Assembly (NCBI RefSeq): GCF_900607235.1
Contig: NZ_LR027848.1
Location: forward strand, 671,241-735,240
Origin: Olivibacter jilunii
GTDB lineage: Bacteria > Bacteroidota > Bacteroidia > Sphingobacteriales > Sphingobacteriaceae
Direction: 5' to 3'
DNA: 64,000 bases
A program made the translations under genes and the position numbers. Positions 1 through 64,000 of this stretch are shown piece after piece (the stretch's first letter is position 1; each line of letters begins with the position of its first letter). The notes under the pieces are model-generated. The model was not told the DNA's origin. It saw nothing but the letters and a program-made list of their open reading frames with translations, and ran no database searches.

Positions 1-929
1 CAACAAGCGGCTTGCTCTTTGGTGTATCGAACGCCGATCCCGGTAAATATGGTGAAGGTGATAACAAAGTACAAGCCTATTGCTTCCGTATGTGTTTGAG
101 TAATCATCCGGATAACCGTGTTCCTTTCCCTAAACCGGCCAATTATAATGCGGATAATTACGAGTTATTAGCACGGGTTTATGCTGCCGGCTGGCGAGAA
201 ACATTCCAAAAATATGATCCCATACCGAACCGGAAAACCGATACCAATAATCATGGTCCTTTCAGTACCGACTTTATTGGTATGAATTACGATTATCCGG
301 ATGCTAGTTATGAACGGCGTAAAGAGATTATCAAGGAGCATACCGATTATCAACAGGGTCTTATGTATTTCTTGGCAAACGACTCGCGCGTACCGGAAGA
401 TGTACGTCAAGAAATGGCACAGTGGGGGCTAGCCAAAGATGAATTTAAAGACAATGGAGGCTGGCCACATCAGATTTATGTACGGGAAGCACGAAGGATG
501 ATCGGTACCTATGTGATGACAGAGCATGATACCTTTAGTGAGCGCGAAATAAAAGATCCGGTAGGTATGGGCTCCTATGCCTTAGATTCGCATAATGTAC
601 AACGGTATGTGAAACCGGATGGTTTTGTTCAAAATGAAGGGGATATTGGTGTATCTCCAAAAAAAGGACCTTATCAGATTGCGTATGGGGCCCTTACGCC
701 CAAAAAAGAAGAATGTAGCAATTTACTGGTGCCGGTTTGTGTATCAAGTTCACACATCGCCTTCGGGAGTATACGCATGGAACCCGTATTTATGATTCTT
801 GGTCAAAGCGCATCCTTGGCTGCATCTTTAGCTATTGATAAAGGGATCGATGTACAGGAAGTCGCCTATGCCGATCTGGAAAAGCAACTAAAGCAAGAAA
901 AGCAGGTATTGGAGAAGCCGGCTAAATAA
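1..929 (+). CDS. FAD-dependent oxidoreductase, C-terminal part (5' end outside window)
   Basis: The frame is open from the window edge, so this is the C-terminal ~308 residues of a longer protein. Near its end it has the block CSNLLVPVCVSSSHIAFGS followed by IRMEPVFMILGQSA, which is typical of the C-terminus of the FAD-dependent oxidoreductase family often annotated as xanthan-lyase-like (PF12831 type) in Bacteroidota. The Rossmann GxGxxG and any signal peptide lie upstream of the window. The substrate cannot be inferred; relatives often sit in carbohydrate loci. A perfect palindrome follows 10 bp after the stop and probably terminates it. Confidence 0.8.
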   Translation, partial: TSGLLFGVSNADPGKYGEGDNKVQAYCFRMCLSNHPDNRVPFPKPANYNADNYELLARVYAAGWRETFQKYDPIPNRKTDTNNHGPFSTDFIGMNYDYPDASYERRKEIIKEHTDYQQGLMYFLANDSRVPEDVRQEMAQWGLAKDEFKDNGGWPHQIYVREARRMIGTYVMTEHDTFSEREIKDPVGMGSYALDSHNVQRYVKPDGFVQNEGDIGVSPKKGPYQIAYGALTPKKEECSNLLVPVCVSSSHIAFGSIRMEPVFMILGQSASLAASLAIDKGIDVQEVAYADLEKQLKQEKQVLEKPAK

Positions 930-938
930 TATAAAACG

Positions 939-964
939 AAAAGTACGCATTAATGCGTACTTTT
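939..964 (+). terminator. Perfect 26-bp palindrome after the FAD oxidoreductase
   Basis: The arms AAAAGTACGCATT and AATGCGTACTTTT form an uninterrupted palindrome that ends in four T. It starts ten bases after the stop codon at 927-929, so it is placed as a rho-independent terminator. The short T tract makes efficiency uncertain. Confidence 0.65.
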
Positions 965-1059
965 CATTCGTCGCATTTTACGTCGCTTTTGTCGTAATCC
1001 TTCCCCGTTTGACGGTATAAACTTTCGTAAGTTTGTATTGGTCAGTATTGAAAATTATC

Positions 1060-1578
1060 ATGAAAAGCAAACATCAGGAACTTGAGAATCTTTTTGAACA
1101 AGTTATGGCAGAAATGCTAGAGTTATTCGACTCAATGACGGAGCAACAGATGAATCGATGCTTGGTCATCGGAAAATGGACACCTGGTCAATTGGGGCTG
1201 CATTTGTACAAATCTTATGCTTCGATCTATACGATGAAAGGGACGACCATAGAAGCGAACAGACCAATTGATTTAAACCTACCACTGATAAAGAGTGTTC
1301 TTCTGAATTTCGAGAAGCAGTATCAAGCACCGCAGGAAGTGGTGCCGTCCGCTGATCGGATCGTAAAGAAAAAACTGATGCACGGTCTTCAACAGCGCGT
1401 CGAACAACATCGCGAAGTATGGCAGCAAGAAGATGTATCACGCTTATGCACAGATTTTGCTATCCCTCAATACGGCCCATTTACACGGTTGGAATGGTTG
1501 GGTTTTAATACGTATCATACCCTGCGACACCTGCAACAACTGACAGAGCAATTAGCCTCTTCCACGCGCAGCCTATGA
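1060..1578 (+). CDS. DinB-like family protein
   Basis: This is a 172-residue four-helix-bundle protein of the DinB/YfiT-like superfamily. The candidate metal ligands are His48 (GLHLY) and His153/His157 in TYHTLRHLQQL, the usual three-histidine pattern. Such proteins are metal-dependent and include thiol transferases, but the substrate of this one is unknown. The ATG at 1060 was chosen over an upstream TTG at 1033, because that TTG lies inside a promoter-like TAAGTTTG (1028-1035). An AraC regulator follows 32 bp downstream on the same strand and is probably co-transcribed. Confidence 0.75.
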   Translation: MKSKHQELENLFEQVMAEMLELFDSMTEQQMNRCLVIGKWTPGQLGLHLYKSYASIYTMKGTTIEANRPIDLNLPLIKSVLLNFEKQYQAPQEVVPSADRIVKKKLMHGLQQRVEQHREVWQQEDVSRLCTDFAIPQYGPFTRLEWLGFNTYHTLRHLQQLTEQLASSTRSL

Positions 1579-1610
1579 TTTAGCATTTCTTTTCTATATT
1601 CGCTTAGGTT

Positions 1611-2393
1611 ATGGATCATCAAAAACTGCGAGCACCTGAATGTATATCCTTATTTGTAAACGATATCTGGATATATAAAGAAGATACCGTCAATGGGCAA
1701 GTCAACTTACCCTTCTTTGCCGATGGTTATCCAGGGCTCCTTTTTCAACAGACAAAAGAGGGCTTACTTATTAAGCCACATGGGAAATTGATGCCCCTAT
1801 CTTTTTTGTATGGACAGACAATCCAACCGATTGAAATGCAGCTAACCGGGCCATACTTGCTTATTATATTTCGGCTTTATCCCTTTGTTTTCAAAAGTTT
1901 CTTTAATGTCGACCCGCAATCCATTAATGATGGCTGCTATGATTTAACGTCTTTTCGTGAAATAGATATGGCCTCGTTTAACGATAGATTGTTGGCTTAT
2001 CGCACAGTGGACGAAAAGATAGAAGCCATTACGCAGCTTCTATCTTCATTGTTAGCACAAAAAAAGCAAAAGCTTGACTTAAAGATTAAACAAGCAATTG
2101 AGCGGATTATTCAAACGAACGGACAGGAAAGTATTCATGCAATTGCCTCTGCACTATATATCCATGGTAGGACCCTTGAAAGGCGCTTCATAAAAGAAAC
2201 AGGCCTATCACCAAAGCAATTTGCCAAGATTATTCAATTTCAGGCGTCTTTTTCTCAACTTGCGCTCAAAGATTTTAAAAAGATGAATGAAATTGTTTAT
2301 GAAAATGGCTTTGCCGATCAGTCGCACTTCATTCGCGTATTTAAGGCATTTACCGGCGAAACCCCACGAGTTTTCTCTCAACGGCCGGACTAG
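1611..2393 (+). CDS. AraC family transcriptional regulator
   Basis: This 260-residue protein has an N-terminal ~150-residue sensing half of the kind seen in Bacteroidota AraC proteins (cupin-like or DUF6597-like). A C-terminal double helix-turn-helix spans about residues 170-255. Helix landmarks are IHAIASALYIHGRTLERRF and the second-motif MNEIVYENGFADQSHFIRVFK, which matches the AraC signature (GFxDQSHFxRxFK). It sits between the DinB-like gene and an NAD(P)-binding reductase gene, which are its likely targets. The ligand is unknown. Confidence 0.88.
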   Translation: MDHQKLRAPECISLFVNDIWIYKEDTVNGQVNLPFFADGYPGLLFQQTKEGLLIKPHGKLMPLSFLYGQTIQPIEMQLTGPYLLIIFRLYPFVFKSFFNVDPQSINDGCYDLTSFREIDMASFNDRLLAYRTVDEKIEAITQLLSSLLAQKKQKLDLKIKQAIERIIQTNGQESIHAIASALYIHGRTLERRFIKETGLSPKQFAKIIQFQASFSQLALKDFKKMNEIVYENGFADQSHFIRVFKAFTGETPRVFSQRPD

Positions 2394-2479
2394 CTTTTGT
2401 CGTTTTTTTTCTATTTCTCAGACTGAGATACGCAGAAATTCGTGATATCATTTTGTGTTAAATTTAAAAAGGAATTATC

Positions 2480-3106
2480 ATGAATTTAATTGTATTCGGA
2501 TCTACCGGAAGTATAGGTACACTTATCGTAAAGCAGGCCCTTCAAGAAGGCCATCGCGTAACAGCCTTTACCAGAAGCCCTGAAAAGTTACAAGCGCCGG
2601 CATCTCCACTATTGCACATTTTCAAGGGAGATCTAACAGATAAAACAGCGATACAAGAAGCGGTTAAAAACCAGGAAGCCGTGTTATGCGCAATAGGCGA
2701 TGGAAATAAAGGGAGTATCCGAGCAATCGGTACCAAAAATATAATTGACGCCATGAAGCAGGAAGGGATAAAGCGATTAATCTGTGAAACGACTCTTGGC
2801 CTTGGGGATAGTGCCGGAAACCTCAATTTTTTTTGGAAATACGTTATGTTTGGTATGCTTCTTAAAAAGGCTTTCAAAGATCATCAATTACAAGAGCAGC
2901 ATTTAGTAGGCAGCGATTTAGATTATACAATTGTACGGCCTTCGGCTTTTACCGCGGGCGAGCGAACAGATCGTTATAAGATCGGCTTTGATAGCAAAGC
3001 AAAAGGACTGTCCTTGAAAATTTCTCGGGCGGACGTAGCCGGTTTTATGCTAAAACAGGTGACAAGCAATGAGTATATCAGGAAAGCCGTGAGTATATCT
3101 AATTAG
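2480..3106 (+). CDS. NAD(P)-binding SDR-like reductase (NmrA/BVR-B type)
   Basis: This 208-residue protein opens with a Rossmann strand and the dinucleotide-binding motif GSTGSIG at residues 7-13. An acidic 'KGDLTD' segment and an NQEAVLCAIGDG segment follow, as in atypical short-chain dehydrogenases related to NmrA and flavin reductase/biliverdin reductase B. No Tyr-x-x-x-Lys catalytic pair of classical SDRs is evident, so it may be a reductase or a redox sensor. The last five codons (VSISN) and the stop lie inside a perfect palindrome shared with the convergent gene at 3099-3605; the two genes overlap by 8 bp. Confidence 0.82.
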   Translation: MNLIVFGSTGSIGTLIVKQALQEGHRVTAFTRSPEKLQAPASPLLHIFKGDLTDKTAIQEAVKNQEAVLCAIGDGNKGSIRAIGTKNIIDAMKQEGIKRLICETTLGLGDSAGNLNFFWKYVMFGMLLKKAFKDHQLQEQHLVGSDLDYTIVRPSAFTAGERTDRYKIGFDSKAKGLSLKISRADVAGFMLKQVTSNEYIRKAVSISN

Positions 3107-3116
3107 ATATACTCAC
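3089..3116. terminator. Perfect 28-bp palindrome carrying the stop codons of both convergent genes
   Basis: The left arm GTGAGTATATCTAA and right arm TTAGATATACTCAC are exact reverse complements with no loop offset. The plus-strand stop TAG is at 3104-3106 and the minus-strand stop TAG at 3101-3099. Because the element is palindromic, both proteins end in the same residues, VSISN. It most likely serves as a bidirectional transcription terminator. A run of T on the plus strand follows at about 3126-3132. Confidence 0.75.
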
Positions 3117-3605
3117 AACGGATTTGTTTTTTTGTCGAAGATTTTTATCGTTGTTGAGTTGGAAAGGATCTGTGCTCACAGGATGGCTAAACGATTCTAC
3201 AGGTATAGTTAAAGAAGGATTCTGTTTTAGCTTCTGAGATTTGCTGATATTGATTTTTTTGTTGTGTCTAGGCGGAAAATATTGCTTATCGGAATCCTTA
3301 CTATCGGAAAAAGGATGATTGTCCTCTTTTTCTGAAGCAAGGGGCAAGGCAATGGTACTAACCGTGCCGTTGGCGTTAATGACGGATGAACCTGCAATTA
3401 CGGAATGTGAACCGTCTGCGTTAACGATGATAGAACCATGAACAGTTGATACCGAACCGTTGGAGCTGATAATTGTGGATCCATTTTGTATGGAAATGGT
3501 TCCGTCTTGATTAACGATAACACCTTGAGCAAAGGAACTGAGGGTAAGAAGGGTCAGTCCGCTTAGTAGTAACCATATTTTTATTGATGTAAAGCGCTGC
3601 TTCAT
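3099..3605 (-). CDS. Secreted protein with four 15-residue tandem repeats
   Basis: This 168-residue protein has a Sec signal peptide ending around SSFAQ (residue 27). Residues 29-88 are four exact-length 15-residue repeats of the pattern (I/V)IxxNGxxSxxxGS, for example TIISSNGSVSTVHGS and IIVNADGSHSVIAGS. This period suggests a small beta-solenoid or beta-roll. The rest is polar, Lys/Ser/Asn rich and without recognised domain. It is probably surface-exposed or periplasmic. It follows the repeat protein at 3615-4196 by 9 bp and is surely co-transcribed with it. I do not recognise a family. Confidence 0.7.
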   Translation of the reverse strand: MKQRFTSIKIWLLLSGLTLLTLSSFAQGVIVNQDGTISIQNGSTIISSNGSVSTVHGSIIVNADGSHSVIAGSSVINANGTVSTIALPLASEKEDNHPFSDSKDSDKQYFPPRHNKKINISKSQKLKQNPSLTIPVESFSHPVSTDPFQLNNDKNLRQKNKSVVSISN

Positions 3606-3614
3606 AAAAATTCG

Positions 3615-4196
3615 CTAATTGAAGAGAACACGTACGTTCTCCTGTCCATTACCATTAATTGACTTTATTTTACCTGCACGATGTTCACCATCAAATCGAT
3701 CGTAATAATCAATTTCAACCAAGCCGATCGATTTTAATTTTCCTTTTTTTTCATTTCCACTGAATTGATCGTAATAGGTGACAGGTTGATGGCCGATCGA
3801 TTTTATTTTGCCCTGAAATATGCCGTCAAAGCGGCCATAATAGTCGATTTGTATATCACCTATTTGTTTTACTTTTCCCCTTTTGGCTTCGTCATCGAAA
3901 TTGTCGTAATAATCTATATGAACATTTCCGATTGATTTCATTTTTCCTATCTTTTCTTTGTTATCAAATTGATCATAATAATCGAAAGATACGGTCTCCT
4001 CCTCCACATGATTCCAAGTATTGATAAGCTGGCCATTTCCGTTTAGATCAACCTGCAATTCGGGATAGAATACGCGAATGTAGGCAATGCCATTGCTTGG
4101 ATTCAGACGAACAGCGAGTTGAGGTTTTGTTTGGGCGATCGTCAATCGAACAAAAGCAACGAAACAAATCAGTATAATATAGATGGGTTTTCTCAT
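3615..4196 (-). CDS. Secreted YYD-repeat protein
   Basis: This 193-residue protein has an N-terminal signal peptide (hydrophobic residues 5-20, cleavage near TIAQ). The mature part consists of 22-23-residue repeats of the form GKxKSIGxxxIDYYDxFDGxxx, four well conserved plus partial copies at each end. The spacing resembles MORN-like or beta-hairpin repeats in period but not in sequence. No catalytic motif is visible. It is first in a two-gene leftward operon with the 15-residue-repeat protein. A structural or cell-surface role is a guess. Confidence 0.7.
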   Translation of the reverse strand: MRKPIYIILICFVAFVRLTIAQTKPQLAVRLNPSNGIAYIRVFYPELQVDLNGNGQLINTWNHVEEETVSFDYYDQFDNKEKIGKMKSIGNVHIDYYDNFDDEAKRGKVKQIGDIQIDYYGRFDGIFQGKIKSIGHQPVTYYDQFSGNEKKGKLKSIGLVEIDYYDRFDGEHRAGKIKSINGNGQENVRVLFN

Positions 4197-4332
4197 AGAT
4201 AGCTTTTTTTATTAGAGGTTTTCGGGTTGTTAAGGTTTAAATATGCTTGCAAATTCTTAGCATATGTAAACTTGTTGAACTGGCTAGACCATGAGAGAAC
4301 AGGCTTTGCTAGACACTGTTTTTTTTAGACTA

Positions 4333-4363
4333 TTGACAGATTTAGATCATTTCTCTAAGTTTG
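4333..4363 (+). promoter_or_regulatory. Promoter of tRNA-Pro (TTG-N20-TAAGTTTG)
   Basis: TTGACA at 4333 and TAAGTTTG at 4356-4363 are separated by the spacing expected for the Bacteroidota housekeeping sigma factor. The tRNA starts 13 bp after the -7 box, so the transcription start should fall just before the mature 5' end. Confidence 0.75.
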
Positions 4364-4376
4364 TTCTGTGAGTATT

Positions 4377-4450
<74 letters not shown>

Positions 4451-4629
4451 CGGCCAAAAGGTGCTTGCAGAGCAAAGTTCGAGGTTCATTTACTAGATTC
4501 AAGCTTATTTGAAAACACGGTAAATGGATCTTGGACTAAGTAGAGGGGACGAAAGCTTTTTGGATATTCTCCCTCTTAAGAATCACTGAGTTAAGTGAGA
4601 TAATCTTATCCATGCTGCATGCGAGAAAA

Positions 4630-4661
4630 AGAATAAGGCCTTCGTTTTGATCGGAAGGCCT
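4630..4661 (-). terminator. Rho-independent terminator of the choice-of-anchor I gene
   Basis: AGGCCTTC (4636-4643) pairs with GAAGGCCT (4654-4661). Read on the minus strand the stem is followed by a T-rich tract (TTATTCTTTTT). It lies 17 bp after the stop of the 4679-6187 gene. The stretch 4451-4629 between the tRNA and this hairpin shows no gene. Confidence 0.75.
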
Positions 4662-4678
4662 CCGAGTTGAAAATTATT

Positions 4679-6187
4679 CTATATAGTATTAGGCGTATAT
4701 ACTTTTAGCACGCCATCTTCTTCACTACTCACTATTAACAAACTTTTCTTCGTTGGGCTGTCGGCCGCGGAAATGAATAAAACACCTTCCGGTGCGTCAC
4801 CGGTTTTAAAGATTTGTAAAAAAGTTGGCGCGCTCGGATTCGTTACATCATAAACAGCAATGGCGTCAGCCCTTTCCATACCGATGAAAGCAATATCCTT
4901 ATTTCCCACCCTTCCAAGGGTGATACCTTCAGGTTCTACGCCTTTATCATCGCTGCGGTCGTCATCGTAATAGCCAGCAGCATTAGCTTTTACCTCCAAT
5001 TCGTTTTTACTATCGTAGACCATTTCGCCGGTCGTGCCATTCCATACACTAAAAGAACGTGCACCCAAAGAATAAAGGGCTTCGTATAAGCCATCCTTGT
5101 TGCTATCTCCCAAGGTAGTAGTAACATTCAAACGACCAAGTTGCGCATCCTGTTTAAGCTCCTGCTCGTTTGGAAATACAGCAGGATCGAGACTCATATT
5201 TTTTATTCGTTTGAGTTCTTCTATTGCATCGTATTCCCGCGCGTCGCCTTCATTAACCGTAAATAAAAATGGAATGCTTCCCGTCTGCAACACAGCAATG
5301 GCGTCGGGCATGTAGATTCCTTTCACCGGACAGGGCTTAAACGCGACAGTACCATCTTCATTGGACGGGTCTATTGCGTTTGCTTCAACATTGTAATCTT
5401 TAAAACCTAAGGGGAATATATTCGTGGCCGTTTTAGTCGCCAAATCAATTTTGGCAATGGCATTGTTTTCTTGTAAGGTCACCCAAGCCGTTTTTGAGTC
5501 CGGTGAAATGGTGATGTATTCTGGTTCTATGTCTTGCGCAAAAGAAGCACCGGGACCGAAAATGCGAAATCCTTTTTGTTGCAAAGCCGCTTGCTCCGAT
5601 TCAAAACGGCTAAAATCTACATTGACAACCTGATAATTATCCTTCACACTAACAATAGACACCGAACCGACGGGATCAAGGCTATAATCGGAATTGGGTT
5701 CACCTTCGTTAGCTGTAAGAATATAATTGCCATCAGGGCTGAATGTCACCATATCAGGCAAAGGGCCGGTGCTTACGGTTTTTATTTCTGAATAATCGTT
5801 GGTATTATATACCGTTACCCTTCCGGGTTGTTGTTTGTCGGGCGATTCAATGGCCGCAGCCAACAAACCGTTCTTTACGGAAACACTATTTACCGCGCCG
5901 CTGTTAGTTGGAATAGAATGAATGATAGTCATCTTGGAAGGGTCAGCTATATCAATGACATCAATCTTATTTATTTCGCCATTGTTTACAACAAATAATC
6001 GTTGCATTGAAGGGTCATAGGCACTGATTTCTGCTGCGCCCGTATCGCCGATATCCAAAGTCCCGATTTCGGTAAATGAAGCAGGGTCTTCTTGCTGACC
6101 GGGCTCGTTTCCATTTGCATCGTCATCTTTCGAACAGGCATTTAGTATTACGATGAGAACAAAAGGCAGTAAATGTTTAAATTTCAT
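4679..6187 (-). CDS. Choice-of-anchor I family beta-propeller lipoprotein
   Basis: This 502-residue protein starts with a lipoprotein signal peptide and lipobox LNAC (Cys18), followed by an acidic +2 stretch. The body has repeated beta-propeller blades with phrases diagnostic of the choice-of-anchor I domain: FSPDGNYILTANEGEPNSDY, then a second ISPDSKTAWVTLQENNAIAK blade, VNEGDAREYD, and GVEPEGITLG near the C-terminus. Relatives are secreted, sometimes fused to phosphoesterase domains, and bind Ca2+ or phosphate-containing ligands; a catalytic role here is not shown. It follows susD by 171 bp on the same strand and may be the accessory lipoprotein of that uptake system. Confidence 0.82.
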   Translation of the reverse strand: MKFKHLLPFVLIVILNACSKDDDANGNEPGQQEDPASFTEIGTLDIGDTGAAEISAYDPSMQRLFVVNNGEINKIDVIDIADPSKMTIIHSIPTNSGAVNSVSVKNGLLAAAIESPDKQQPGRVTVYNTNDYSEIKTVSTGPLPDMVTFSPDGNYILTANEGEPNSDYSLDPVGSVSIVSVKDNYQVVNVDFSRFESEQAALQQKGFRIFGPGASFAQDIEPEYITISPDSKTAWVTLQENNAIAKIDLATKTATNIFPLGFKDYNVEANAIDPSNEDGTVAFKPCPVKGIYMPDAIAVLQTGSIPFLFTVNEGDAREYDAIEELKRIKNMSLDPAVFPNEQELKQDAQLGRLNVTTTLGDSNKDGLYEALYSLGARSFSVWNGTTGEMVYDSKNELEVKANAAGYYDDDRSDDKGVEPEGITLGRVGNKDIAFIGMERADAIAVYDVTNPSAPTFLQIFKTGDAPEGVLFISAADSPTKKSLLIVSSEEDGVLKVYTPNTI

Positions 6188-6297
6188 AATTGTATCAAGG
6201 CTTTATTAAAACTAGGCAAGAGTAAAGAAGAAAGATGAACCTATTGTTAACATAGCGTTGCTAAATTGTTGCGACAAGTAAAACGGCTGATAAATGG

Positions 6298-6338
6298 AGA
6301 AGTCTCCTATGCTTCTTAGCGAAAACAAGGAGACTTCT
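6298..6338. repeat. Inverted repeat after susD
   Basis: AGAAGTCTCCT (6298-6308) and AGGAGACTTCT (6328-6338) form an 11-bp stem with a 19-nt loop between susD and the choice-of-anchor gene. No T tract follows on the minus strand. It is therefore better read as an attenuator or mRNA-processing hairpin than as a strong terminator. Confidence 0.5.
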
Positions 6339-6358
6339 TTTAAGATGGGTCAATGTGT

Positions 6359-7879
6359 TTAGTAACCAGGGTTTTGATACATTTTTTCCGGATCCAGTTG
6401 ATATTCATCATAAGGAATTGGAAAATACCGGTCTTTGGTACCGATGTTATTCAAATTAGCCAAACCGTAATCACTTTGGTTTTTGGATTTAAAATAAGCA
6501 ACTAGTTCTTCGGCAGTATAATTTCGGATCAAATCGAACCAGCGATGGTTTTCAAAAGCCAGTTCTACACGACGTTCGTGCAGAATGGCTTCTTTTAAGG
6601 TTGGATACTTTGTGGCATAAGCCGTATTTCGCATGGCCTCCTGATAGGAAGGCATGCCAGCGCGTGCTCTAACCTGATTCAATAAAACGATCGCTTCGCT
6701 ATCTTTACCTAATTTCATTTTAGCCTCCGCCAGTAATAACATGATGTCGGCATAGCGGATCACGATCCAATCATTTCCACCCCAGCCTTGTGCACCAGCT
6801 GCCGGACTGGTATCTCTAAATTTAGTAATAAACCAATCGCTTACTTGCGGATCCGCAGCGAATTTCACAGAGAAGTCTTTTCTGAGGTCGCCTTGTTCGT
6901 AGTCATTCACTAAATCACGTTTAGCCATACCTCCCGATCCTGTAGATGGTTTTAAGGAGTTGATGGTCTCTCCTTTTGCTTGATTATTGCGTGCAATAGC
7001 AGAGGAATAATTTTGATCACCTTGTAGGTATTGAATCTGGAAGACCAACTCCTTACAGGTGTTTTTCTTATTTACATCAAATACATCGGTATAGGGAATC
7101 TCTTGTAATTCGCCAAAACTGCGCATGTTGTAGGCCGCCGAAAGATAAGCCTCTGCCTGTTGAAGATTTGCTTGCGGATTTTCGCTCAAGGTAGATCCCA
7201 TAGTTAAGTAGACTTGGCCAAGCAGCGCATTGATAGCCGCTTTGGAAACCCTTCCAACGGCGTAATCCCATTGCTCATTGGGCAAGTTGCTGTCCAAAGC
7301 CTCGGTTAGGTCTTTTATAATCTGTCCATATACTATACGTTCCTCTTGTCGATAGGCAATTGCCGATACTTCATCCGTTGTTGTAGGAGGAACTGTTGTT
7401 AAAGGAATAGCACCCCATTTCCGCACCATATGGAAATATAGAAGTGCGCGGATAAATTTAGCTTCGGCCATATAGCGTTTTTTGGTGTCTTCATTTGAAA
7501 AAGACACTCCATCAATATGAGCCAGTAAGGTGTTGCATCGGGCAATTCCATCATACATGTTTACCCAATGCGTTTTTAGATAAGAATTGCTCGGGAGCAA
7601 GGAAAAATCATTGAACTGAAAAGGTTCGCCCGAGTTGGACTGATTATCGTTAGTTCCGGTATTATCTGAACGTTGTTCACTATAGAGGCTGCTGGTTTCC
7701 CCAATGGTATTTCCACTGCGGAGCGCCTGGTATAAACCATTAACAGCCAATAATACATCGTTCTCTGTTTTAAAATAGTCATCTATTAATGTTGCATTCG
7801 GATCTTTTTGATCCAGAAAGTCTTTACTGCAAGAGCCTAATGTCATGATCGCAATAGGCAAGATATATTTCCACTTCAT
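6359..7879 (-). CDS. SusD/RagB family nutrient-binding lipoprotein
   Basis: This 506-residue outer-membrane lipoprotein has lipobox LGSC (Cys17). It has the SusD architecture: an N-terminal SusD-like TPR-rich part (RAGNT...YLKTHWVNMYDGIARCNTLL, FIRALLYFHMVRKWG) and the C-terminal RagB/SusD part (VIRYADIMLLLAEAKM, LLNQVRARAGMP, LHERRVELAFENHRWFDLIR, YFPIPYDEYQLDPEKMYQNPGY). It caps the SusC barrel encoded immediately upstream (10 bp gap) and captures an oligomeric ligand at the cell surface. The ligand is not identifiable, as no glycoside hydrolase or regulator is adjacent. Confidence 0.95.
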   Translation of the reverse strand: MKWKYILPIAIMTLGSCSKDFLDQKDPNATLIDDYFKTENDVLLAVNGLYQALRSGNTIGETSSLYSEQRSDNTGTNDNQSNSGEPFQFNDFSLLPSNSYLKTHWVNMYDGIARCNTLLAHIDGVSFSNEDTKKRYMAEAKFIRALLYFHMVRKWGAIPLTTVPPTTTDEVSAIAYRQEERIVYGQIIKDLTEALDSNLPNEQWDYAVGRVSKAAINALLGQVYLTMGSTLSENPQANLQQAEAYLSAAYNMRSFGELQEIPYTDVFDVNKKNTCKELVFQIQYLQGDQNYSSAIARNNQAKGETINSLKPSTGSGGMAKRDLVNDYEQGDLRKDFSVKFAADPQVSDWFITKFRDTSPAAGAQGWGGNDWIVIRYADIMLLLAEAKMKLGKDSEAIVLLNQVRARAGMPSYQEAMRNTAYATKYPTLKEAILHERRVELAFENHRWFDLIRNYTAEELVAYFKSKNQSDYGLANLNNIGTKDRYFPIPYDEYQLDPEKMYQNPGY

Positions 7880-7889
7880 GGTGTGCTAT

Positions 7890-10800
7890 TTAAAAAGTTA
7901 CTTTTAATCCCAAGTTATAAGAGCGAACCAACGGATATAGGCCATAATCTACTCCAGGTGTTAGGTTGGTGGCATTTTTACCGTTATTATAATCAGGCTC
8001 CGGATTATAACCTTTGTAATCCGTAATCGTAAATGGATTATCTACACTGGCAAAGAATCGAGCACCGGATATTTTTAAAGAAGAAATCCATCTCTCCGGG
8101 AAGGTAAAGCCAACCATGATATTGGTCATTCTCAAGTACGATCCGTCTTGCAGATAGAAATCAGATAAACGCGTGCTATTACTCTGGGTGCCTGCTCTGG
8201 ATGCTCGGTATACCTTTCCGTTGCCGGGACTTGCTGCTGAACGCCAGCGTTGATCAACATCGGCATATTGATTACCGGATCCCTCCATATTATAGAGGTA
8301 ATAATCATAGCCATCAAGAATTTTATTTCCCTGAGAGCCATTAAAAGACGCCCTTAAGTCGAATTTTTTATAACGTGCACTAATAGCAAAACCATAAGTG
8401 AAGTCGGGATAAGGACTACCGATAATCTGTTTATCACTATCGTTGACGATACCATCACCGTTGATGTCTTCAAAGTAAAGATCGCCCGGATGCATCGGAT
8501 TCGATTGAGCCGCAGAAGGAGCCACCTGTTGGTAATTTTCCTCGTTCGCTACACCGAGTACTTTGAACCCCCAGAACATACCAACGGGCTGACCCTCCTG
8601 GGTAACGTGGGTGATATAAGAACGTTCGGCACCGTTCACATAGATGGTAGAAGCTCCTCCTAAATCCAACACCTTATTCCGGTTTACGTTAATGTTTCCG
8701 CTGAACGAAAGATTAAAATCCTGTTTTTGAATGAGTGCGGCATCAACCTGAAAATCAAAACCCTTGTTCTGCACCTTACTGTCTTTCAAATTGGTTAAGA
8801 TAGAAGAGGTTCCTGATACTGCCGAAATGGGTTGATTAAATAGCAGGTTATACGAGCGACTTAGGTAAACGTTTGCTAAGAAGTTCACTCGGCCATTCAG
8901 AATGCCCACATCCAAGCCGGCATTATATTGCGAAGTAGACTCCCAACTCAAGTTCGGGTCCTTTAAATCGTCGGGCCAATAAGCTGTTGCCACTTGACCG
9001 CCTATAATCGCCCCTCCCGGCGCATTATAAGCCGTTAAGGCTTCGTAGTCGCCAATGTTATTATTTCCACTCAAGCCCCAGCTTGCTCTAACTTTTACCG
9101 ACGACCCCATACCTAACCAGTCATTATAAAAGTCTTCGTTCGAGAGTGTCCAACCTCCCGATACAGATGGAAAATAGCCCCATTTATTATTAGGACCAAA
9201 ACGAGAAGAACCATCTGCACGGAAAGTTCCCTGTAAAAAGTATTTCGACTTATAATTGTAACTTACCCGGCTGAAATAGGATTGTAGTGTAGTACGTTGT
9301 TTATAAGCCTTTTCTAACCAAAAGTTTGTTGGTGCGGCTCCTTTATCCGTGATTTCACCAATGGCATCGCTTTGAAAACCATTAGCCCTTACCGAAGTGA
9401 AATCTACATCTGTTTGCTGTGCGGAATAACCGATCAACGCGTCGAGGTTATGATCGCCGAAAGATCTTTTATAATTTAAGGTCGCTTCTCCCAGTATATC
9501 CAGATCGCCTTGGTTATCTGCCTGTGCATAGGCCGCATTAATGGCCTGTGGCGAATACGGAGCATAGTTACCATCGCTTAGGCTGGTCGGTTTATAATAA
9601 TCGTATTTTTCGTTATACGTTGTTATGCCACCATTTACTCTTAGCCGAAGGCCCTCGATAATGTCAAAATTAGCAAAGGCATTATACAAAGACCGGCGCT
9701 CCTTGCGATTATCTTTCACCATGGAAACATAAGCAAGTGGATTTTCAGGATTCTGAATACCATAATTTTGCGCAGAAAGTTCTGCCATCTGGTATTGAAT
9801 GGGATTACCCTTTTCATCCCGCGCCGGAAGGTAAGGCAGGTAAAGCAGGGCTGCCATGGACGGACTTTGGTTGTAACGACCGGTACCAACTTCATTGTTA
9901 TCATTATAAGTAAAGGCAATATTCGCTCCTACTTGTAATCTTTTGCTGATCTGTGCATCAATATTACTGCGAAAGTTGAAGAGCGTTTGGTCGGTACCAA
10001 GCATAATGCCATCTTGCTTTTGATAAGATCCGCTGACATAATAATGAACTTTTTCGCTACCTCCGTAAAACGATAAATTATGTCGTTGAAAAGGCGCATT
10101 GCGATAGAGTTCGTCCTGCCAATCGGTATCGTATTGAGGCGCTTTGGCCTTTCCTGTTGAAAAATCATATATATCGACAGGAATCTGTACGGATCCTGCA
10201 TTTCCAACTAGTTTCACCCGCGTAGCATTATCATCCAATAGCATATTGTCTGACCAGGTTTTACCCGAGTTGATTACCAAGTCTTTATAGGCGTTGTTAC
10301 GTCCATCGATCAATAAGTCAATGAACTGAGAGGCATTTAGGAGGTCTACTTTCTTTGAAAGTTGACCAAAGCCGGCTTGCACATCGTAATCAACATGACT
10401 GGTGCCTTCTTTTCCTCTCTTAGTCGTAATCAAAATAACACCACCGGCTCCGCGGGATCCATAAATAGCGGCAGAGGCAGCATCTTTAAGTACGTCTATG
10501 GATTCAATGTCATTGGGATTAATGTTGATATTGTTGCCGGCAGGATATCCATCAATGACATATAAAGGATCCGAGCTGGCATTGATAGACCCAATACCTC
10601 TTACTCTGATCCGAGTACTGTTATAGGGTGCTCCACTGGTTTGGGAAACCTGCACACCGGCCAATTTACCTACTAACGCTTGGCCAAGCTTTGGCGCTGT
10701 TAGGTTTAATTCGTCACTCTTCACGCTCGAAATCGCACCCGTTACATCCGATTTCCTGACCCGTTGATAACCAATGGAAACAGTCACTTCTTCCAATTCA

Positions 10801-11189
10801 TTGGCACTGGCATTCAAACTTACTATTAACGGAGTATTTCCTTCTTCTACAAGAACTTCTTTGGTTTCGTAGCCAATATAGGTAAAAACCAAAGTTGCCC
10901 CTACCGGTGCATTCAAAGAAAAATTACCGCTACCATCCGTTGTTGTACCGTTTGAAGATTTGTTTTTCTCTCTTATGCTTACCCCGGGAATAGGCACTTG
11001 CCGATCATCAGTAACGGTTCCTTTTACGGTTTGCTGCATTGCTTCAACCGGTTGCTTTTCTTTTAACGACCTCCCTGTCATTGCCATGGAAGGACTCGCA
11101 GCGAGACTGCAAAGTAGCATAAGCCCTGCTTTAGTAGGCAAAGGTCCTCGCTTCTTTAGTATACTGCTAAATCGTTTTTGTAAATACAT
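7890..11189 (-). CDS. SusC/RagA family TonB-dependent outer-membrane transporter
   Basis: This 1099-residue protein has a long N-terminal signal region with a hydrophobic core at about residues 20-36. A carboxypeptidase-D-like domain follows (VKGTVTDDRQVPIPGVSI ... FTYIGYETKEV, about 54-130). Next is the plug with the SusC signature LYVIDGYPAGNN ... IESIDVLKDAASAAIYGSRG and ITTKRG (about 210-265), then a beta-barrel ending in an aromatic strand (SYNLGLKVTF). It imports substrate with SusD using TonB energy. The upstream region carries three TTAGGTGT repeats that may be an operator. There is no nearby ECF sigma/anti-sigma or hybrid sensor, so the regulator is encoded elsewhere. Confidence 0.95.
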   Translation of the reverse strand: MYLQKRFSSILKKRGPLPTKAGLMLLCSLAASPSMAMTGRSLKEKQPVEAMQQTVKGTVTDDRQVPIPGVSIREKNKSSNGTTTDGSGNFSLNAPVGATLVFTYIGYETKEVLVEEGNTPLIVSLNASANELEEVTVSIGYQRVRKSDVTGAISSVKSDELNLTAPKLGQALVGKLAGVQVSQTSGAPYNSTRIRVRGIGSINASSDPLYVIDGYPAGNNININPNDIESIDVLKDAASAAIYGSRGAGGVILITTKRGKEGTSHVDYDVQAGFGQLSKKVDLLNASQFIDLLIDGRNNAYKDLVINSGKTWSDNMLLDDNATRVKLVGNAGSVQIPVDIYDFSTGKAKAPQYDTDWQDELYRNAPFQRHNLSFYGGSEKVHYYVSGSYQKQDGIMLGTDQTLFNFRSNIDAQISKRLQVGANIAFTYNDNNEVGTGRYNQSPSMAALLYLPYLPARDEKGNPIQYQMAELSAQNYGIQNPENPLAYVSMVKDNRKERRSLYNAFANFDIIEGLRLRVNGGITTYNEKYDYYKPTSLSDGNYAPYSPQAINAAYAQADNQGDLDILGEATLNYKRSFGDHNLDALIGYSAQQTDVDFTSVRANGFQSDAIGEITDKGAAPTNFWLEKAYKQRTTLQSYFSRVSYNYKSKYFLQGTFRADGSSRFGPNNKWGYFPSVSGGWTLSNEDFYNDWLGMGSSVKVRASWGLSGNNNIGDYEALTAYNAPGGAIIGGQVATAYWPDDLKDPNLSWESTSQYNAGLDVGILNGRVNFLANVYLSRSYNLLFNQPISAVSGTSSILTNLKDSKVQNKGFDFQVDAALIQKQDFNLSFSGNINVNRNKVLDLGGASTIYVNGAERSYITHVTQEGQPVGMFWGFKVLGVANEENYQQVAPSAAQSNPMHPGDLYFEDINGDGIVNDSDKQIIGSPYPDFTYGFAISARYKKFDLRASFNGSQGNKILDGYDYYLYNMEGSGNQYADVDQRWRSAASPGNGKVYRASRAGTQSNSTRLSDFYLQDGSYLRMTNIMVGFTFPERWISSLKISGARFFASVDNPFTITDYKGYNPEPDYNNGKNATNLTPGVDYGLYPLVRSYNLGLKVTF

Positions 11190-11202
11190 ATCAAATTGCG
11201 TT

Positions 11203-11287
11203 GTACATTAAGTTAGGTGTAGTTTTTACACTTACGCAGGCAAAGTTGATGTTTAGGTGTTATATTGATGTTAGGTGTATATTAAGT
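11203..11287 (-). promoter_or_regulatory. Repeat cluster upstream of susC
   Basis: The octamer TTAGGTGT occurs at 11213, 11253 and 11271 (18 and 40 bp spacing). The longer word TGTAyATTAAGTT occurs at 11203-11215 and 11275-11287. They lie within 100 bp of the susC start codon, where an operator or activator site would be expected. The binding protein is unknown. Confidence 0.45.
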
Positions 11288-11360
11288 TAAGGCTGTTGCT
11301 TTTCTTTTTTAACATGGAAAGATTGCGGCCGCAAAAAAGAGGATATAATTACGGAAGCAT

Positions 11361-11933
11361 TTACCGTATTAAGGAGCATTTGGCGGCGTAGTATTCAGGA
11401 AGCACCTCTATTTCCTGCAAGAGGAAGGCATAATCTGCAAAAGTTCCTTTGTTCGCTGAGTCCCATATTATGTCTTGACAATAATTCATATCACCCCAGC
11501 CAAACATTTTGAGGACTGCTTCCTGGTGCACCCAAGCCTTTATCCAATTTTCGACACCGGTGAAGAAAAGTAGTTTTTTATTAAGGTGTATTTCGGGGAT
11601 GATAGGCGAACGGGCTTGGCGATGCTCAATATCAAGCCCCAAGGAATGATCACCTAAACCTACTAACACCATTCCGCAGGCATGTGCTATAGAAATATGT
11701 AAATTTCTATCCCTAAAATAGGGTTTCCCCTCAGCGGTATACATAATATCCTGAATTTGGCACTGACTGTCAATTTTACGTAATAAATCTGACAACAATT
11801 TGAGTCCTAGTAGCGACTCCAGTTTTCTGTCCGTATTTTTAGTTTTAAATATCAAATGATTTGACGGGAAAAATCGGCTATAGGGGAGTAATATTTCCCT
11901 GTCGTATTCATGAATATGTGCATATTTTTCCAT
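11361..11933 (-). CDS. 4'-phosphopantetheinyl transferase superfamily protein
   Basis: This 190-residue protein has the Sfp/AcpT-type motifs in order: GKPYF (~77), HISIAHA (~85), LGLDIEH (~104, Mg2+-binding Asp and Glu) and WIKAWVHQEAVLKMFG (~134, the W-x3-KEA-x2-K block with Gln for the first Lys). Such enzymes transfer phosphopantetheine from CoA to carrier proteins. It is divergent from the P450/acyl-AMP ligase pair (41 bp apart). That ligase carries a carrier domain, which makes a dedicated activating role likely, though primary ACP activation cannot be excluded. Confidence 0.85.
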   Translation of the reverse strand: MEKYAHIHEYDREILLPYSRFFPSNHLIFKTKNTDRKLESLLGLKLLSDLLRKIDSQCQIQDIMYTAEGKPYFRDRNLHISIAHACGMVLVGLGDHSLGLDIEHRQARSPIIPEIHLNKKLLFFTGVENWIKAWVHQEAVLKMFGWGDMNYCQDIIWDSANKGTFADYAFLLQEIEVLPEYYAAKCSLIR

Positions 11934-11974
11934 AAGGCTTCGTAAAAATAAGCTTTTAAATTAAACGGTAGATC

Positions 11975-13273
11975 ATGGACCTGCTAACAGATAAAAATAT
12001 TCCTTTTGGTCCCAAAGAGGCATCGGAAGTCGAGGAAGGGCCTCAGGCCTTATCGAACATCTTGAATTTATTTCATCAATACGGCGATATATATAAGATT
12101 TACTCTGAAAGACGGAATAATTATACCTATGTAATTTCTGATCCTGAAATGGTGAAGCATGTTTTGATCACCAATAACAGAAATTACGAAAAAGGCGTCG
12201 GCATAGACCGAGTAAAGATCTTATTGGGCAATGGGATCATGGTAAGTGAAGGCGATTATTGGAAAAGACAGCGACGGATGATACAACCCGCATTTCACAA
12301 ACGAGTGATAGCCAAACTGACTGATGATATTGCGCAAGCCAACGAAACGATGTTATCGAACTGGTTGACCGGCAACAAAGAGATAAACCTAACGGCAGAA
12401 TTGAGTTCGGTAACTTTGCGCATCGTACTACAGGCATTGTTTTCAGTTGATTTTCAACAATTGGAAAAACGCGAAGGAGTAAATCCCTTTGCGCTGCTTA
12501 CCGAAGTTCACGAACGTAATCTCGTATTTGCCATGAAATTTAGGGCTTTGGCGAAAACCATTCAAGAGATTATCAATCTTCGACGCAAGGAACGTCGGGT
12601 TGAAGAGGATTTTCTTTCGATGATTATGGAAGCTAAAAATGACGAAGGGCAAGGAATGTCTGATAGGGAAATTATAGATGAAATGATGACCTTAATTGTT
12701 GCCGGTCACGAGACGACAGCCAGTGCGTTGACCTGGGCTTGGTACTTATTACATAAGCATCCGGAGGTTTATGCGAGAGCGAAACAGGAAGCCTTGCAAG
12801 TGCGAAACGTCCATTTGCGATTTCATCATTTAGAGCAGCTACCCTATATTAGGCAGGTTATTGAGGAAACCATGCGACTTTATCCACCCGGGTGGCTTCT
12901 TACCAGACGCGCTATGCAGGACGATGTCATTGGTGGATATCATGTGCCTCCGAAAACCGATATATTCATATCTCCATATGTTATCCACCGACATCCTAGG
13001 TATTGGGAACAACCGGACCTATTTAATCCCGAACGCTTTGATGCTTCTTACCGAAGGGAAAGACATCGCTTTGAGTATTTTCCTTTTTCGGGGGGGCCAC
13101 GTCAATGTATTGGCGATTTTTTTGCTCTGGTAGAGATGCAGTTGCATCTCGCCTTGATTCTTCGCACTACAGATATGGAGATTTTGGTGGATGAGCCAAT
13201 AAGCATGGAAGCTCAAATAAATTTAAGACCTGATAAGCCCCTCTTTGCCCGATTGATAAACCCAAGGAACTAA
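11975..13273 (+). CDS. Cytochrome P450
   Basis: This 432-residue soluble P450 has the I-helix oxygen-activation motif AGHETT (about residues 248-253), the ExxR motif ETMRLYP, the PERF-type motif FNPERFD, and the heme-binding loop FSGGPRQCIG with the cysteine thiolate ligand. There is no membrane anchor or fused reductase, so it needs separate ferredoxin and reductase partners, which are not in the window. It is followed 44 bp later by an acyl-AMP ligase with a carrier domain, so the substrate may be a carrier-bound or free fatty acyl chain (hydroxylation or desaturation). This is inferred from context. Confidence 0.93.
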   Translation: MDLLTDKNIPFGPKEASEVEEGPQALSNILNLFHQYGDIYKIYSERRNNYTYVISDPEMVKHVLITNNRNYEKGVGIDRVKILLGNGIMVSEGDYWKRQRRMIQPAFHKRVIAKLTDDIAQANETMLSNWLTGNKEINLTAELSSVTLRIVLQALFSVDFQQLEKREGVNPFALLTEVHERNLVFAMKFRALAKTIQEIINLRRKERRVEEDFLSMIMEAKNDEGQGMSDREIIDEMMTLIVAGHETTASALTWAWYLLHKHPEVYARAKQEALQVRNVHLRFHHLEQLPYIRQVIEETMRLYPPGWLLTRRAMQDDVIGGYHVPPKTDIFISPYVIHRHPRYWEQPDLFNPERFDASYRRERHRFEYFPFSGGPRQCIGDFFALVEMQLHLALILRTTDMEILVDEPISMEAQINLRPDKPLFARLINPRN

Positions 13274-13317
13274 TGCCGGAGCTATTATCATTCCCTGTTG
13301 AAATAGAATTTTTTTAA

Positions 13318-15249
13318 ATGAAGACACTTGTAGATACGATTATAAGTAATAAAGAACCAAATGCACGTATACACTTTATCCGAGGTGCAGAGGAAGAGTT
13401 TGCCCTGTCATATGAAACATTAAAGCAGCGGGCATTGGGCTTACGCGCCTTTTTGCACGGCCAGGGTGTGACCCAAGGCGATGAGATCATCTTATTGAGC
13501 CAACGGAATGAGGCATTCATAGAGGGTTTTTGGGCCGCCATATTGGGCGGTAATCCGGCCATTCCGCTTGCTTTCGGAATTTCCGATGAACATAAATGGA
13601 AACTCTTTCGGATATGGCAACAATTGCAGTCCCCGTGGTTACTCTTAGATGCAACACAAAAGGAACGATTGGAAAAATTTGTTGCTCTAAATGGTTTGAA
13701 CGGCCTTTGGCAAAGTGTTCAGAAGAAAAGTATTGTGATTGAAGAAATACCGCCCTTAATTGTCGCTGACGACTTTATTGCTGTAGAAGAAACTGATACG
13801 GCAATTATTCAGTTTTCATCTGGCACAACCAGCTCGCCTAAGGGGATTGTTCTAAGCCACAAAAATATATTAACCAATATTCGTGGGATTATCAAGGGCA
13901 TGGCGATGACGGAGGCGGATAGTACATTTAGTTGGATGCCGCTCACACACGATATGGGACTTATCGGTTTTCATCTAACCCCTTTCGTGCAGGGTGTAGA
14001 TCAGTATTTAATGCCCACGGATTTATTTATCAGAAGACCGTGGCTGTGGTTTCAGAAAATCAGTCAAGTGCGTAGTACCGTTACTTGCTCTCCGAACTTT
14101 GGTTATCAACATTATTTGAGTGCTTTGGAGAGAAACCAATCACAAGATGCCTTAGCCCTCAATCACGTTCGTCTAATATTTAATGGTGCAGAGCCCATTG
14201 CGGTCCCTTTAGTGCAGCAATTTTTAAAAAAAATGCAGATTTATGGACTTAACGATACGGCGATGTTCACCGTTTACGGATTGGCTGAAGCGAGCTTGGC
14301 TGTCGCTTTTCCCGAACCGGGTAAACGTTTTCGTTATGTAACGCTTGATCGAGAGCGGCTGCAAATGAATACACAAGTGCAATATACAGAGAATGGCGTT
14401 TCATTTGCTGTCGAGGGAAAGCCTATTGCCGGTTGTTTTGTTCGAATTGTAGGGCCCGATCAGTCAAATTTGTCGGCTAATCATATTGGTAAAATCGAGA
14501 TAAAAGGCGAGAACGTAACGAAAGGTTATTTGAAGCAGGAAGAGCTCAATCGCGAAGTTTTCCACGAAGATTGGCTAGATACGGGAGATTTGGGCTTTCT
14601 TACGACCGATGGGGAGTTGGTCGTTACGGGAAGATGGAAGGACATTATCTTCGTAAATGGACAGAACTATTATCCTCATGACCTTGAGCAAATATTACAA
14701 AGCAAAGGCGTAACGGGAACAGGGAGAGTCGCTGTAACTAGTGTGAGGGGAGAGGGTGAGGAACGGGATAAAATATTGGTTTTTATACTATATAAGGGGA
14801 GGCTGCCGGATTTTGTTCCGATCATCAATGCTGTAAAGGGAGTGGTAAGTGAGCAACTTGGAATTGAAGTGCAGGAGGTGCTTCCGATAAACCAATTACC
14901 GAAAACGACGAGCGGAAAAATTCAACGATACCAATTAAGTAGTAGATATCAACAGGGGGATTTTAATCAGGTGATTCAAGAGCTTTTAGAATTGAGCGCT
15001 ATGGATGACGAAGGCCAACAGGGAGTGAGCACAATAGAGAAAACCTTAAAAGGAATTTGTGACGGACTATTAGCCAATAAACGAATCGACTTAGATGAAA
15101 ATATTTTCGAAATTGGTACCACTTCATTGGTGCTTGCACAGATTCACCAGCAGATCGAAGAGATTTACCCGGGGAAAGTGGAAGTGACCGACTTTTTTGA
15201 TTATCCAACTATTCGGCAACTAGCAAGCTATATAAATGGGAAAAAATGA
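13318..15249 (+). CDS. Fatty acyl-AMP ligase-like adenylating enzyme fused to an acyl carrier domain
   Basis: This 643-residue ANL-superfamily enzyme has the P-loop core motif FSSGTTSSPKGIVLSHKN at about residues 163-180. MPLTHDMGLIG, the HDMGLIG block typical of FAAL/FACL enzymes, comes next, then VYGLAEA, LDTGDLGFL and KTTSGKIQR with the catalytic Lys. Residues ~565-643 form a carrier domain with EIGTTSLVLAQI, whose Ser is the phosphopantetheine site. Its job would be to activate an acyl chain as acyl-AMP and load it on its own carrier arm. It forms an operon with the P450 and ends 2 bp from a convergent acyltransferase gene. Confidence 0.88.
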   Translation: MKTLVDTIISNKEPNARIHFIRGAEEEFALSYETLKQRALGLRAFLHGQGVTQGDEIILLSQRNEAFIEGFWAAILGGNPAIPLAFGISDEHKWKLFRIWQQLQSPWLLLDATQKERLEKFVALNGLNGLWQSVQKKSIVIEEIPPLIVADDFIAVEETDTAIIQFSSGTTSSPKGIVLSHKNILTNIRGIIKGMAMTEADSTFSWMPLTHDMGLIGFHLTPFVQGVDQYLMPTDLFIRRPWLWFQKISQVRSTVTCSPNFGYQHYLSALERNQSQDALALNHVRLIFNGAEPIAVPLVQQFLKKMQIYGLNDTAMFTVYGLAEASLAVAFPEPGKRFRYVTLDRERLQMNTQVQYTENGVSFAVEGKPIAGCFVRIVGPDQSNLSANHIGKIEIKGENVTKGYLKQEELNREVFHEDWLDTGDLGFLTTDGELVVTGRWKDIIFVNGQNYYPHDLEQILQSKGVTGTGRVAVTSVRGEGEERDKILVFILYKGRLPDFVPIINAVKGVVSEQLGIEVQEVLPINQLPKTTSGKIQRYQLSSRYQQGDFNQVIQELLELSAMDDEGQQGVSTIEKTLKGICDGLLANKRIDLDENIFEIGTTSLVLAQIHQQIEEIYPGKVEVTDFFDYPTIRQLASYINGKK

Positions 15250-15251
15250 CA

Positions 15252-16106
15252 CTATTCGTAAGCGCCGCGCGCATACTTCCATCTTTTATGCGTCCATAGC
15301 CAATTATCGGGATGCTCTTTAAGGAGCTCCTCAACCTTCTCGATATAGGTTGGCATGATTTCCTTTTTGAGATAGTCATAAGGAGGTTCGGCTATTTTCT
15401 CTATGGAAACAGTGTACCGGCCTCTTCCAATTTTGCGTGTTCTCAGGAAGAAGACCGGAAGCTTGGTAAACTTGGGCAGCGATTCCGCTCCCGGGTAAAA
15501 AGCGGTTTCTTGCTGCAAAAAATGCGCCCAATACTTGTCTGTTACATGTTGAGGGGGGCGTTGATCTGCCACCATGGCAATAATCCGCTTCTTTTTGATT
15601 CGCTTGATAAGTGTCGGTAAGGCCTCGTCTTTCGGGATAGGTAAACCGCCAAAGCGGCTTCGTATGGCAAGCAACAGCGATTCTACCCGCTTATTGTTAA
15701 CAGGCATGTATATGGCATCGATGGGCGTTTCAAAGGCAAGGCAACCGGATAAAAGTACCCACTCCCAATTGAATTGATGAGCTGTTAAGACGATAACCGA
15801 TTTATCTTGATCAAGATATTCACGAATGCTTGCGGTGTTTCTAAAATCGACACGCTTTCTAAGTTGGGCCTCGGAAAGATTAGACGCTTTTAGCGTTTCT
15901 ACTAGCCAGTCAGCCATGTGTTTATAAAATTTCCTCGCAATCTTGCTTAGTTCTTTCCGTTCTTTATCCGGGAATGCTTTGGAAAGGTTGTCGAATACTA
16001 CCTTGCGACGATATTTGACTATACTGAACGCGATAAAGGCTAAGCAATCAGATAAAAGATATAGTACCGAAAGCGGTAGTTTTTTAAGGATATTCAAAAG
16101 AAACAT
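15252..16106 (-). CDS. LpxL/HtrB-like lysophospholipid acyltransferase family protein
   Basis: This 284-residue protein has an N-terminal hydrophobic segment (about residues 1-28) for inner-membrane attachment. The catalytic HX4E motif is HQFNWE (about 114-119), in the context ALTAHQFNWEW typical of the lipid A late-acyltransferase family. MVADQRP and a C-terminal WLWTHKRWK block are also family features. The usual reaction is transfer of an acyl chain from ACP to a lipid acceptor. Bacteroidota often have extra copies not dedicated to lipid A. Beside the acyl-AMP ligase and P450 it could act on the cluster's lipid product. Confidence 0.85.
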   Translation of the reverse strand: MFLLNILKKLPLSVLYLLSDCLAFIAFSIVKYRRKVVFDNLSKAFPDKERKELSKIARKFYKHMADWLVETLKASNLSEAQLRKRVDFRNTASIREYLDQDKSVIVLTAHQFNWEWVLLSGCLAFETPIDAIYMPVNNKRVESLLLAIRSRFGGLPIPKDEALPTLIKRIKKKRIIAMVADQRPPQHVTDKYWAHFLQQETAFYPGAESLPKFTKLPVFFLRTRKIGRGRYTVSIEKIAEPPYDYLKKEIMPTYIEKVEELLKEHPDNWLWTHKRWKYARGAYE

Positions 16107-16210
16107 ATGCGCTCAGAATTTAGAAGGAAGCTCCTTACACCCATAATTTTTGTTGAAATTAGGGTAAATACCAATACCTTCGGTAAGGGAATCGTCATAA
16201 AACACCGATG

Positions 16211-16780
16211 TTAATAACGCATGGGATAGCCGGGATTTATGCGACCATTTCGGATTTTGTTCAATTTTTTATTTATCATTAGTTTCTGCAATTCGCTTAG
16301 ATAGTCAATCGGTAATTTTCCAAGTATATGGTCATATTCATGTTGTATGATTCGTGCCGTTCTGCCATAAAAATAATCGGTATGTAGTTGAAAGTTTTCA
16401 TCCAAATAGGTCATTTTAATCCAAGAGAATCTTTTTACGGGGAAGCTAATGCCAGGTATACTCAGACAACCCTCCTCATCCAGTTCCATTTCGTCGGAAT
16501 GGGCCATGATTTTCGGATTGATAAAAGCTTGCCGTATGCCTGGGTAGTCTTTTTGCGCCATATCCTCGGTATTAACGCTGGAAAAGCTAATTCGACTATC
16601 GACTACAAAAAGTTGTATGTTTTCATTGACTTGTGGAGCTGCCAAGCCTACACCCGCGGCATTATCCAGGGTTTGCCAGAGATTTTTTATGAAAGAGTTT
16701 AAATCCGGATATGATGGGGAAACAGTTAGACAGGCTTTTCTTAAGTTTGTAGCCCCATATGCTAAAATTGGTAATATCAT
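16211..16780 (-). CDS. def: Peptide deformylase
   Basis: This 189-residue metalloenzyme removes the formyl group from nascent protein N-termini. All three signature motifs are present: GVGLAAPQ (about 43-50), EGCLSIPG (about 103-110, metal-ligand Cys) and QHEYDH (about 144-149, two metal-ligand His and catalytic Glu). Compared with typical Bacteroidota Def it has a slightly divergent N-terminal third and loop, so it may be a paralogue; whether another def exists cannot be seen here. A TAATTTTG -7 box lies on the minus strand at 16799-16792. Confidence 0.93.
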   Translation of the reverse strand: MILPILAYGATNLRKACLTVSPSYPDLNSFIKNLWQTLDNAAGVGLAAPQVNENIQLFVVDSRISFSSVNTEDMAQKDYPGIRQAFINPKIMAHSDEMELDEEGCLSIPGISFPVKRFSWIKMTYLDENFQLHTDYFYGRTARIIQHEYDHILGKLPIDYLSELQKLMINKKLNKIRNGRINPGYPMRY

Positions 16781-16879
16781 CTTTTTCTTTACAAAATTAC
16801 TTGGGTTGGCCGCATAGTGATAGTAAAAAATAGACAGTTCTCAGATCGTACACTATGGATAGTTTTAAAGGAAAACCAG

Positions 16880-16887
16880 TATCTTTG
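16880..16887 (+). promoter_or_regulatory. TATCTTTG -7 box immediately before the AraC gene
   Basis: The box matches the Bacteroidota consensus TAnnTTTG exactly and ends 7 bp before the ATG at 16895. This predicts a leaderless or nearly leaderless transcript. No clear TTG element is seen at the -33 position. Confidence 0.5.
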
Positions 16888-16894
16888 TAGCGAT

Positions 16895-17731
16895 ATGCCC
16901 GTGGAGTTACTTAGACATATAACTTACAGCAATCAAAGGGAGGCATTTAAAAAACTACTCCCATCTGCCGATTTAACTAAATTTATCGATTCCTATGTTA
17001 TCTTCGAGTCGATAAATTTGGAGAATTGTGTAGCGCTAAGTGATGGCGTGCCCACGCTGGTATTTCTTTCCAATCCGGATATAAACGTAACGTTCACCAA
17101 CAAAGAAAGTTCGATAAATATAGTTGGAGCATGGTGCTGCGGTCAAAACTTAAAACAGGTAAAAATCACTTGTGATAGGCAGATCGATCAACTATTAATC
17201 ATCCGCTTTCAGGCCGATGCCTTACAGCAACTCGATGCAAAAACCAATAACAATCTTCGAGGAGCAAAAGCCTTCCCTTTAGATTCTTTATTCGGTAAAC
17301 CGGCCAAAAACCTATTGGATCTCATGTATACAACGAGCGATATCCGGGCTAAAATTGGATTTTTTGAACAGTTTATTAGAAGGCATTTAACTATGAAGCA
17401 TGGACAAAATGGTATTTTGAGAGAAGCCATGAAATATATCGGCATGCATCATGGTAATATTTCAATACAGGAAGTATCGAAGCGGGTGGGAACAAATTAT
17501 AAATGGTTAGAGCGGAACTTTCTTCAATGTATTGGGATAAGTCCAAAGGAATATGCGCGGACACAGCGTATTTTACGAACATGCAACTATTTTGAGGAAG
17601 GAGAGGATAAGCTCTTATCAATCGCACTTAAAAGTGGCTTTTATGATGAGAATCATTTGTTGAAAGATTTTAAGAATTTTTTTGGTGAGAGTCCGTCGTC
17701 TTATTGGAAGAGGAATAGAAAAGAAAGCTGA
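16895..17731 (+). CDS. AraC family transcriptional regulator
   Basis: This 278-residue protein has an N-terminal ligand or oligomerisation half, with a DUF6597-like start (LLPSADLTKFIDSYVIFES). The C-terminal AraC DNA-binding domain covers about residues 185-275: ISIQEVSKRVGTNYKWLERNF, then IALKSGFYDENHLLKDFKNFFG. The start is set at the ATG at 16895. An in-frame GTG at 16817 would place the TATCTTTG promoter box inside the gene. It lies between def and a fatty acid desaturase, and the latter, 119 bp downstream on the same strand, is a plausible target. Confidence 0.87.
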   Translation: MPVELLRHITYSNQREAFKKLLPSADLTKFIDSYVIFESINLENCVALSDGVPTLVFLSNPDINVTFTNKESSINIVGAWCCGQNLKQVKITCDRQIDQLLIIRFQADALQQLDAKTNNNLRGAKAFPLDSLFGKPAKNLLDLMYTTSDIRAKIGFFEQFIRRHLTMKHGQNGILREAMKYIGMHHGNISIQEVSKRVGTNYKWLERNFLQCIGISPKEYARTQRILRTCNYFEEGEDKLLSIALKSGFYDENHLLKDFKNFFGESPSSYWKRNRKES

Positions 17732-17850
17732 GTCTTGCTTATGTAAAAATAAAAATCGCTAGAAATTAGCTAGAACTAAATCGTCTCATTTTTGTAGTGA
17801 GATAGAATCAATGAACATTTTTGTCGAACCAAGCGATTACTTTGAGAAAT

Positions 17851-18951
17851 ATGGAAAAACTTATAAAACCTACATTTAAAAAAGCTTCAGCTGACGATTT
17901 TTTTAAAAAAATGCAGAAAGAAGTACATGAAAACATTCTTAAAAATCCGCGTATACAAACAGGAAATATTATAAAGTCCTTTTTTCTATTATTTGGTTTT
18001 TTAGGAAGTTATGTAGGGATATTGGTTTTTGGCCATACCAAAGGAGGTCTTTTTTTCTTCTATATATTAGCGGGTATGTTTATGATTGTATTATTTGTAA
18101 ATGCCTTTCACGATGCCGCTCATAATGCTGTCTTCAGAAACCCTAAATACAACAAATGGTTTACCAACGTGCTCGAACTTTTCGGCAGCAATAGCTTTAT
18201 CTGGAAAAAGAGGCATCTGGTTTTACACCATCCTTATGCGAATATACAACACTGGGATATCGATATTAAACAGAGTGACTTAGCACGTATATTCCCATCC
18301 AGCCCGTTTTTTAACTATCATAAATATCAACATATTTATATGTTTTTATTATATCCCTTTTACACCCTTAATTGGCTTTTTATAAGAGATTTTAAAGATT
18401 TTTTCGGAACGAAGGACAATTACTTAAAACGGGTAGTTACCATCCCGAAAATTGAATATATCAAATTATTTGCCTGTAAGATTTTTAACCTGTTTTATTT
18501 GCTGTTTGTGCCGATGCTGGTTTTACAGCAACCATGGTATATGATTTTGTTGGCCTGGTTTGTGATGCACTTATCGGGAAGCGCATTAGGTGTTATAGCC
18601 TTGCTATCAACCCATGTTGATGAACACGCACACTTTCCGATGCCTCCCGAAGACGGGAAAATGCAAACAACGTGGGCGGAGCATCAGATGCGTGTAACAA
18701 AGGATTTTAGTGCCGATAGTATGTTGGCCAATTTCCTCTTTGGCGGCTTTACGCACCACGTAGCCCATCACCTGTTTCCAGGGGTTGCGCACACCTATTA
18801 TCCTTATATCACGCGGGTAATTCGTAGATATGCAGCTGAATATGGTTTGCCTTATCACTGTTACCCGTTCTGGAAGGCGATAGCATCGCATTTCCGGCTG
18901 TTACAAAAAAACGGAAGAGAAGAAAACTTATTTAGGACAGGGGAGTTATAG
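17851..18951 (+). CDS. Membrane fatty acid desaturase
   Basis: This 366-residue integral membrane di-iron desaturase has hydrophobic segments around residues 40-60, 65-85, 165-190 and 210-245. The three histidine boxes are HDAAH (in NAFHDAAHNAVF), HLVLHH (with HHPYANIQHWDID) and HHVAHH (in FTHHVAHHLFPGV), plus the auxiliary THVDEHAHF. It introduces a cis double bond in acyl chains using O2 and an electron carrier. The ATG at 17851 was taken over an upstream TTG at 17821. It is followed 10 bp later by an SMP-30-like lipoprotein gene. Confidence 0.9.
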   Translation: MEKLIKPTFKKASADDFFKKMQKEVHENILKNPRIQTGNIIKSFFLLFGFLGSYVGILVFGHTKGGLFFFYILAGMFMIVLFVNAFHDAAHNAVFRNPKYNKWFTNVLELFGSNSFIWKKRHLVLHHPYANIQHWDIDIKQSDLARIFPSSPFFNYHKYQHIYMFLLYPFYTLNWLFIRDFKDFFGTKDNYLKRVVTIPKIEYIKLFACKIFNLFYLLFVPMLVLQQPWYMILLAWFVMHLSGSALGVIALLSTHVDEHAHFPMPPEDGKMQTTWAEHQMRVTKDFSADSMLANFLFGGFTHHVAHHLFPGVAHTYYPYITRVIRRYAAEYGLPYHCYPFWKAIASHFRLLQKNGREENLFRTGEL

Positions 18952-18961
18952 AAGAAACCAC

Positions 18962-19954
18962 ATGCTAAAATTTTTCACCATAATAGCGCTTACAGGATTG
19001 TTCTCTTGCGGCAACGATGTTAAAAATCGACCTACTAAGAATATAGAAGCCAATATCGAAAGAATCCATACGGATCTGGACAAATTAATTAATGTCGGGG
19101 CTGATTTGGAGATCATTGCTGAAGGGTTCACATGGGTGGAAGGGCCTTTGTGGGTAGAAGAAGCGGCAATGCTTTTGTTTTCCGATATTCCACCCAATAA
19201 GGTTTTTAAATGGACGGAACAAGGGGGCTTAGCATTATATTTGGAACCTTCCGGATATACAAGTAACAGGGCAAGAGGAGGAGAAGTCGGATCAAATGGC
19301 TTGCTATTGGACCGGCGGGGAAATTTAGTTCTTTGCCAGCATGGTGATCGGCGGATAGCCCGTATGGACGCTTTATTAAGTCATCCCGAAGCTAAATATA
19401 CCACGCTCGCCGCCAAATGGAAGGGGAAAAAATTGAACAGCCCGAATGATATTGTAGAGCGAAGTAACGGAGATTTATTCTTTACTGACCCGCCTTATGG
19501 ATTGAATGATCAACATATTGAACAACAGGAGTTGGATTTCTGCGGGGTCTATAAACTAGATACGATGGGTCGCTTAAGCTTGTTGATCGACAGCATCCAC
19601 AGGCCTAACGGAATCGCTTTTAGCCCCAATGAAAATAGGTTATATGTCGGTAATTCGGACAATCAAAAGCCGATGCTCTATGCTTTTGACATTACTCCCG
19701 ATGATTCCCTGAAGTCGGCCGGGATTGTTTTCGATTTTAGCAAATTTGGTGGCGGGCCCGATGGCTTTAAAGTAGATAAAAATGGAAATATTTTCGCTAG
19801 CGGCCCTGGAGGAATTTGGATCTTCAACAGTTCGTATGAATTGATAGGAAAAATACATATAAAGCAACGTGTTTCCAATTGCTGCTTAGCGGACAATGAT
19901 AAAACCCTGTACATTACAGCTAGTAATCAGGTATTGCGTTTGCGCATGCGTTAA
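18962..19954 (+). CDS. SMP-30/gluconolactonase-like beta-propeller lipoprotein
   Basis: This 330-residue protein has a lipoprotein signal and lipobox LFSC (Cys17), so it is exported and lipid-anchored. The SGL family six-bladed propeller is recognisable from FTWVEGPLWV (metal-ligand Glu), GSNGLLLDRRGNLVLCQHGDR, KLNSPNDIVERSNGDLFFTD (metal-ligand Asn), HRPNGIAFSPNENRLYVGNS and GGPDGFKVDKNGNIFASG (metal-ligand Asp). These enzymes hydrolyse sugar lactones or related esters. It is probably co-transcribed with the desaturase upstream and followed by trehalase 47 bp downstream. Confidence 0.88.
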   Translation: MLKFFTIIALTGLFSCGNDVKNRPTKNIEANIERIHTDLDKLINVGADLEIIAEGFTWVEGPLWVEEAAMLLFSDIPPNKVFKWTEQGGLALYLEPSGYTSNRARGGEVGSNGLLLDRRGNLVLCQHGDRRIARMDALLSHPEAKYTTLAAKWKGKKLNSPNDIVERSNGDLFFTDPPYGLNDQHIEQQELDFCGVYKLDTMGRLSLLIDSIHRPNGIAFSPNENRLYVGNSDNQKPMLYAFDITPDDSLKSAGIVFDFSKFGGGPDGFKVDKNGNIFASGPGGIWIFNSSYELIGKIHIKQRVSNCCLADNDKTLYITASNQVLRLRMR

Positions 19955-20001
19955 GATAAAGTAATAGCAAGTCACATCGGAAGGAGCAAAAAATAACGGG
20001 C

Positions 20002-21501
20002 ATGTCCATCACAGAACATTGTTTAACTCCAGATCAAATTTATGGCGATTTGTTTAAGGAAGTCCAGTTGCAACGGATATTCGCCGATAATAAAACATTC
20101 GTAGACGCTATTCCGAAAGAAACACCGGAAGTGATTTTACAACGCTTTCGAATTCAGAGGCAGATAAAAGACTTTTCATTAATCGATTTTGTAAAAGCAA
20201 ATTTTGAACTCCCACAGCCTCACGACGTTCAGTATTACAGTGATGCGAATACCCCAATTGTTGAGCATATAGAAAAATTATGGTCGGTTCTGAGAAGAGA
20301 ACCCGATAAAGTGATTCCCGGAAATTCATTGTTGCCACTTCCCTTTCCCTATATCGTTCCCGGTGGCCGTTTCAATGAGATCTACTACTGGGACTCCTAT
20401 TTTACCATGCTAGGCTTACAAGAAAGTGGCGAGTATGAGATGATTGAAAATATGGTAAAGAATTTCGCTTTTATGATCGACCGCTATGGACACATTCCAA
20501 ATGGCAATAGAAGTTACTTTTTAAGCCGATCCCAGCCACCCTATTTTTCACTTATGCTGGATTTATTGGCAGAAATAAAAGGCGGAGCAGTGTACCGGGA
20601 TTACCTCGGAACTTTGTTAAAAGAATATGCTTATTGGATGGACAAAACCCAAAAGGCCAAACATGTAGTGGAAATGTCGGATGGGCAATTCTTAAATCGG
20701 TATTATGACCAGTTAAATATTGCCCGTCAAGAGTCGTACTATGAAGACGCTCATTTAACTGTTGTTGCGGAAAAGAAAGATTCCCGTTTATTTCGCGACA
20801 TCCGCTCGGGTGCCGAAAGCGGTTGGGATTTCAGTTCGAGATGGATGGTAGATGGCAAAGACCTGCACACCATTGAGACAACGAGAATTATACCCATCGA
20901 CTTGAACTGTCTTTTGTATCATCTGGAAAGGACGATTGAAAAGAGTTATAAACTTTTGGGCGATAAAGGTAAGGCAATCAAATATAAACGGATTGCTAAA
21001 TATAGAAAGCAAGCTATTCATCAGTATTGCTATAATAAACGCGACGGTTGGTATTATGATTATAATATTCGGACTGATTCCTTGTCAAAAGAAACTACAA
21101 TTGCAGGTTTTACGCCCTTCTTTATTGGTATTGCACCGCAAAAAGGAATAAAGAAAGCGGTCGAGATGATTCGTAAAAATTTTCTAAAGAGTGGCGGAAT
21201 TATCACGTCGCTCAAAATCTCAGGCCAACAGTGGGATGCACCCAACGGTTGGGCGCCCTTGCAATGGATGGTAGTAAAAGGTTTGCAAAATTATCGTCAA
21301 TTTGATTTGGCTTCAAATGTCGCCAAACGATGGATCGCATTAAATACCAAAGTTTACCAACAAACAGGAAAGATGATGGAGAAATATAACGTGATTGATG
21401 CCCATGTAGAGGCTGGAGGTGGAGAATATCCTGCTCAGGATGGTTTTGGTTGGAGTAATGGGGTGCTGCTTAAATTTATAAAGATGTACGGAGAGTTTTG
21501 A
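20002..21501 (+). CDS. Trehalase, glycoside hydrolase family 37
   Basis: This 499-residue enzyme hydrolyses alpha,alpha-trehalose to two glucose. Both family signatures are present: PGGRFNEIYYWDSYF (about residues 113-127) and QWDAPNGWAPLQ (about 411-422), plus the GAESGWDFSSRW block with the catalytic Asp and the C-terminal GGGEYPAQDGFGWSNGV. There is no signal peptide, so it is expected to be cytoplasmic, like TreF. A purine-rich AAGGAG lies 15 bp upstream of the ATG. It may belong to the operon starting with the desaturase. Confidence 0.95.
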   Translation: MSITEHCLTPDQIYGDLFKEVQLQRIFADNKTFVDAIPKETPEVILQRFRIQRQIKDFSLIDFVKANFELPQPHDVQYYSDANTPIVEHIEKLWSVLRREPDKVIPGNSLLPLPFPYIVPGGRFNEIYYWDSYFTMLGLQESGEYEMIENMVKNFAFMIDRYGHIPNGNRSYFLSRSQPPYFSLMLDLLAEIKGGAVYRDYLGTLLKEYAYWMDKTQKAKHVVEMSDGQFLNRYYDQLNIARQESYYEDAHLTVVAEKKDSRLFRDIRSGAESGWDFSSRWMVDGKDLHTIETTRIIPIDLNCLLYHLERTIEKSYKLLGDKGKAIKYKRIAKYRKQAIHQYCYNKRDGWYYDYNIRTDSLSKETTIAGFTPFFIGIAPQKGIKKAVEMIRKNFLKSGGIITSLKISGQQWDAPNGWAPLQWMVVKGLQNYRQFDLASNVAKRWIALNTKVYQQTGKMMEKYNVIDAHVEAGGGEYPAQDGFGWSNGVLLKFIKMYGEF

Positions 21502-21525
21502 TTAAACAATTAAGCCTTATCTTTG
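21497..21525 (+). promoter_or_regulatory. Promoter of dgt (TTTG-N17-TATCTTTG)
   Basis: TTTG at 21497-21500 overlaps the end of the trehalase gene. TATCTTTG at 21518-21525 is an exact -7 match, 15 bp before the dgt ATG. This gives dgt its own start site despite the 39-bp gap to trehalase. Confidence 0.65.
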
Positions 21526-21540
21526 TGGCAAACTTGAAGA

Positions 21541-22887
21541 ATGGACTGGAAACAACTACTTTCTGCAAAACGCTGGGGATACGAACATCGGGAAATAAAA
21601 AATCAAGATATCGCGAGATCGGAATTCCAACGAGATTATGATCGATTGATCTTTTCTTCGCCCTTTAGGCGTCTTCAGAACAAAACACAAGTGTTTCCTT
21701 TACCAGGAAGTGTTTTTGTCCATAACCGGCTGACACATAGTTTAGAAGTCGCCAGTGTTGGACGATCACTGGGCAGAATTTTCTATACCAAAAAGAAAGA
21801 AGTGTTTTCAGCGCTGGATGAACAGTACCCTTATTTACAAGAAATAGGAAATATCGTTTCCAGCGCCTGCTTAGCACATGATATGGGAAATCCTGCCTTT
21901 GGGCATTCGGGAGAAGCGGCTATTTCTCATTATTTTTTAAGTGGAGATGGCTTGAAGTATAAAGAGCAAGTAACAGCTGCTGAATGGCAAGACCTCACTC
22001 ACTTTGAGGGAAACGCAAATGCATTGCGCATTTTAACGCATCAATTTAACGGGAAAGAAGCCGGCGGCTTTGCATTAACCTATAGTACTTTAGCGGCAAT
22101 TGTAAAGTATCCATGTGCAGCGATTGATGGAAACGTTAAAGGAAGAGGCCTCCATCGAAAAAAATATGGATATTTTCAACCTGAAAAAGAATCGTTTATT
22201 AAAATAGCCAAAGAACTTGGTATGGAACAAGATGAATCCTGCCAAGAAGTGTATAAACGTCATCCTTTGGTTTATCTGGTAGAGGCTGCTGACGATATTT
22301 GCTATAATATCATTGATGTTGAGGACGCTCATCGGTTAGGCATACTCTCTGCTGTCGAAGTGGAAGAATTGTTGATTCCGTTAACAAATGACGGAAATAT
22401 AAAAAAGCGGCTGGCAGATATAAATGATGTTGATAGTCGCGTGAGCTTGTTAAGAGCAAAAGCTATTAGCACCTTGATCCAGGAATGTTCTCATGTCTTT
22501 TTTGCAAAAGAGCACGAAGTTTTGTCCGGTAATTTTGAATCCTCTTTGATCGACAATATTTCGAGTCACTTGAAAGAGGTTATGAAAACCATTGAACGAA
22601 TTTCAATTGATAAAATTTATAACGCACCGGCGGTTGTGCAAATTGAGGTTGCAGGTTATAAGGTAATGAGCGGTTTACTGGAAGAGTTTGTACCCGCTTA
22701 TCTCAACCACGCCTCATCTTACGACAAGAAAGTGGCCGCGCTGATTCCTAACCAATATAAACGGGAAGAAAGATCTACCTACGGAAAAATACGATCGGTA
22801 TTAGATTTTGTTTCCAGTATGACAGATTTATACGCAGTAGAACTATTTCGAAAAATAAAAGGGATTTCTTTTCCGTCGCTCGATTAA
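21541..22887 (+). CDS. dgt: Deoxyguanosinetriphosphate triphosphohydrolase
   Basis: This 448-residue HD-domain dNTP triphosphohydrolase converts dGTP to deoxyguanosine and triphosphate. Motifs: FRRLQNKTQVF near the N-terminus, the first metal His in RLTHSLEV (about residue 66), and the HD pair in CLAHDMGNPAFGHSGE (about 113-126). HFEGNANALRIL and VEAADDICYNIIDVEDAH (distal Asp ligand) follow. Length and motif order match the Bacteroidota Dgt family. The 287 bp downstream (22888-23174) hold no gene I can support. Confidence 0.93.
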   Translation: MDWKQLLSAKRWGYEHREIKNQDIARSEFQRDYDRLIFSSPFRRLQNKTQVFPLPGSVFVHNRLTHSLEVASVGRSLGRIFYTKKKEVFSALDEQYPYLQEIGNIVSSACLAHDMGNPAFGHSGEAAISHYFLSGDGLKYKEQVTAAEWQDLTHFEGNANALRILTHQFNGKEAGGFALTYSTLAAIVKYPCAAIDGNVKGRGLHRKKYGYFQPEKESFIKIAKELGMEQDESCQEVYKRHPLVYLVEAADDICYNIIDVEDAHRLGILSAVEVEELLIPLTNDGNIKKRLADINDVDSRVSLLRAKAISTLIQECSHVFFAKEHEVLSGNFESSLIDNISSHLKEVMKTIERISIDKIYNAPAVVQIEVAGYKVMSGLLEEFVPAYLNHASSYDKKVAALIPNQYKREERSTYGKIRSVLDFVSSMTDLYAVELFRKIKGISFPSLD

Positions 22888-23159
22888 ACATCACCCGCGG
22901 TTTTACCCGTGTGCTAAGCGCAGAACCGTTTTGGTTTTTGGTATAAAAAACATACATTTATATCAAAATTCATTTCTATGCGCCGTGAGCTCCTTCATTT
23001 TTCGATGATGATAGAAAGTCGCTTCGATAAAAGCGCGGTAAAAAAGAAGGGATTCTTCTTCCTCTTCAAGCGTTTTTTCTTCTGTCGTTAATAAAAACGA
23101 TGAAGTATCTTTAAGAGACCCGCTTCATATTTCCGTTCGCGAATAACGAGCATTTTACC

Positions 23160-23167
23160 TAATTTTG
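23160..23167 (+). promoter_or_regulatory. TAATTTTG -7 box before rlmD
   Basis: This is an exact match to TAnnTTTG that ends 7 bp before the rlmD ATG. It implies a very short 5' leader. No TTG is seen at the expected -33 distance. Confidence 0.45.
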
Positions 23168-23174
23168 CATCCTC

Positions 23175-24605
23175 ATGAAAAAAAAGATTCCACAGGACAA
23201 AAAGCTGCTCGAGAATATTGAAGTTATCGACATAGCGGAAGAAGGAAAGGGCGTTGGGAAGACCGATGACTTAGTAATTTTTATAGAAAAAGCGATTCCC
23301 GGAGATGTAGTTGATGTTGAGCTTATCCGTAAAAAGAAAAATTTTGCAGAGGCGAAGATCACAAAGGTCAAACAGGCTTCAAAACATAGACTCGACGCTT
23401 TCTGTGCGCATTTCGGAGTGTGCGGTGGTTGCAAGTGGCAACATATGGACTATAGGGCACAACTAGTGTATAAACAAAAGAGTGTCGATAATGCTTTAAG
23501 CCGAATAGGCAAGATAGACACCTCCTCTATGGAAGAAATTTTGCCCTCGGCTCATACGGTATACTACAGAAACAAACTGGAGTATACTTTTTCAAATAAG
23601 CGCTGGTTAACGACGGAAGATATCGCAAGCGGAAAGGAACACGAGATGAGTGCTTTAGGTTTTCATGTTCCGCTACGATTCGACAAAATTCTGGGAATAG
23701 AACATTGCTATTTGCAGAAAGATCCGTCTAACGCCATTAGAAATGAACTTAAACAGTTAACAATCGAAAAGGGGATTAGCTATTATGATCTTCGAAATCA
23801 TGAGGGGGCGCTCCGGAATCTGATGATTCGTACTTCAACTACGGGCGACTTAATGGTTGTGGTGGTTTTTGCTTACCCGACGCAAGAACAAATTGTGCAA
23901 GTAATGGAATTTTTGAAGGAACGGTTTCCGGAGATTAGCTCCTTGCAGTATATCATTAATCAGAAAAAAAACGATACGATTTTCGACCAGGAGATTATTA
24001 CCTACGCGGGAAAAGACCATATTTTTGAAGAAATGTCCTTACCGAACCGTTCCGTGCGATTACGGTTTAAAATCGGAGCTAAATCTTTTTATCAGACAAA
24101 TTCAGAACAGGCATATGAGCTTTATCGTATAACCAAAGAGTTTGCGAACTTAAAGGGCCATGAATTGGTATACGATTTATACACAGGTGCCGGAACCATC
24201 GCCAATTTCGTTGCATTGGATGTTAAACAGGTAATCGGAATAGAATATGTACCATCGGCTATTGAAGATGCAAAATTGAATTCATCGATCAACGGCATTG
24301 AGAATACCTTGTTTTTCGCGGGGGATATGAAAGACGTGCTGACTCCCGAATTTACGGCAACCCATGGAAAACCGGACTTGATCATTACCGATCCGCCGCG
24401 GGCAGGGATGCATCCGGATGTGATAGCAAGGCTGCTAGAACTGGAGGCTCCGAGAATTGTATATGTTAGCTGTAACGCGGCAACGCAGGCAAGAGATTTA
24501 GCTTTGTTAAATGAGAAATACCTGGTAAAACGAATTAAACCGGTTGACATGTTTCCTCATACGCAGCATGTGGAAAATGTAGTTTTATTGGAGAAGAAGA
24601 AGTAA
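23175..24605 (+). CDS. rlmD: 23S rRNA (uracil-C5)-methyltransferase RlmD/RumA family
   Basis: This 476-residue SAM-dependent RNA m5U methyltransferase has an N-terminal TRAM domain (residues ~12-70). The 4Fe-4S cysteines are in CAHFGVCGGCKWQH (about 77-90). The catalytic domain has YDLYTGAGTIANFVA (SAM binding), ITDPPRAGMHPD, and YVSCNAAT with the nucleophilic Cys. The assignment to U1939 (RlmD) rather than another RumA-type site follows the usual Bacteroidota annotation and is not proven. A small conserved gene follows 65 bp downstream. Confidence 0.92.
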   Translation: MKKKIPQDKKLLENIEVIDIAEEGKGVGKTDDLVIFIEKAIPGDVVDVELIRKKKNFAEAKITKVKQASKHRLDAFCAHFGVCGGCKWQHMDYRAQLVYKQKSVDNALSRIGKIDTSSMEEILPSAHTVYYRNKLEYTFSNKRWLTTEDIASGKEHEMSALGFHVPLRFDKILGIEHCYLQKDPSNAIRNELKQLTIEKGISYYDLRNHEGALRNLMIRTSTTGDLMVVVVFAYPTQEQIVQVMEFLKERFPEISSLQYIINQKKNDTIFDQEIITYAGKDHIFEEMSLPNRSVRLRFKIGAKSFYQTNSEQAYELYRITKEFANLKGHELVYDLYTGAGTIANFVALDVKQVIGIEYVPSAIEDAKLNSSINGIENTLFFAGDMKDVLTPEFTATHGKPDLIITDPPRAGMHPDVIARLLELEAPRIVYVSCNAATQARDLALLNEKYLVKRIKPVDMFPHTQHVENVVLLEKKK

Positions 24606-24670
24606 TATGCTTTAAGTTCTACGTTTTAAGACTTATAACGTACTACGTAAAACTTATAACGGTAAAGAAA

Positions 24671-25087
24671 ATGAATTTAGAAGAATTATTATCCGCACAA
24701 GCCGGTGACGATGGACAGGCTCCGAAAAAAGATAGTCCCTTAAAGAGCTTGCGCGTTGATTTGAACTTTTATAAAGATTCAATTAAGGAAGTTGCTATCG
24801 AGATTATGGCGGAAGGGCTCTCTCAATATCCTATTTTTATCGCTCATCAACATGAGGTCAATCTGGGCGAACTCATATTAGATAGAAACGAACTCGGCAC
24901 GCAATGGACTATCCAAGCATCCACCTTGGAAGAGTTTGTAGAGAAGGGAGTCATTCTTAAATCGCGAAAGGAACATTTTATAAAGACCTATAAAAAGCCT
25001 GAAGATTTCATGTGTCTTTTCGTTATTGTACCCGAAGGTGCAAATTTTGTCTTTTATCCTTATAAGGGAGAAGAAGTTAAAAGCTAA
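24671..25087 (+). CDS. Small conserved hypothetical protein
   Basis: This 138-residue soluble, acidic protein has no signal peptide or membrane segment. The sequence alternates predicted helix and strand: KSLRVDLNFYKDSIKEVAIEIM, then YPIFIAHQHEVNLGELILDR, then FMCLFVIVPEGANFVFYPY. I do not recognise a domain. It probably folds as a compact alpha/beta unit. It follows rlmD on the same strand. The 65-bp gap contains two copies of ACTTATAACG in an imperfect inverted repeat, which may separate or attenuate transcription. Confidence 0.65.
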   Translation: MNLEELLSAQAGDDGQAPKKDSPLKSLRVDLNFYKDSIKEVAIEIMAEGLSQYPIFIAHQHEVNLGELILDRNELGTQWTIQASTLEEFVEKGVILKSRKEHFIKTYKKPEDFMCLFVIVPEGANFVFYPYKGEEVKS

Positions 25088-25230
25088 AAGTATATCGTTT
25101 AAAATGCATAAAGGTCGGAGAATCACAAAGGCCTTAATAAGGATAAAAACCAGATAATCAGTGATTTATATTTTGCTGTATGTTGTGGTGGTTGTATTAA
25201 AAGAACGTTTATTTTAATCATTTTTTGTCG

Positions 25231-25636
25231 CTTTGGCTTGATCCAAACCGACGCAAAGATCAAGGCTATGGATGCTACCTTGCACCTGATGGCAAAGCAT
25301 CACTGGCGCGTATTGGAGCCGTTTCACTTCTTCAATCCGCTTGGGTATTACAATATGAACCTATGTACAAATGCTTTGCTGCTCGTTGCGTCGATATCCT
25401 CCAAGGCCATGTAAGCACTTCGGAACGGTTTTGCAAGGGGCCTCGATGGGCCGGAAAGAACGGCCTCACAGCGTGAGCGTTAAGAAGATTTAGGATAGCC
25501 AAGGCAAAAAAATCATGTGAAAAGCGAAGCGTGGATTGAAGGGAGGGGCGGCTCCACATGATTTGATCGATGAACCTAAATCTTTAGCGAAGGATGTGCA
25601 GCCTTGATTGTTTGGTTCTTTATGATCAAGCATAAA
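25231..25636. repeat. Intergenic element bounded by long imperfect inverted repeats
   Basis: The arms at 25231-25267 and 25600-25636 are imperfect reverse complements; both contain CTTGATC followed by ATCAAGGCT at similar spacing. Inside is a second nested stem: GATTTAGG (25487-25494) with CCTAAATC (25575-25582), and AAATCATGTG (25510-25519) with CACATGATTT (25555-25564). There are also short GC-rich hairpins, GGCCG-GAAAGAA-CGGCC and CTCAC-AGC-GTGAG. The interior looks richer in GC than its surroundings and two frames stay open by chance. No transposase is present. It could be a MITE-like repeat or a structured RNA. Confidence 0.5.
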
Positions 25637-25684
25637 GAACATATATTAAGTTCACTGAAGGTAATTCCTGGGACTAAATTCAGA

Positions 25685-25717
25685 TTGGTGAAAGCAAAAA
25701 AATAATTCGTAAATTTG
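25685..25717 (+). promoter_or_regulatory. Promoter of the TPP-riboswitch transcript (TTG-N22-TAAATTTG)
   Basis: TTG at 25685-25687 and an exact TAnnTTTG match, TAAATTTG, at 25710-25717 lie just upstream of the riboswitch aptamer, as expected for a riboswitch leader. Confidence 0.65.
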
Positions 25718-25729
25718 CCCGTACATCAC

Positions 25730-25848
25730 TAAAGGGGTGCCTTGTTTTTTTAAAACACAAATCAGGGCTGAGATTATACCCATCAGAAAAAGGAAGCGAC
25801 AAGCTGTACTTTTCTGAACACCTGATCCGGATAATGCCGGCGTAGGGA
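25730..25848 (+). promoter_or_regulatory. TPP riboswitch (THI element)
   Basis: The conserved thiamine pyrophosphate aptamer blocks appear in order: GGGGTGCC (P1/P2 strand), GGCTGAGATTATACCC (the CUGAGA T-loop-like motif), then ACCTGATCCGGATAATGCCGG with GCGTAGGGA closing P1. A variable P3 extension separates the last two. The remaining ~90 bp leader runs to the TonB-dependent receptor start at 25939 and presumably holds the expression platform. High TPP should switch the receptor gene off. Confidence 0.93.
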
Positions 25849-25938
25849 GGGAAGAATTACCAAATGAGGTTATATTTTATTTAAGTGTAGTAATTAACTG
25901 TTGTAACCCCTATCAACGGTAAGGCGAATTAAAAATAT

Positions 25939-28446
25939 ATGTATATTGTGAAAAAGAGAGGCTTGCTTTTTATCTTGGCCGCATTTAGTCCGATGTTCTT
26001 ATGGGCGCAGACCAATCTATCCGTGAAAGTAGTCGATAAAGACGAAAACAAACCACTTGGTGGTGCCAGTGTTTCTGTAGTAGGGTCTTTAGCAAACGGG
26101 CAAACCAACCGGCAAGGTAATATCTTGTTTAAGAATCTAAAAGACGGAAGCTATACGATCCGTATAAGTTATGTTGGTTATAAGCCCGTTGAAAAGAAAT
26201 TGGTTTTACCATCGACTGAAGAATTTATTGTGTCATTGAGCCAACAGGAGTTTATAGCCGATGAAGTTATTGTTAATGCCACTCGAGCTAATGCAAATGC
26301 GGCAACAACGTATAAGAATCTTAACCGTCAGGATATCGCAAAGAATAATTTAGGGCAAGATTTGCCGTACTTGCTTGATCAAACACCCGGTGTTGTCACT
26401 TACTCAGACGCGGGTGCAGGCGTTGGTTATACAGGAATGCGTATCCGAGGAAGCGACCCTACGCGGGTAAATGTGACGGTCAATGGAATTCCTTATAATG
26501 ATGCAGAAAGTATGGGGTCTTTTTTTGTGAATCTTCCCGACTTTGCGTCCTCTGTGGACAATATACAGATTCAGCGTGGTGTTGGTTCTTCTACGAATGG
26601 AGCGGGCGCCTTCGGTGCCAGTGTCAATATACAAACGAATACACGGGTTGATACATCCTATGCCGAATTAGATAACTCTTACGGATCATTCAATACCTGG
26701 AAAAATACCGTGCGAATTGGTACAGGGCTAATCAATAATAAGTTCACTTTTGATGGTCGTCTGTCTCGCATTAAGTCGGACGGTTTCGTTGATCGTGGTG
26801 CGTCTGATCTTAAGTCTTTCTTTTTAAGCGGTGCTTGGTATGGAAAAAAAAGCTTGTTAAGAGCCAATGTCTTTTCCGGGAAGGAAAAAACCTATCAAGC
26901 GTGGAACGGTGTGCCTGAAGAAAAGCTTTTTGGAACGGCCGCTGATATAGAGGCCTATATATCAGCAAATGGGTTAATTGGAGAAGATGCAGAGAATATA
27001 AGAAACGCAGATCCCCGTCGCTATAATTCTTTCTTATATAAAAATCAAAACGACAATTATCAGCAGGATCATTACCAACTTTTATACTCTACGAGTGTAT
27101 CGGATAAACTTAATTTAAATGGCGCTTTACATTACACGAGAGGGCGTGGTTATTACGAAGAATATAAAACAGGCGCTGCATACGAAGACTATGGTTTAGC
27201 CCCCGTAGCGGTTGGAGATAGTACTATTTCTTCAACAGACCTGGTACGGGAAAGATGGTTGTCCAACCATTTTTACGGGATAACGTATTCCGGGCAATAT
27301 AAAGCCAGCGACCAGCTTAATCTAACCCTTGGCGGGGCTTATAATGAATATAAAGGAGATCATTATGGAGACATCACATGGTCTAGAAACCCCTTGTTTG
27401 AACGTGCAGCTCATGAGATTGATAAGGGCGCATTTGATACGCGTTATCGGTATTACTTTAATGATGCCAAGAAAACAGACTTTAATATATTCGCAAAAGG
27501 GGAATATCAAATGGCAAACTTTTCACTTTTTGCAGATGTGCAATACAGGCGTGTCACCTATTCTTTCCTAGGTTTTGATAGAAATCTGAATAACGTGCAA
27601 CAAGAAGCGGACCTCAATTTCTTTAACCCAAAAGTAGGTATGACTTATCGATTTGCCAACAATAGCCAAGCGTATCTTTCTTATGCCGTTGGCAATAAAG
27701 AGCCTGTGCGGGATGACTATGAAAACTCCACACCGGATAGTAGGCCAAAAGCAGAGCGTATGCAAGATATCGAGTTGGGCTATCGCTTGTCAACCGCTCA
27801 CGTTAATATGGGAATCAATGGCTATGCGATGCTATATAAGAATCAGCTTATTCTAACAGGACAGATTAACGATGTTGGCGCCCAAACACGCATGAATGTC
27901 CCCGATAGCTATCGCCTGGGATTGGAAGCCGATGTGAAATGGCAGCCTATCCGTACCTTCTCTTGGGCATTGACCGGTGCTTTAAGTAGCAACAAAATCA
28001 AGGACTTTTACGAATACATTAATATTTATGACGCTGATTGGAATGTGTCAGATCAACAGGTAAATCATTACGAACGTACAACGATTGCGCTTTCACCCTC
28101 TTTCGTTGGATCAAGCGAATTGGCTTTCGTACCGGTAAAAAACGGAGAAATTGCGTTTATCTCTAAATATGTATCAAGACAATACCTCGACAATACCTCG
28201 AATGTTGATCGAAGTTTAGATGCCTTTTTTGTCAATAATTTACGATTGTCCTATCAATTGAAATTTAAAAGCGTAAAGAATATCGGGTTATCCTTATTAG
28301 TTAATAATATCTTCAATGAAAAATATGAGTCGAATGGTTATACCTATAGTTCTATTTATCAAGGAGATCCGGCGGTTTATACATCAAATTTCTACTTCCC
28401 GCAAGCAGGAACGAACTTTCTATTGGGACTTAATGTAAAATTTTAA
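25939..28446 (+). CDS. TonB-dependent outer-membrane receptor, probable thiamine transporter
   Basis: This 835-residue protein has a signal peptide ending at FLWAQ and an N-terminal carboxypeptidase-like domain (SVKVVDKDENKPLGGASV ... IRISYVGYKPVEKKL). A plug domain (LPYLLDQTPGV, MRIRGSDPTRVNVTVNGIPY, IQIQRGVGSSTNGAGAFGAS) and a 22-strand-type barrel follow, ending in NFLLGLNVKF. The gene sits directly behind a TPP riboswitch, which in Bacteroidota marks outer-membrane thiamine receptors, so uptake of thiamine or a thiamine precursor is the likely role. It is a single gene, with a hairpin array between it and the convergent DUF2891 gene. Confidence 0.9.
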   Translation: MYIVKKRGLLFILAAFSPMFLWAQTNLSVKVVDKDENKPLGGASVSVVGSLANGQTNRQGNILFKNLKDGSYTIRISYVGYKPVEKKLVLPSTEEFIVSLSQQEFIADEVIVNATRANANAATTYKNLNRQDIAKNNLGQDLPYLLDQTPGVVTYSDAGAGVGYTGMRIRGSDPTRVNVTVNGIPYNDAESMGSFFVNLPDFASSVDNIQIQRGVGSSTNGAGAFGASVNIQTNTRVDTSYAELDNSYGSFNTWKNTVRIGTGLINNKFTFDGRLSRIKSDGFVDRGASDLKSFFLSGAWYGKKSLLRANVFSGKEKTYQAWNGVPEEKLFGTAADIEAYISANGLIGEDAENIRNADPRRYNSFLYKNQNDNYQQDHYQLLYSTSVSDKLNLNGALHYTRGRGYYEEYKTGAAYEDYGLAPVAVGDSTISSTDLVRERWLSNHFYGITYSGQYKASDQLNLTLGGAYNEYKGDHYGDITWSRNPLFERAAHEIDKGAFDTRYRYYFNDAKKTDFNIFAKGEYQMANFSLFADVQYRRVTYSFLGFDRNLNNVQQEADLNFFNPKVGMTYRFANNSQAYLSYAVGNKEPVRDDYENSTPDSRPKAERMQDIELGYRLSTAHVNMGINGYAMLYKNQLILTGQINDVGAQTRMNVPDSYRLGLEADVKWQPIRTFSWALTGALSSNKIKDFYEYINIYDADWNVSDQQVNHYERTTIALSPSFVGSSELAFVPVKNGEIAFISKYVSRQYLDNTSNVDRSLDAFFVNNLRLSYQLKFKSVKNIGLSLLVNNIFNEKYESNGYTYSSIYQGDPAVYTSNFYFPQAGTNFLLGLNVKF

Positions 28447-28449
28447 GGA

Positions 28450-28545
28450 CGGGAAGGTTTGAGGTAAAAGGTGTAAAGAATACGGTGTAGGGGCAAGGCT
28501 TTAAGCATACGGTGCCTTAATGCCTTGCCCTAAACCCTTACCTTC
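28450..28545. terminator. Hairpin array between convergent receptor and DUF2891 genes
   Basis: GGGCAAGGC (28491-28499) pairs exactly with GCCTTGCCC (28522-28530). An outer GAAGGT/ACCTTC pair encloses it. The position between two convergent stop codons suggests a bidirectional terminator, although no long T tract is present. Confidence 0.55.
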
Positions 28546-29643
28546 TTACTGTATGGTTAAAGCATAGACGGCGAAAGAAGCCAGCCAATGCTCGCCCATG
28601 TAATCTCCGCTAGCGACATGTGGTAAAGCGGCTGTAAGGTGTTTCTTTGCCAGATTAATTAAAGCCGCCTTGTTTTTACGACTGTGGTGGGCAATACCGT
28701 ATAGACACCAGGCACGACTTAAATTCAAACCATCTAGATGCACCAACTTACCATCGGTTCTGTCTGTTACGGTTCCGGGTGTGAGGGTTGCCGGACCGTT
28801 AAATAAATCAGGTAAAAACCGCTCGATCCAGGAAGCATAGTCTTTTGCGGGGAGTATACGCCACATTAAATCGGCCTCCTCTAAACAAGGACTCAGAAAA
28901 TCTGAGCCACCCGGTTCGTAATTGATTGGACATCCCGTGTCTTTTTTGTAGAAGCGTAGCGCGGTTTCCCGAACAATATGAAGCAAAGAATCATTTTTTG
29001 TTTCCATTCCATAGTCATAGGCCAAAGTCAGCCCAAAAGCCAGATTGCTATGTTCACCCACGCGTACCGCATAATTCATCTTGGGTAAGTAATTTATATA
29101 CAAGCGAACGAGTTGCTGTGCCAAGGGCTCAAGGTTTTTACTTAGTTCTTTTCCTAAGGGATCGTTCCACGATAACAGCTCTTTTTGCAGCTGTAGGAGC
29201 CATGCCCATCCATAGGTCCTTTCAAAGCCCCGCTGCTGCTCATCTTTAAAAATTTCGACTTCCGTTAATATATTGTCTGCACTTAGGTTGGTACGAAGTT
29301 TAGTTCGAATCTCTGCTGCCTCCGGGAGATGAGGGAAAAGTTTGAGCAATCTTACCAACATCCAATGACCGTGTACACTGCTATGCCAATCGAAGCAACC
29401 ATAAAATGCCGGATGGTAATTTCTGGGCCTTGTTATTAAGGAGGTGTCCGAAAAGGTGACACTCGTTTTGTAAGGAAATTCTTGCTGCATACATTTCAGC
29501 GGTAGCTTAGCTAGGTGGGAGGCACCGGCTACATTGAGAACATACTTCCCTTGAGCTTCACTATAGAGTTTTTCTTGGGCATGCGATAAGGAATAGAGAC
29601 CATATAGCAAGAAAAGTGAAAGGATAAAGGTTTTATTTATCAT
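28546..29643 (-). CDS. DUF2891 family exported protein
   Basis: This 365-residue protein is recognised by HPAFYGCFDWHSSVHGHW near residue 80 and the long alpha/alpha-toroid-like remainder (FERTYGWAWLLQLQKEL, GEHSNLAFGLTLAYDYG, FLSPCLEEADLMWRIL, HLDGLNLSRAWCLYGIA). The fold looks like a six-hairpin glycosidase-type barrel, with conserved Asp, His and Trp, but no activity is established. The start is set at the ATG at 29643, which gives a clean signal peptide ending SHAQ. The longer frame to 29694 adds 17 residues without support. It is divergent from a prolyl oligopeptidase gene. Confidence 0.85.
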   Translation of the reverse strand: MINKTFILSLFLLYGLYSLSHAQEKLYSEAQGKYVLNVAGASHLAKLPLKCMQQEFPYKTSVTFSDTSLITRPRNYHPAFYGCFDWHSSVHGHWMLVRLLKLFPHLPEAAEIRTKLRTNLSADNILTEVEIFKDEQQRGFERTYGWAWLLQLQKELLSWNDPLGKELSKNLEPLAQQLVRLYINYLPKMNYAVRVGEHSNLAFGLTLAYDYGMETKNDSLLHIVRETALRFYKKDTGCPINYEPGGSDFLSPCLEEADLMWRILPAKDYASWIERFLPDLFNGPATLTPGTVTDRTDGKLVHLDGLNLSRAWCLYGIAHHSRKNKAALINLAKKHLTAALPHVASGDYMGEHWLASFAVYALTIQ

Positions 29644-29774
29644 TGTGAACGTTAATTTAGCGCTGAATATAAGTCTTTGAATGAAGCGAGACAAGGGTAG
29701 CGTCCTATTTTATTTACTAGGTACAGATCGCTTCAAAATGTTTATCTTAGTACTGGTAAGTTCCGTTGTCCAAC

Positions 29775-31919
29775 ATGAAACATATACCCATGATATTATT
29801 AACACTTTTAGCCTCCTGCGGAGAGAAAAATCAAGAAACACAAGGATATCGGTGGCCCGATTCAAAAGCACCGGTTGCAGAGAAGATTCCCCACGAAAGA
29901 ACAATCCATGGCGATACGGTAGTAGATAATTATTATTGGATGATTGATTACTTTAAAAAAGGACCTGATAGCACGAAAGTAATCGATTATTTGAATACTG
30001 AAAATGCCTATCTCGACACCATGATGTCGGGTACTAAAGAATTTCAGGAAACCTTATTCAAAGAAATGCGGGCTCGTATAAAAGAGAAGGATGAGTCTGT
30101 ACCTTATTTTAAAAACGGGTATTTTTATTATACTAGAACGGAAGACGGCAAACAATACTTTAAGTATTGCAGAAAAAAGGGATCGCTCGATGCAACAGAA
30201 GAGATTTTATTGGATGTTGATAAAATGGCAGAAGGACATCCTTACTTCAGTGCAACCGGCTTCAGTATCAGCCCTGACAATAAATTAATGGCTTTCGGTG
30301 TAGACACCGTATCTCGTAGAGAATACACAATATTTATTAAAAATCTGGAAACCGGGGCGCTTTATACGGAGGAGATTAAAGGAACCACCGGTGCCGTTGC
30401 GTGGGCAAATGATAACAAAACCTTCTTTTATACGGCGAAGAATCCGGTGACATTGTTAACTGAAAAGATAAAAAAACACGAGCTTGGTACCGATGTGCGT
30501 ATGGACCTGGTTGTTTATGAAGAGAAAGATAATAGTAATTACATAGGCGTAGCCAGAGCTAAATCGGGCAAATTTATTTATATCTATTCGGGGGCAACAA
30601 CCAGTTCGGAAACCAGATTTATCTCTGCAGATAAACCAAGCGATTTGTTTAAAGTGTTCCAGCCTCGAATGAAGGATGTGTTGTATGAAGTGACTGCCTT
30701 AGAGGACCGGTTTTTAATCTTGACTAATAGAGACGCGTTGAATTTCAAGGTGATGGAGTGTCCCTTGGATAAGACGGATATTGAACATTGGAAAGAAGTT
30801 ATTCCGCATCGCAAGGACGTGCTTTTGGAGGGCATAGACGAGTTTAAGGACTTTATAGTCGTTTCCGAGCGAAAGAATGGATTAACGCAGTTGAATATTA
30901 GGAGCCTCCGGAACGGGGAAGAACATTACCTGGATTTTGGCGAGGCAGCCTATACCGCCTACACACAGGCAAATGTGGAATATAATACGTCGATCGTTCG
31001 TTATGGATATACCTCACTGACGACTCCCTCTTCCACATTCGACTATGATATGGTAGAGAAGAAAAAAACGCTTTTAAAACAGCAAGAGGTACTGGGAGGC
31101 TATGATTCGAAAGCTTACGTAACCGAGCGACTTTATGCAGAGGCAGAAGACGGCGTTCGCATTCCCATATCATTGGTTTACAAGAAGGGATTTGAACGGA
31201 ATGGTAGCGCCCCTTTATTGCTTTACGGATATGGCTCTTATGGGGCATCGATGGATCCAACTTTTAGCAGCCCCCGTTTGAGTCTGTTGGATCGAGGGTT
31301 CGTCTTTGCGATCGCTCATATTAGAGGGGGACAAGAAATGGGAAGACAATGGTATGAAGACGGGAAGATGATGAAAAAGAAAAATACCTTCACTGATTTT
31401 ATTAGCTGCGGGAAATATCTTATTAATAAACAGTACACAAGCAAAGGACATCTATATGCGCAGGGAGGAAGTGCCGGCGGGTTGTTAATGGGGGCTGTAA
31501 TGAACATGGCGCCGGATTTGTGGAATGGTATTATTGCACAAGTGCCTTTCGTAGATGTGGTAAACACCATGTTAGATGAAACAATACCGCTCACTACGAA
31601 TGAGTTTGATGAGTGGGGAAATCCAAAGAATAAAGAGGCCTATTTTTATATGAAAAGTTATTCGCCTTACGAAAACATAGAAGCAAAGGCTTATCCAAAT
31701 ATGTTAGTAACTACGGGCTTGCACGATAGCCAGGTTCAGTATTTTGAACCGGCAAAATGGGTAGCAAAGTTACGGGCTACGAAAACGGATAAAAACGTAT
31801 TATTACTAAAAACAGAGATGGACTTTGGACATGGAGGCGCTTCCGGTAGATTTGATTATCTGAAAGATATTGCCTTGAATTACGCGTTCTTATTAGCCCT
31901 GGAGGGGAATGTTGAGTAG
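29775..31919 (+). CDS. Prolyl oligopeptidase family (S9A, oligopeptidase B-like) lipoprotein
   Basis: This 714-residue serine peptidase has a lipoprotein signal with lipobox LASC (Cys15), so it is exported. The N-terminal part (residues ~30-400) is a beta-propeller gating domain. The C-terminal alpha/beta-hydrolase domain has the nucleophile in GGSAGGLLMG, Asp in GLHDSQVQYFEPAKW and His in FGHGGASGR. RGGQEMGRQWYEDGKMMKKKNTF is partly conserved with oligopeptidase B, which cleaves after basic residues in short peptides. An in-frame TTG at 29766 is disfavoured because it would precede the lipoprotein signal. Confidence 0.92.
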   Translation: MKHIPMILLTLLASCGEKNQETQGYRWPDSKAPVAEKIPHERTIHGDTVVDNYYWMIDYFKKGPDSTKVIDYLNTENAYLDTMMSGTKEFQETLFKEMRARIKEKDESVPYFKNGYFYYTRTEDGKQYFKYCRKKGSLDATEEILLDVDKMAEGHPYFSATGFSISPDNKLMAFGVDTVSRREYTIFIKNLETGALYTEEIKGTTGAVAWANDNKTFFYTAKNPVTLLTEKIKKHELGTDVRMDLVVYEEKDNSNYIGVARAKSGKFIYIYSGATTSSETRFISADKPSDLFKVFQPRMKDVLYEVTALEDRFLILTNRDALNFKVMECPLDKTDIEHWKEVIPHRKDVLLEGIDEFKDFIVVSERKNGLTQLNIRSLRNGEEHYLDFGEAAYTAYTQANVEYNTSIVRYGYTSLTTPSSTFDYDMVEKKKTLLKQQEVLGGYDSKAYVTERLYAEAEDGVRIPISLVYKKGFERNGSAPLLLYGYGSYGASMDPTFSSPRLSLLDRGFVFAIAHIRGGQEMGRQWYEDGKMMKKKNTFTDFISCGKYLINKQYTSKGHLYAQGGSAGGLLMGAVMNMAPDLWNGIIAQVPFVDVVNTMLDETIPLTTNEFDEWGNPKNKEAYFYMKSYSPYENIEAKAYPNMLVTTGLHDSQVQYFEPAKWVAKLRATKTDKNVLLLKTEMDFGHGGASGRFDYLKDIALNYAFLLALEGNVE

Positions 31920-31924
31920 TTGCG

Positions 31925-31990
31925 TCGTTAAGTAGTTGAGTAGTTAAGTCGTTAAGTAATCCTTTAACAATTTCCCTACTCAACTATTTT
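31925..31990. terminator. Hairpin between convergent oligopeptidase and asparaginase genes
   Basis: TAGTTGAGTAG (31933-31943) pairs exactly with CTACTCAACTA (31976-31986). The gap consists of repeated words such as GTTGAGTAG and GTTAAGT, so several alternative stems are possible. It is probably a shared terminator. Confidence 0.5.
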
Positions 31991-32016
31991 CTCCATTTCT
32001 CTACTCAACGCATAAA

Positions 32017-33033
32017 TTAGTCTGTCAATTCTCCTCTGATATTCACTTCTACCCACCGAGCCACTTCACTTTGGCTTTCAAACTCGCCCTGAAGGTACAT
32101 TAGCTTGGTTACCGCCGCTTCGAAAGTCATATCAAAACCACTGAGTACGCCCATTTCCTTTAGCCATTGACTGGTTTCATATCGGCCTAATTCAACAGAA
32201 CCTACCTTACATTGTGAAATATTAACAATATTCTTCCCATCGCGAATAGCTGCTCTAAGCATATCCAGAAACCAAGTAGCCGTTGTGGTATTGCCGGAGC
32301 CAAAGGTTTCCATAATAACGGAACGTGCATTGGATTCCAGCACGGCCTTAACAACTTCTTTACTGATACCCGGATATAACTTGAGGACTGATATCGAATT
32401 GTCTATCCTGGTATGTAATATAAAATCTTTACCGGTATTATTCATCAATGCAGGGCGATTGTATTTCAAGTGCACGCCTGCCTCGACTAAAACCGGGTAG
32501 TTTGGCGACCGGAAAGCTTCGAATTTCGCCGAATTATATTTAAAGGAGCGATTCCCGCGAAACAATTTACTATCAAAATAGATGCAAACTTCTTGTATTA
32601 GGGAGCGTCCATGCTTTTTCGCTGAAGCGATTTCCAGCGCTGTAATCAAATTTTCGCGGGCATCGGTTCTAATTTCGCCGATAGGTAACTGAGAACCCGA
32701 AAAAATCACCGGTTTTTGCAAACCTTCCAGCATAAAACTTAAAGCGGAAGCAGAAAATGCCATCGTATCCGAACCATGTAAGATTACAAAGCCATCATAT
32801 AAGTCATAGTTATCTTTAATAAGCTCCGCCATTTGCACCCATATGGCCGGTTGCATGTTGGACGAGTCGATGATAGGATCAAAAGAGTGAATAGACAGGT
32901 TATAGTTTAGGCGACTTAGTTCAGGTACATTTTTATGTATCAATTCGAAGTTGAAAGGAACAAAGCTTCCTGATGTCTCATCAGTAACCATTCCTATTGT
33001 TCCCCCAGTGTATAATATCAGTATATTGTTCAT
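32017..33033 (-). CDS. ansA: Type I L-asparaginase
   Basis: This 338-residue cytoplasmic asparaginase starts with LYTGGTIGMV (first catalytic Thr, residues ~8-17). The second signature is ILHGSDTMAFSASALSFML (~85-103) with the Thr-Asp of the second triad, and ETFGSGNTTT lies in the C-terminal domain. No signal peptide is present, consistent with the low-affinity type I (AnsA) enzyme. It converts L-asparagine to aspartate and ammonia. It lies 182 bp downstream of a TatD gene on the same strand, an order often seen in Bacteroidota. Confidence 0.93.
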   Translation of the reverse strand: MNNILILYTGGTIGMVTDETSGSFVPFNFELIHKNVPELSRLNYNLSIHSFDPIIDSSNMQPAIWVQMAELIKDNYDLYDGFVILHGSDTMAFSASALSFMLEGLQKPVIFSGSQLPIGEIRTDARENLITALEIASAKKHGRSLIQEVCIYFDSKLFRGNRSFKYNSAKFEAFRSPNYPVLVEAGVHLKYNRPALMNNTGKDFILHTRIDNSISVLKLYPGISKEVVKAVLESNARSVIMETFGSGNTTTATWFLDMLRAAIRDGKNIVNISQCKVGSVELGRYETSQWLKEMGVLSGFDMTFEAAVTKLMYLQGEFESQSEVARWVEVNIRGELTD

Positions 33034-33215
33034 GTAAATTAGCGTTGCATCTCTTAACAGAGCTCGTTTTGCCCAGGTTCAAGGCATTGTAAACTTAGAT
33101 AAAATCGTCTTTTTTCACAAGTATTCGTTTTGGAGCTCCTTTGGACACAAGTATATGCAATATAATGCGTATGGTTCTCCTCGTCCATCAGACCCTATTT
33201 GTAGCAGTGAAATAG

Positions 33216-33980
33216 TTACATTCCAAAAACATGCAGTGCGTTTTGAGTGGTCATATTTGCTACTTCCTCTATCGCTATGCCGTGTAAATCGGCAACTTTC
33301 TGTGCTACGTGGATAAGATAACTACTCTCATTTGGTTTTCCGCGAAAGGGAACGGGCGCCAAATAGGGCGCATCTGTTTCGAGGACGATATGCTTCAAGT
33401 CTATCTGTTCAACTACTTTATCGAGACCCGCATTTTTAAAGGTAACAACTCCCCCAATGCCTAAATAGAAGCCCAGGGAGATAGCATGTTGTGCCTGCTC
33501 CAAGCTGCCGGTAAAGCAATGGAAGATCCCGAATAATTTGTCGTCCTTCAGTTCCTCCAGTAAAGCGAATTGCTCGTCAAAGGCTTCACGGCAATGAATA
33601 ACGATGGGGAGACCACGTTCTTTTGCCCAAGCGACCTGTATTCGGAAAGCTTCTTGCTGTTGTGGAAGTGTTGATTTGTCCCAATAAAGATCAAGGCCTA
33701 TTTCACCGATTGCTACCACTGATTTTGCTAATAGTGCTTTTTCAATCAGAGCCAACTCCTCCTTGAAGTCATCCTTGACACTACATGGATGTAGTCCCAA
33801 CATCGGATAACACATATCAGGGTACGTATCTGTTACATGAAAAACTTTTTCGATCGATTCATTATCCACGTTGGGTAGAAATAAACGGGTAATGCTGTTC
33901 TCCCTACAACGCACGATCTGTTCCTCTAATGCGCTTCCTTCATTATAGTAAATATGCGTATGGGTGTCGGTAAGTTGCAT
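33216..33980 (-). CDS. TatD family metal-dependent deoxyribonuclease
   Basis: This 254-residue TIM-barrel amidohydrolase-fold protein has metal ligands in DTHTHIYY (residues ~5-12), GEIGLDLYW (~93), VIHCREAFDE (~126), FHCFTGSLEQA (~152) and LETDAPYLAP (~199). This is the complete TatD signature set. TatD proteins are 3'-5' exonucleases acting in DNA repair. It lies upstream of ansA, and a 182-bp gap without recognisable gene separates them. Confidence 0.92.
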   Translation of the reverse strand: MQLTDTHTHIYYNEGSALEEQIVRCRENSITRLFLPNVDNESIEKVFHVTDTYPDMCYPMLGLHPCSVKDDFKEELALIEKALLAKSVVAIGEIGLDLYWDKSTLPQQQEAFRIQVAWAKERGLPIVIHCREAFDEQFALLEELKDDKLFGIFHCFTGSLEQAQHAISLGFYLGIGGVVTFKNAGLDKVVEQIDLKHIVLETDAPYLAPVPFRGKPNESSYLIHVAQKVADLHGIAIEEVANMTTQNALHVFGM

Positions 33981-34029
33981 ATGGGCAAACTTATATAAAA
34001 AAACTTAAAGACGGTCAGTCATGAGCCGA

Positions 34030-34067
34030 ACAAAAACAAAAAAGCCCATCGAAATGCGACGGGCTTT
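34030..34067 (-). terminator. Rho-independent terminator of the FKBP gene
   Basis: AAAGCCC (34041-34047) pairs with GGGCTTT (34061-34067) and is extended by TCG/CGA. Read on the minus strand the stem is followed by TTTTTTGTTTTTG. It lies just after the stop at 34072. Confidence 0.8.
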
Positions 34068-34071
34068 ATCA

Positions 34072-35046
34072 TTATTTTTTAGCAGTTGCGGGTGTGTCCG
34101 GTGCTGCGGCAGTTGGTGCCGGTTTTGCTTTTTGTGGAACGATGTCAACAATTTCTACGGTGAAAGCCAGGGGCGTGTAAGGTTGAATACCCATGCTTCC
34201 ATGCTCACCATAAGCCAATTTTGAAGGCAAGACCAAGGTTGCTTTAGCACCTTTAGATAATAAAGCTAATCCTTCATCCCAGCCCGGAACAACGGCTCCT
34301 ACACCGATCGGAATACGAATCGGATCGTATGGTTCGCGCATTTGATTGTATACGTTTCCTTTTTTTGCGTCCTCTTTAACGCTTGAATCGAAGATCTTTC
34401 CGCCCAAAAACTTACCGGTATAATGTACGACAACGGTATCGCCTACATTTGGTTTGTTACCGGTTCCTTCTTTTTCGATCGAGTATTTGAGGCCTGAGCT
34501 TGTCGTCTTGACTTCAAGATCGTTTTTCTTAATATAGTTTTCGATCTTTCCTGCTTCCGCGTTCTTTGCTTTTTCGCGATCTTGGGCAATATATTTTTCT
34601 ACCTCCTGGTTGAAGACACTGTCTGTAAGCGTTCCTTTAGGGATGACTTTGTTGATCTTGAACGTATGTACAATGTATTGTCCTTTAAATGGAGGACGAG
34701 GTTGGCCCGTTTTTGCTACCATGGTATCAATATTCAATCTGAACACGGCACTGTCTCCTTCTCCCAACATGGATAAAGCCGTGAAGATGTCGCCGGGATA
34801 CATAGATTTCTGTGCTGCCAAATAGAAAGGTTGCTCCATTTCATAGCTGCTATTGAGAACCGAGTCGTTTTCGGTAGAGATTACTGCACCAAGGGAAATA
34901 AAATCACCTTCTTTGATTTTAGTTTTTCCCTCTTCTTTTACAATTTTATATTGCATGCCACCTGCACCGTCTTTGAAACTTTGGCATGACGTAGCTCCCA
35001 ATCCTGTTAAAGCTGCCAAACCTAAAATAAGGGATGTTCTTTTCAT
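34072..35046 (-). CDS. FKBP-type peptidyl-prolyl isomerase lipoprotein with two FKBP-like domains
   Basis: This 324-residue protein has a lipoprotein signal with lipobox ATSC (Cys21). Residues ~40-135 form a divergent FKBP-like domain lacking most active-site aromatics. A helical linker follows (~140-180). Residues ~185-305 are a canonical FKBP domain: VGDTVVVHYTGKFLGGKIFDSS, PIRIPIGVGAVVPGWDEGL, LPSKLAYGEHG and FTVEIVDI. The tail is rich in Ala and Pro. It probably assists folding of periplasmic or outer-membrane proteins. It follows nrnA by 52 bp and may be co-transcribed with it. Confidence 0.9.
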   Translation of the reverse strand: MKRTSLILGLAALTGLGATSCQSFKDGAGGMQYKIVKEEGKTKIKEGDFISLGAVISTENDSVLNSSYEMEQPFYLAAQKSMYPGDIFTALSMLGEGDSAVFRLNIDTMVAKTGQPRPPFKGQYIVHTFKINKVIPKGTLTDSVFNQEVEKYIAQDREKAKNAEAGKIENYIKKNDLEVKTTSSGLKYSIEKEGTGNKPNVGDTVVVHYTGKFLGGKIFDSSVKEDAKKGNVYNQMREPYDPIRIPIGVGAVVPGWDEGLALLSKGAKATLVLPSKLAYGEHGSMGIQPYTPLAFTVEIVDIVPQKAKPAPTAAAPDTPATAKK

Positions 35047-35098
35047 TATTTGCTTTCTTTTACTGTTTTAAATTTTCTGTATAGTTCTGTACATATTG

Positions 35099-36112
35099 TT
35101 AATTATCCATAAGTTGTTCCTTATAAGCGGGAAGAACTGCTTTAAATTTTTCAACCACCCGCTCTAAAGGATGATCATCATGACCGCCGGCCGCATTGCG
35201 ATGCCCTCCACCGTTGAAATATTTAGCACAAATTTCGTTTGCAGGAAAGGTCCCAACAGAACGTAGGGATAATTTGATTTGATAGGTACGATCAATGATA
35301 AGGGCGGCGAGCTTTATGCCACTAATGGACAGGGCGTAATTGACCAAACCCTCTGTATCGCCTGTGACGATATTAAAACGGGTTAAATCCTCTTTTGTTA
35401 TGGCGAAATAGGCGGTATTGTATTCATGGAGTACCACCAAGCGATTGAGTAAACAAAAGCCTAAAAACTTCAATCTATTTTCTGAAGAGCTATTGTATAC
35501 CCGCTCATGTATTTCGGCGTTCTTTGCGCCCAAAGAAATCAGGTCGGCTATCGCCAAGTGCACTTCTACGGTAGTAGATTGGAAACGAAAGGAACCTGTA
35601 TCAGTCATAATACCGGTATACAAGCAAGTTGCAATTTCCGGTGTGATCGACGATCGGTCATCCAGCAGATTAACAATAAAATCATATACTAGGTAAGCCG
35701 TTGCGGCTGATTCGGGGTTCCAATGTCTGAATTGGTCAAAGCCTTCCGGATCCAAATGATGATCAATCATCACTTTTGTGGCCTGGCTTGTACTTAAAAT
35801 AGGCTGCATGTCATGTGTACGCGCAAGACCGTTAAAATCCAAGCAAAAAATTAAATCAGACGCTGCGATCAGCTTATCTGCGAGTGCTTTGTTTTCTGTA
35901 TAAATGATTGCCTCTTCCTGGTGGGGCATCCATGCTAAGAAGGATGGATAATCTGATGGTACAATTAGGCGCGCTTGATGTCCATGGGCTTTTAGCCACA
36001 ACAACATAGCCAAAGACGATCCTAAAGCGTCTCCATCAGGCTTATAGTGAGTTGTTATAACTATACTTTTGGGTTCGGCTAATATTTGTTTCAGCGTGGT
36101 AATCGTTAACAT
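35099..36112 (-). CDS. nrnA: DHH family phosphoesterase, NrnA-like oligoribonuclease/pAp phosphatase
   Basis: This 337-residue protein has the DHH/DHHA1 arrangement: THYKPDGDALGSS (DGD metal ligands, residues ~21-33), LIFCLDFNGL, MIDHHLDPEGF (DHH motif), CLYTGIMTDTGSFRF, and the DHHA1 signature FNGGGHRNAAGG near the end. It is expected to degrade short RNA oligonucleotides and dephosphorylate pAp. The frame runs on to 36310, but the ATG at 36112 was chosen: a full promoter (TTTTG-N21-TAGCTTTG) lies between, and the extra N-terminal residues overlap the divergent ndk gene. Confidence 0.9.
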   Translation of the reverse strand: MLTITTLKQILAEPKSIVITTHYKPDGDALGSSLAMLLWLKAHGHQARLIVPSDYPSFLAWMPHQEEAIIYTENKALADKLIAASDLIFCLDFNGLARTHDMQPILSTSQATKVMIDHHLDPEGFDQFRHWNPESAATAYLVYDFIVNLLDDRSSITPEIATCLYTGIMTDTGSFRFQSTTVEVHLAIADLISLGAKNAEIHERVYNSSSENRLKFLGFCLLNRLVVLHEYNTAYFAITKEDLTRFNIVTGDTEGLVNYALSISGIKLAALIIDRTYQIKLSLRSVGTFPANEICAKYFNGGGHRNAAGGHDDHPLERVVEKFKAVLPAYKEQLMDN

Positions 36113-36130
36113 GCAGTGTTTTAAAGATTG

Positions 36131-36164
36131 CAAAGCTATTAATTTTTTTCTTAGATATTCAAAA
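36131..36164 (-). promoter_or_regulatory. Promoter of nrnA (TTTTG-N21-TAGCTTTG on minus strand)
   Basis: On the minus strand TTTTG (36164-36160) and an exact TAnnTTTG match, TAGCTTTG (36138-36131), are 21 bp apart. Transcription should start near 36124, 12 bp before the ATG at 36112, which fixes that start codon. Confidence 0.7.
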
Positions 36165-36231
36165 GAAAAATTCGTACTTACATATATATGGACAATATTT
36201 GAAATAAGGAAACAAAGTGGACATAAAAGCT

Positions 36232-36239
36232 TATTTTTG
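36232..36239 (+). promoter_or_regulatory. TATTTTTG -7 box of ndk
   Basis: This is an exact TAnnTTTG match 21 bp before the ndk ATG. The corresponding -33 TTG is not evident. It lies in the 148-bp divergent region shared with nrnA. Confidence 0.5.
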
Positions 36240-36260
36240 CAAAAATTAGAATTTAAATAG

Positions 36261-36680
36261 ATGGCTACTAATAGAACTTTTACCATGATCAAACCCGATG
36301 CAGTTAACAATGGCTATATCGGGGCAATTTTAAACGACATTGTCGAAGCAGGGTTCAAGATTGTTGCAATGAAGTATACGCACTTAACAGGTGGAACTGC
36401 AGGCGCTTTTTATGCCGTACATAAAGAACGCCCTTTTTACAAAGATTTGGTGGCTTTTATGAGTTCCGGGCCCATCGTAGCAGCTATTTTGGAGAAAGAG
36501 AATGCCGTGGAAGATTTTCGGAAATTGATTGGTGCAACTGATCCAAGTAAAGCGGAGGCCGGAACCATTCGAAATAAATATGCTAAATCCATCGAGGCAA
36601 ATGCGGTACATGGATCTGATTCAGATGAAAATGCAGCTATTGAGGGAAGTTTCTTTTTCTCTGCCTTGGAACAATACTAA
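36261..36680 (+). CDS. ndk: Nucleoside diphosphate kinase
   Basis: This 139-residue enzyme exchanges the terminal phosphate between NTPs and NDPs. The N-terminal [48 protein letters not shown] and the active-site NAVHGSDS (phosphorylated His ~115) are all standard. Length is that of the bacterial family. It is divergent from nrnA and followed by a hairpin before the convergent pdxJ. Confidence 0.97.
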
Positions 36681-36690
36681 GAAAGGTGGT

Positions 36691-36746
36691 AAGGTATAAG
36701 GCTTTACGGCGTAGGGTATTTCCTTAAACCTTCTGCCTTATACCTT
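36691..36746. terminator. Hairpin between convergent ndk and pdxJ
   Basis: AAGGTATAAGGC (36691-36702) pairs exactly with GCCTTATACCTT (36735-36746), a 12-bp stem enclosing a 32-nt loop. It lies 10 bp after the ndk stop and 2 bp before the pdxJ stop. Confidence 0.6.
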
Positions 36747-36747
36747 T

Positions 36748-37464
36748 CTAGCTCAATTGGGCTCTATAGCGCTTAATGGTTTCTTCCAAACCTAGATAGA
36801 GCGCATCTGCTATAAGAGCATGTCCGATGCTTACTTCCAAGAGGTGCGGAATTTGGCTGCGAAAGTATTGCAGATTATGCAAATCGAGGTCATGCCCGGC
36901 ATTTAGTCCTAAACCCAATTCATGTGCGAGCTTCGCTGCCTCCGCATAAGGTTGAACGGCCTCCGCGGGATTTTTGTAATAATTGGTAGCGTAAGCTTCT
37001 GTATATAATTCAATACGGTCTGTACCGGTACTCGCTGCTGCTTCTACCATTTTGGGATCCGGATCTACAAAGATCGAAACCCGTATCCCAGCGTCTTTAA
37101 AGAGTGCTGACATCTCTTTCAGGTAAGATTGATTGGCTATAGTATCCCATCCGTGATTAGAGGTTATTTGTCCCTGTTCGTCAGGAACGAGTGTTACCTG
37201 GGTTGGCTTATTGGCAAGTACCAAGTCAACAAATTTTTTCTCCCTACAATTTCCTTCAATATTAAACTCTGTTGTAATAGCGGCCTTTAGATCATAAACA
37301 TCCTGATAGCGTATATGCCTTTCGTCGGGGCGAGGATGCACGGTGATTCCCTGTGCACCAAATTTTTCGCAATCCAGCGCTACTTGTAGTACATTGGGAT
37401 TGTTGCCCCCACGGCTGTTCCGCAAGGTAGCTACTTTATTTATATTAACTGAAAGCTTTGTCAT
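36748..37464 (-). CDS. pdxJ: Pyridoxine 5'-phosphate synthase
   Basis: This 238-residue TIM-barrel enzyme makes pyridoxine 5'-phosphate from deoxyxylulose 5-phosphate and aminoacetone phosphate, the last ring-forming step of the DXP-dependent vitamin B6 route. Diagnostic segments: [58 protein letters not shown] and [17 protein letters not shown]. Size and motif order match the family. It is a single gene on the minus strand. Confidence 0.97.
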
Positions 37465-37609
37465 GATATAATAGACTATTAGACAAACATAGAGAATGTT
37501 GCTTTCAAATACAAGGCTACGAGCTAAAACGCTCTTCTACTTCTACAGCCCGGATTTGTAATCTCAATGTCACAAGCTAATTGTTATTTAGAATGATTAA
37601 AAATAAACA

Positions 37610-37690
37610 TATATTTGTGTATTCAAAAGAACGAGAACAGTTTGAATATTTCGAAAAGTCCTGTTTAGCCATGCTTAAGGCATGGCTAAA
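37610..37690 (+). promoter_or_regulatory. -7 box and 5' leader hairpin of the small CxxC gene
   Basis: TATATTTG (37610-37617) is an exact TAnnTTTG box. Downstream, TTTAGCCATGC (37664-37674) pairs exactly with GCATGGCTAAA (37680-37690) around a 5-nt loop, and CCTG/CAGG extend the stem past a one-base bulge. The hairpin ends about 20 bp before the ATG at 37713, so it could affect translation. No T tract follows, so it is unlikely to be a terminator. Confidence 0.5.
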
Positions 37691-37712
37691 GCAGGCACAA
37701 TAAGCCAAATAT

Positions 37713-38039
37713 ATGTGTAATACGAGAATATTATGTCAATCAAACAGAGCAACGGTTAGTCAGTGTACCGAATGTGGTATGTTTTTTATTTGGCATAACA
37801 ACATTCTGTTGAATTTTAAACAGCAGGAGTTTTATTTATTTTTGGCGCACATCAAAAAGTACGTATTTCAACAACGTTCGATCTGTTTCCCTGATGGAGA
37901 ACATCGGTTACTGATGCACTCTGCCGCAGACGAAATTAGCCTAGCATTTACAGAAGACGAGTGGGAAGATATAAAAGAAGTATTAACGGAATCTGCCTAC
38001 TTGGCAAATGTTTATGATATACTAAAAGGAGAAAAGTAA
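37713..38039 (+). CDS. Small hypothetical protein with CxxC pair
   Basis: This 108-residue cytoplasmic protein has N-terminal cysteines at residues 2, 8, 19 and 22, the last two as CTEC, which could bind zinc or form a disulfide. A hydrophobic HNNILLNF and an amphipathic FKQQEFYLFLAHIKKY follow, then an acidic C-terminal half (DEISLAFTEDEWEDIKEVL). It resembles a Bacteroidota-specific family of short proteins of unknown function, possibly DUF6686, but I cannot confirm that. It is monocistronic, with its own promoter-like box, leader hairpin and terminator. Confidence 0.65.
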   Translation: MCNTRILCQSNRATVSQCTECGMFFIWHNNILLNFKQQEFYLFLAHIKKYVFQQRSICFPDGEHRLLMHSAADEISLAFTEDEWEDIKEVLTESAYLANVYDILKGEK

Positions 38040-38062
38040 AAAAGGAGCTCAGCTCCTTTTTT
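38038..38062. terminator. Bidirectional rho-independent terminator
   Basis: A6-GGAGCT and AGCTCC-T6 are perfect 12-bp arms around a single C. The hairpin has T6 downstream on both strands. It lies immediately after the stop of the small gene and 2 bp after the stop of the convergent ahcY. Confidence 0.88.
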
Positions 38063-38064
38063 AC

Positions 38065-39381
38065 TTAATATCTATAATGATCTGGCTTATAGGGACCTTC
38101 CACCGATACACCGATATAGGCGGCCTGTTCTTCGTTAAGTTCATCCAACTCTACACCGATTTTAGCTAAATGTAGGCGGGCAACTTTTTCATCCAAATGT
38201 TTGGGCAAGGTGTAAACCTTGTTTTCATATTGAGCCGTATTCGCCCACAGTTCAATTTGTGCGAGCGTTTGATTGGTGAATGAGTTACTCATCACAAACG
38301 AAGGATGGCCCGTTGCGCAACCTAAGTTAACCAATCTGCCCTCTGCCAAGAGAATAATGTCTTTTCCGTCAATCGTATATTTATCAACCTGTGGCTTTAT
38401 TTCGATCTTGGTGTGACCATAGTTCTTATTTAACCAAGCAACATCAATTTCGTTATCAAAATGTCCGATATTACATACAACTGCTTTATCCTTCATTAGC
38501 GGAAAGTGTTCTGCGCGAACAATATCTTTATTACCGGTGGTAGTAACAATAATATCCGCCTCTTTAACGGCGTTCGCGAATTTTTTTACTTCATAACCTT
38601 CCATTGCGGCCTGCAAAGCACAGATTGGATCTATTTCAGTTACAATAACCCGTACACCTGCGCTGCTCAATGATTCTGCAGATCCCTTGCCCACATCACC
38701 ATAGCCAGCAACAACAGCGACTTTTCCTGCCAACATCAAGTCAGTAGCTCTCCGGATTGCGTCAACTAAAGATTCACGACATCCATATTTATTGTCGAAT
38801 TTCGATTTGGTCACCGAATCATTCACATTGATAGCCGGTAAATGAAGCGTTCCCTTTTTCATGCGCTCGTATAAGCGATGTACCCCGGTAGTCGTTTCTT
38901 CCGATAAACCTCTGATACCTTTGATTAATTCCGGGTATTTATCGAATACCATATTGGTAAGATCCCCACCATCGTCCAATATCATATTGAGCGGTTTTCG
39001 CTCTTCACCAAAGAACAACGTTTGCTCAATACACCAATCGAACTCTTCGGCCGTTAAGCCTTTCCATGCATATACTGAAATACCTGCGGCAGCAATAGCG
39101 GCGGCGGCATGATCTTGTGTGGAAAAGATATTGCAGGATGACCAACTGACTTCCGCTCCTAAAGCAACTAGCGTTTCGATTAAAACAGCGGTCTGGATCG
39201 TCATGTGTAAACAACCGGCGATACGAGCGCCCGCTAAAGGTTTTGATGCTCCGTATTCTTCACGCAGAGCCATTAAACCGGGCATTTCGGCTTCTGCTAA
39301 TTCGATTTCTTTACGCCCCCATGCTGCTAAGCTAATATCTTTAACCTTATAGGGCACATACGTTGTCTCTACTGATGACAT
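38065..39381 (-). CDS. ahcY: Adenosylhomocysteinase
   Basis: This 438-residue NAD-dependent enzyme hydrolyses S-adenosylhomocysteine to adenosine and homocysteine in the methyl cycle. Key segments: [54 protein letters not shown], the NAD-binding [23 protein letters not shown] and the C-terminal [10 protein letters not shown]. The upstream minus strand has a TAACTTTG -7 box at 39464-39457 and a small CTCC/GGAG hairpin in the leader. No SAH or SAM riboswitch consensus could be recognised there. Confidence 0.97.
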
Positions 39382-39601
39382 AGTTTATTGATATAAATTG
39401 TTAATGATCTGACAAAACTCCTTTATGGAGCATGCATTTCTATGTTTAATATTCTGCAAAGTTACTAACTATTTAGGAGGAATTGTGTTGGCAATAGGTA
39501 ATATTACATATACGCTTTGTGGCTATCAAAATAAAGGTACGCATCAAGACGACAGGAAAAGTGAGCGCAATCTGTTAAAATATCCTAAATAATTTTGGAT
39601 A

Positions 39602-39641
39602 TACGAAACTCTTCGTATATTTACCTACGAAATACTTCGTA
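39602..39641 (+). promoter_or_regulatory. Two TACGAA-N4-TTCGTA operator dyads at the BlaI/M56 promoter
   Basis: Perfect 16-bp dyads TACGAAACTCTTCGTA (39602-39617) and TACGAAATACTTCGTA (39626-39641) lie 24 bp apart. A promoter fits between them: TTTTG at 39593-39597, then an 18-bp gap to TATATTTA at 39616 (7 of 8 to TAnnTTTG). Binding of the BlaI-family repressor to both would block RNA polymerase. The rest of the 312-bp gap (39382-39693) holds the ahcY leader and nothing else recognisable. Confidence 0.7.
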
Positions 39642-39693
39642 ATGATAAGGTATATATTATAGACAACGATTGCGAGCGAAAACCAGGAGGCTA

Positions 39694-40071
39694 ATGAAAA
39701 CGATAAAACCAACGGAAAGTGAATTGGAAATCTTAAAGATTCTGTGGGAGCGGGGCGATTGTACCGTTAGGCAGGTGCATGAACAATTTGCTTCCGATAA
39801 AGATGTCGGATATACCACTATTTTAAAATTTATGCAAATTATGCATACGAAAGGACTGGTGGCACGCGATGAAAGTAATAAGACTCACGTTTATCGGGCT
39901 GCGGTAAGCAGGGATGTTGCGGAACAACAGTTGGTCAATAAATTTATAAAGGATTTATTTGATGGCTCTGCAACACGTTTGGTTATGCAGGCGCTTGGAA
40001 ACCATCGTGCGAGCAATTCCGAGTTAGCGAAAATACGGCAGTTGTTAAACGATTTGGAAAATAAAAAATAA
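39694..40071 (+). CDS. BlaI/MecI/CopY family transcriptional repressor
   Basis: This 125-residue winged-helix repressor contains PTESELEILKILWERGDCTVRQVHEQF, then GYTTILKFMQIMHTKGLV (recognition helix region) and a dimerising C-terminal helix (VNKFIKDLFDGSATRLVMQAL). The ATG at 39694 is preceded by a strong AGGAGG at 39685-39690; an upstream in-frame start at 39670 is less likely. It is the partner of the M56 peptidase 5 bp downstream, which by analogy with BlaR1/MecR1 would cleave or inactivate it on a signal. Two matching dyads upstream imply autoregulation. Confidence 0.93.
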   Translation: MKTIKPTESELEILKILWERGDCTVRQVHEQFASDKDVGYTTILKFMQIMHTKGLVARDESNKTHVYRAAVSRDVAEQQLVNKFIKDLFDGSATRLVMQALGNHRASNSELAKIRQLLNDLENKK

Positions 40072-40076
40072 AGAAA

Positions 40077-41861
40077 ATGAACTTAGCACCCTTAATTTAC
40101 GCACTTGGTTGGAGTCTGCTGCACTCGTTGTGGCAAGGCGCCTTATTAGCGGGGATGGCCTATGTGTTGGTGTCTGTTTTTTATTTATCAGCAAAGGAAA
40201 AAGTAAATCTCTTATTTACCTTTTTAGGTGTATTGCTGTTTGCTTTCATTGGAACCTTCATCAGTTACCTGCCCGGCTCTACAGCAATTGGTAAGACGCA
40301 GCTCCCGGTTTCATTAGAAGGAATCGCTGTTTCGGTGGCCAATGGAAATAGCGATAGTTTATTGATATTAGAACGCTACTTTCCGTATATGAGCCTTTTC
40401 TATATACTAGGGGTGTGTATACAATTCACGGTTTTAATGGTTGGGTACTTGGGGATTATCCAATTAAGAAGGGCAGAGAAAGGGGGTGTCCCGGAACCTT
40501 GGGAAAGGATATTTACCCGCCTCAATGAAACGATGGGTATACGGAAAAAGGTTGGTTTTTACCTTTCCGCAAAGGTAGAGATTCCAACAGTTATTGGATA
40601 TTTCAAGCCCCTTATTTTATTTCCAATAGCGGCATTATCAGCTCTTGACCTTAAACAAGTAGAAACCATACTCATTCATGAGCTTAGTCATATCCGTAGA
40701 AATGATTATGTGCTTAACATGTTAAAATGTTTGGTTGAAGCAATTTTGTTCTTTAATCCTTTTGTACGAATATTATGTAGAATGCTCGAAAAGGAGAGAG
40801 AATATACCTGCGATGACGAAGTGCTTAATTACGGAGGAGATGCTATGGTATATGCTTATGCCTTGCTATCTCTTGAAAGTGCTCGCACGAAAAATTCACC
40901 GTCTCTAGCTTTAGGGGCCTTTAACAATAAAGAACATCTTCTTCAACGAATTAAAAGAATAACCATTATGAAAACTACAACATTAAATACACGCCATAAA
41001 TTGAGCGCAATGGCACTTTTAATTGCAGGAGCCTTAGGCTTGGCTTGGGTCAGTCCCGCTAATGACACTGTACCGCATCCGCCTAAACCTCCTGTATTGG
41101 CAGAAGCAGATCGTCCTGCACCGCCTTTGCCCATTATTCCTCGTCGTCCTTCTGCGGAAACATTGGAGCCTCTTCCTCCCTTAGCGCCTCTTGCACCGAC
41201 AGCACCCTTGGCACCCCCATCGAAACCAGATACCTTGGACGAATTAAAAGTAACTGAAAGTGTGGTAAAGTTATTCTCTTCTCCTGAGTGGAAAACCTTG
41301 CAGCGAGAGATTGAAGCTAATGGCAAAGAAATAGGGGAAGTAGTAGCGAAGCAATTTGAGACGCCCGAATGGATGACTTTTCAAAAAGAGCTGAGCCAAA
41401 ATGCAGCGGAACTAGCGCAGCTGAGCACGACCGAGCTTTTTAACTCTCCAGAGTGGAAAGCAGCTATGAAAGATGTACAAGAACAAGCACAAGAGATGGG
41501 GCTTCGTGCGATAGGGGGCCACGATTCCACCTATTTTAAATCAAATGAGTGGAAGCAGAAAGAAAAGGAAATGGAAGAGAAGAGCAGGAAACTGGAAGAC
41601 CTTTCTAAACAAATTGAAGAGAAAATGAATGGCCCCGAAGTAAAGGCAAAAAGAGAAGCCCTCGAAAAGAGGTCGAACGATTTAAGCAAGCGGGCTGAAG
41701 TTTTTCAAAAGCAATTTGAAACACCTGAATTTAAAGCAAAGCAGGAAGCGCTTGCAAAAAAAGCAGCTGCATTAGCACGGCGTTCTGAAGCATTCCAGGC
41801 AAAAGTAGAAGCAGAATTTAAAGCAAGGTCAGATCAGAAAAAGATAGATTCGGAGAAGTAA
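40077..41861 (+). CDS. M56 family (BlaR1-like) membrane metallopeptidase with repeat-rich C-terminus
   Basis: This 594-residue protein has transmembrane segments at about 5-25, 35-58, 100-125 and 308-326 around a zinc peptidase domain with HELSHIRRNDY (HExxH, ~201) and EREYTCDDEVL. After the last membrane segment comes a Pro-rich linker (~335-385) and then a highly charged helical region (~390-594). That region contains SPEWKxxxxE-type repeats (SSPEWKTLQREIE, ETPEWMTFQKEL, NSPEWKAAMKDV, ETPEFKAKQEAL). There is no penicillin-binding sensor domain, so the signal is probably not a beta-lactam. No beta-lactamase gene is adjacent. Confidence 0.88.
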   Translation: MNLAPLIYALGWSLLHSLWQGALLAGMAYVLVSVFYLSAKEKVNLLFTFLGVLLFAFIGTFISYLPGSTAIGKTQLPVSLEGIAVSVANGNSDSLLILERYFPYMSLFYILGVCIQFTVLMVGYLGIIQLRRAEKGGVPEPWERIFTRLNETMGIRKKVGFYLSAKVEIPTVIGYFKPLILFPIAALSALDLKQVETILIHELSHIRRNDYVLNMLKCLVEAILFFNPFVRILCRMLEKEREYTCDDEVLNYGGDAMVYAYALLSLESARTKNSPSLALGAFNNKEHLLQRIKRITIMKTTTLNTRHKLSAMALLIAGALGLAWVSPANDTVPHPPKPPVLAEADRPAPPLPIIPRRPSAETLEPLPPLAPLAPTAPLAPPSKPDTLDELKVTESVVKLFSSPEWKTLQREIEANGKEIGEVVAKQFETPEWMTFQKELSQNAAELAQLSTTELFNSPEWKAAMKDVQEQAQEMGLRAIGGHDSTYFKSNEWKQKEKEMEEKSRKLEDLSKQIEEKMNGPEVKAKREALEKRSNDLSKRAEVFQKQFETPEFKAKQEALAKKAAALARRSEAFQAKVEAEFKARSDQKKIDSEK

Positions 41862-41914
41862 CTACCTGCTTGTCCCCGAGTATATAATCTGACATTATGT
41901 TGAAATAGCTGTAT

Positions 41915-41944
41915 TGCCCATCCGGTTCATATCTAGTATCTTTG
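41915..41944 (+). promoter_or_regulatory. Promoter of the bacilliredoxin gene (TTG-N19-TATCTTTG)
   Basis: TTG at 41915-41917 and TATCTTTG at 41937-41944 have ideal spacing and sequence. The -7 box ends 30 bp before the ATG at 41975. Confidence 0.7.
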
Positions 41945-41974
41945 CTTTATTATATAAACATAAAAAAGGAAAAG

Positions 41975-42385
41975 ATGTATCCAGAATATTTGGTTGAGCC
42001 TATGCGCAAAGAGTTGACTGCTGTAGGCTTTGAGGAACTTAAAACGCCTGAAGAAGTTGATGCGGCGATTAATAGTGAGGGAACTGTTTTTGTTGTCGTA
42101 AATTCAGTATGTGGCTGTGCGGCAGCAAATGCTCGTCCGGCAGCTAAGGCTGCTATTCAAAACGAGAAGAAACCTGCGAAGATAGTAACCGTTTTTGCGG
42201 GCATGGAGAAAGATGCAGTAGATAAGGCAAGGAACTATATGTTACCTTATCCACCGTCCTCGCCATCAATGGCTTTATTCAAAGATGGTAAATTAGTGCA
42301 TATGATTGAAAGGCATCACATTGAAGGCAGACCTGCGCAGATGATCGCAGACAACTTGGTAGCTGCTTTCAACGAGTACTGCTAA
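41975..42385 (+). CDS. BrxA/BrxB family bacilliredoxin
   Basis: This 136-residue thioredoxin-fold protein carries the characteristic CGC motif in NSVCGCAAANARPAA (about residues 47-61) and the YPPSSPSMALFKDG segment. Bacilliredoxins remove bacillithiol from mixed disulfides on proteins; in Bacteroidota the physiological thiol is less certain. The ATG at 41975, with a purine-rich AAAAAAGGAAAAG before it, was chosen over a TTG at 41942 that lies in the promoter box. It is monocistronic with its own terminator. Confidence 0.9.
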   Translation: MYPEYLVEPMRKELTAVGFEELKTPEEVDAAINSEGTVFVVVNSVCGCAAANARPAAKAAIQNEKKPAKIVTVFAGMEKDAVDKARNYMLPYPPSSPSMALFKDGKLVHMIERHHIEGRPAQMIADNLVAAFNEYC

Positions 42386-42410
42386 GAACCAATAATTATC
42401 TTATTTGTAG

Positions 42411-42440
42411 GCTCTCAAAAGAATTTGAGGGCTTTTTTTT
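42411..42440 (+). terminator. Rho-independent terminator of the bacilliredoxin gene
   Basis: GCTCTCAAA pairs with TTTGAGGGC (one G-T pair) and is followed by eight T at 42433-42440, a typical strong terminator. Confidence 0.85.
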
Positions 42441-42466
42441 GTTAACAGGGCGGGTCTGCGACGAAG

Positions 42467-43258
42467 CTACACATCCTCATTTAAAAGACGTTCAAGTTCG
42501 TCATGCGTAATATTCATATTAACATTTCCTTGTTTGGCATATGAAATCTCGCCCGTTTCTTCAGACACAATAACCGCAACCGCATCACTCATTTCGGTAA
42601 CGCCAATACCGGCGCGGTGCCGCAGGCCAAATTGGAGCGGAAGGTCTTCGCTATCGGATAAAGGTAGGATACAACTGGCTGTTTTGATTCTAAAATCCAC
42701 GATTACCAGGGCTCCGTCGTGTAGTGGACTGTTTTTTTGAAAAATGCTTTCTAATAAGCGTTTTGAAATTTCGGCATCTATAAATTCGCCGCTATTCTGA
42801 TAGTATTCCTCATCAAAAAATTTAGAGAAAACGATCAGCGCACCGGTCCGTGATTTAGACATACTCCTACAAGCATCAATAATAGGTTTTAATCGAGCGG
42901 TATTGTCTTTTTCGATCTCTTTCTTTCCCAGGAAAAGTGACCAAAGTTTTTTATTTCGTCTAAAGCTGATGTTCTTTCCGATATGAATTAAAAATCGCCT
43001 TATTTCCTGCTGGAACACAACAATTAATGCAATGGAACCGACACTGATAAAGCCACCAAATATTTCGGTAAGCAAGCGCATTTGCGATTGCTTTACCACT
43101 AAATAGGCTAAATAGATAATGAACAGTCCGATCAGGATATTTACCGCAATGGTTCCCCTGATGAGGTTATAAATGTAATAGATGATGATAGCTACCAAAA
43201 AGATATCAATTACATCCAGTAGGCGGATGTTGAAAAAGCTAAAATCAATATTGCCCAT
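42467..43258 (-). CDS. cdaA: Diadenylate cyclase CdaA
   Basis: This 263-residue membrane enzyme synthesises cyclic di-AMP from two ATP. Three transmembrane helices fill residues ~10-85. The DAC domain has the catalytic SPLHDGALVI (DGA motif, ~180) and FGLRHRAGIGVTE (RHR motif, ~212), followed by VAVIVSEETGEIS. It corresponds to the CdaA (DacA) type rather than DisA. A TolC-like gene lies 67 bp upstream on the same strand. Folate or glmM partners, common elsewhere, are not in view. Confidence 0.95.
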   Translation of the reverse strand: MGNIDFSFFNIRLLDVIDIFLVAIIIYYIYNLIRGTIAVNILIGLFIIYLAYLVVKQSQMRLLTEIFGGFISVGSIALIVVFQQEIRRFLIHIGKNISFRRNKKLWSLFLGKKEIEKDNTARLKPIIDACRSMSKSRTGALIVFSKFFDEEYYQNSGEFIDAEISKRLLESIFQKNSPLHDGALVIVDFRIKTASCILPLSDSEDLPLQFGLRHRAGIGVTEMSDAVAVIVSEETGEISYAKQGNVNMNITHDELERLLNEDV

Positions 43259-43325
43259 AACATCCGCAATTTATAAATTTTTTTGCTTAGCCTGATAGCA
43301 TGAGCTGATTTTGCTTGATCCTTGC

Positions 43326-44651
43326 TTAGCGCTGACCGTTATAGTAGTTCGCAATACGCTGTCTCAGTTGCCATTCATATTGAGCTACCACTAAACTGAT
43401 ATTCGCTTGATCATATTTTGTTTTTTGAAGAAGGAATTCAACTGAATTAATGTCCCCCGCTTCGAAACGAACTTCCGCCACGCGGAAGGACTCTTTGTAA
43501 GCTTCTACTTGCTCACGGATTTCCAGGTATTTTTCTTTGGCTGTCTGTAAATTGATCAACACCTGTGCTGTTTGCTGTTGTAAATTATTCTCTGTGTTCT
43601 CAAGATCAATCTCCGCGTTTCTTAATTCAAGTTTGGCCCTGGAGACATTAATTCTTCTTCTAAAGCCATCTAGAATAGGGATGCTCAAGGTCAATCCCGC
43701 GCCCTTTCCTAAATTGTCCTGAATTTGATCCATGTAGGTCCCTCTGTTTTCGTCAGCGTTTGAGTATCGACTAGTTAGGTTGGCCCCGAGGGATAATGTT
43801 GGAAAATATAAAGAACGAGTCGCTTTCAGTTGATATTCAGCGCTCTCTTTCCAGAATTGGGCCGCCTTTAAAGTTCCAAGTGAAGCAGCGGCTCTTTCAT
43901 AAAGGGCCTCTTGACTTAATGACGCACTGGAAACATCAGGTAGTTGATTAATCGGTTCAAATGAAAGCGCTTGGCTATAAGGGATATTTAATAAGCGTGT
44001 CAGCACGATTACATTTGTTCTAAGCGTATTTTCACCAGTTAATACTGTAATTTGATCACCGGAAAACTGTCCCTTTACATCATAATATTCTCCCGGAGCA
44101 ACTGCTCCGTCCCTATTTAGAATGGCTAAACGTTCCAGTTGTTTTTTGGTGACATCTCGTTGTTGTTTATACTGCTCCAGCGCATCTTTTGCTGTAATGA
44201 CCTGCAAGTACGCGAGGATCACGTCCATCGTTAGGTTATCTTTTATCCGCTGCTCATCCATTTGGGTAGCTTTATAAGCGAAGGCCTGTTGTCGAATGGT
44301 TCTAAGCAAATTGAGGCCGTTGAATAAAACCATGTTTGTATTCAGCCGCTGATTTCCCGATGTTATATTTTCAGAAACAATCGCGTTTGTTATGGGGTCT
44401 GTTGAAAAACCTGTGTTAATATTGTGATCGAAGCTTCCACTGAGCGTAGGCAATAAGGCCGCTTTAGCTTGTTTCAAATCTAATGAAGCAGCTTGGCTGC
44501 TGTTAGCACTTTTCTGTGCCTCCGCATTGTTTTTGAGCGCCAGTGCGATACATTCTTCTAGATTGTAGTGTGTTTTAACCGAGTCTTGACCATGCGTAAT
44601 TAACGGGAGTATATATAGAAAAAATAATATCGCTCTTTTAAGTGTGTTCAT
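43326..44651 (-). CDS. TolC family outer-membrane efflux protein
   Basis: This 441-residue protein has a signal peptide ending around THGQ. Two OEP repeats contain the long periplasmic coiled coils: YNLEECIALALKNNAEAQKS, SLDLKQAKAALLPTLSGSF, YQLKATRSLYFPTLSLGANL and EVRFEAGDINSVEFLLQKT. It forms the outer-membrane exit duct for a tripartite pump. Its upstream region carries the same TGTCCG-type dyads as two of the FtsX permease genes to the right, so it is probably co-regulated with them. No HlyD-type adaptor is in the window. Confidence 0.92.
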   Translation of the reverse strand: MNTLKRAILFFLYILPLITHGQDSVKTHYNLEECIALALKNNAEAQKSANSSQAASLDLKQAKAALLPTLSGSFDHNINTGFSTDPITNAIVSENITSGNQRLNTNMVLFNGLNLLRTIRQQAFAYKATQMDEQRIKDNLTMDVILAYLQVITAKDALEQYKQQRDVTKKQLERLAILNRDGAVAPGEYYDVKGQFSGDQITVLTGENTLRTNVIVLTRLLNIPYSQALSFEPINQLPDVSSASLSQEALYERAAASLGTLKAAQFWKESAEYQLKATRSLYFPTLSLGANLTSRYSNADENRGTYMDQIQDNLGKGAGLTLSIPILDGFRRRINVSRAKLELRNAEIDLENTENNLQQQTAQVLINLQTAKEKYLEIREQVEAYKESFRVAEVRFEAGDINSVEFLLQKTKYDQANISLVVAQYEWQLRQRIANYYNGQR

Positions 44652-44674
44652 GCAAAATTTCTTATGCCAAAAGA

Positions 44675-44696
44675 ATACACAGGATAAGCCAAAAAC
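44675..44696 (-). promoter_or_regulatory. Candidate sigma-54-like promoter of the TolC gene
   Basis: The minus strand reads TTTTTGGC with a second element TGTGT at the sigma-54 spacing (GG-N10-GT instead of GG-N10-GC). It lies 55 bp downstream of the dyad pair, as an enhancer-dependent promoter would. The -12 element is imperfect, so this is tentative. Confidence 0.35.
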
Positions 44697-44744
44697 TTAT
44701 CTGTTTTATTTACAAGCTGTTATTAAAAGCGGGATGATGCTTTA

Positions 44745-44781
44745 CGTTCGGAAACGGGCATTGGGTGTCCGTTTTCGGACA
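44745..44781 (-). promoter_or_regulatory. Tandem TGTCCG-N4-CGGACA dyads upstream of the TolC gene
   Basis: TGTCCGTTTTCGGACA (44766-44781) is a perfect 16-bp inverted repeat. CGTTCGGAAACGGGCA (44745-44760) is a degenerate copy exactly 21 bp away, on the same helix face. The same arrangement is found upstream of the permease genes at 48066-50456 and 53326-55734. Confidence 0.75.
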
Positions 44782-44800
44782 GTGCTAATGGCTGGACACC

Positions 44801-46048
44801 CTATCGTTGTATCTCTACTGCTTGCTCAAGATCAATTTCTTTTTCCCATTTTGCAATAACGAGCGTTGCCGCCGTGTTGCCTATAATATTGGTTAGCGCT
44901 CTGGCTTCGCTCATAAAACGATCGATCCCAAAAACCAGCGCAACGGACTCGACGGGAACATGACCAACCATTGGAAGCGTTGCGGCTAGGATGATAAATC
45001 CGCTGCCCGTTACACCGGCGGCCCCTTTTGAAGTGAGTAAAAGAACCAATAAAAGGGTTAATTGTTGATTGAAGTTCATGTGCATATTAAGTGCCTGCGC
45101 AATGAAAATTGCTGCCATGGTTAAGTATATTGAGGTACCGTCTAAATTAAAGGAATAGCCTGTTGGAATAACCAAGCCCACAACGGGTTTTGAACAGCCT
45201 GCCCGCTCTAATTTCTGCATAATGCCGGGTAGCGCAGACTCAGAAGAGGAGGTCCCCAAAACAATCAATAACTCTTCTTTAATGTATTTTAAGACTTTCC
45301 AAACGCTAAAGCCGTTAAAGTAAAGGACTGCTCCGATAATCAGAAAGATAAAAATAAGACAAGTAAGATAAAAGCAGAGCATAAGCATGCCTAGCTGCGT
45401 TAAGGAGTTCAAGCCGTATTTACCAATAGTAAAACCCATTGCTCCCAAAGCGCCTATAGGTGCCGCACGCATAATGATCTTAATCACGGCAAATATTCCG
45501 TTCAGAAAGGATTGCAAAACGGTCATCACCGGTTCTGCTGCTTTTCCGATTTTCGATAAGCCAAAACCAAGCAAGATTGCGAAAAAGAGCACCTGCAGCA
45601 AATCTCCTTGGGCAAGAGCACCAATGACATTATCCGGTATGATATGCAACAAAAAATCCTTAAGACTATCCTGGTGTTTGCTTTCCGTGATATAGCTTTC
45701 TACCGAGGAAGTATCCAAGGACGCGGGATCAATGTTCATCCCAGTACCGGGTTGTAAAATGTTTACGATCGCCATCCCCAAAAGCAACGCAATGCTGGTC
45801 ATTACCTCGAAATAAATAATGGCCGTTAGTCCCACTTTCCCTACCTTCTTCACGTTCTGCATGCCGGCAATGCCCAATACCACCGTACAGAAAATGAGCG
45901 GCGCAATAATCATCTTTACGAGCTTGATGAAGCCATCTCCGAGCGGTTTAAGTGATTCGCCTACTTTTGGATAATAATGACCAATTAATACACCAATAAT
46001 GATCGCTATAATAACCTGAAAATACAGACTTTTCAATAATTTCCTCAT
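44801..46048 (-). CDS. Dicarboxylate/amino acid:cation symporter (DctA/GltP family)
   Basis: This 415-residue membrane protein of the DAACS family has eight predicted transmembrane helices and two re-entrant loops. The substrate-binding signatures are [13 protein letters not shown] (first hairpin), [22 protein letters not shown] (TM7) and [21 protein letters not shown] (second hairpin), with the [21 protein letters not shown]-terminal block. It takes up C4-dicarboxylates or glutamate/aspartate with H+ or Na+. Whether succinate or glutamate is preferred cannot be read from these motifs. It is a single gene. Confidence 0.93.
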
Positions 46049-46161
46049 AGTGATGGTTGGACCTCGGATGTTTTAGGAATACGTAATTTTTTCCGCAAGA
46101 TAAACAAAAGCGAATAAAACTTTATAGATTTAGTAGCGTTTCCATAAAGAGAAAACAAGAT

Positions 46162-47259
46162 ATGAAGCGATATTTTATTGCCATTTGGCTTCTACTGAAC
46201 GTACATATTGGACTCCTCCGTGCGCAAAGCTTAAAGCCTGGGTTTGATAAACAAGAGTATCTTACTTTACTAAAGATTTCTTCTTCACAAGGCGATACAC
46301 TTAAACCGGGGCCCAATTATTTGGAGCCTCCTATGAATTATGAGCGCATTTATCGATCAAAAGAGGCGGGCTTAAAGAATCGATGGGACCTTTGGCTCAG
46401 TCGTGATAAACAAATAATGGCAGTTTCTATCCGAGGAACGATTAATGACCCCGTAAGCTGGTTAGAAAATTTTTATTCAGCAATGGTACCCGCGAAAGGC
46501 GTATTGCAATTGAATGATAGCACCCAATTTGATTACGTTTTTTCGAAGGATCCGAAGGCGGCAGTTCATGCCGGTTGGACCATCGGAATCGCTTCCATGG
46601 CACCTGATATCGTACATCAGATTAAGGAACAATATCAAAAAGGAACGAAACAGCTATTGATTATGGGACATAGTCAAGGTGGGGCGTTGGCCTTTTTGCT
46701 CACGTCTTACCTTCGATATCAACGGGAAGAGAAGCAATTACCTGCGGATTTACTTATCAAAACCTATTGCAGTGCGGCTCCTAAACCGGGGAATCTATAC
46801 TATGCATATGATTATGATTTCATTACAAGGGGTGGTTGGGGATTCACCATCGTAAATGCATTGGATTGGGTTCCTGAAACGCCTTTCTCACTACAAACCT
46901 TGGCAGATTTTAATCGGCTAAATCCCTTTCAAAACATTGATCAGGGATTAAAAAAACAGAAGCCTTTCTACGTTCGATGGTATCTTAAGCACGCCTTTAA
47001 CAAGCTCGATAAATCAAGTAAGAAATCTAGACGGAATTTTGAGAAGTACTTAGGCAAAACACTTTTTAAACAAACTCAGAAAACATTACCACAATTGAAA
47101 GAGCCCGCTTATGCGGAAACGATGAATTATATGCGAGCTGGAGTCCCTATTGTTCTCCAGCCCGACTCAACGTATTATAAGGTATATCCGGACACGGGGA
47201 AAAATGTTTTTGTGCACCATGCGTTGAAAGCCTATGCAGATTTACTGGAGCGGTATTAG
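46162..47259 (+). CDS. Exported class 3 lipase family protein
   Basis: This 365-residue alpha/beta hydrolase has a signal peptide ending at LLRAQ. The nucleophile elbow is GHSQGGALAFLL (about residues 173-184). The oxyanion-side VSIRGTINDPVSWLENF and the YCSAAPKPGN strand match PF01764-type lipases. The C-terminal ~100 residues are basic and helical. The catalytic Asp is probably in ALDWVPETPF, and a His near the end (VHHALKAY) could complete the triad. It ends 2 bp from the convergent ABC ATPase gene. Confidence 0.85.
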   Translation: MKRYFIAIWLLLNVHIGLLRAQSLKPGFDKQEYLTLLKISSSQGDTLKPGPNYLEPPMNYERIYRSKEAGLKNRWDLWLSRDKQIMAVSIRGTINDPVSWLENFYSAMVPAKGVLQLNDSTQFDYVFSKDPKAAVHAGWTIGIASMAPDIVHQIKEQYQKGTKQLLIMGHSQGGALAFLLTSYLRYQREEKQLPADLLIKTYCSAAPKPGNLYYAYDYDFITRGGWGFTIVNALDWVPETPFSLQTLADFNRLNPFQNIDQGLKKQKPFYVRWYLKHAFNKLDKSSKKSRRNFEKYLGKTLFKQTQKTLPQLKEPAYAETMNYMRAGVPIVLQPDSTYYKVYPDTGKNVFVHHALKAYADLLERY

Positions 47260-47261
47260 CA

Positions 47262-47927
47262 TTATTTCACAATCTGGCCATCCAAAAGCTCGATAATTCG
47301 ATTGCCGTACTCGGCGTTTTTCTCTGAGTGTGTAACCTGTATGATCGTTACACCATCTTCTTCGTTCAGCTGCTTAAATAAATCCATAATTTCTTCTCCT
47401 TGCTTGGAATTTAGGTTGCCGGTTGGTTCATCGGCCAATAATAATTTAGGGGTAGTAGCGAGTGCACGGGCAATGCCAACGAGTTGCTGTTGTCCGCCTG
47501 ATAATTGAGAAGGGAAGAGATCTTTCTTGCCGACGATTCCAAATCGGTCTATTAGGTCTGCCACGATTGCTTTGCGCTCGCTACCCTTTAGGTTTTTATA
47601 AATGAGCGGTGTTTCGATATTCTCATAAACAGTTAGCTCGTCAATCAAATGGTAGGCTTGAAATACAAAGCCAATATGCTCTTTGTAAAGTGCGGAGCGT
47701 TGTTTCTCCTTTAATCGTAGCACTTCTTGTCCAAGGAATTGATAGCTGCCTTCATCCGGTTCATCCAGGAGCCCCAAAACGTGTAATAAGGTAGACTTTC
47801 CTGAACCGGAAGGCCCCATAATCGATACAAACTCACCTTCACTGATAGTAAGATTGATATCTTTTAACACAAATGAACGGTTGCCGCCCACATTATACCA
47901 CTTGAAAATATTGCTCAGTTGAATCAT
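47262..47927 (-). CDS. ABC transporter ATP-binding protein, LolD/MacB type
   Basis: This 221-residue ATPase has Walker A GPSGSGKST (38-46), signature LSGGQQQLVGIARAL (~141-155), Walker B LLLADEPTGNLNS (~160) and the H-loop VTHSEKNA. VFQAYHLIDELTVYENIETPL is typical of the LolD/MacB/FtsE subfamily that works with FtsX-like permeases. It lies 138 bp downstream of the permease at 48066-50456 and is the only ATPase in this array. It probably serves several of the permeases, which are mechanotransmission rather than channel-type subunits. Confidence 0.95.
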   Translation of the reverse strand: MIQLSNIFKWYNVGGNRSFVLKDINLTISEGEFVSIMGPSGSGKSTLLHVLGLLDEPDEGSYQFLGQEVLRLKEKQRSALYKEHIGFVFQAYHLIDELTVYENIETPLIYKNLKGSERKAIVADLIDRFGIVGKKDLFPSQLSGGQQQLVGIARALATTPKLLLADEPTGNLNSKQGEEIMDLFKQLNEEDGVTIIQVTHSEKNAEYGNRIIELLDGQIVK

Positions 47928-48065
47928 CGTTTTTTTAGATTAAAAAATAAAAATTAAAAGTAAAAAGCCAAGTTCATTGGTACATTAAAATAAACAAAAC
48001 ATTAAAAATCAAAAAACACCGCTGATTCTTAATCTTTATAAGATTCTCCTTTAAGCTCGACAATT

Positions 48066-50456
48066 TCATTCGTCTTTTAAGGTATCAGCTGGGTTAACAA
48101 TAGAAACCTTGATCGCCTGATAACTAATCGTAATGGACGCTAAAAGCAGAGTCAATACGGCGCCTACAGCGAAAATATGCCAAGATAAATGAATGCGATA
48201 GGCAAAACCATCTAACCATTGACTTGTGCACCACCAAGCAAGAGGTGTAGCTACCAAAATTGCCATACCTATTAACTGAAGGAACGGTTTATTGAGTAAA
48301 AGGAAGAGCTGTCGCGTATTGGCGCCTAAAACTCTCCGTATACTTACTTCTTTTTCGCGCAGACTGATTGTAAAGGCCGACATGCTAAATAGGCCTAATA
48401 GCGCCACAATCATGACCAAAGTTGAAAACGCCGTAAAAGCTTGGCGGAGTTGTTCTTGTTTAGCGTAGAGTGCAGCATACTGCTGATCCAGAAAGTCGTA
48501 AATAAGGTACTTTCCGTCCAGTTTATTGATGGATGGCCATTGTTTTTTCAACGTTTCCATCGTTGAGCGGATGCTATGTCCGTTTACTTTCACTAAAATA
48601 TCACACTTAAAGGGATGATTCGGATAACCGCACTTCGTTTGTAGCGTGTAAGCTGTTGGCTTGATAAGCTGTTCGAAACCTTGCATTTTGCTATCCTTTA
48701 CGATGCCTATGATCGTGTAAGTCTGATCACAGATACTGATTTTTTCGCCGTTCGGTTGCTTTATTCCCAAGCGTCGTGCTGCCGACTCATTTACTACGAT
48801 GGATTGCGTCGTATCCGACAGAAGGGATGAGGAGAAAGTTCTGCCTGATAGCAGATTCATACCCAAAGTTTCGAAATAATCAAAATCAACACCTACATGA
48901 TCTAATGAATATGTTTTATCGCTGTAAGTAAATGCTTCATTGCTTGGTGCCGGCCCACCGGGGTAGTTTGTTACCACAGTGACTTCCTCGATACCCGGAA
49001 TGGCTTTCATTTGGTTTCTAATAGAGGCGAATTGAGCAGGTTTGTTGAAAAGGGTAAGATTTTTAATATGTACGACTTGATCGACACTAAACCCTTTATC
49101 ACTTTTTTCCATATAGTTCATTTGCTTATTAATGACGAGCATCGCACTGATAAAAATAAAAGCGATAATAAATTGAAACATGAGCAAGGCACTTCTTAAG
49201 CTAAAAGCCCGTTGTCCATTATGGAATTGACCCTTAATGATGTTAATAGGATGATAACCGGATAAGATGTAGGCAGGATATATACCTGATAGTAGCGTAG
49301 CTAGAAGAACGGCCGTGCCCAGTTGACCAATTACGCTCATATTGAAATCGAAAGAAGAAAAATCGTACCTAAAAAAAGTAATCATGGTGTTCCAGCTGAT
49401 ACTGATCAAAAGGCAGGCAATAACAGCAGCTATGAGACATTGTGCAAATACTTCCAACAGAAACTGAAGAGCCAAACGTTTTCGGGTTACACCAAAGACT
49501 TTCTTCATACCGATTTCTTTAAATCTTCTCTGTGCTTGTACCAACATTAAATTGGCAAAGTTCATGCAGGCCAATAGTAAGATCACTGAAGAAAGAACAC
49601 CCAGCGCCCAGACGATCTTGTATCCTGTATCGGAACCGATCCTTGGACGCAGATGCAAATTTTTTAGGGGATCAAGGTAAATGTTGGCTTCAGCGCGTAT
49701 TGATCCTTTAATTTCTCTTTGTTTAGCTATTGTATTATGGTAGATGGTATTGATTTTAGCGGTGAGCTCCTCTATCCTGGTTCCTGGCCTTACAAGTATA
49801 TAGGTTTGATAAACATTATTATCACCATCTCCTTTCCCTTGTGCGATGTCCTCTTTAAAAGCAATGTAATCGTATTCAAAATTTGACAAAAGGCGAGGTT
49901 TGCTAATGCCATGTATGTTCTCTGTAAAACCGCTCTGCTCGTTCATTAAGGATACGATCTTGGGCGCCTTGAAAGCTGCTTGCTTTTCATTAGGGAAAAG
50001 CTTTTTACCTACCTCGGCCGACAATAATCCGATTGATTTTTCCGGAGAATTAGTGATAGATAAACCTTCAAGCTGAATAGCGAAAATATCCGCTATTGTT
50101 CGATCGGCGCCCAACCAGTTCTTGATATAAAACATATCATTCTCCGAAATAAAGGGAATTTCAAAAGGAGCTCTAGCGACGCGGCCGGCGCTTTCTATTT
50201 CAGGAACTGCAGCTTTCAGTGCAGGCGCAAGTGCTGCAGGTGTAAGATCAGATAGGTTATCTTTGTTGATTAAACCGATAAGATAGATGTTATCGTAGTT
50301 GGGGTTCCACCTATCGTAGCTGTTTTCTCGATGGATGTAGGCATAGGCTAAAATGAAGCCGGCGAAGCCAATTGCCAGTCCTAAAATGTTAAGCAAGGTA
50401 AACAGCTTGGATTTCCAAGCCGTTCTCCACGCTATTTTTAGGTTATTGGTGTTCAT
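48066..50456 (-). CDS. ABC transporter permease, double FtsX/MacB type
   Basis: This 796-residue permease has two MacB-like halves. A TM near residues 18-42 and periplasmic domain (~45-280) are followed by three TMs (~285-405) with FKEIGMKKVFG. A second TM (~425), periplasmic domain and three C-terminal TMs with EVSIRRVLGA follow. It ends in NPADTLKDE. It is the most divergent of the five permeases in the window and lies next to the ATPase. Its promoter region carries TGTCCG-type dyads and a sigma-54-like element. The substrate is unknown; MacB relatives move peptides, lipoproteins or drugs out of the periplasm. Confidence 0.9.
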   Translation of the reverse strand: MNTNNLKIAWRTAWKSKLFTLLNILGLAIGFAGFILAYAYIHRENSYDRWNPNYDNIYLIGLINKDNLSDLTPAALAPALKAAVPEIESAGRVARAPFEIPFISENDMFYIKNWLGADRTIADIFAIQLEGLSITNSPEKSIGLLSAEVGKKLFPNEKQAAFKAPKIVSLMNEQSGFTENIHGISKPRLLSNFEYDYIAFKEDIAQGKGDGDNNVYQTYILVRPGTRIEELTAKINTIYHNTIAKQREIKGSIRAEANIYLDPLKNLHLRPRIGSDTGYKIVWALGVLSSVILLLACMNFANLMLVQAQRRFKEIGMKKVFGVTRKRLALQFLLEVFAQCLIAAVIACLLISISWNTMITFFRYDFSSFDFNMSVIGQLGTAVLLATLLSGIYPAYILSGYHPINIIKGQFHNGQRAFSLRSALLMFQFIIAFIFISAMLVINKQMNYMEKSDKGFSVDQVVHIKNLTLFNKPAQFASIRNQMKAIPGIEEVTVVTNYPGGPAPSNEAFTYSDKTYSLDHVGVDFDYFETLGMNLLSGRTFSSSLLSDTTQSIVVNESAARRLGIKQPNGEKISICDQTYTIIGIVKDSKMQGFEQLIKPTAYTLQTKCGYPNHPFKCDILVKVNGHSIRSTMETLKKQWPSINKLDGKYLIYDFLDQQYAALYAKQEQLRQAFTAFSTLVMIVALLGLFSMSAFTISLREKEVSIRRVLGANTRQLFLLLNKPFLQLIGMAILVATPLAWWCTSQWLDGFAYRIHLSWHIFAVGAVLTLLLASITISYQAIKVSIVNPADTLKDE

Positions 50457-50644
50457 ATTTTATTTATCAAGTATGGGATCAAGCCTGCCTGCCGGTAGGC
50501 AGGTATCAAGATATTTTAAGAGCCTGCTTATAAATATGAATCTTATGTCTTGATACCCATGTCTTATGTCTTTTTTCTAAAAAGGCTAAGAGTAGGTTAC
50601 TACCTACCCAGAGCCATCATTTATAACCAATCGTACCAAAATAG

Positions 50645-50664
50645 GCATAAATAAAACCAAAAAC
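50645..50664 (-). promoter_or_regulatory. Candidate sigma-54-like promoter of the 48066-50456 permease
   Basis: The minus strand reads TTTTTGGTTTTATTTATGCC: GG and GC are separated by the canonical 10 bp of sigma-54 (-24/-12) promoters. It lies 56 bp downstream of the dyad pair, almost the same distance as at the TolC gene. Confidence 0.45.
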
Positions 50665-50713
50665 TATAAGTTTCTGATTTTTAGTCTGTTGGTTTGATTC
50701 TGATTTTGATAGC

Positions 50714-50750
50714 TGTTCGATAGTGCACAACCGGTGTTCGGAAACGGACA
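50714..50750 (-). promoter_or_regulatory. Tandem TGTCCG-type dyads upstream of the 48066-50456 permease
   Basis: TGTTCGGAAACGGACA (50735-50750) matches the TGTCCG-N4-CGGACA dyad with one change. TGTTCGATAGTGCACA (50714-50729), a weaker copy, lies 21 bp away. This is the same geometry as at the TolC gene. Confidence 0.65.
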
Positions 50751-50768
50751 GTGTTTTTTTGTCGTAAT

Positions 50769-50832
50769 GGTTATTTGTTGTTAGTTATTCGTTATTCGGC
50801 CCAATAACAGATAACGAGTAACTAATAACTAA
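50769..50832. repeat. Hairpin repeat, copy 1 (after a permease stop)
   Basis: Imperfect inverted arms built of GTTATT / TTAGTT words meet at a central GGCCC. Copy 3 at 55851-55910 is clearly the same sequence and copy 2 at 53258-53318 has the same design. It follows the stop codon at 50835 by about two bases on the minus strand. It is probably a terminator or a REP-like mRNA-stabilising element. Confidence 0.65.
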
Positions 50833-50834
50833 AT

Positions 50835-53255
50835 TTATTCATTCCTCAAACTATCAACCGGATTAGCCCTTGCTGCTTTAATGGCCTGTACGCTCATCGT
50901 AAAAAATGCCACACAAATGGCTACCAAACCAGCTAATGCAAATATCCACCATTGAATTTCTATCCGATAGGCAAAGCTCTGTAGCCATTTATTCATGGCC
51001 CACCAAGCGATGGGTGAAGCAATTAAGATCGATAATACCACTAGTTTTAAGAAGTCTTTCGAAAGTAAAGCGACAATCCCTGCAATAGAAGCACCCAGTA
51101 CTTTGCGGATACCGATTTCCTTTGTGCGCTGATAGGCCGTTAAAGTGATCAAACCCAACAGACCTAAGCAACTTATTAGAATAGCGACGACTGTTGCTAG
51201 GTTGATAATTTTCGACATTTGTCGTTCTTGCGTATATAAGTCTTCAATGCTTTTATCGTAGAAGGTATATTCAAAAGTCTCTTCCGGATAAAACTTTTTC
51301 CAGCGTTTTTCTATTTCAGCGATGCTTTCTTGCCAGCTTTCCGGATTACGTTCCCTTAATTTTATATTGTATGTTGCATTTATTTGCTTATCAATGAGCA
51401 AAATAATAGGATCAATAGAACTGTAAAATGTCTTATTGTGAAAATCCTTTACGACGCCTACAATAGGAGCCTGTTTGCCATCTTGGGGACCGATGAATTT
51501 CCCGATCGCGTCTTTTGGCGATTTAATGCCCAATACCCTTAACATAGTTTCATTAATTAGATACTCATTTACGGTATCAAGCGGCAAGAGATTGCGACCG
51601 GCCAATAACTGCATATTGTAAAGTGCAAGATAGGCGGTATCGATATTCTTTAGATAAGGTTGGAATTCCTTTTTTGCACCACCATTATCAGGTATATAAT
51701 CGTAGTTATTGCTTATTGTATTATTGCTTAGAGGAGGGGCTGCTAAGGAAACGGCTTCTACTCCTTTCAGCTTTTTCAACTCATTTAACAAGGTATATTT
51801 GGTGCCTTTGTCGTTACTCACTTTTCGCCAGGGAACATTCACCAATAAGATGGCATCTTTGTTAAATCCTAAATCTTTATGTAGTGTATATCGAAGCTGC
51901 TGACCTACTATAACCGCGCACACAATAAATAACATGGCAATTACAAACTGGAAAATGATAAGCGCTTTTCGGAGTGATAGTCGAACACTTCCAATAGTAA
52001 TAAGGCTTTGATTCCTAAGAATTTGAATGGGATTGACACGTGTAATCAGCCAGCCAGGATACAGGCCCGCACATAGGGTGGTGAGCAATAAGAATAACCA
52101 GAACAGAGCGAAAATCCGGAAGTAGTTAATGTAAGCGTGCATCTGTTCAGGAAATAGTTCTTTGAAGGATAGCAGAAACAAGTAAGTGAGAAAACAAGAA
52201 AGGATCGCTGCTAACAGGCAAGTAATAAAAGTCTCGCCTAAAAATTGATAGATTAACCGTCTACCTGAACTACCCATTGTTTTGCGAACAGCGATTTCTT
52301 TCCCCCGCTTAGGTAATTGTGCCGTGCTCAGATTAATAAAATTGATAATAGCTAAAATTAACAAAAAGATTGCTACGCCAATGAGGCCTAATAGAACAGG
52401 TTTGTTAGCTTTATGGACATTATTTTCTCCGTATTCGGTGGTAAAGTGCATAGTGGCGACAGGAATCAGGCGTTGATCCCGTTTAAATCGCCATTTTTCA
52501 AATAAGTCTTTTGTGTTCTTTACAGAAAGCGCATTAATTTGCTGCTGCGTTTTGGCAACAACACTTTTTTCGTCAAGTTGTATATATAATTTATCATTGG
52601 AATTGGTGGAGCCCCAATCGCTCTGTGAAAAATAATCCTTAGGTAAGGGAAAAAACTCCTTGCCGTAAAAACTAGTAGCAAATGTTAAATCATCAACAAT
52701 CCCGCTAACCTGCTTTTGAATTGTATCGTTATAGATTAGTGTTTTGCCAATGATATCGTTAAAACCTATACGAGGGAAATACTTTTCAGCCCGGCTTTTT
52801 GTTAAAACAACGGTGTTGGGATTATTGAGTGCCTCATCTTTAGCTCCAGCTAGCCACTCGTAGGGAAGCATGTTAAAGTATTTAGCTACTGTCATTACTT
52901 GACGATCTGGCGATTTAAACGTATTCTCTTTACCATCTGCCTGCGGTACGGTTACTTGTTCCATAAACTGTTCTGCAACAGGTACGACGAACTTAATGCC
53001 GGGAATCTCCGTTTCTATCGCCCGGCCAAGAGGTTTGGGCACGCCAACATTGTGTCCTTCCTGTCCGTCAAATTCCATATGGCTTACCACATTGAAAATT
53101 TGCTTGTGATTTGGAATTGCCTGTTCGAAGCCGAATTCAAAACTGACCAATTGATAAATAATAAAACAAGCACTGATACCGATACTTAAACCTAAAATAT
53201 TTAAGCTGGTGAACAATTTATTGTGCCACAGCTGACGGAAAATTGTTTTTAACAT
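50835..53255 (-). CDS. ABC transporter permease, double FtsX/MacB type
   Basis: This 806-residue permease has the two-half FtsX architecture: N-terminal TM (LFTSLNILGLSIGISACFII, ~15-36), a periplasmic domain, three TMs after GKEIAVRKTMGSSGR, a second TM (~430-450), a second periplasmic domain and three terminal TMs after TKEIGIRKVLGAS. It ends in ARANPVDSLRNE. It is 70 bp downstream of the next permease, with no dyads between, so it is likely in the operon driven from 56.0 kb. No ATPase domain is present. Confidence 0.9.
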   Translation of the reverse strand: MLKTIFRQLWHNKLFTSLNILGLSIGISACFIIYQLVSFEFGFEQAIPNHKQIFNVVSHMEFDGQEGHNVGVPKPLGRAIETEIPGIKFVVPVAEQFMEQVTVPQADGKENTFKSPDRQVMTVAKYFNMLPYEWLAGAKDEALNNPNTVVLTKSRAEKYFPRIGFNDIIGKTLIYNDTIQKQVSGIVDDLTFATSFYGKEFFPLPKDYFSQSDWGSTNSNDKLYIQLDEKSVVAKTQQQINALSVKNTKDLFEKWRFKRDQRLIPVATMHFTTEYGENNVHKANKPVLLGLIGVAIFLLILAIINFINLSTAQLPKRGKEIAVRKTMGSSGRRLIYQFLGETFITCLLAAILSCFLTYLFLLSFKELFPEQMHAYINYFRIFALFWLFLLLTTLCAGLYPGWLITRVNPIQILRNQSLITIGSVRLSLRKALIIFQFVIAMLFIVCAVIVGQQLRYTLHKDLGFNKDAILLVNVPWRKVSNDKGTKYTLLNELKKLKGVEAVSLAAPPLSNNTISNNYDYIPDNGGAKKEFQPYLKNIDTAYLALYNMQLLAGRNLLPLDTVNEYLINETMLRVLGIKSPKDAIGKFIGPQDGKQAPIVGVVKDFHNKTFYSSIDPIILLIDKQINATYNIKLRERNPESWQESIAEIEKRWKKFYPEETFEYTFYDKSIEDLYTQERQMSKIINLATVVAILISCLGLLGLITLTAYQRTKEIGIRKVLGASIAGIVALLSKDFLKLVVLSILIASPIAWWAMNKWLQSFAYRIEIQWWIFALAGLVAICVAFFTMSVQAIKAARANPVDSLRNE

Positions 53256-53257
53256 TG

Positions 53258-53318
53258 TAGTTATTTGTAGTTAGTTGTTTGTTCTTGATAAGGCATCGCG
53301 AATAACCAAGAACTAGTA
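53258..53318. repeat. Hairpin repeat, copy 2 (between two permease genes)
   Basis: The arms GTTATTTGTAGTTAGTTG... and ...CTAGTAACGAAATT form a weaker imperfect stem of the same word composition as copies 1 and 3. It directly follows the stop of the 53326-55734 permease, preceded by the same AATAAATTT-like spacer seen at copy 1. Confidence 0.5.
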
Positions 53319-53325
53319 ACGAAAT

Positions 53326-55734
53326 TTATTCTGTTCTTAAACTTTTAACCGGATTGGCCAATGCCGATTTAATGGCACGAAAGCTAATGGTAAGCATGGC
53401 AATTGATATTGCTAGAATACCCGCAACAACAAAAATCCACCATTCAATATCGATCCGATAGGCAAAATCTTCCAGCCATTTATTCATGCCTAACCAGGCA
53501 ATGGGAACAGCAATTAGGATGGCGATAAGTACAAGCTTCAGAAAATCTTTAGACAGTAGTTGAACTAAGCTCTGAACGCTTGCTCCGAGTACCTTTCTGA
53601 TACCGATTTCCTTGATCCGCTGCTCCGCGACAAAAGTGGCCAATCCCAAAAGCCCCATGCAGGAAATTAAAATAGCCAGTACGGCAAGGATGCCTACAAT
53701 TTCGCTGGTTGTTTGATCCGTTTTGTAAAGCTCCGTGAAATGATCATCTAAAAATTGGTATTCAAAATCACTATCGGGACTTATGCGTTTCCATACGGAT
53801 TGAATATAGGCCAGTGCTTCCGAAGCCCTTTCACCGTTGATCTTAATAGAAAGCTCGTTGTAACCAAAGTCTTTTCGGTTGTAAAGGCATAGCGTTTCGA
53901 TTTTATGATGTAGCGAATTGAAATTAAAATCCTTCGCAATTCCAATGATTGTACTCCCGGAGTCTAAACCATTAAATCCGAAACGCTTGCCAATTAAAGA
54001 AGCAAAGGATTGATTACATTCTTCTTTTAAAAGTTCTTTGGCCAGTGTTTCATTGATAATATAGGTTCGGGCATCGTCACCCGGTCTATCCGGTGAAAAA
54101 TTACGGCCAGCAAGAAGTGGAATCTGATAGACCGTCAGAAAATCAGGGTCTACCACAATTTGAGACGTTACCAGCTCTTTTGCTCCTCGATCTCCGTGAA
54201 ATTTAACGCTTGTTTGATGCAAGTTGTTGCCTAACTTTTGTTGATTGGCCGTAACGCCTTTAATCAAACTGCTCGTTAAAAGTTCCTGTTTTAAGCTTTC
54301 ATACACGCGGTAGGCGTTGTTATCCAATGTCACAGTAACCATTTGGTCTCGCGTAAAACCGACATCTTTTTTTTGCATAAAACGGAGTTGCTTAATGGCC
54401 AGTAAGGTTGCTGTAATTAATACAATAGCACAGGTAAATTGTGCGACAACTAGAATATTACGAAAGAATGCCTTGTTTTTACCACCGGTAACCGTGCCTT
54501 TTAGTACAACAGTTGGTTTAAATGCCGAGAGGTAAGCAGCAGGATATAGACCTGCTAAAAGTCCTAAACATAATGTGCCTAATAATAAATAGAGGATTAG
54601 CGACGGATCATGAAGCAAAGGGAAAGCAATGGCTCGGAGACTTATATGGTTTACATATAGGAGCATTAATTTTACCATCCCACAGGCTAAAATCACTGCG
54701 ATGAAGCAGAGAAGAACGGATTCACCGATAAATTGAAGATAAAGTTGCCCTCTTTTAGCGCCGGTACTCTTTCTTACGCCGATTTCCTTCGCCCGTGCTG
54801 TTGAGCGGGCAGTGGTTAGGTTTACAAAATTGATAGAAGCGATCACCAGAACCACTAGTGCAATAGCGAAGAAGATAAGAGTATATTTACTATTGAATTT
54901 TTGATAATTGATATAATCATGCGTGATCTCGGTTGAGCCGGCATGCACATCTCGAAGCGGCTGCAGGAATAACTCATAGCCCTTTGCTTGTTGTTCCTCC
55001 ATGTGTCTCTTAAGGAAAGCTGGAAACCTTTTCTCAAGGCTTTCTATGTCGGCATTAGGTGCGATTTCCAGATAGGTCGTTAGCCAATTGCCTCCCCAGT
55101 TCTGCATTTGTTGAGGGCCAACATACGTGTTCATGGAGAATAGGGCATCAAAATGAATATGTGAATTTTCAGGAATATCTACTAAAACGCCTGTAACAGT
55201 GAAATTGGTAGTGTCCCTACCGTAGGTGGTTATGGTCTTTCCGAGCGCTTCTTCCTTACCAAAGATCTTCGCTGCGGTTTTTTGTGTTAACACCAAGCTG
55301 TTCGGCTTTTCAAAAACGGTACTTCTGTTGCCTTTTAACAGTTCGAAATCAAATAGTTGAAGAAAGGTTGAGTCGACTAAGAAGGTGGAAGGCATTATAT
55401 GTCGTACTCCGTTTACTAAAAAGGAAGCTTTACCCCATTGATTGACACGCGTAAAGTTCACTATTTCGGCAAATTCTTGCTGAAGACTAGGTCCCATTGG
55501 ATACATAGAGAGGGCTACCTTTTGGGGAGCCACCATGCCCTCGGGCTTTTGTACTTCATTTAGGCGATAAATGTTCTTCTTATGGATCGCATCAAAATTC
55601 CGTTCGTAGTTTACGAAGAGAATAATCACAATACAGACAGCCATACCAATGGCCAGGCCCAAAATATTGAGCAGCGAATAAAACTTGTTTTTCCATAAGT
55701 TGCGCCAAGCCGTTTTGAAATAGTTTTTCAACAT
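53326..55734 (-). CDS. ABC transporter permease, double FtsX/MacB type
   Basis: This 802-residue permease has the common plan: N-terminal TM (FYSLLNILGLAIGMAVCIVI), a periplasmic domain with NPNADIESL-type linkers, KEIGVRKSTGAKRGQL with three TMs, a middle TM near 430, and KEIGIRKVLGAS with three terminal TMs. It ends in ALANPVKSLRTE. It is similar to the 50835 and 59256 genes. It is the first complete permease after the dyad region at 56.05 kb and probably the head of the operon to the ATPase, although it has a long (~250 bp) leader. Confidence 0.9.
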   Translation of the reverse strand: MLKNYFKTAWRNLWKNKFYSLLNILGLAIGMAVCIVIILFVNYERNFDAIHKKNIYRLNEVQKPEGMVAPQKVALSMYPMGPSLQQEFAEIVNFTRVNQWGKASFLVNGVRHIMPSTFLVDSTFLQLFDFELLKGNRSTVFEKPNSLVLTQKTAAKIFGKEEALGKTITTYGRDTTNFTVTGVLVDIPENSHIHFDALFSMNTYVGPQQMQNWGGNWLTTYLEIAPNADIESLEKRFPAFLKRHMEEQQAKGYELFLQPLRDVHAGSTEITHDYINYQKFNSKYTLIFFAIALVVLVIASINFVNLTTARSTARAKEIGVRKSTGAKRGQLYLQFIGESVLLCFIAVILACGMVKLMLLYVNHISLRAIAFPLLHDPSLILYLLLGTLCLGLLAGLYPAAYLSAFKPTVVLKGTVTGGKNKAFFRNILVVAQFTCAIVLITATLLAIKQLRFMQKKDVGFTRDQMVTVTLDNNAYRVYESLKQELLTSSLIKGVTANQQKLGNNLHQTSVKFHGDRGAKELVTSQIVVDPDFLTVYQIPLLAGRNFSPDRPGDDARTYIINETLAKELLKEECNQSFASLIGKRFGFNGLDSGSTIIGIAKDFNFNSLHHKIETLCLYNRKDFGYNELSIKINGERASEALAYIQSVWKRISPDSDFEYQFLDDHFTELYKTDQTTSEIVGILAVLAILISCMGLLGLATFVAEQRIKEIGIRKVLGASVQSLVQLLSKDFLKLVLIAILIAVPIAWLGMNKWLEDFAYRIDIEWWIFVVAGILAISIAMLTISFRAIKSALANPVKSLRTE

Positions 55735-55850
55735 GTGTTAGTTCTTTAAGGTGTTTCAGCTATTCGCCCGAGGGCTCATGGTTTCAGCATCGTGTCTGTC
55801 TTTTATGGTGCTTCAGCTATCCACCATAGGCGGATGGTTTTAACATAATA

Positions 55851-55910
55851 GTTATTTGTTGTTAGTTAATCGTTCGTGGCCCAATAACCAATAACGAGGA
55901 ACGAATAACC
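55851..55910. repeat. Hairpin repeat, copy 3
   Basis: The left arm starts GTTATTTGTTGTTAGTTA and the right arm ends ACGAATAACC, around a central GGCCC. It is nearly the same as copy 1. Here it does not follow an intact gene, but a few codons that resemble the C-terminal end of a permease. Confidence 0.65.
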
Positions 55911-55916
55911 AAATCA

Positions 55917-55940
55917 TTCATTCCCTAAGCTATTTGCAAT
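55917..55940 (-). pseudogene. Possible 3' remnant of a deleted FtsX permease gene
   Basis: The minus strand here reads IANSLGNE followed by a stop. Intact permeases in this array end in ANPVDSLRNE or similar. One 9-bp deletion and one substitution account for the difference. The stop is followed, after the same short spacer, by the same hairpin repeat as in the 50835 gene. Only about eight codons remain, so chance cannot be ruled out. Confidence 0.4.
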
Positions 55941-56046
55941 GGTTTATCATCGTGGTATCAACTTGTAATCCGACTATCCAAAATGCTTCCATAAAATATA
56001 ATTGTTTGTATATAAATGTTTTATGTTGTTCTTTTTTAGCGTGCGG

Positions 56047-56084
56047 TGTCCGAAATCGGACAGATTGATGTTCGATTTCGGACA
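56047..56084. promoter_or_regulatory. Tandem TGTCCG-N4-CGGACA dyads between permease and MDR genes
   Basis: TGTCCGAAATCGGACA (56047-56062) is a perfect 16-bp dyad. TGTTCGATTTCGGACA (56069-56084) is one base off, 22 bp away. The pair lies between the leftward permease gene (55734) and the rightward MDR gene (56225) and could serve either. Confidence 0.75.
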
Positions 56085-56176
56085 TCTAGGGGTAGCATAG
56101 AGCATAAGAAGTCATTCTTTACAATAGTGTAACAAAGAGGCATACAAAATGAGATACAACCAACAATGCCCGGCAA

Positions 56177-56193
56177 GCAAATCGTTAATTTGC
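56177..56193 (+). promoter_or_regulatory. Small dyad upstream of the MDR oxidoreductase gene
   Basis: GCAAAT (56177-56182) and ATTTGC (56188-56193) form an inverted repeat with a 5-bp spacer. It overlaps a near-match to the -7 box (TTAATTTG), 32 bp before the ATG at 56225. A repressor site is possible. Confidence 0.35.
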
Positions 56194-56224
56194 AGCATGT
56201 TATTAGTGAAGATGGGATAAAATA

Positions 56225-57169
56225 ATGAAAGCTGCAGTAATAGAAAAAAAGGGTACTGATCCGAGATTTAAGATAAAGGAACTTCCTCGGCCGATTATTA
56301 AGAGCGGACAAGTGCTGGTTCGGAATTATGCTTCATCCGTTAATCCGATAGATGTAATGGCGCGCAATGGGAGGGCTTTGCTCGCTAGTGCCGGTTTTAG
56401 TAACCAAGTAATCGGCAGTGATTTTTGTGGTAAAGTATTACAATCAAAAAGTCGACTGTTTAAGGAAGGGGATGAGGTGTTTGGAATGATTTCCGCAATA
56501 AAAGGTGGCGCCTATGCGGAAGAGCTGACAGTTAATGCGGATCAAATAGCATTAAAACCGAAGAATCTTGATTACGTGGAAGCAGCCGTGATACCCTTGG
56601 TGGGACTGACTGCATATCAAGGATTATTTAAGGTAGGTAGAATACAAGAAAAGGAGAATATTTTGATTACCGGTTGCACAGGAGGCGTTGGCTCGGTGGC
56701 CGTTCAATTGGCACGAACTTTAGACTGTCACATTAGCGGTTTATGTAGCGAGAAACATCGGGCATATGCTCATAGCGTGGGTTGCGATGTGGTGATCGAC
56801 TATCAAAATCAGCAGATTCCTTCAGGTGCCCGGTTTGATCTTATATTTGATGCGGCCGGCATGTACACGTATAGCGACTTAAAACATCATTTAAACGAAC
56901 AGGGCCTATTCGTGACCACAAGAGGCGAAACCAATAATATAAAGGGTTTGGTCAAAACCGCGGTTGATGTTGTATTTGAACCTTATATGAAGTTTGTTTT
57001 TGTCAAGCCCAATGCCGACGATCTCAACGTATTAAAGGAAATGATTGAGCAGGGGAAACTAAAATTGCATATTGAAAAAACCTTTTTGCTAAATCAATTA
57101 ACCGAAGCACAAAGAATGATGAAAAATGGTGGTTTCGTCGGAAAAATAGGAGTCGATATTGGTGAATAA
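56225..57169 (+). CDS. Zinc-free MDR family NAD(P)-dependent oxidoreductase
   Basis: This 314-residue medium-chain dehydrogenase/reductase resembles quinone oxidoreductases. The N-terminal GroES-like part (VLVRNYASSVNPIDVMARNG ... IGSDFCGKVL) lacks the zinc cysteines of alcohol dehydrogenases. The Rossmann part has ITGCTGGVGSVAVQLA (~140-155) and FDLIFDAAG. The C-terminus has the usual AQRMMKNGGFVGKIGVDI. It reduces quinones or enone-type compounds with NAD(P)H. It is flanked by export genes and divergent from a permease, so a role in detoxification fits but is inferred. Confidence 0.88.
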   Translation: MKAAVIEKKGTDPRFKIKELPRPIIKSGQVLVRNYASSVNPIDVMARNGRALLASAGFSNQVIGSDFCGKVLQSKSRLFKEGDEVFGMISAIKGGAYAEELTVNADQIALKPKNLDYVEAAVIPLVGLTAYQGLFKVGRIQEKENILITGCTGGVGSVAVQLARTLDCHISGLCSEKHRAYAHSVGCDVVIDYQNQQIPSGARFDLIFDAAGMYTYSDLKHHLNEQGLFVTTRGETNNIKGLVKTAVDVVFEPYMKFVFVKPNADDLNVLKEMIEQGKLKLHIEKTFLLNQLTEAQRMMKNGGFVGKIGVDIGE

Positions 57170-57680
57170 TAAATAGTTGAGAGGATCTTGTTGAGTTTTT
57201 GTGGGCATTCACTTATTATCTAATAATAGCTTTCTATGATAGTTCAGATACAACCCGTTTTATTAATGGCGTTTCCCTACCTGCCTCGGACCGAATAGAA
57301 TAAGAACTTTCTTATGATCTATTCGCTGTAGTAGTCGGTCTTTTAATTCTCTTTGTATCATTAACTATACAAATATATAACTTTTATGGATTTGATTCCG
57401 CAAAAAGCATAACTTTTATGGATTACCAAACTTGGTAAACTGTTTGCAATATGTTGAGTATCATAATTCAATAAAAGCGATTCTCTTAAGAGTGGTTTGG
57501 ATTAACCAGGCGAGGCTTGTTTTTCTATTAGTTGAAATCACTTTGTCTTAAATTACCCTCAAATTGTCAGAATTACCTATAATTTGATGCGAATTTCTTC
57601 CGTATTTTTACCAATATGTTAGTAAGGAACATGTTCTAACATAAAGAGCCAGTTAATGAAAGGTCTAAATAAATGATTCT
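57170..57680. other. 511-bp gap between MDR and MATE genes with several repeats
   Basis: No gene is visible here. ATAACTTTTATGGATT occurs twice, at 57377-57392 and 57409-57424, 32 bp apart. The second copy runs into a perfect dyad TTACCAAACTTGGTAA (57423-57438). TATGTTAG (57615-57622) and CTAACATA (57636-57643) enclose an inner GAACATGTTC palindrome, 38 bp before the MATE start. These look like regulator binding sites. Confidence 0.5.
57615..57643 (+). promoter_or_regulatory. Nested dyad upstream of the MATE gene
   Basis: The outer arms TATGTTAG / CTAACATA are exact reverse complements around 13 bp, which contain most of a second palindrome, GAACATGTTC. The position just upstream of the MATE start suggests an operator for a TetR/MarR/AraC-type regulator not encoded nearby. 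Confidence 0.45.
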
Positions 57681-59084
57681 ATGGAGAAGACACAACATCC
57701 ACCCACTATTTGGCAAGAGCTAGGCAACGCCATTCGAGGTACCGAAGCTGATTATACGCAGATAAGTTTAAAACGAGCCATTTTATTACTAGCTGTTCCC
57801 ATGATTTTAGAGCTCATGATGGAGTCGATTTTTGCTGTTGTAGATATTTATTTTGTAGGCAAATTAGGTCCCTCAGCAGTGGCTACTGTGGGACTTACTG
57901 AAACGTATCTGTTTCTATTATATTCCATTGCAATGGGACTTTCCACGGCAGTAACAGCAATTATAGCACGTAGAATTGGTGAACGGAAAAAAGAAGAAGT
58001 GGGATTGTCTGCTGTTCAAGCAATATTCATTGCAATCTTAGCGTCCCTGCCTTTTGCATTAGCCGGTATCTTTTTTTCTAAAGAGCTGCTTGCCCTAATG
58101 GGAGCAGATGATTGGGCCATACAGCATGGCTATGGTTATACCCAGTGGATGCTAGGTGGAAATGCAGTAGTGATGTTGCTTTTTGTAATGAATGCGATAT
58201 TTCGAGGTGCGGGGGATGCGGCAATCGCTATGCGTGTACTGTGGGTGGCTAATGGCATTAATATTCTCTTAGATCCGCTACTTATATTCGGCTGGGGGCC
58301 AATTCCTGCTTTTGGTATTGAAGGTGCGGCTATTGCAACCAATTTGGGTAGAGGGGTAGGTGTGGCGATGCAGCTATGGGTACTGCTTAAAGGAGGAAAG
58401 CATATTCGTGTGCGTATCGATCAACTAATTTGGGACATGAAAACGATGTTTACCATATTGCGCACATCTTTGGGAGGTATCGGTCAGATGTTGATTGCCA
58501 TGACTTCCTGGATTTTCTTGATGCGCATTTTAGCAGAAGTTGGAAGCGAGGCGGTAGCGGGCTCAACTATTGCTATGCGTATCATGATGTTCTGTATGAT
58601 GCCTGCTTGGGGCCTATCGAATGCTGCCGCCACTTTAGTGGGTCAGAATTTAGGAGCCGAGAGACCAGATCGGGCCGAGTCTGCCGTGTGGAAGATTGGC
58701 CGTTATAATATGGTGTTCATGCTTATCATTTCATTGGTGTTTTTCTTCTTTAATAGAGCATTGGTAGGCGTCTTTAGCATGGATGACCGGGTTATTTCTA
58801 TAGGGAGTGAATGGCTGCGTATTATCTCTTACTCTTTTTTTATTTATGGTTGGTGGATGGTGTCTGTACAGGCTTTTAACGGTGCCGGCGACACAAAAAC
58901 ACCAACAATGATAAACTTCGTATTCTTTTGGCTTATTCAGATTCCGCTTGCCTATTTTCTGGCTATTTCGCTTAATCTTTCTCATACAGGCGTATTCTGG
59001 GGAATATTTGCATCGGAAACAGCAGTAGGTATTTTTACCCTTTGGCTTTTTTCGCGAGGCCGATGGAAAACGGTTAAGGTTTAG
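57681..59084 (+). CDS. MATE family efflux transporter
   Basis: This 467-residue membrane protein has twelve predicted transmembrane helices in two MatE halves. Typical segments are AVPMILELMMESIFAVVDI in TM1, AIFRGAGDAAIAMRVL (~170-185), and GLSNAAATLVGQNLGAERP with FNGAGDTKTPTMINF in the second half. MATE pumps export cationic drugs or metabolites against Na+ or H+. It is a single rightward gene inserted within the leftward permease array. The leader contains dyads suggestive of drug- or stress-responsive control. Confidence 0.94.
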   Translation: MEKTQHPPTIWQELGNAIRGTEADYTQISLKRAILLLAVPMILELMMESIFAVVDIYFVGKLGPSAVATVGLTETYLFLLYSIAMGLSTAVTAIIARRIGERKKEEVGLSAVQAIFIAILASLPFALAGIFFSKELLALMGADDWAIQHGYGYTQWMLGGNAVVMLLFVMNAIFRGAGDAAIAMRVLWVANGINILLDPLLIFGWGPIPAFGIEGAAIATNLGRGVGVAMQLWVLLKGGKHIRVRIDQLIWDMKTMFTILRTSLGGIGQMLIAMTSWIFLMRILAEVGSEAVAGSTIAMRIMMFCMMPAWGLSNAAATLVGQNLGAERPDRAESAVWKIGRYNMVFMLIISLVFFFFNRALVGVFSMDDRVISIGSEWLRIISYSFFIYGWWMVSVQAFNGAGDTKTPTMINFVFFWLIQIPLAYFLAISLNLSHTGVFWGIFASETAVGIFTLWLFSRGRWKTVKV

Positions 59085-59130
59085 ATTGCAGTACAAGTAT
59101 CAAGAGACCAGCCTTCCGCAGGCAAGTATG

Positions 59131-59181
59131 TATCAGGATATTTCAACGTTAAGGATTTTATGGTGCTGAAATATCCTGATA
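59131..59181. terminator. Hairpin between convergent MATE and permease genes
   Basis: TATCAGGATATTTCA (59131-59145) and TGAAATATCCTGATA (59167-59181) are exact 15-bp arms around a 21-nt loop. The position between convergent stops suggests a shared terminator. A TATCAAGAT word in the 50.5 kb gap is similar. Confidence 0.6.
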
Positions 59182-59255
59182 TTTGTATTGTTTCGTTCTC
59201 AAGCGTTATCATTTTACAAGGTAAGTACCCTATCTGGTTAGGATGGGTCGCGTTC

Positions 59256-61691
59256 CTATTCAGACCGTAAAGACTTCACCGGATTTGCCATCGCGGCTTT
59301 AATAGCTTGGTAACTCACGGTAAAAAAAGCAATAACCAGTCCTAAGAAAGTGGCTGCTACAAATATCCACCAGTGAATTTCCATATGATAAGCAAAATTG
59401 GCTAACCATTGATCCATAGCAAACCAGGCGAGGGGCGATGATATAAGCCCCGCGATTAATACTAATTTCATGAAATCGGTGGATAGTAGTTTGATAATAT
59501 TGTTAACGGATGCGCCAAGTACTTTACGTACCCCAATTTCTTTCGTACGCTGTTGAGCAGTATAGGTTGCAAGACCCAATAATCCTAAACAGGCGATAAA
59601 GATTGCCATGCTAGAGAAAATGGAAAATACGTTCCTAAAATGGGTGTCAGCTTCATATTGCCGATTAAAGCTCTCATCAAGGAAGCTATATAAATATGGG
59701 CGTTGTGGCGCCAATTTTGTCCATATCTCGCCTATTTTACTAATCGTTGCCGGTAAATTATCCGACTGTATTTGCAAACTCAGAAATCGGCTTGCCATAG
59801 GAGCTAAGCGTAAGGTTAGGGGTTCAACACGTTTATGAAGAGAAAGATAATTAAAATCTTTTGTTACACCGATTACTGTTCCGTCCCGTCCCCATTGCGA
59901 AAAGCGCTTCCCGATAATATCTTTCGGGTTGCTATAACCATAAAGCCTTGCCGTAGCTTCATTAATGACTAAAGAATGTAACGTGTCTGCCGGGAAATCA
60001 CGCGAGTAAGGCCTGCCGGCGACCATTTCAATGCCGAAATGGGGAATGAAATCAATATCCACTTCAAAGATGGCCGGAACTTCCATAACGGAATTACCAT
60101 TTGCCGTCTCGATACTCGTACCGGCGTTCGGGAAATAGCTGCCAGGGACGCTACGGGATGCAGATACGGATACGACTTCTTTTTCGCGCAAAAAAGCCTG
60201 CTTAATGGACTCCAATTGCCGGAGTACCTGTTCATCATAATTGAAGTCTATGACCAACATATGGTTTTTTTTAAACCCGAGATTTTTATTTTGCAAGTGA
60301 TCTAACTGTGATACGACGATAACAGTTCCGGCGATTAGGGCAATTGACAAGCTAAATTGGAAAATAACCAAACCTTTCCTTAAAAGGACTCCTTTTGGAG
60401 AAGTACGGAAAACACCTCGAAGGATGGTAATGGGCTTGAAACGGGATAAGACTAACGCAGGGTAGCTTCCTGCTAAAAAGCCGGTAATGAACAGGGTAAG
60501 GAGGAAAAGTGAAAATGTTTGCCAACTAAAGACAAAATCCGCGTTGATCTGCTTCCCGGTAACAGCGGCGACAAACGGGAAAAGCAGTAAAACCAATAAA
60601 AGCGCTAAAACAGCTGATATGAAAATCATAAGGAACGATTCAGTCAGAAACTGCCAAATCAATTCTTTTCTTGTGCTTCCTACTACTTTACGTACGCCAA
60701 CCTCTTTAGCCCGCTCGAGCGAACGTGCCGTTGCCAAATTCATAAAATTGATGCACGCTATACATAAAATAAAAATACCTATTACCCCAAAAATGTATAA
60801 ATTGGCCAAACTACCGGTAGCGCCAGGCTGGCGATCGGCACTTGAGTGCAAATAAGCATTTAACATCGGTTCAAAGGCAATACTGTACCGACCATCATCA
60901 TTAGCATGGTGCCGATTTAGAAAGGCAGGAATGTCTGCCGTTAACTGCTCAAGATTTGCTTTTTCCGAAAGTAGGAAATAAGTATAGAAATCCACATAAC
61001 CCCACTCATCAAAAACCTCTGCCCAAGATTGCCTAAAGGAGCTCATAGACATGAGCGCGTCAAAAGTGAAGTGTGAATTAGGGGGTATGTCTTCTAAAAT
61101 ACCGGTTACTGTATAGACACCCGGGGCGGCTCTCCCACCGGTATTACCTCCTTCAATGGTTTTGCCAATTGGATTTTCGTCACCAAAATATTTTTTGGCC
61201 GTGCTCTTAGTAAGCACGGCGGAATAAGGGGCGACCAGTGCTGTTTTTGGATTACCGGCAAGCAATTTCCAACTGAAGACACTAAAGGTGTTGGAATCAG
61301 CAAAAAAGACATTGTCTTCTTGAAAGGCTTTGTCACCATAGCGAAGCAATACAGGGGATCTGCCGGAAAATTGGACAACCTCTTCTACTCCCGGAAAATC
61401 AGCTTCTAGTGCTTTTCCCACCGGTGCATTCCCCCAAATTTGATAAGTATAATCCCCTTTTTGCCCCGCTTTCGTTGTTCCGCTGGTTCCGATCTCTTTA
61501 TAACCGTGAACAACGCGATAAATCCGATCCTTTTTTACGTGGTATTCATCATATGACAATTCATTCCGGATGTAAAGCCCAATGAGAAGACAGCTGGCAA
61601 GGCCGATAGCCATTCCCGTTATATTAAGCGCCGTGTATCCCTTGTTTTTTAAGAGGGTTCGCCAAGCGATTTTCATGTAATTTTTTTTCAT
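59256..61691 (-). CDS. ABC transporter permease, double FtsX/MacB type
   Basis: This 811-residue permease has an N-terminal TM (GYTALNITGMAIGLASCLLI), a periplasmic domain with AGNPKTALVAPYSAVLT and PIGKTIEGG, KEVGVRKVVGSTRKEL with three TMs, and a middle TM (~430-450). A second periplasmic domain (FRNVFSIF before the final TMs) and TKEIGVRKVLGASV with three TMs follow; it ends AMANPVKSLRSE. It is 149 bp downstream of the partial permease at the right edge. No TGTCCG dyad lies in that gap, so it is probably co-transcribed with it. Confidence 0.9.
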   Translation of the reverse strand: MKKNYMKIAWRTLLKNKGYTALNITGMAIGLASCLLIGLYIRNELSYDEYHVKKDRIYRVVHGYKEIGTSGTTKAGQKGDYTYQIWGNAPVGKALEADFPGVEEVVQFSGRSPVLLRYGDKAFQEDNVFFADSNTFSVFSWKLLAGNPKTALVAPYSAVLTKSTAKKYFGDENPIGKTIEGGNTGGRAAPGVYTVTGILEDIPPNSHFTFDALMSMSSFRQSWAEVFDEWGYVDFYTYFLLSEKANLEQLTADIPAFLNRHHANDDGRYSIAFEPMLNAYLHSSADRQPGATGSLANLYIFGVIGIFILCIACINFMNLATARSLERAKEVGVRKVVGSTRKELIWQFLTESFLMIFISAVLALLLVLLLFPFVAAVTGKQINADFVFSWQTFSLFLLTLFITGFLAGSYPALVLSRFKPITILRGVFRTSPKGVLLRKGLVIFQFSLSIALIAGTVIVVSQLDHLQNKNLGFKKNHMLVIDFNYDEQVLRQLESIKQAFLREKEVVSVSASRSVPGSYFPNAGTSIETANGNSVMEVPAIFEVDIDFIPHFGIEMVAGRPYSRDFPADTLHSLVINEATARLYGYSNPKDIIGKRFSQWGRDGTVIGVTKDFNYLSLHKRVEPLTLRLAPMASRFLSLQIQSDNLPATISKIGEIWTKLAPQRPYLYSFLDESFNRQYEADTHFRNVFSIFSSMAIFIACLGLLGLATYTAQQRTKEIGVRKVLGASVNNIIKLLSTDFMKLVLIAGLISSPLAWFAMDQWLANFAYHMEIHWWIFVAATFLGLVIAFFTVSYQAIKAAMANPVKSLRSE

Positions 61692-61840
61692 ATTAAGTAT
61701 CTTTTGAGTTGTAAGTTTTAAGTCTCACGTTTTACGTATAAGTCGCTACAAAAATTCTAATGGTCTTCGATGTGGCTTATTATTTAGCTCCTTTATTTAG
61801 TTTCGAGTTACTTATGACCTAAAACTTGCTACTCAGAACA

Positions 61841-64000
61841 CTATTCACTTCGCAAGGAATCAACCGGGTTCGCCAACGCTGCTTTAATTGCTTGAAAACT
61901 GACCGTCAACAAGGTTATTATTAAAACGGCGACACATGGAAAAACAAGCAGCCACCCATTAATTTTAATGTGATAGGCGAAGCTTTGCAGCCAAGTATGC
62001 ATGAAAAACCAGGCGATAGGTAAGGCTATCAATGAGGCCAAGGCAACAAGCTTTAAAAAATCTCCAGATAGCATTTGTATAATATCGGCTGTGCTAGCTC
62101 CTAGAACTTTCCGAATCCCCACCTCTTTAGTTCGCTGCGCCGTAGTGAAAATGGAAAGGCCAAATAAACCGAGGCAGGCTATTAAAATTGCCAAAGCCGT
62201 AAGTAGCAGTGTCATTGCCGCCTGTTTTCTTTCTGCGGTGTATTGTTTGGCAAAGTTCTTATCCAGGAAATAATAAGAAGTAACATTTGATCTGTCGAAA
62301 GTTTGATAGACCTTTTCCAAGTATTGGAGACCTTCCGGGATATGGTTTTTTGCCAGCTTAACGTATAAGTTGTCCTCCATAGTCGTTACAGGAGGCATTA
62401 CCATCACGAGTGGTTCAATTACATGTTGAAGTGAATAAGTATGAAAATCTTTTACAACGCCCACGATTGTTCTTTCTGCCGTGTTTCCTCGATCGTCTAT
62501 GTTAAACTTCATTCGTTTCCCAATCGGATTCGTCCAACCGAGCTTTTTCATGAGGGTTTCATTGATTAAAGCGGAACTATATTGATCTGAAGGCATTGCG
62601 GTCGAAAAGTTTCTACCCAACGATAGTTTGATATCCATTGTTGGTAGGAAGTCTGCGTCAACCATTAACTCCTGTGCAGGAATAGAAGGAGCGGAAAAAT
62701 CGCCATCAGCGGTTTCAAATTTGTATCCCAAACCACCTAGGTTGTTATTGCCAATAGGGTTTCCCGCCGCTGAAACGCCTTCTATAAAAGGACTTTGCAA
62801 CAATTGTGCTTTTAGAGCTGATATTTGATTTCGTACTTGCTGGGCATCGATATGGAAAGTTACTACTTGGTCTTTATTGAAGCCTAAATCCGCTTGTTCA
62901 GCGTAACGAAGTTGTTTAAAAATAACAAGTGATGCAGAAATTAATATAATCGTTATGACGAATTGAAAACTAACCAATGATTTCCGTACTGTAGCATTCA
63001 TCGCCATGCTTCCGATTTGGCCTCTAAGTGCGGGAATCGTTTTAAAACGAGCTAAAAATAGAGCGGGATAGACGCCAGCAACAATTCCTGTAAAGAGAGA
63101 AAACACCAGCAACGTAATCAACGTGTTGAAGACACCGAAGCGCCAAACGAACAATTGCTTTCCGGTGAGTTCATTAAAGTAGGGGAATGCCAGTTGAATT
63201 AAAACAATTGCAATACCTGAAGCAATGAACGTCAGCAAAAGAGCTTCCGTTAAAAACAGAAAGGCAATGTTTCGTTTACCTGAACCGATCACTTTACGGA
63301 CTCCTATTTCTTTAACGCGTGTTATATATTGAGCAGTGGATAGATTCAAATAGTTTATAAGGGCAATGAGAAGAATCAAAATAGCTACAACACTGAGTAA
63401 AGTTACTTTTTTTATACTGCTATTTGCACTTAGTTCGTAAGCGAGATTTGAGTGCAGATGAATAGAAGGTACGGGTTGCAGTTCGATTATATAATCGGCA
63501 ACCTGCATACGCTTTTGGATGGTTTGAGCAGCAAATGATGCTAGTTTTTTTTCTAATGTACGATAATCGATGCCATCCTTGAGCAACAGATAAGTATACA
63601 CATGGAAGTTCTGCCAACCTCCTGTGAAGTTATTATCGAAAGAACGAACACCGCTAAAACGTAAATGTGAATTTTGCGGTATATCAATAATGACACCTGT
63701 AATTTGGTTTGGAAAATTGTCATCAAAATACAGTGTACGATTAAAGGCCTGTTCCGCTGAACCAAATAACTTAGTTGCTAATTCTTCTGTAATAACAATA
63801 GATTGCGGCTTCAATAGGGCAGATGCCGGATCGCCATAAATAAAATGATAAGAGAACAATCGGAGTAAGCTAGCATCGGCAAAGACGATGTCTTCTTGTT
63901 TAATCTTTTTATCGTTTACCCTTATAATACCTCCGCCTTCAAGGTCAATGCGTGCTGCTGCTTCGATTTCCGGAAAAGCTGCTTTTAAAGCAGGAGCAAA
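61841..64000 (-). CDS. ABC transporter permease, double FtsX/MacB type (N-terminus outside window)
   Basis: This is a 719-residue fragment: the frame is open through the right edge, and the missing part should be about 80-90 residues with the first TM. Reading inward from the edge gives FAPALKAAFPEIEAAARI, the usual start of the first periplasmic domain. Later come KEIGVRKVIGSGKRNI, a middle TM, KEVGIRKVLGAST and the ending ALANPVDSLRSE. It is the fifth permease of the array. Confidence 0.9.
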   Translation of the reverse strand, partial: FAPALKAAFPEIEAAARIDLEGGGIIRVNDKKIKQEDIVFADASLLRLFSYHFIYGDPASALLKPQSIVITEELATKLFGSAEQAFNRTLYFDDNFPNQITGVIIDIPQNSHLRFSGVRSFDNNFTGGWQNFHVYTYLLLKDGIDYRTLEKKLASFAAQTIQKRMQVADYIIELQPVPSIHLHSNLAYELSANSSIKKVTLLSVVAILILLIALINYLNLSTAQYITRVKEIGVRKVIGSGKRNIAFLFLTEALLLTFIASGIAIVLIQLAFPYFNELTGKQLFVWRFGVFNTLITLLVFSLFTGIVAGVYPALFLARFKTIPALRGQIGSMAMNATVRKSLVSFQFVITIILISASLVIFKQLRYAEQADLGFNKDQVVTFHIDAQQVRNQISALKAQLLQSPFIEGVSAAGNPIGNNNLGGLGYKFETADGDFSAPSIPAQELMVDADFLPTMDIKLSLGRNFSTAMPSDQYSSALINETLMKKLGWTNPIGKRMKFNIDDRGNTAERTIVGVVKDFHTYSLQHVIEPLVMVMPPVTTMEDNLYVKLAKNHIPEGLQYLEKVYQTFDRSNVTSYYFLDKNFAKQYTAERKQAAMTLLLTALAILIACLGLFGLSIFTTAQRTKEVGIRKVLGASTADIIQMLSGDFLKLVALASLIALPIAWFFMHTWLQSFAYHIKINGWLLVFPCVAVLIITLLTVSFQAIKAALANPVDSLRSE

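Follow-up and report, generated by a model that had tools for sequence, protein, structure and literature searches.

Paired dyads as predicted enhancer sites of an NtrC-type, sigma-54-dependent export regulon in Olivibacter jilunii

We found that 16-bp dyads occur as pairs upstream of scattered export genes, and these pairs are, with high probability, tandem enhancer sites of one NtrC-type regulator that would control the genes as a regulon via sigma-54. The regulon would comprise the TolC gene, the HlyD-LolD-permease operon beside the regulator gene, and the majority of the duplicated (ADOP-like) MacB/FtsX permeases that stand alone. A preliminary description had taken the dyads for enhancer sites of an NtrC-type activator. 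As a prediction from the sequence, this is well supported by the pairs, their distance from a promoter-like box, the regulator, RpoN, and the conservation in relatives.

The window, i.e., the whole stretch of 64,000 bp that was analysed, contains three dyad pairs, as had been described. They start at 44745/44766, 50714/50735, and 56047/56069, which gives start-to-start distances of 21, 21, and 22 bp. Pair 1 consists of the promoter-proximal dyad CGTTCGGAAACGGGCA (44745..44760, + strand, two mismatches) and an exact distal dyad (44766..44781, +). Likewise, pair 2 consists of the promoter-proximal dyad TGTTCGATAGTGCACA (50714..50729, +, two mismatches) and an exact distal dyad (50735..50750, +). 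In pair 3, both the dyad that is proximal for the permease side (56047..56062, +) and the second dyad (56069..56084, +) are exact. The motif TGTYCG-N4-CGRACA holds at 44766, 50735, 56047, and 56069 and is degenerate at 44745 and 50714, and the literal form TGTCCG-N4-CGGACA is present at 44766 and 56047 but at no other site of the three pairs. With up to two mismatches allowed, the window has 13 dyad matches versus 4.76 expected, and the largest number in 100 shuffles was 11. An additional pair, in which each copy has two mismatches, lies 341 bp beyond the window end (G000:C1:735581-735618; G000 is the present genome), upstream of a permease gene that starts outside the window.

Pair 1 precedes the gene of a TolC-family outer membrane efflux protein of 441 aa (43326..44651, − strand), and this arrangement is repeated in two other genomes. 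On the same strand, TolC is followed after 67 bp by a CdaA-type diadenylate cyclase gene (42467..43258, −). The two may be co-transcribed, and the neighbourhood is retained in the related genome G063. Pair 2 precedes a duplicated MacB_PCD/FtsX permease of 796 aa (48066..50456, −). The next gene behind it encodes a LolD/DarD-like ABC ATPase of 221 aa (47262..47927, −), which may form one operon with the permease. For pair 3, a permease and/or an MDR gene had been named as targets. The permease operon is probably the main one, with a duplicated permease of 802 aa (53326..55734, −) and, behind it, one of 806 aa (50835..53255, −) without a pair of its own; the zinc-binding dehydrogenase of 314 aa (56225..57169, +) is only a possible divergent target. 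A further duplicated permease of 811 aa (59256..61691, −) also lacks its own pair and lies behind the neighbouring permease (61841..64000, −), whose start at G000:C1:735477 is served by the pair beyond the window end. Two scanned permeases reached 239.4 and 310.4 bits with the ADOP family TIGR03434, below its curated cut-off of 622.3. The scanned permeases are thus built like ADOP but are not family members by the cut-off.

The whole 6.70-Mb genome has 16 exact dyads, and the reversed pattern, used as a control, does not occur. Thirteen of the 16 fall into 12 pairs with distances of 21–22 bp, which precede 10 permeases, TolC, and one gene of unknown function. The exact dyads L020, L024, and L026 are single and lie inside listed reading frames; they were treated as chance. 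The distribution of the pairs, for which the preliminary description had called for a genome-wide search, is non-random, as they precede permeases, TolC, and HlyD. In 51 two-site clusters, the spacing was 21 bp (33 clusters), 22 bp (14), 20 bp (2), 23 bp (1), or 28 bp (1). A permease start within 450 bp of a pair cluster was found for 13 of 21 in G000, 12 of 16 in G063, and 11 of 19 in G092, and TolC and HlyD are among the targets in all three genomes. The proposed dyad motif recurs throughout the genome, but it proved too strict. When weaker pairs are included, 22 of the 33 duplicated MacB/FtsX permeases of the genome are led by a pair, and eight lie behind a pair-led gene. When a scoring matrix was derived from G063 and G092 alone, 21 permeases of G000 gave 21–46 bits, while the 22nd pair-led permease is known from the cluster listing; a pair scoring above 20 bits was missing at three of the 33. 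Scores above 20 bits were also obtained at 10 of 261 non-permease ORFs of the same loci, all of which adjoin pairs already listed. The scored loci had been selected because they contain dyads, activators, or RpoN, and the 12 permease leaders not yet covered were added, so that these 261 ORFs do not represent a random sample of the genome.

A box resembling a sigma-54 promoter lies beside the pairs. In gaps 1 and 2, the expected GG-N10-G(T/C) element is present at the proposed distance. The −24/−12 box of pair 1 is TGGCTTATCCTGTGT (44677..44691, −), 53 bp past the proximal dyad, and that of pair 2 is TGGTTTTATTTATGC (50645..50659, −). The third gap had been described as having no good −12 element, and indeed the permease-facing box TGGAAGCATTTTGGA (55977..55991, −; 9.2 bits) reads GG-N10-GA at the same distance. 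On the dehydrogenase-facing side, the −24/−12-like box is weaker still (56138..56152, +; 4.0 bits). Among 50 clusters, a box TGGC-N7-TTGT was located 50–55 bp downstream of the pair in 46. The best box falls at 48–57 bp for 46 of the 50 target sides (34 of the 35 permease-labelled ones) versus 11 of 50 opposite sides, and the same count in shuffles had a mean of 6.3 and a maximum of 13. The remaining clusters of the total of 56 were single-dyad clusters or clusters without an assigned side. The target side was assigned by the permease profile for 35 clusters and by hand, after the boxes had been viewed, for 15; at least two of the latter (G092 L232:3304 and L243:3221) are probably wrong, as the other side has the better box. 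TGG was also the commonest positional 3-mer on the target sides (44 of 50) when no promoter model was used. GG at 49–58 bp was present on 48 target versus 15 opposite sides of 50 each, and GG-N10-G at these positions on 38 versus 8. The −12 dinucleotide of 48 boxes is mostly not GC (7), with GT in 19 and GA in 8, and the HlyD box of G000 reads GG-N9-GT; both observations count against the proposed switch.

An NtrC-family regulator near HlyD/TolC/FtsX genes had been proposed as something to look for, and such a gene was found. It encodes 447 aa (G000:C1:806840-808183), lies 72 kb beyond the window with a histidine kinase gene adjoining, and is divergent from HlyD, LolD, and permease genes, with a dyad pair in between. 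The receiver (PF00072, 72.5 bits), AAA+ (PF00158, 212.3 bits), and Fis-type HTH (PF02954, 52.6 bits) domains are all above the cut-offs, and the receiver Asp54 and Walker A are conserved. The sigma-54 contact loop reads GAFTDA instead of GAFTGA, which likewise counts against the switch. In 110 aligned stretches, we observed GAFTDA (93), GAYTDA (15), and GSFTGA (2), so that, judged from the alignment, GAFTDA and GAYTDA are one- or two-residue variants of the GAFTGA loop. The highest NCBIfam scores of the regulator were 362.6 bits (AtoC), 358.4 bits (PEP-CTERM regulator), and 335.0 bits (ZraR). As the best 25 of 92 NCBIfam families all scored below their cut-offs, it belongs to none of those. 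The genome has one strong rpoN match (490 aa; TIGR02395, 426.6 bits, cut-off 277.35) and a second, weak PF04552 stretch (22.6 bits). The kinase has a weak PAS match. Hydropathy of its N-terminal part gave overlapping hydrophobic segments at residues 4–49, which leave room for two membrane helices and almost no loop. The origin of the signal may therefore be the membrane interior or a transporter, although this is a weak inference. Exactly two hydrophobic segments were found in 35 of 78 kinase orthologues and one or three to six, often overlapping, in the others; 30 of the 78 results were inspected individually.

In relatives, 80 regulator loci were compared, with the kinase at 78, HlyD at 60, and LolD at 60. 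A pair and box occur in 43 of 49 HlyD/regulator gaps, in 42 of them at 51–54 bp, and are missing in six; shuffles and the other orientation gave none. The gaps with both are mostly from Sphingobacteriales and Chitinophagales, with one named Cytophagales locus. The rule for the 49 gaps was set after 26 had been read, and it matches 24 of these 26 and 19 of the 23 unread ones. In the 26 gaps, we saw a diverged 17-bp dyad, TGTATC-N5-CG-N-ACA. Of 47 family genomes with a regulator of at least 61% identity, 19 carry this form no more than 600 bp from the regulator gene. Strict dyad pairs within 700 bp upstream of the regulator were found at only three of the 80 loci, and a blind palindrome-pair scan yielded TGT-type pairs at only three (L081, L119, L139). 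That a changed recognition helix brought about the shift in motif was not supported, as this helix is nearly invariant. In G045, which has five dyads, the regulator is fused to the kinase by a deletion. Dyad decay after regulator loss in this genome is suggestive only, and the related genome G015 (see below) points the opposite way.

The switch would operate as follows. Each dyad would bind one HTH dimer, and the step of 21–22 bp would place two dimers on the same face of the DNA, with their centres about 87 and 108 bp upstream of the predicted start site. NtrC-type tandem dyad sites lie about 80–150 bp upstream of the start. Phosphorylation of the regulator by the kinase would allow the dimers to form a hexamer, which would then open the sigma-54 RNA polymerase waiting at TGGC-N7-TTGT, 50–55 bp downstream. 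A bolder proposal, which we consider possible but rather doubtful, joins a membrane-sensing two-component system, sigma-54, and a quasi-rigid enhancer at 52 ± 2 bp in a mix-and-match exporter. Its LolD ATPase, HlyD, and TolC would be common to about 30 interchangeable orphan permeases, and these possibly signal their load to the kinase, as Bce modules do. The fixed distance, retained in relatives from other orders while the dyad shifted between 16 and 17 bp, would then point to an enhancer that acts without free looping.

Other explanations were weighed against the proposed switch. The dyads could be bound by a different regulator, e.g., another of the four remaining NtrC-type proteins, with the C1:807 kb regulator being merely nearby. 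G015, of the same genus, has 17 exact dyads, and searches at the thresholds used detected no regulator, kinase, or HlyD there; it holds three other activator homologues with 38–40% identity. In G092, the regulator is apart from HlyD and has no adjoining pair, and the other four activators of the present genome also carry a Fis-type HTH. We nevertheless regard this explanation as unlikely. By the rule used, no pair was detected in any 20-kb region around the four other activators, whereas in most gaps a pair and box connect the C1:807 kb regulator with HlyD, and the recognition helix of this regulator hardly varies. Moreover, at least five exact 16-bp dyads are present in 17 of 47 genomes with an orthologue at least 61% identical versus 3 of 54 others (Fisher p = 1.3e-4, uncorrected for kinship).

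A repressor or activator that uses the dyads as operators on an ordinary Bacteroidetes sigma-A promoter (TAnnTTTG) is improbable. TAnnTTTG occurs on 6 of 50 target sides, within the range of the target-side shuffles (mean 3.0, maximum 10), so this reading was rejected; its presence on 12 of 50 opposite sides suggests that some divergent genes may use a sigma-A promoter. In favour of such operators, the strict GG-N10-G(C/T) element anywhere at 20–120 bp hardly separates the sides (30 target versus 25 opposite of 50). The exact element of the preliminary description is thus a weak discriminator over these clusters, and the case rests on the looser TGG(C) box. It is this box at 50–55 bp, not TAnnTTTG, that is fixed in position on the target side, and its distance from the pair is retained in relatives although the dyad has changed. 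Structural DNA (terminators, REP-like repeats, or insertion scars) travelling with duplicated permease genes would fit the many permeases that are clustered paralogues and the other repeats in the same gaps. It is nonetheless very hard to believe, as the unrelated TolC and HlyD genes are also pair-led, the two-turn spacing and box distance are retained, the four central dyad bases vary among pairs, and pairs are missing at seven scored permeases behind another gene. The reversed control, the pairing, and the target bias led us to reject random or structural repeats.

The role and control of the 33 stand-alone duplicated MacB/FtsX permeases have been obscure so far. For most of them, the analysis now provides one common predicted switch together with a candidate kinase and regulator, and it predicts a start site for each. 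About 90 natural promoters that share one geometry also offer material on how a close, fixed sigma-54 enhancer works. In the literature searched, we found no report of the activator or of the dyad/enhancer described here. The regulators of Bce modules are not known to be sigma-54 activators. As far as the available parts of the sources go, the Firmicutes BceRS-BceAB antimicrobial-peptide modules (PMC3023708, PMC10314905) have an intramembrane-sensing kinase beside an ABC transporter; here, similarly, the kinase encoded beside MacB/FtsX-type permeases has one short hydrophobic stretch at its N-terminus, but one predicted switch would serve about 30 permeases. According to the accessible text of PMC12316311, sigma-54 promoters are enriched before COG0577 FtsX-like permeases in Bacteroidia, which is called the first evidence of its kind. 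That text assigns to these genes no specific activator, enhancer motif, or TolC/HlyD regulon (MacB, Sphingobacter, Chitinophag, UAS, and bEBP have zero occurrences), and our analysis supplies a candidate activator and enhancer for the prediction. The NtrC/ZraR/AtoC activators share the REC-AAA+-HTH_8 architecture, the partner kinase, and tandem dyads upstream of a −24/−12-like box; the present system differs in the GAFTDA loop, the near-fixed dyad-promoter distance over many promoters, and the export-permease targets. The MacAB-TolC and DarBCDE (darobactin) exporters likewise combine an HlyD-type adaptor, a LolD-type ATPase, a MacB-type permease, and TolC. The DarC and DarD scores (177.7 and 304.3 bits) do not reach the NCBIfam cut-offs (450 and 375), and the permease genes here are separate from the ATPase gene and encode duplicated proteins (ADOP-like, below the cut-off).

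The three dyad pairs in the window (G000:C1:671241-735240) lie, as the preliminary description had placed them, in the gaps before the TolC gene (44745/44766), a 796-aa permease (50714/50735) and an 802-aa permease (56047/56069); on its right, the third pair is flanked by an ORF for a zinc-binding dehydrogenase. All copies had been taken as the same repeat; the pairs are present, but the dyads at 44745 and 50714 carry two mismatches each. Both permeases contain MacB_PCD and FtsX parts, each in duplicate. A repeat of about 37 nt also occurs in the gaps around the 802- and 806-aa permeases (50757-50793, 53247-53283 and 55838-55874), and another inverted repeat, rich in G+C (50484-50503), is found again in the leaders of two further permeases (locus L017).

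In the source genome (G000, 6.70 Mb), exact TGTYCG-N4-CGRACA occurs 16 times, which is more than chance, and the reversed pattern is absent. Thirteen of these dyads form 12 pairs: 10 precede permeases, one precedes TolC and one, in L028, no recognised gene. The other three are single and inside reading frames.

The candidate regulon is dominated by the duplicated permeases of about 800 aa. A permease start lies within 450 bp of 13 of 21 pair clusters in the source genome, 12 of 16 in the relative G063 and 11 of 19 in the relative G092; in these relatives, regions were taken around every exact dyad (17 and 22, respectively), so that the surroundings of exact dyads are covered. The 22 permease pairs of G063 and G092 then served to train a scoring matrix, which was applied to the source genome. 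There, a hand tally from 67 domain stretches, with MacB/LolC-type proteins of about 410 aa left out, gave 33 such permeases, some split over two frames. A pair stands directly upstream of 22 of them. With this matrix, 12 of the 22 scored 29.5-45.5 bits, and nine of the 12 permeases in loci L248-L259 scored 21.2-42.2 bits; one more is cut by its locus end, and its pair comes from the cluster listing without a matrix score. Eight of the 33 follow a pair-led gene in the same orientation, and all seven scored permeases among them lack a pair of their own by the same matrix. The remaining three (L251, L254, L257) showed nothing above 20 bits. Among non-permease ORFs of the same loci, 10 of 261 exceeded 20 bits; all adjoin already listed pairs, and they include TolC, HlyD and the regulator. 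TolC and HlyD are pair targets in the source genome, G063 and G092 alike.

Further possible targets in the source genome are a beta-lactamase-fold hydrolase and a 226-aa protein. The pair before the hydrolase (PF00144; L025:15274-15309, contig C4) has a good box and lies 94 bp before an in-frame ATG, which we assumed as the start because the listed ORF begins upstream of the pair. Pairs with weak boxes precede the 226-aa protein (L029:8423-8460, contig C13), for which no Pfam or NCBIfam family matched, and a 93-aa ORF of no recognised family (L028:7461-7497, contig C7). A CdaA-type c-di-AMP cyclase gene follows 67 bp behind TolC on the same strand (42467-44651); this neighbourhood is retained in G063, where CdaA is 96% identical, and the gene might also belong to the export regulon.

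The sigma-54 promoter consensus is TGGCAC-N5-TTGC. With this pattern, the target and opposite sides of 50 clusters were searched. The best match lay 48-57 bp past the proximal dyad on 46 of 50 target sides, always at 50-55 bp (34 of 35 permease-labelled and 12 of 15 hand-assigned sides), versus 11 of 50 opposite sides; shuffled targets gave a mean of 6.3 and a maximum of 13. Independently of any model, TGG at this position was the most frequent positional 3-mer (44/50; opposite-side best 18/50). Within 20-120 bp, TGG(C/T)-N7..9-TG was found on 39 target versus 8 opposite sides, but the stricter GG-N10-G(C/T) on 30 versus 25. The box consensus is TTTGGCA-N6-TTGT, i.e. TGGC-N7-TTGT, and GG-N10 is followed by GT in 19, GA in 8, GC in 7 and other bases in 14 cases (n = 48). 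The rival promoter box TAnnTTTG occurred on 6 target and 12 opposite sides (shuffled target sides: mean 3.0, at most 10).

The source genome has one RpoN gene and five genes with a strong Sigma54_activat match, besides seven weaker stretches. Only one of the five 20-kb regions around the strong matches, L044, holds a dyad pair (L044:9557/9578). There, the 447-aa regulator (L044:9841-11184; G000:C1:806840-808183) and a 439-aa kinase are divergent from HlyD-LolD-permease-permease; the regulator gene starts 71.6 kb beyond the window end. The regulator retains the receiver Asp and Walker A, and its predicted sigma-54 contact loop reads GAFTDA instead of GAFTGA, a replacement (GAFTDA or GAYTDA) seen in 108 of 110 aligned stretches from its own locus and relatives. 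It fell under the cut-off for all 25 NCBIfam families shown (of 92). Hydrophobic segments span kinase residues 4 to 49.

A contig scan with the regulator reached at least 589 relatives; among the best 80 loci, the kinase is present in 78, HlyD in 60 and LolD in 60. In 49 of these 80, HlyD and the regulator point away from each other across a gap of under 700 bp, and 43 of these gaps contain a pair plus TGG box. The distance to the box is 51-54 bp in 42 of them and 60 bp in the remaining one; shuffled gaps and the other orientation gave none. Six gaps lack the combination (L092, L103, L136, L138, L141, L155). The gap loci cover Sphingobacteriales and Chitinophagales (e.g. Niastella), and Cesiribacter (L133) is the only named member of Cytophagales with such a gap among the best 80. 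In the Pontibacter loci listed, which fall outside the 49-gap test, the regulator usually adjoins a permease, not HlyD. Five Sphingobacterium loci (L119, L124, L128, L131, L139) show this module in rearranged form: a TolC-family gene directly precedes the regulator gene, and the stretch from TolC to HlyD holds dyad pairs, 1.4-2.2 kb ahead of the regulator.

At least one exact dyad occurs in 55 of 101 family genomes, with 15-17 in each of the five genomes of the own genus and 15-22 in seven of nine genomes of genus g4 (7 and 5 in the other two). One same-genus genome, G037, is identical over 1,000 bases of the compared stretch (L162) to Olivibacter sitiensis DSM 17696 (L079), which probably makes the genus that of O. 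sitiensis, in the Sphingobacteriaceae. The reversed pattern stayed at 0-3 in all genomes other than G066 (6) and G075 (4); there are genera in which it equalled or exceeded the dyad count. Many family genomes whose regulator is 61-69% identical contain 0-3 exact 16-bp dyads, in part because theirs is a 17-bp form. Beyond the Olivibacter/g4 group, this form, TGTATC-N5-CG-N-ACA, usually makes up one or both dyads of a pair. Among the 47 family genomes with a regulator at least 61% identical, 19 have it within 600 bp of that gene. Mixed pairs (L089, L133, L135 and, in G001, C34:324224/324246) suggest that both forms are versions of one element.

Several genomes fit the assignment of this regulator to the dyads less well. 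G007 has 12 dyads, yet its regulator is just 51% identical. G015 has 17 exact dyads; its only regulator homologues at 1e-30 are at most 40% identical, and neither the kinase (1e-30) nor HlyD (1e-60) was matched. An assembly gap is possible, because this 120-contig draft lacks several adjacent genes at once. In G045, regulator residues 1-54 run directly into kinase residues 279-439 in one 217-aa frame (L217:9257-9910), as if a natural internal deletion had removed the activator; five exact dyads remain, one about 115 bp before HlyD. In G092, the regulator is separated from HlyD and lacks a pair; hence, autoregulation is not general.

Pairs, spacing, box, targets, regulator, kinase and conservation are all read directly from the DNA, and the mechanism they outline would be NtrC-like. 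One HTH dimer would bind each dyad, placing two dimers on the same DNA face, and phosphorylation would lead to hexamer formation and opening of sigma-54 polymerase at the box. More tentatively, the permeases may share LolD, HlyD and TolC, and the kinase might sense the state of the membrane or of a transporter, in analogy to the Bce modules outlined in the accessible literature.

Sigma-54 promoters have already been tied to FtsX-like permeases in Bacteroidia (PMC12316311, accessible text). The activator and its enhancer, the TolC/HlyD part and the fixed geometry were found neither in that text nor in the literature searched.
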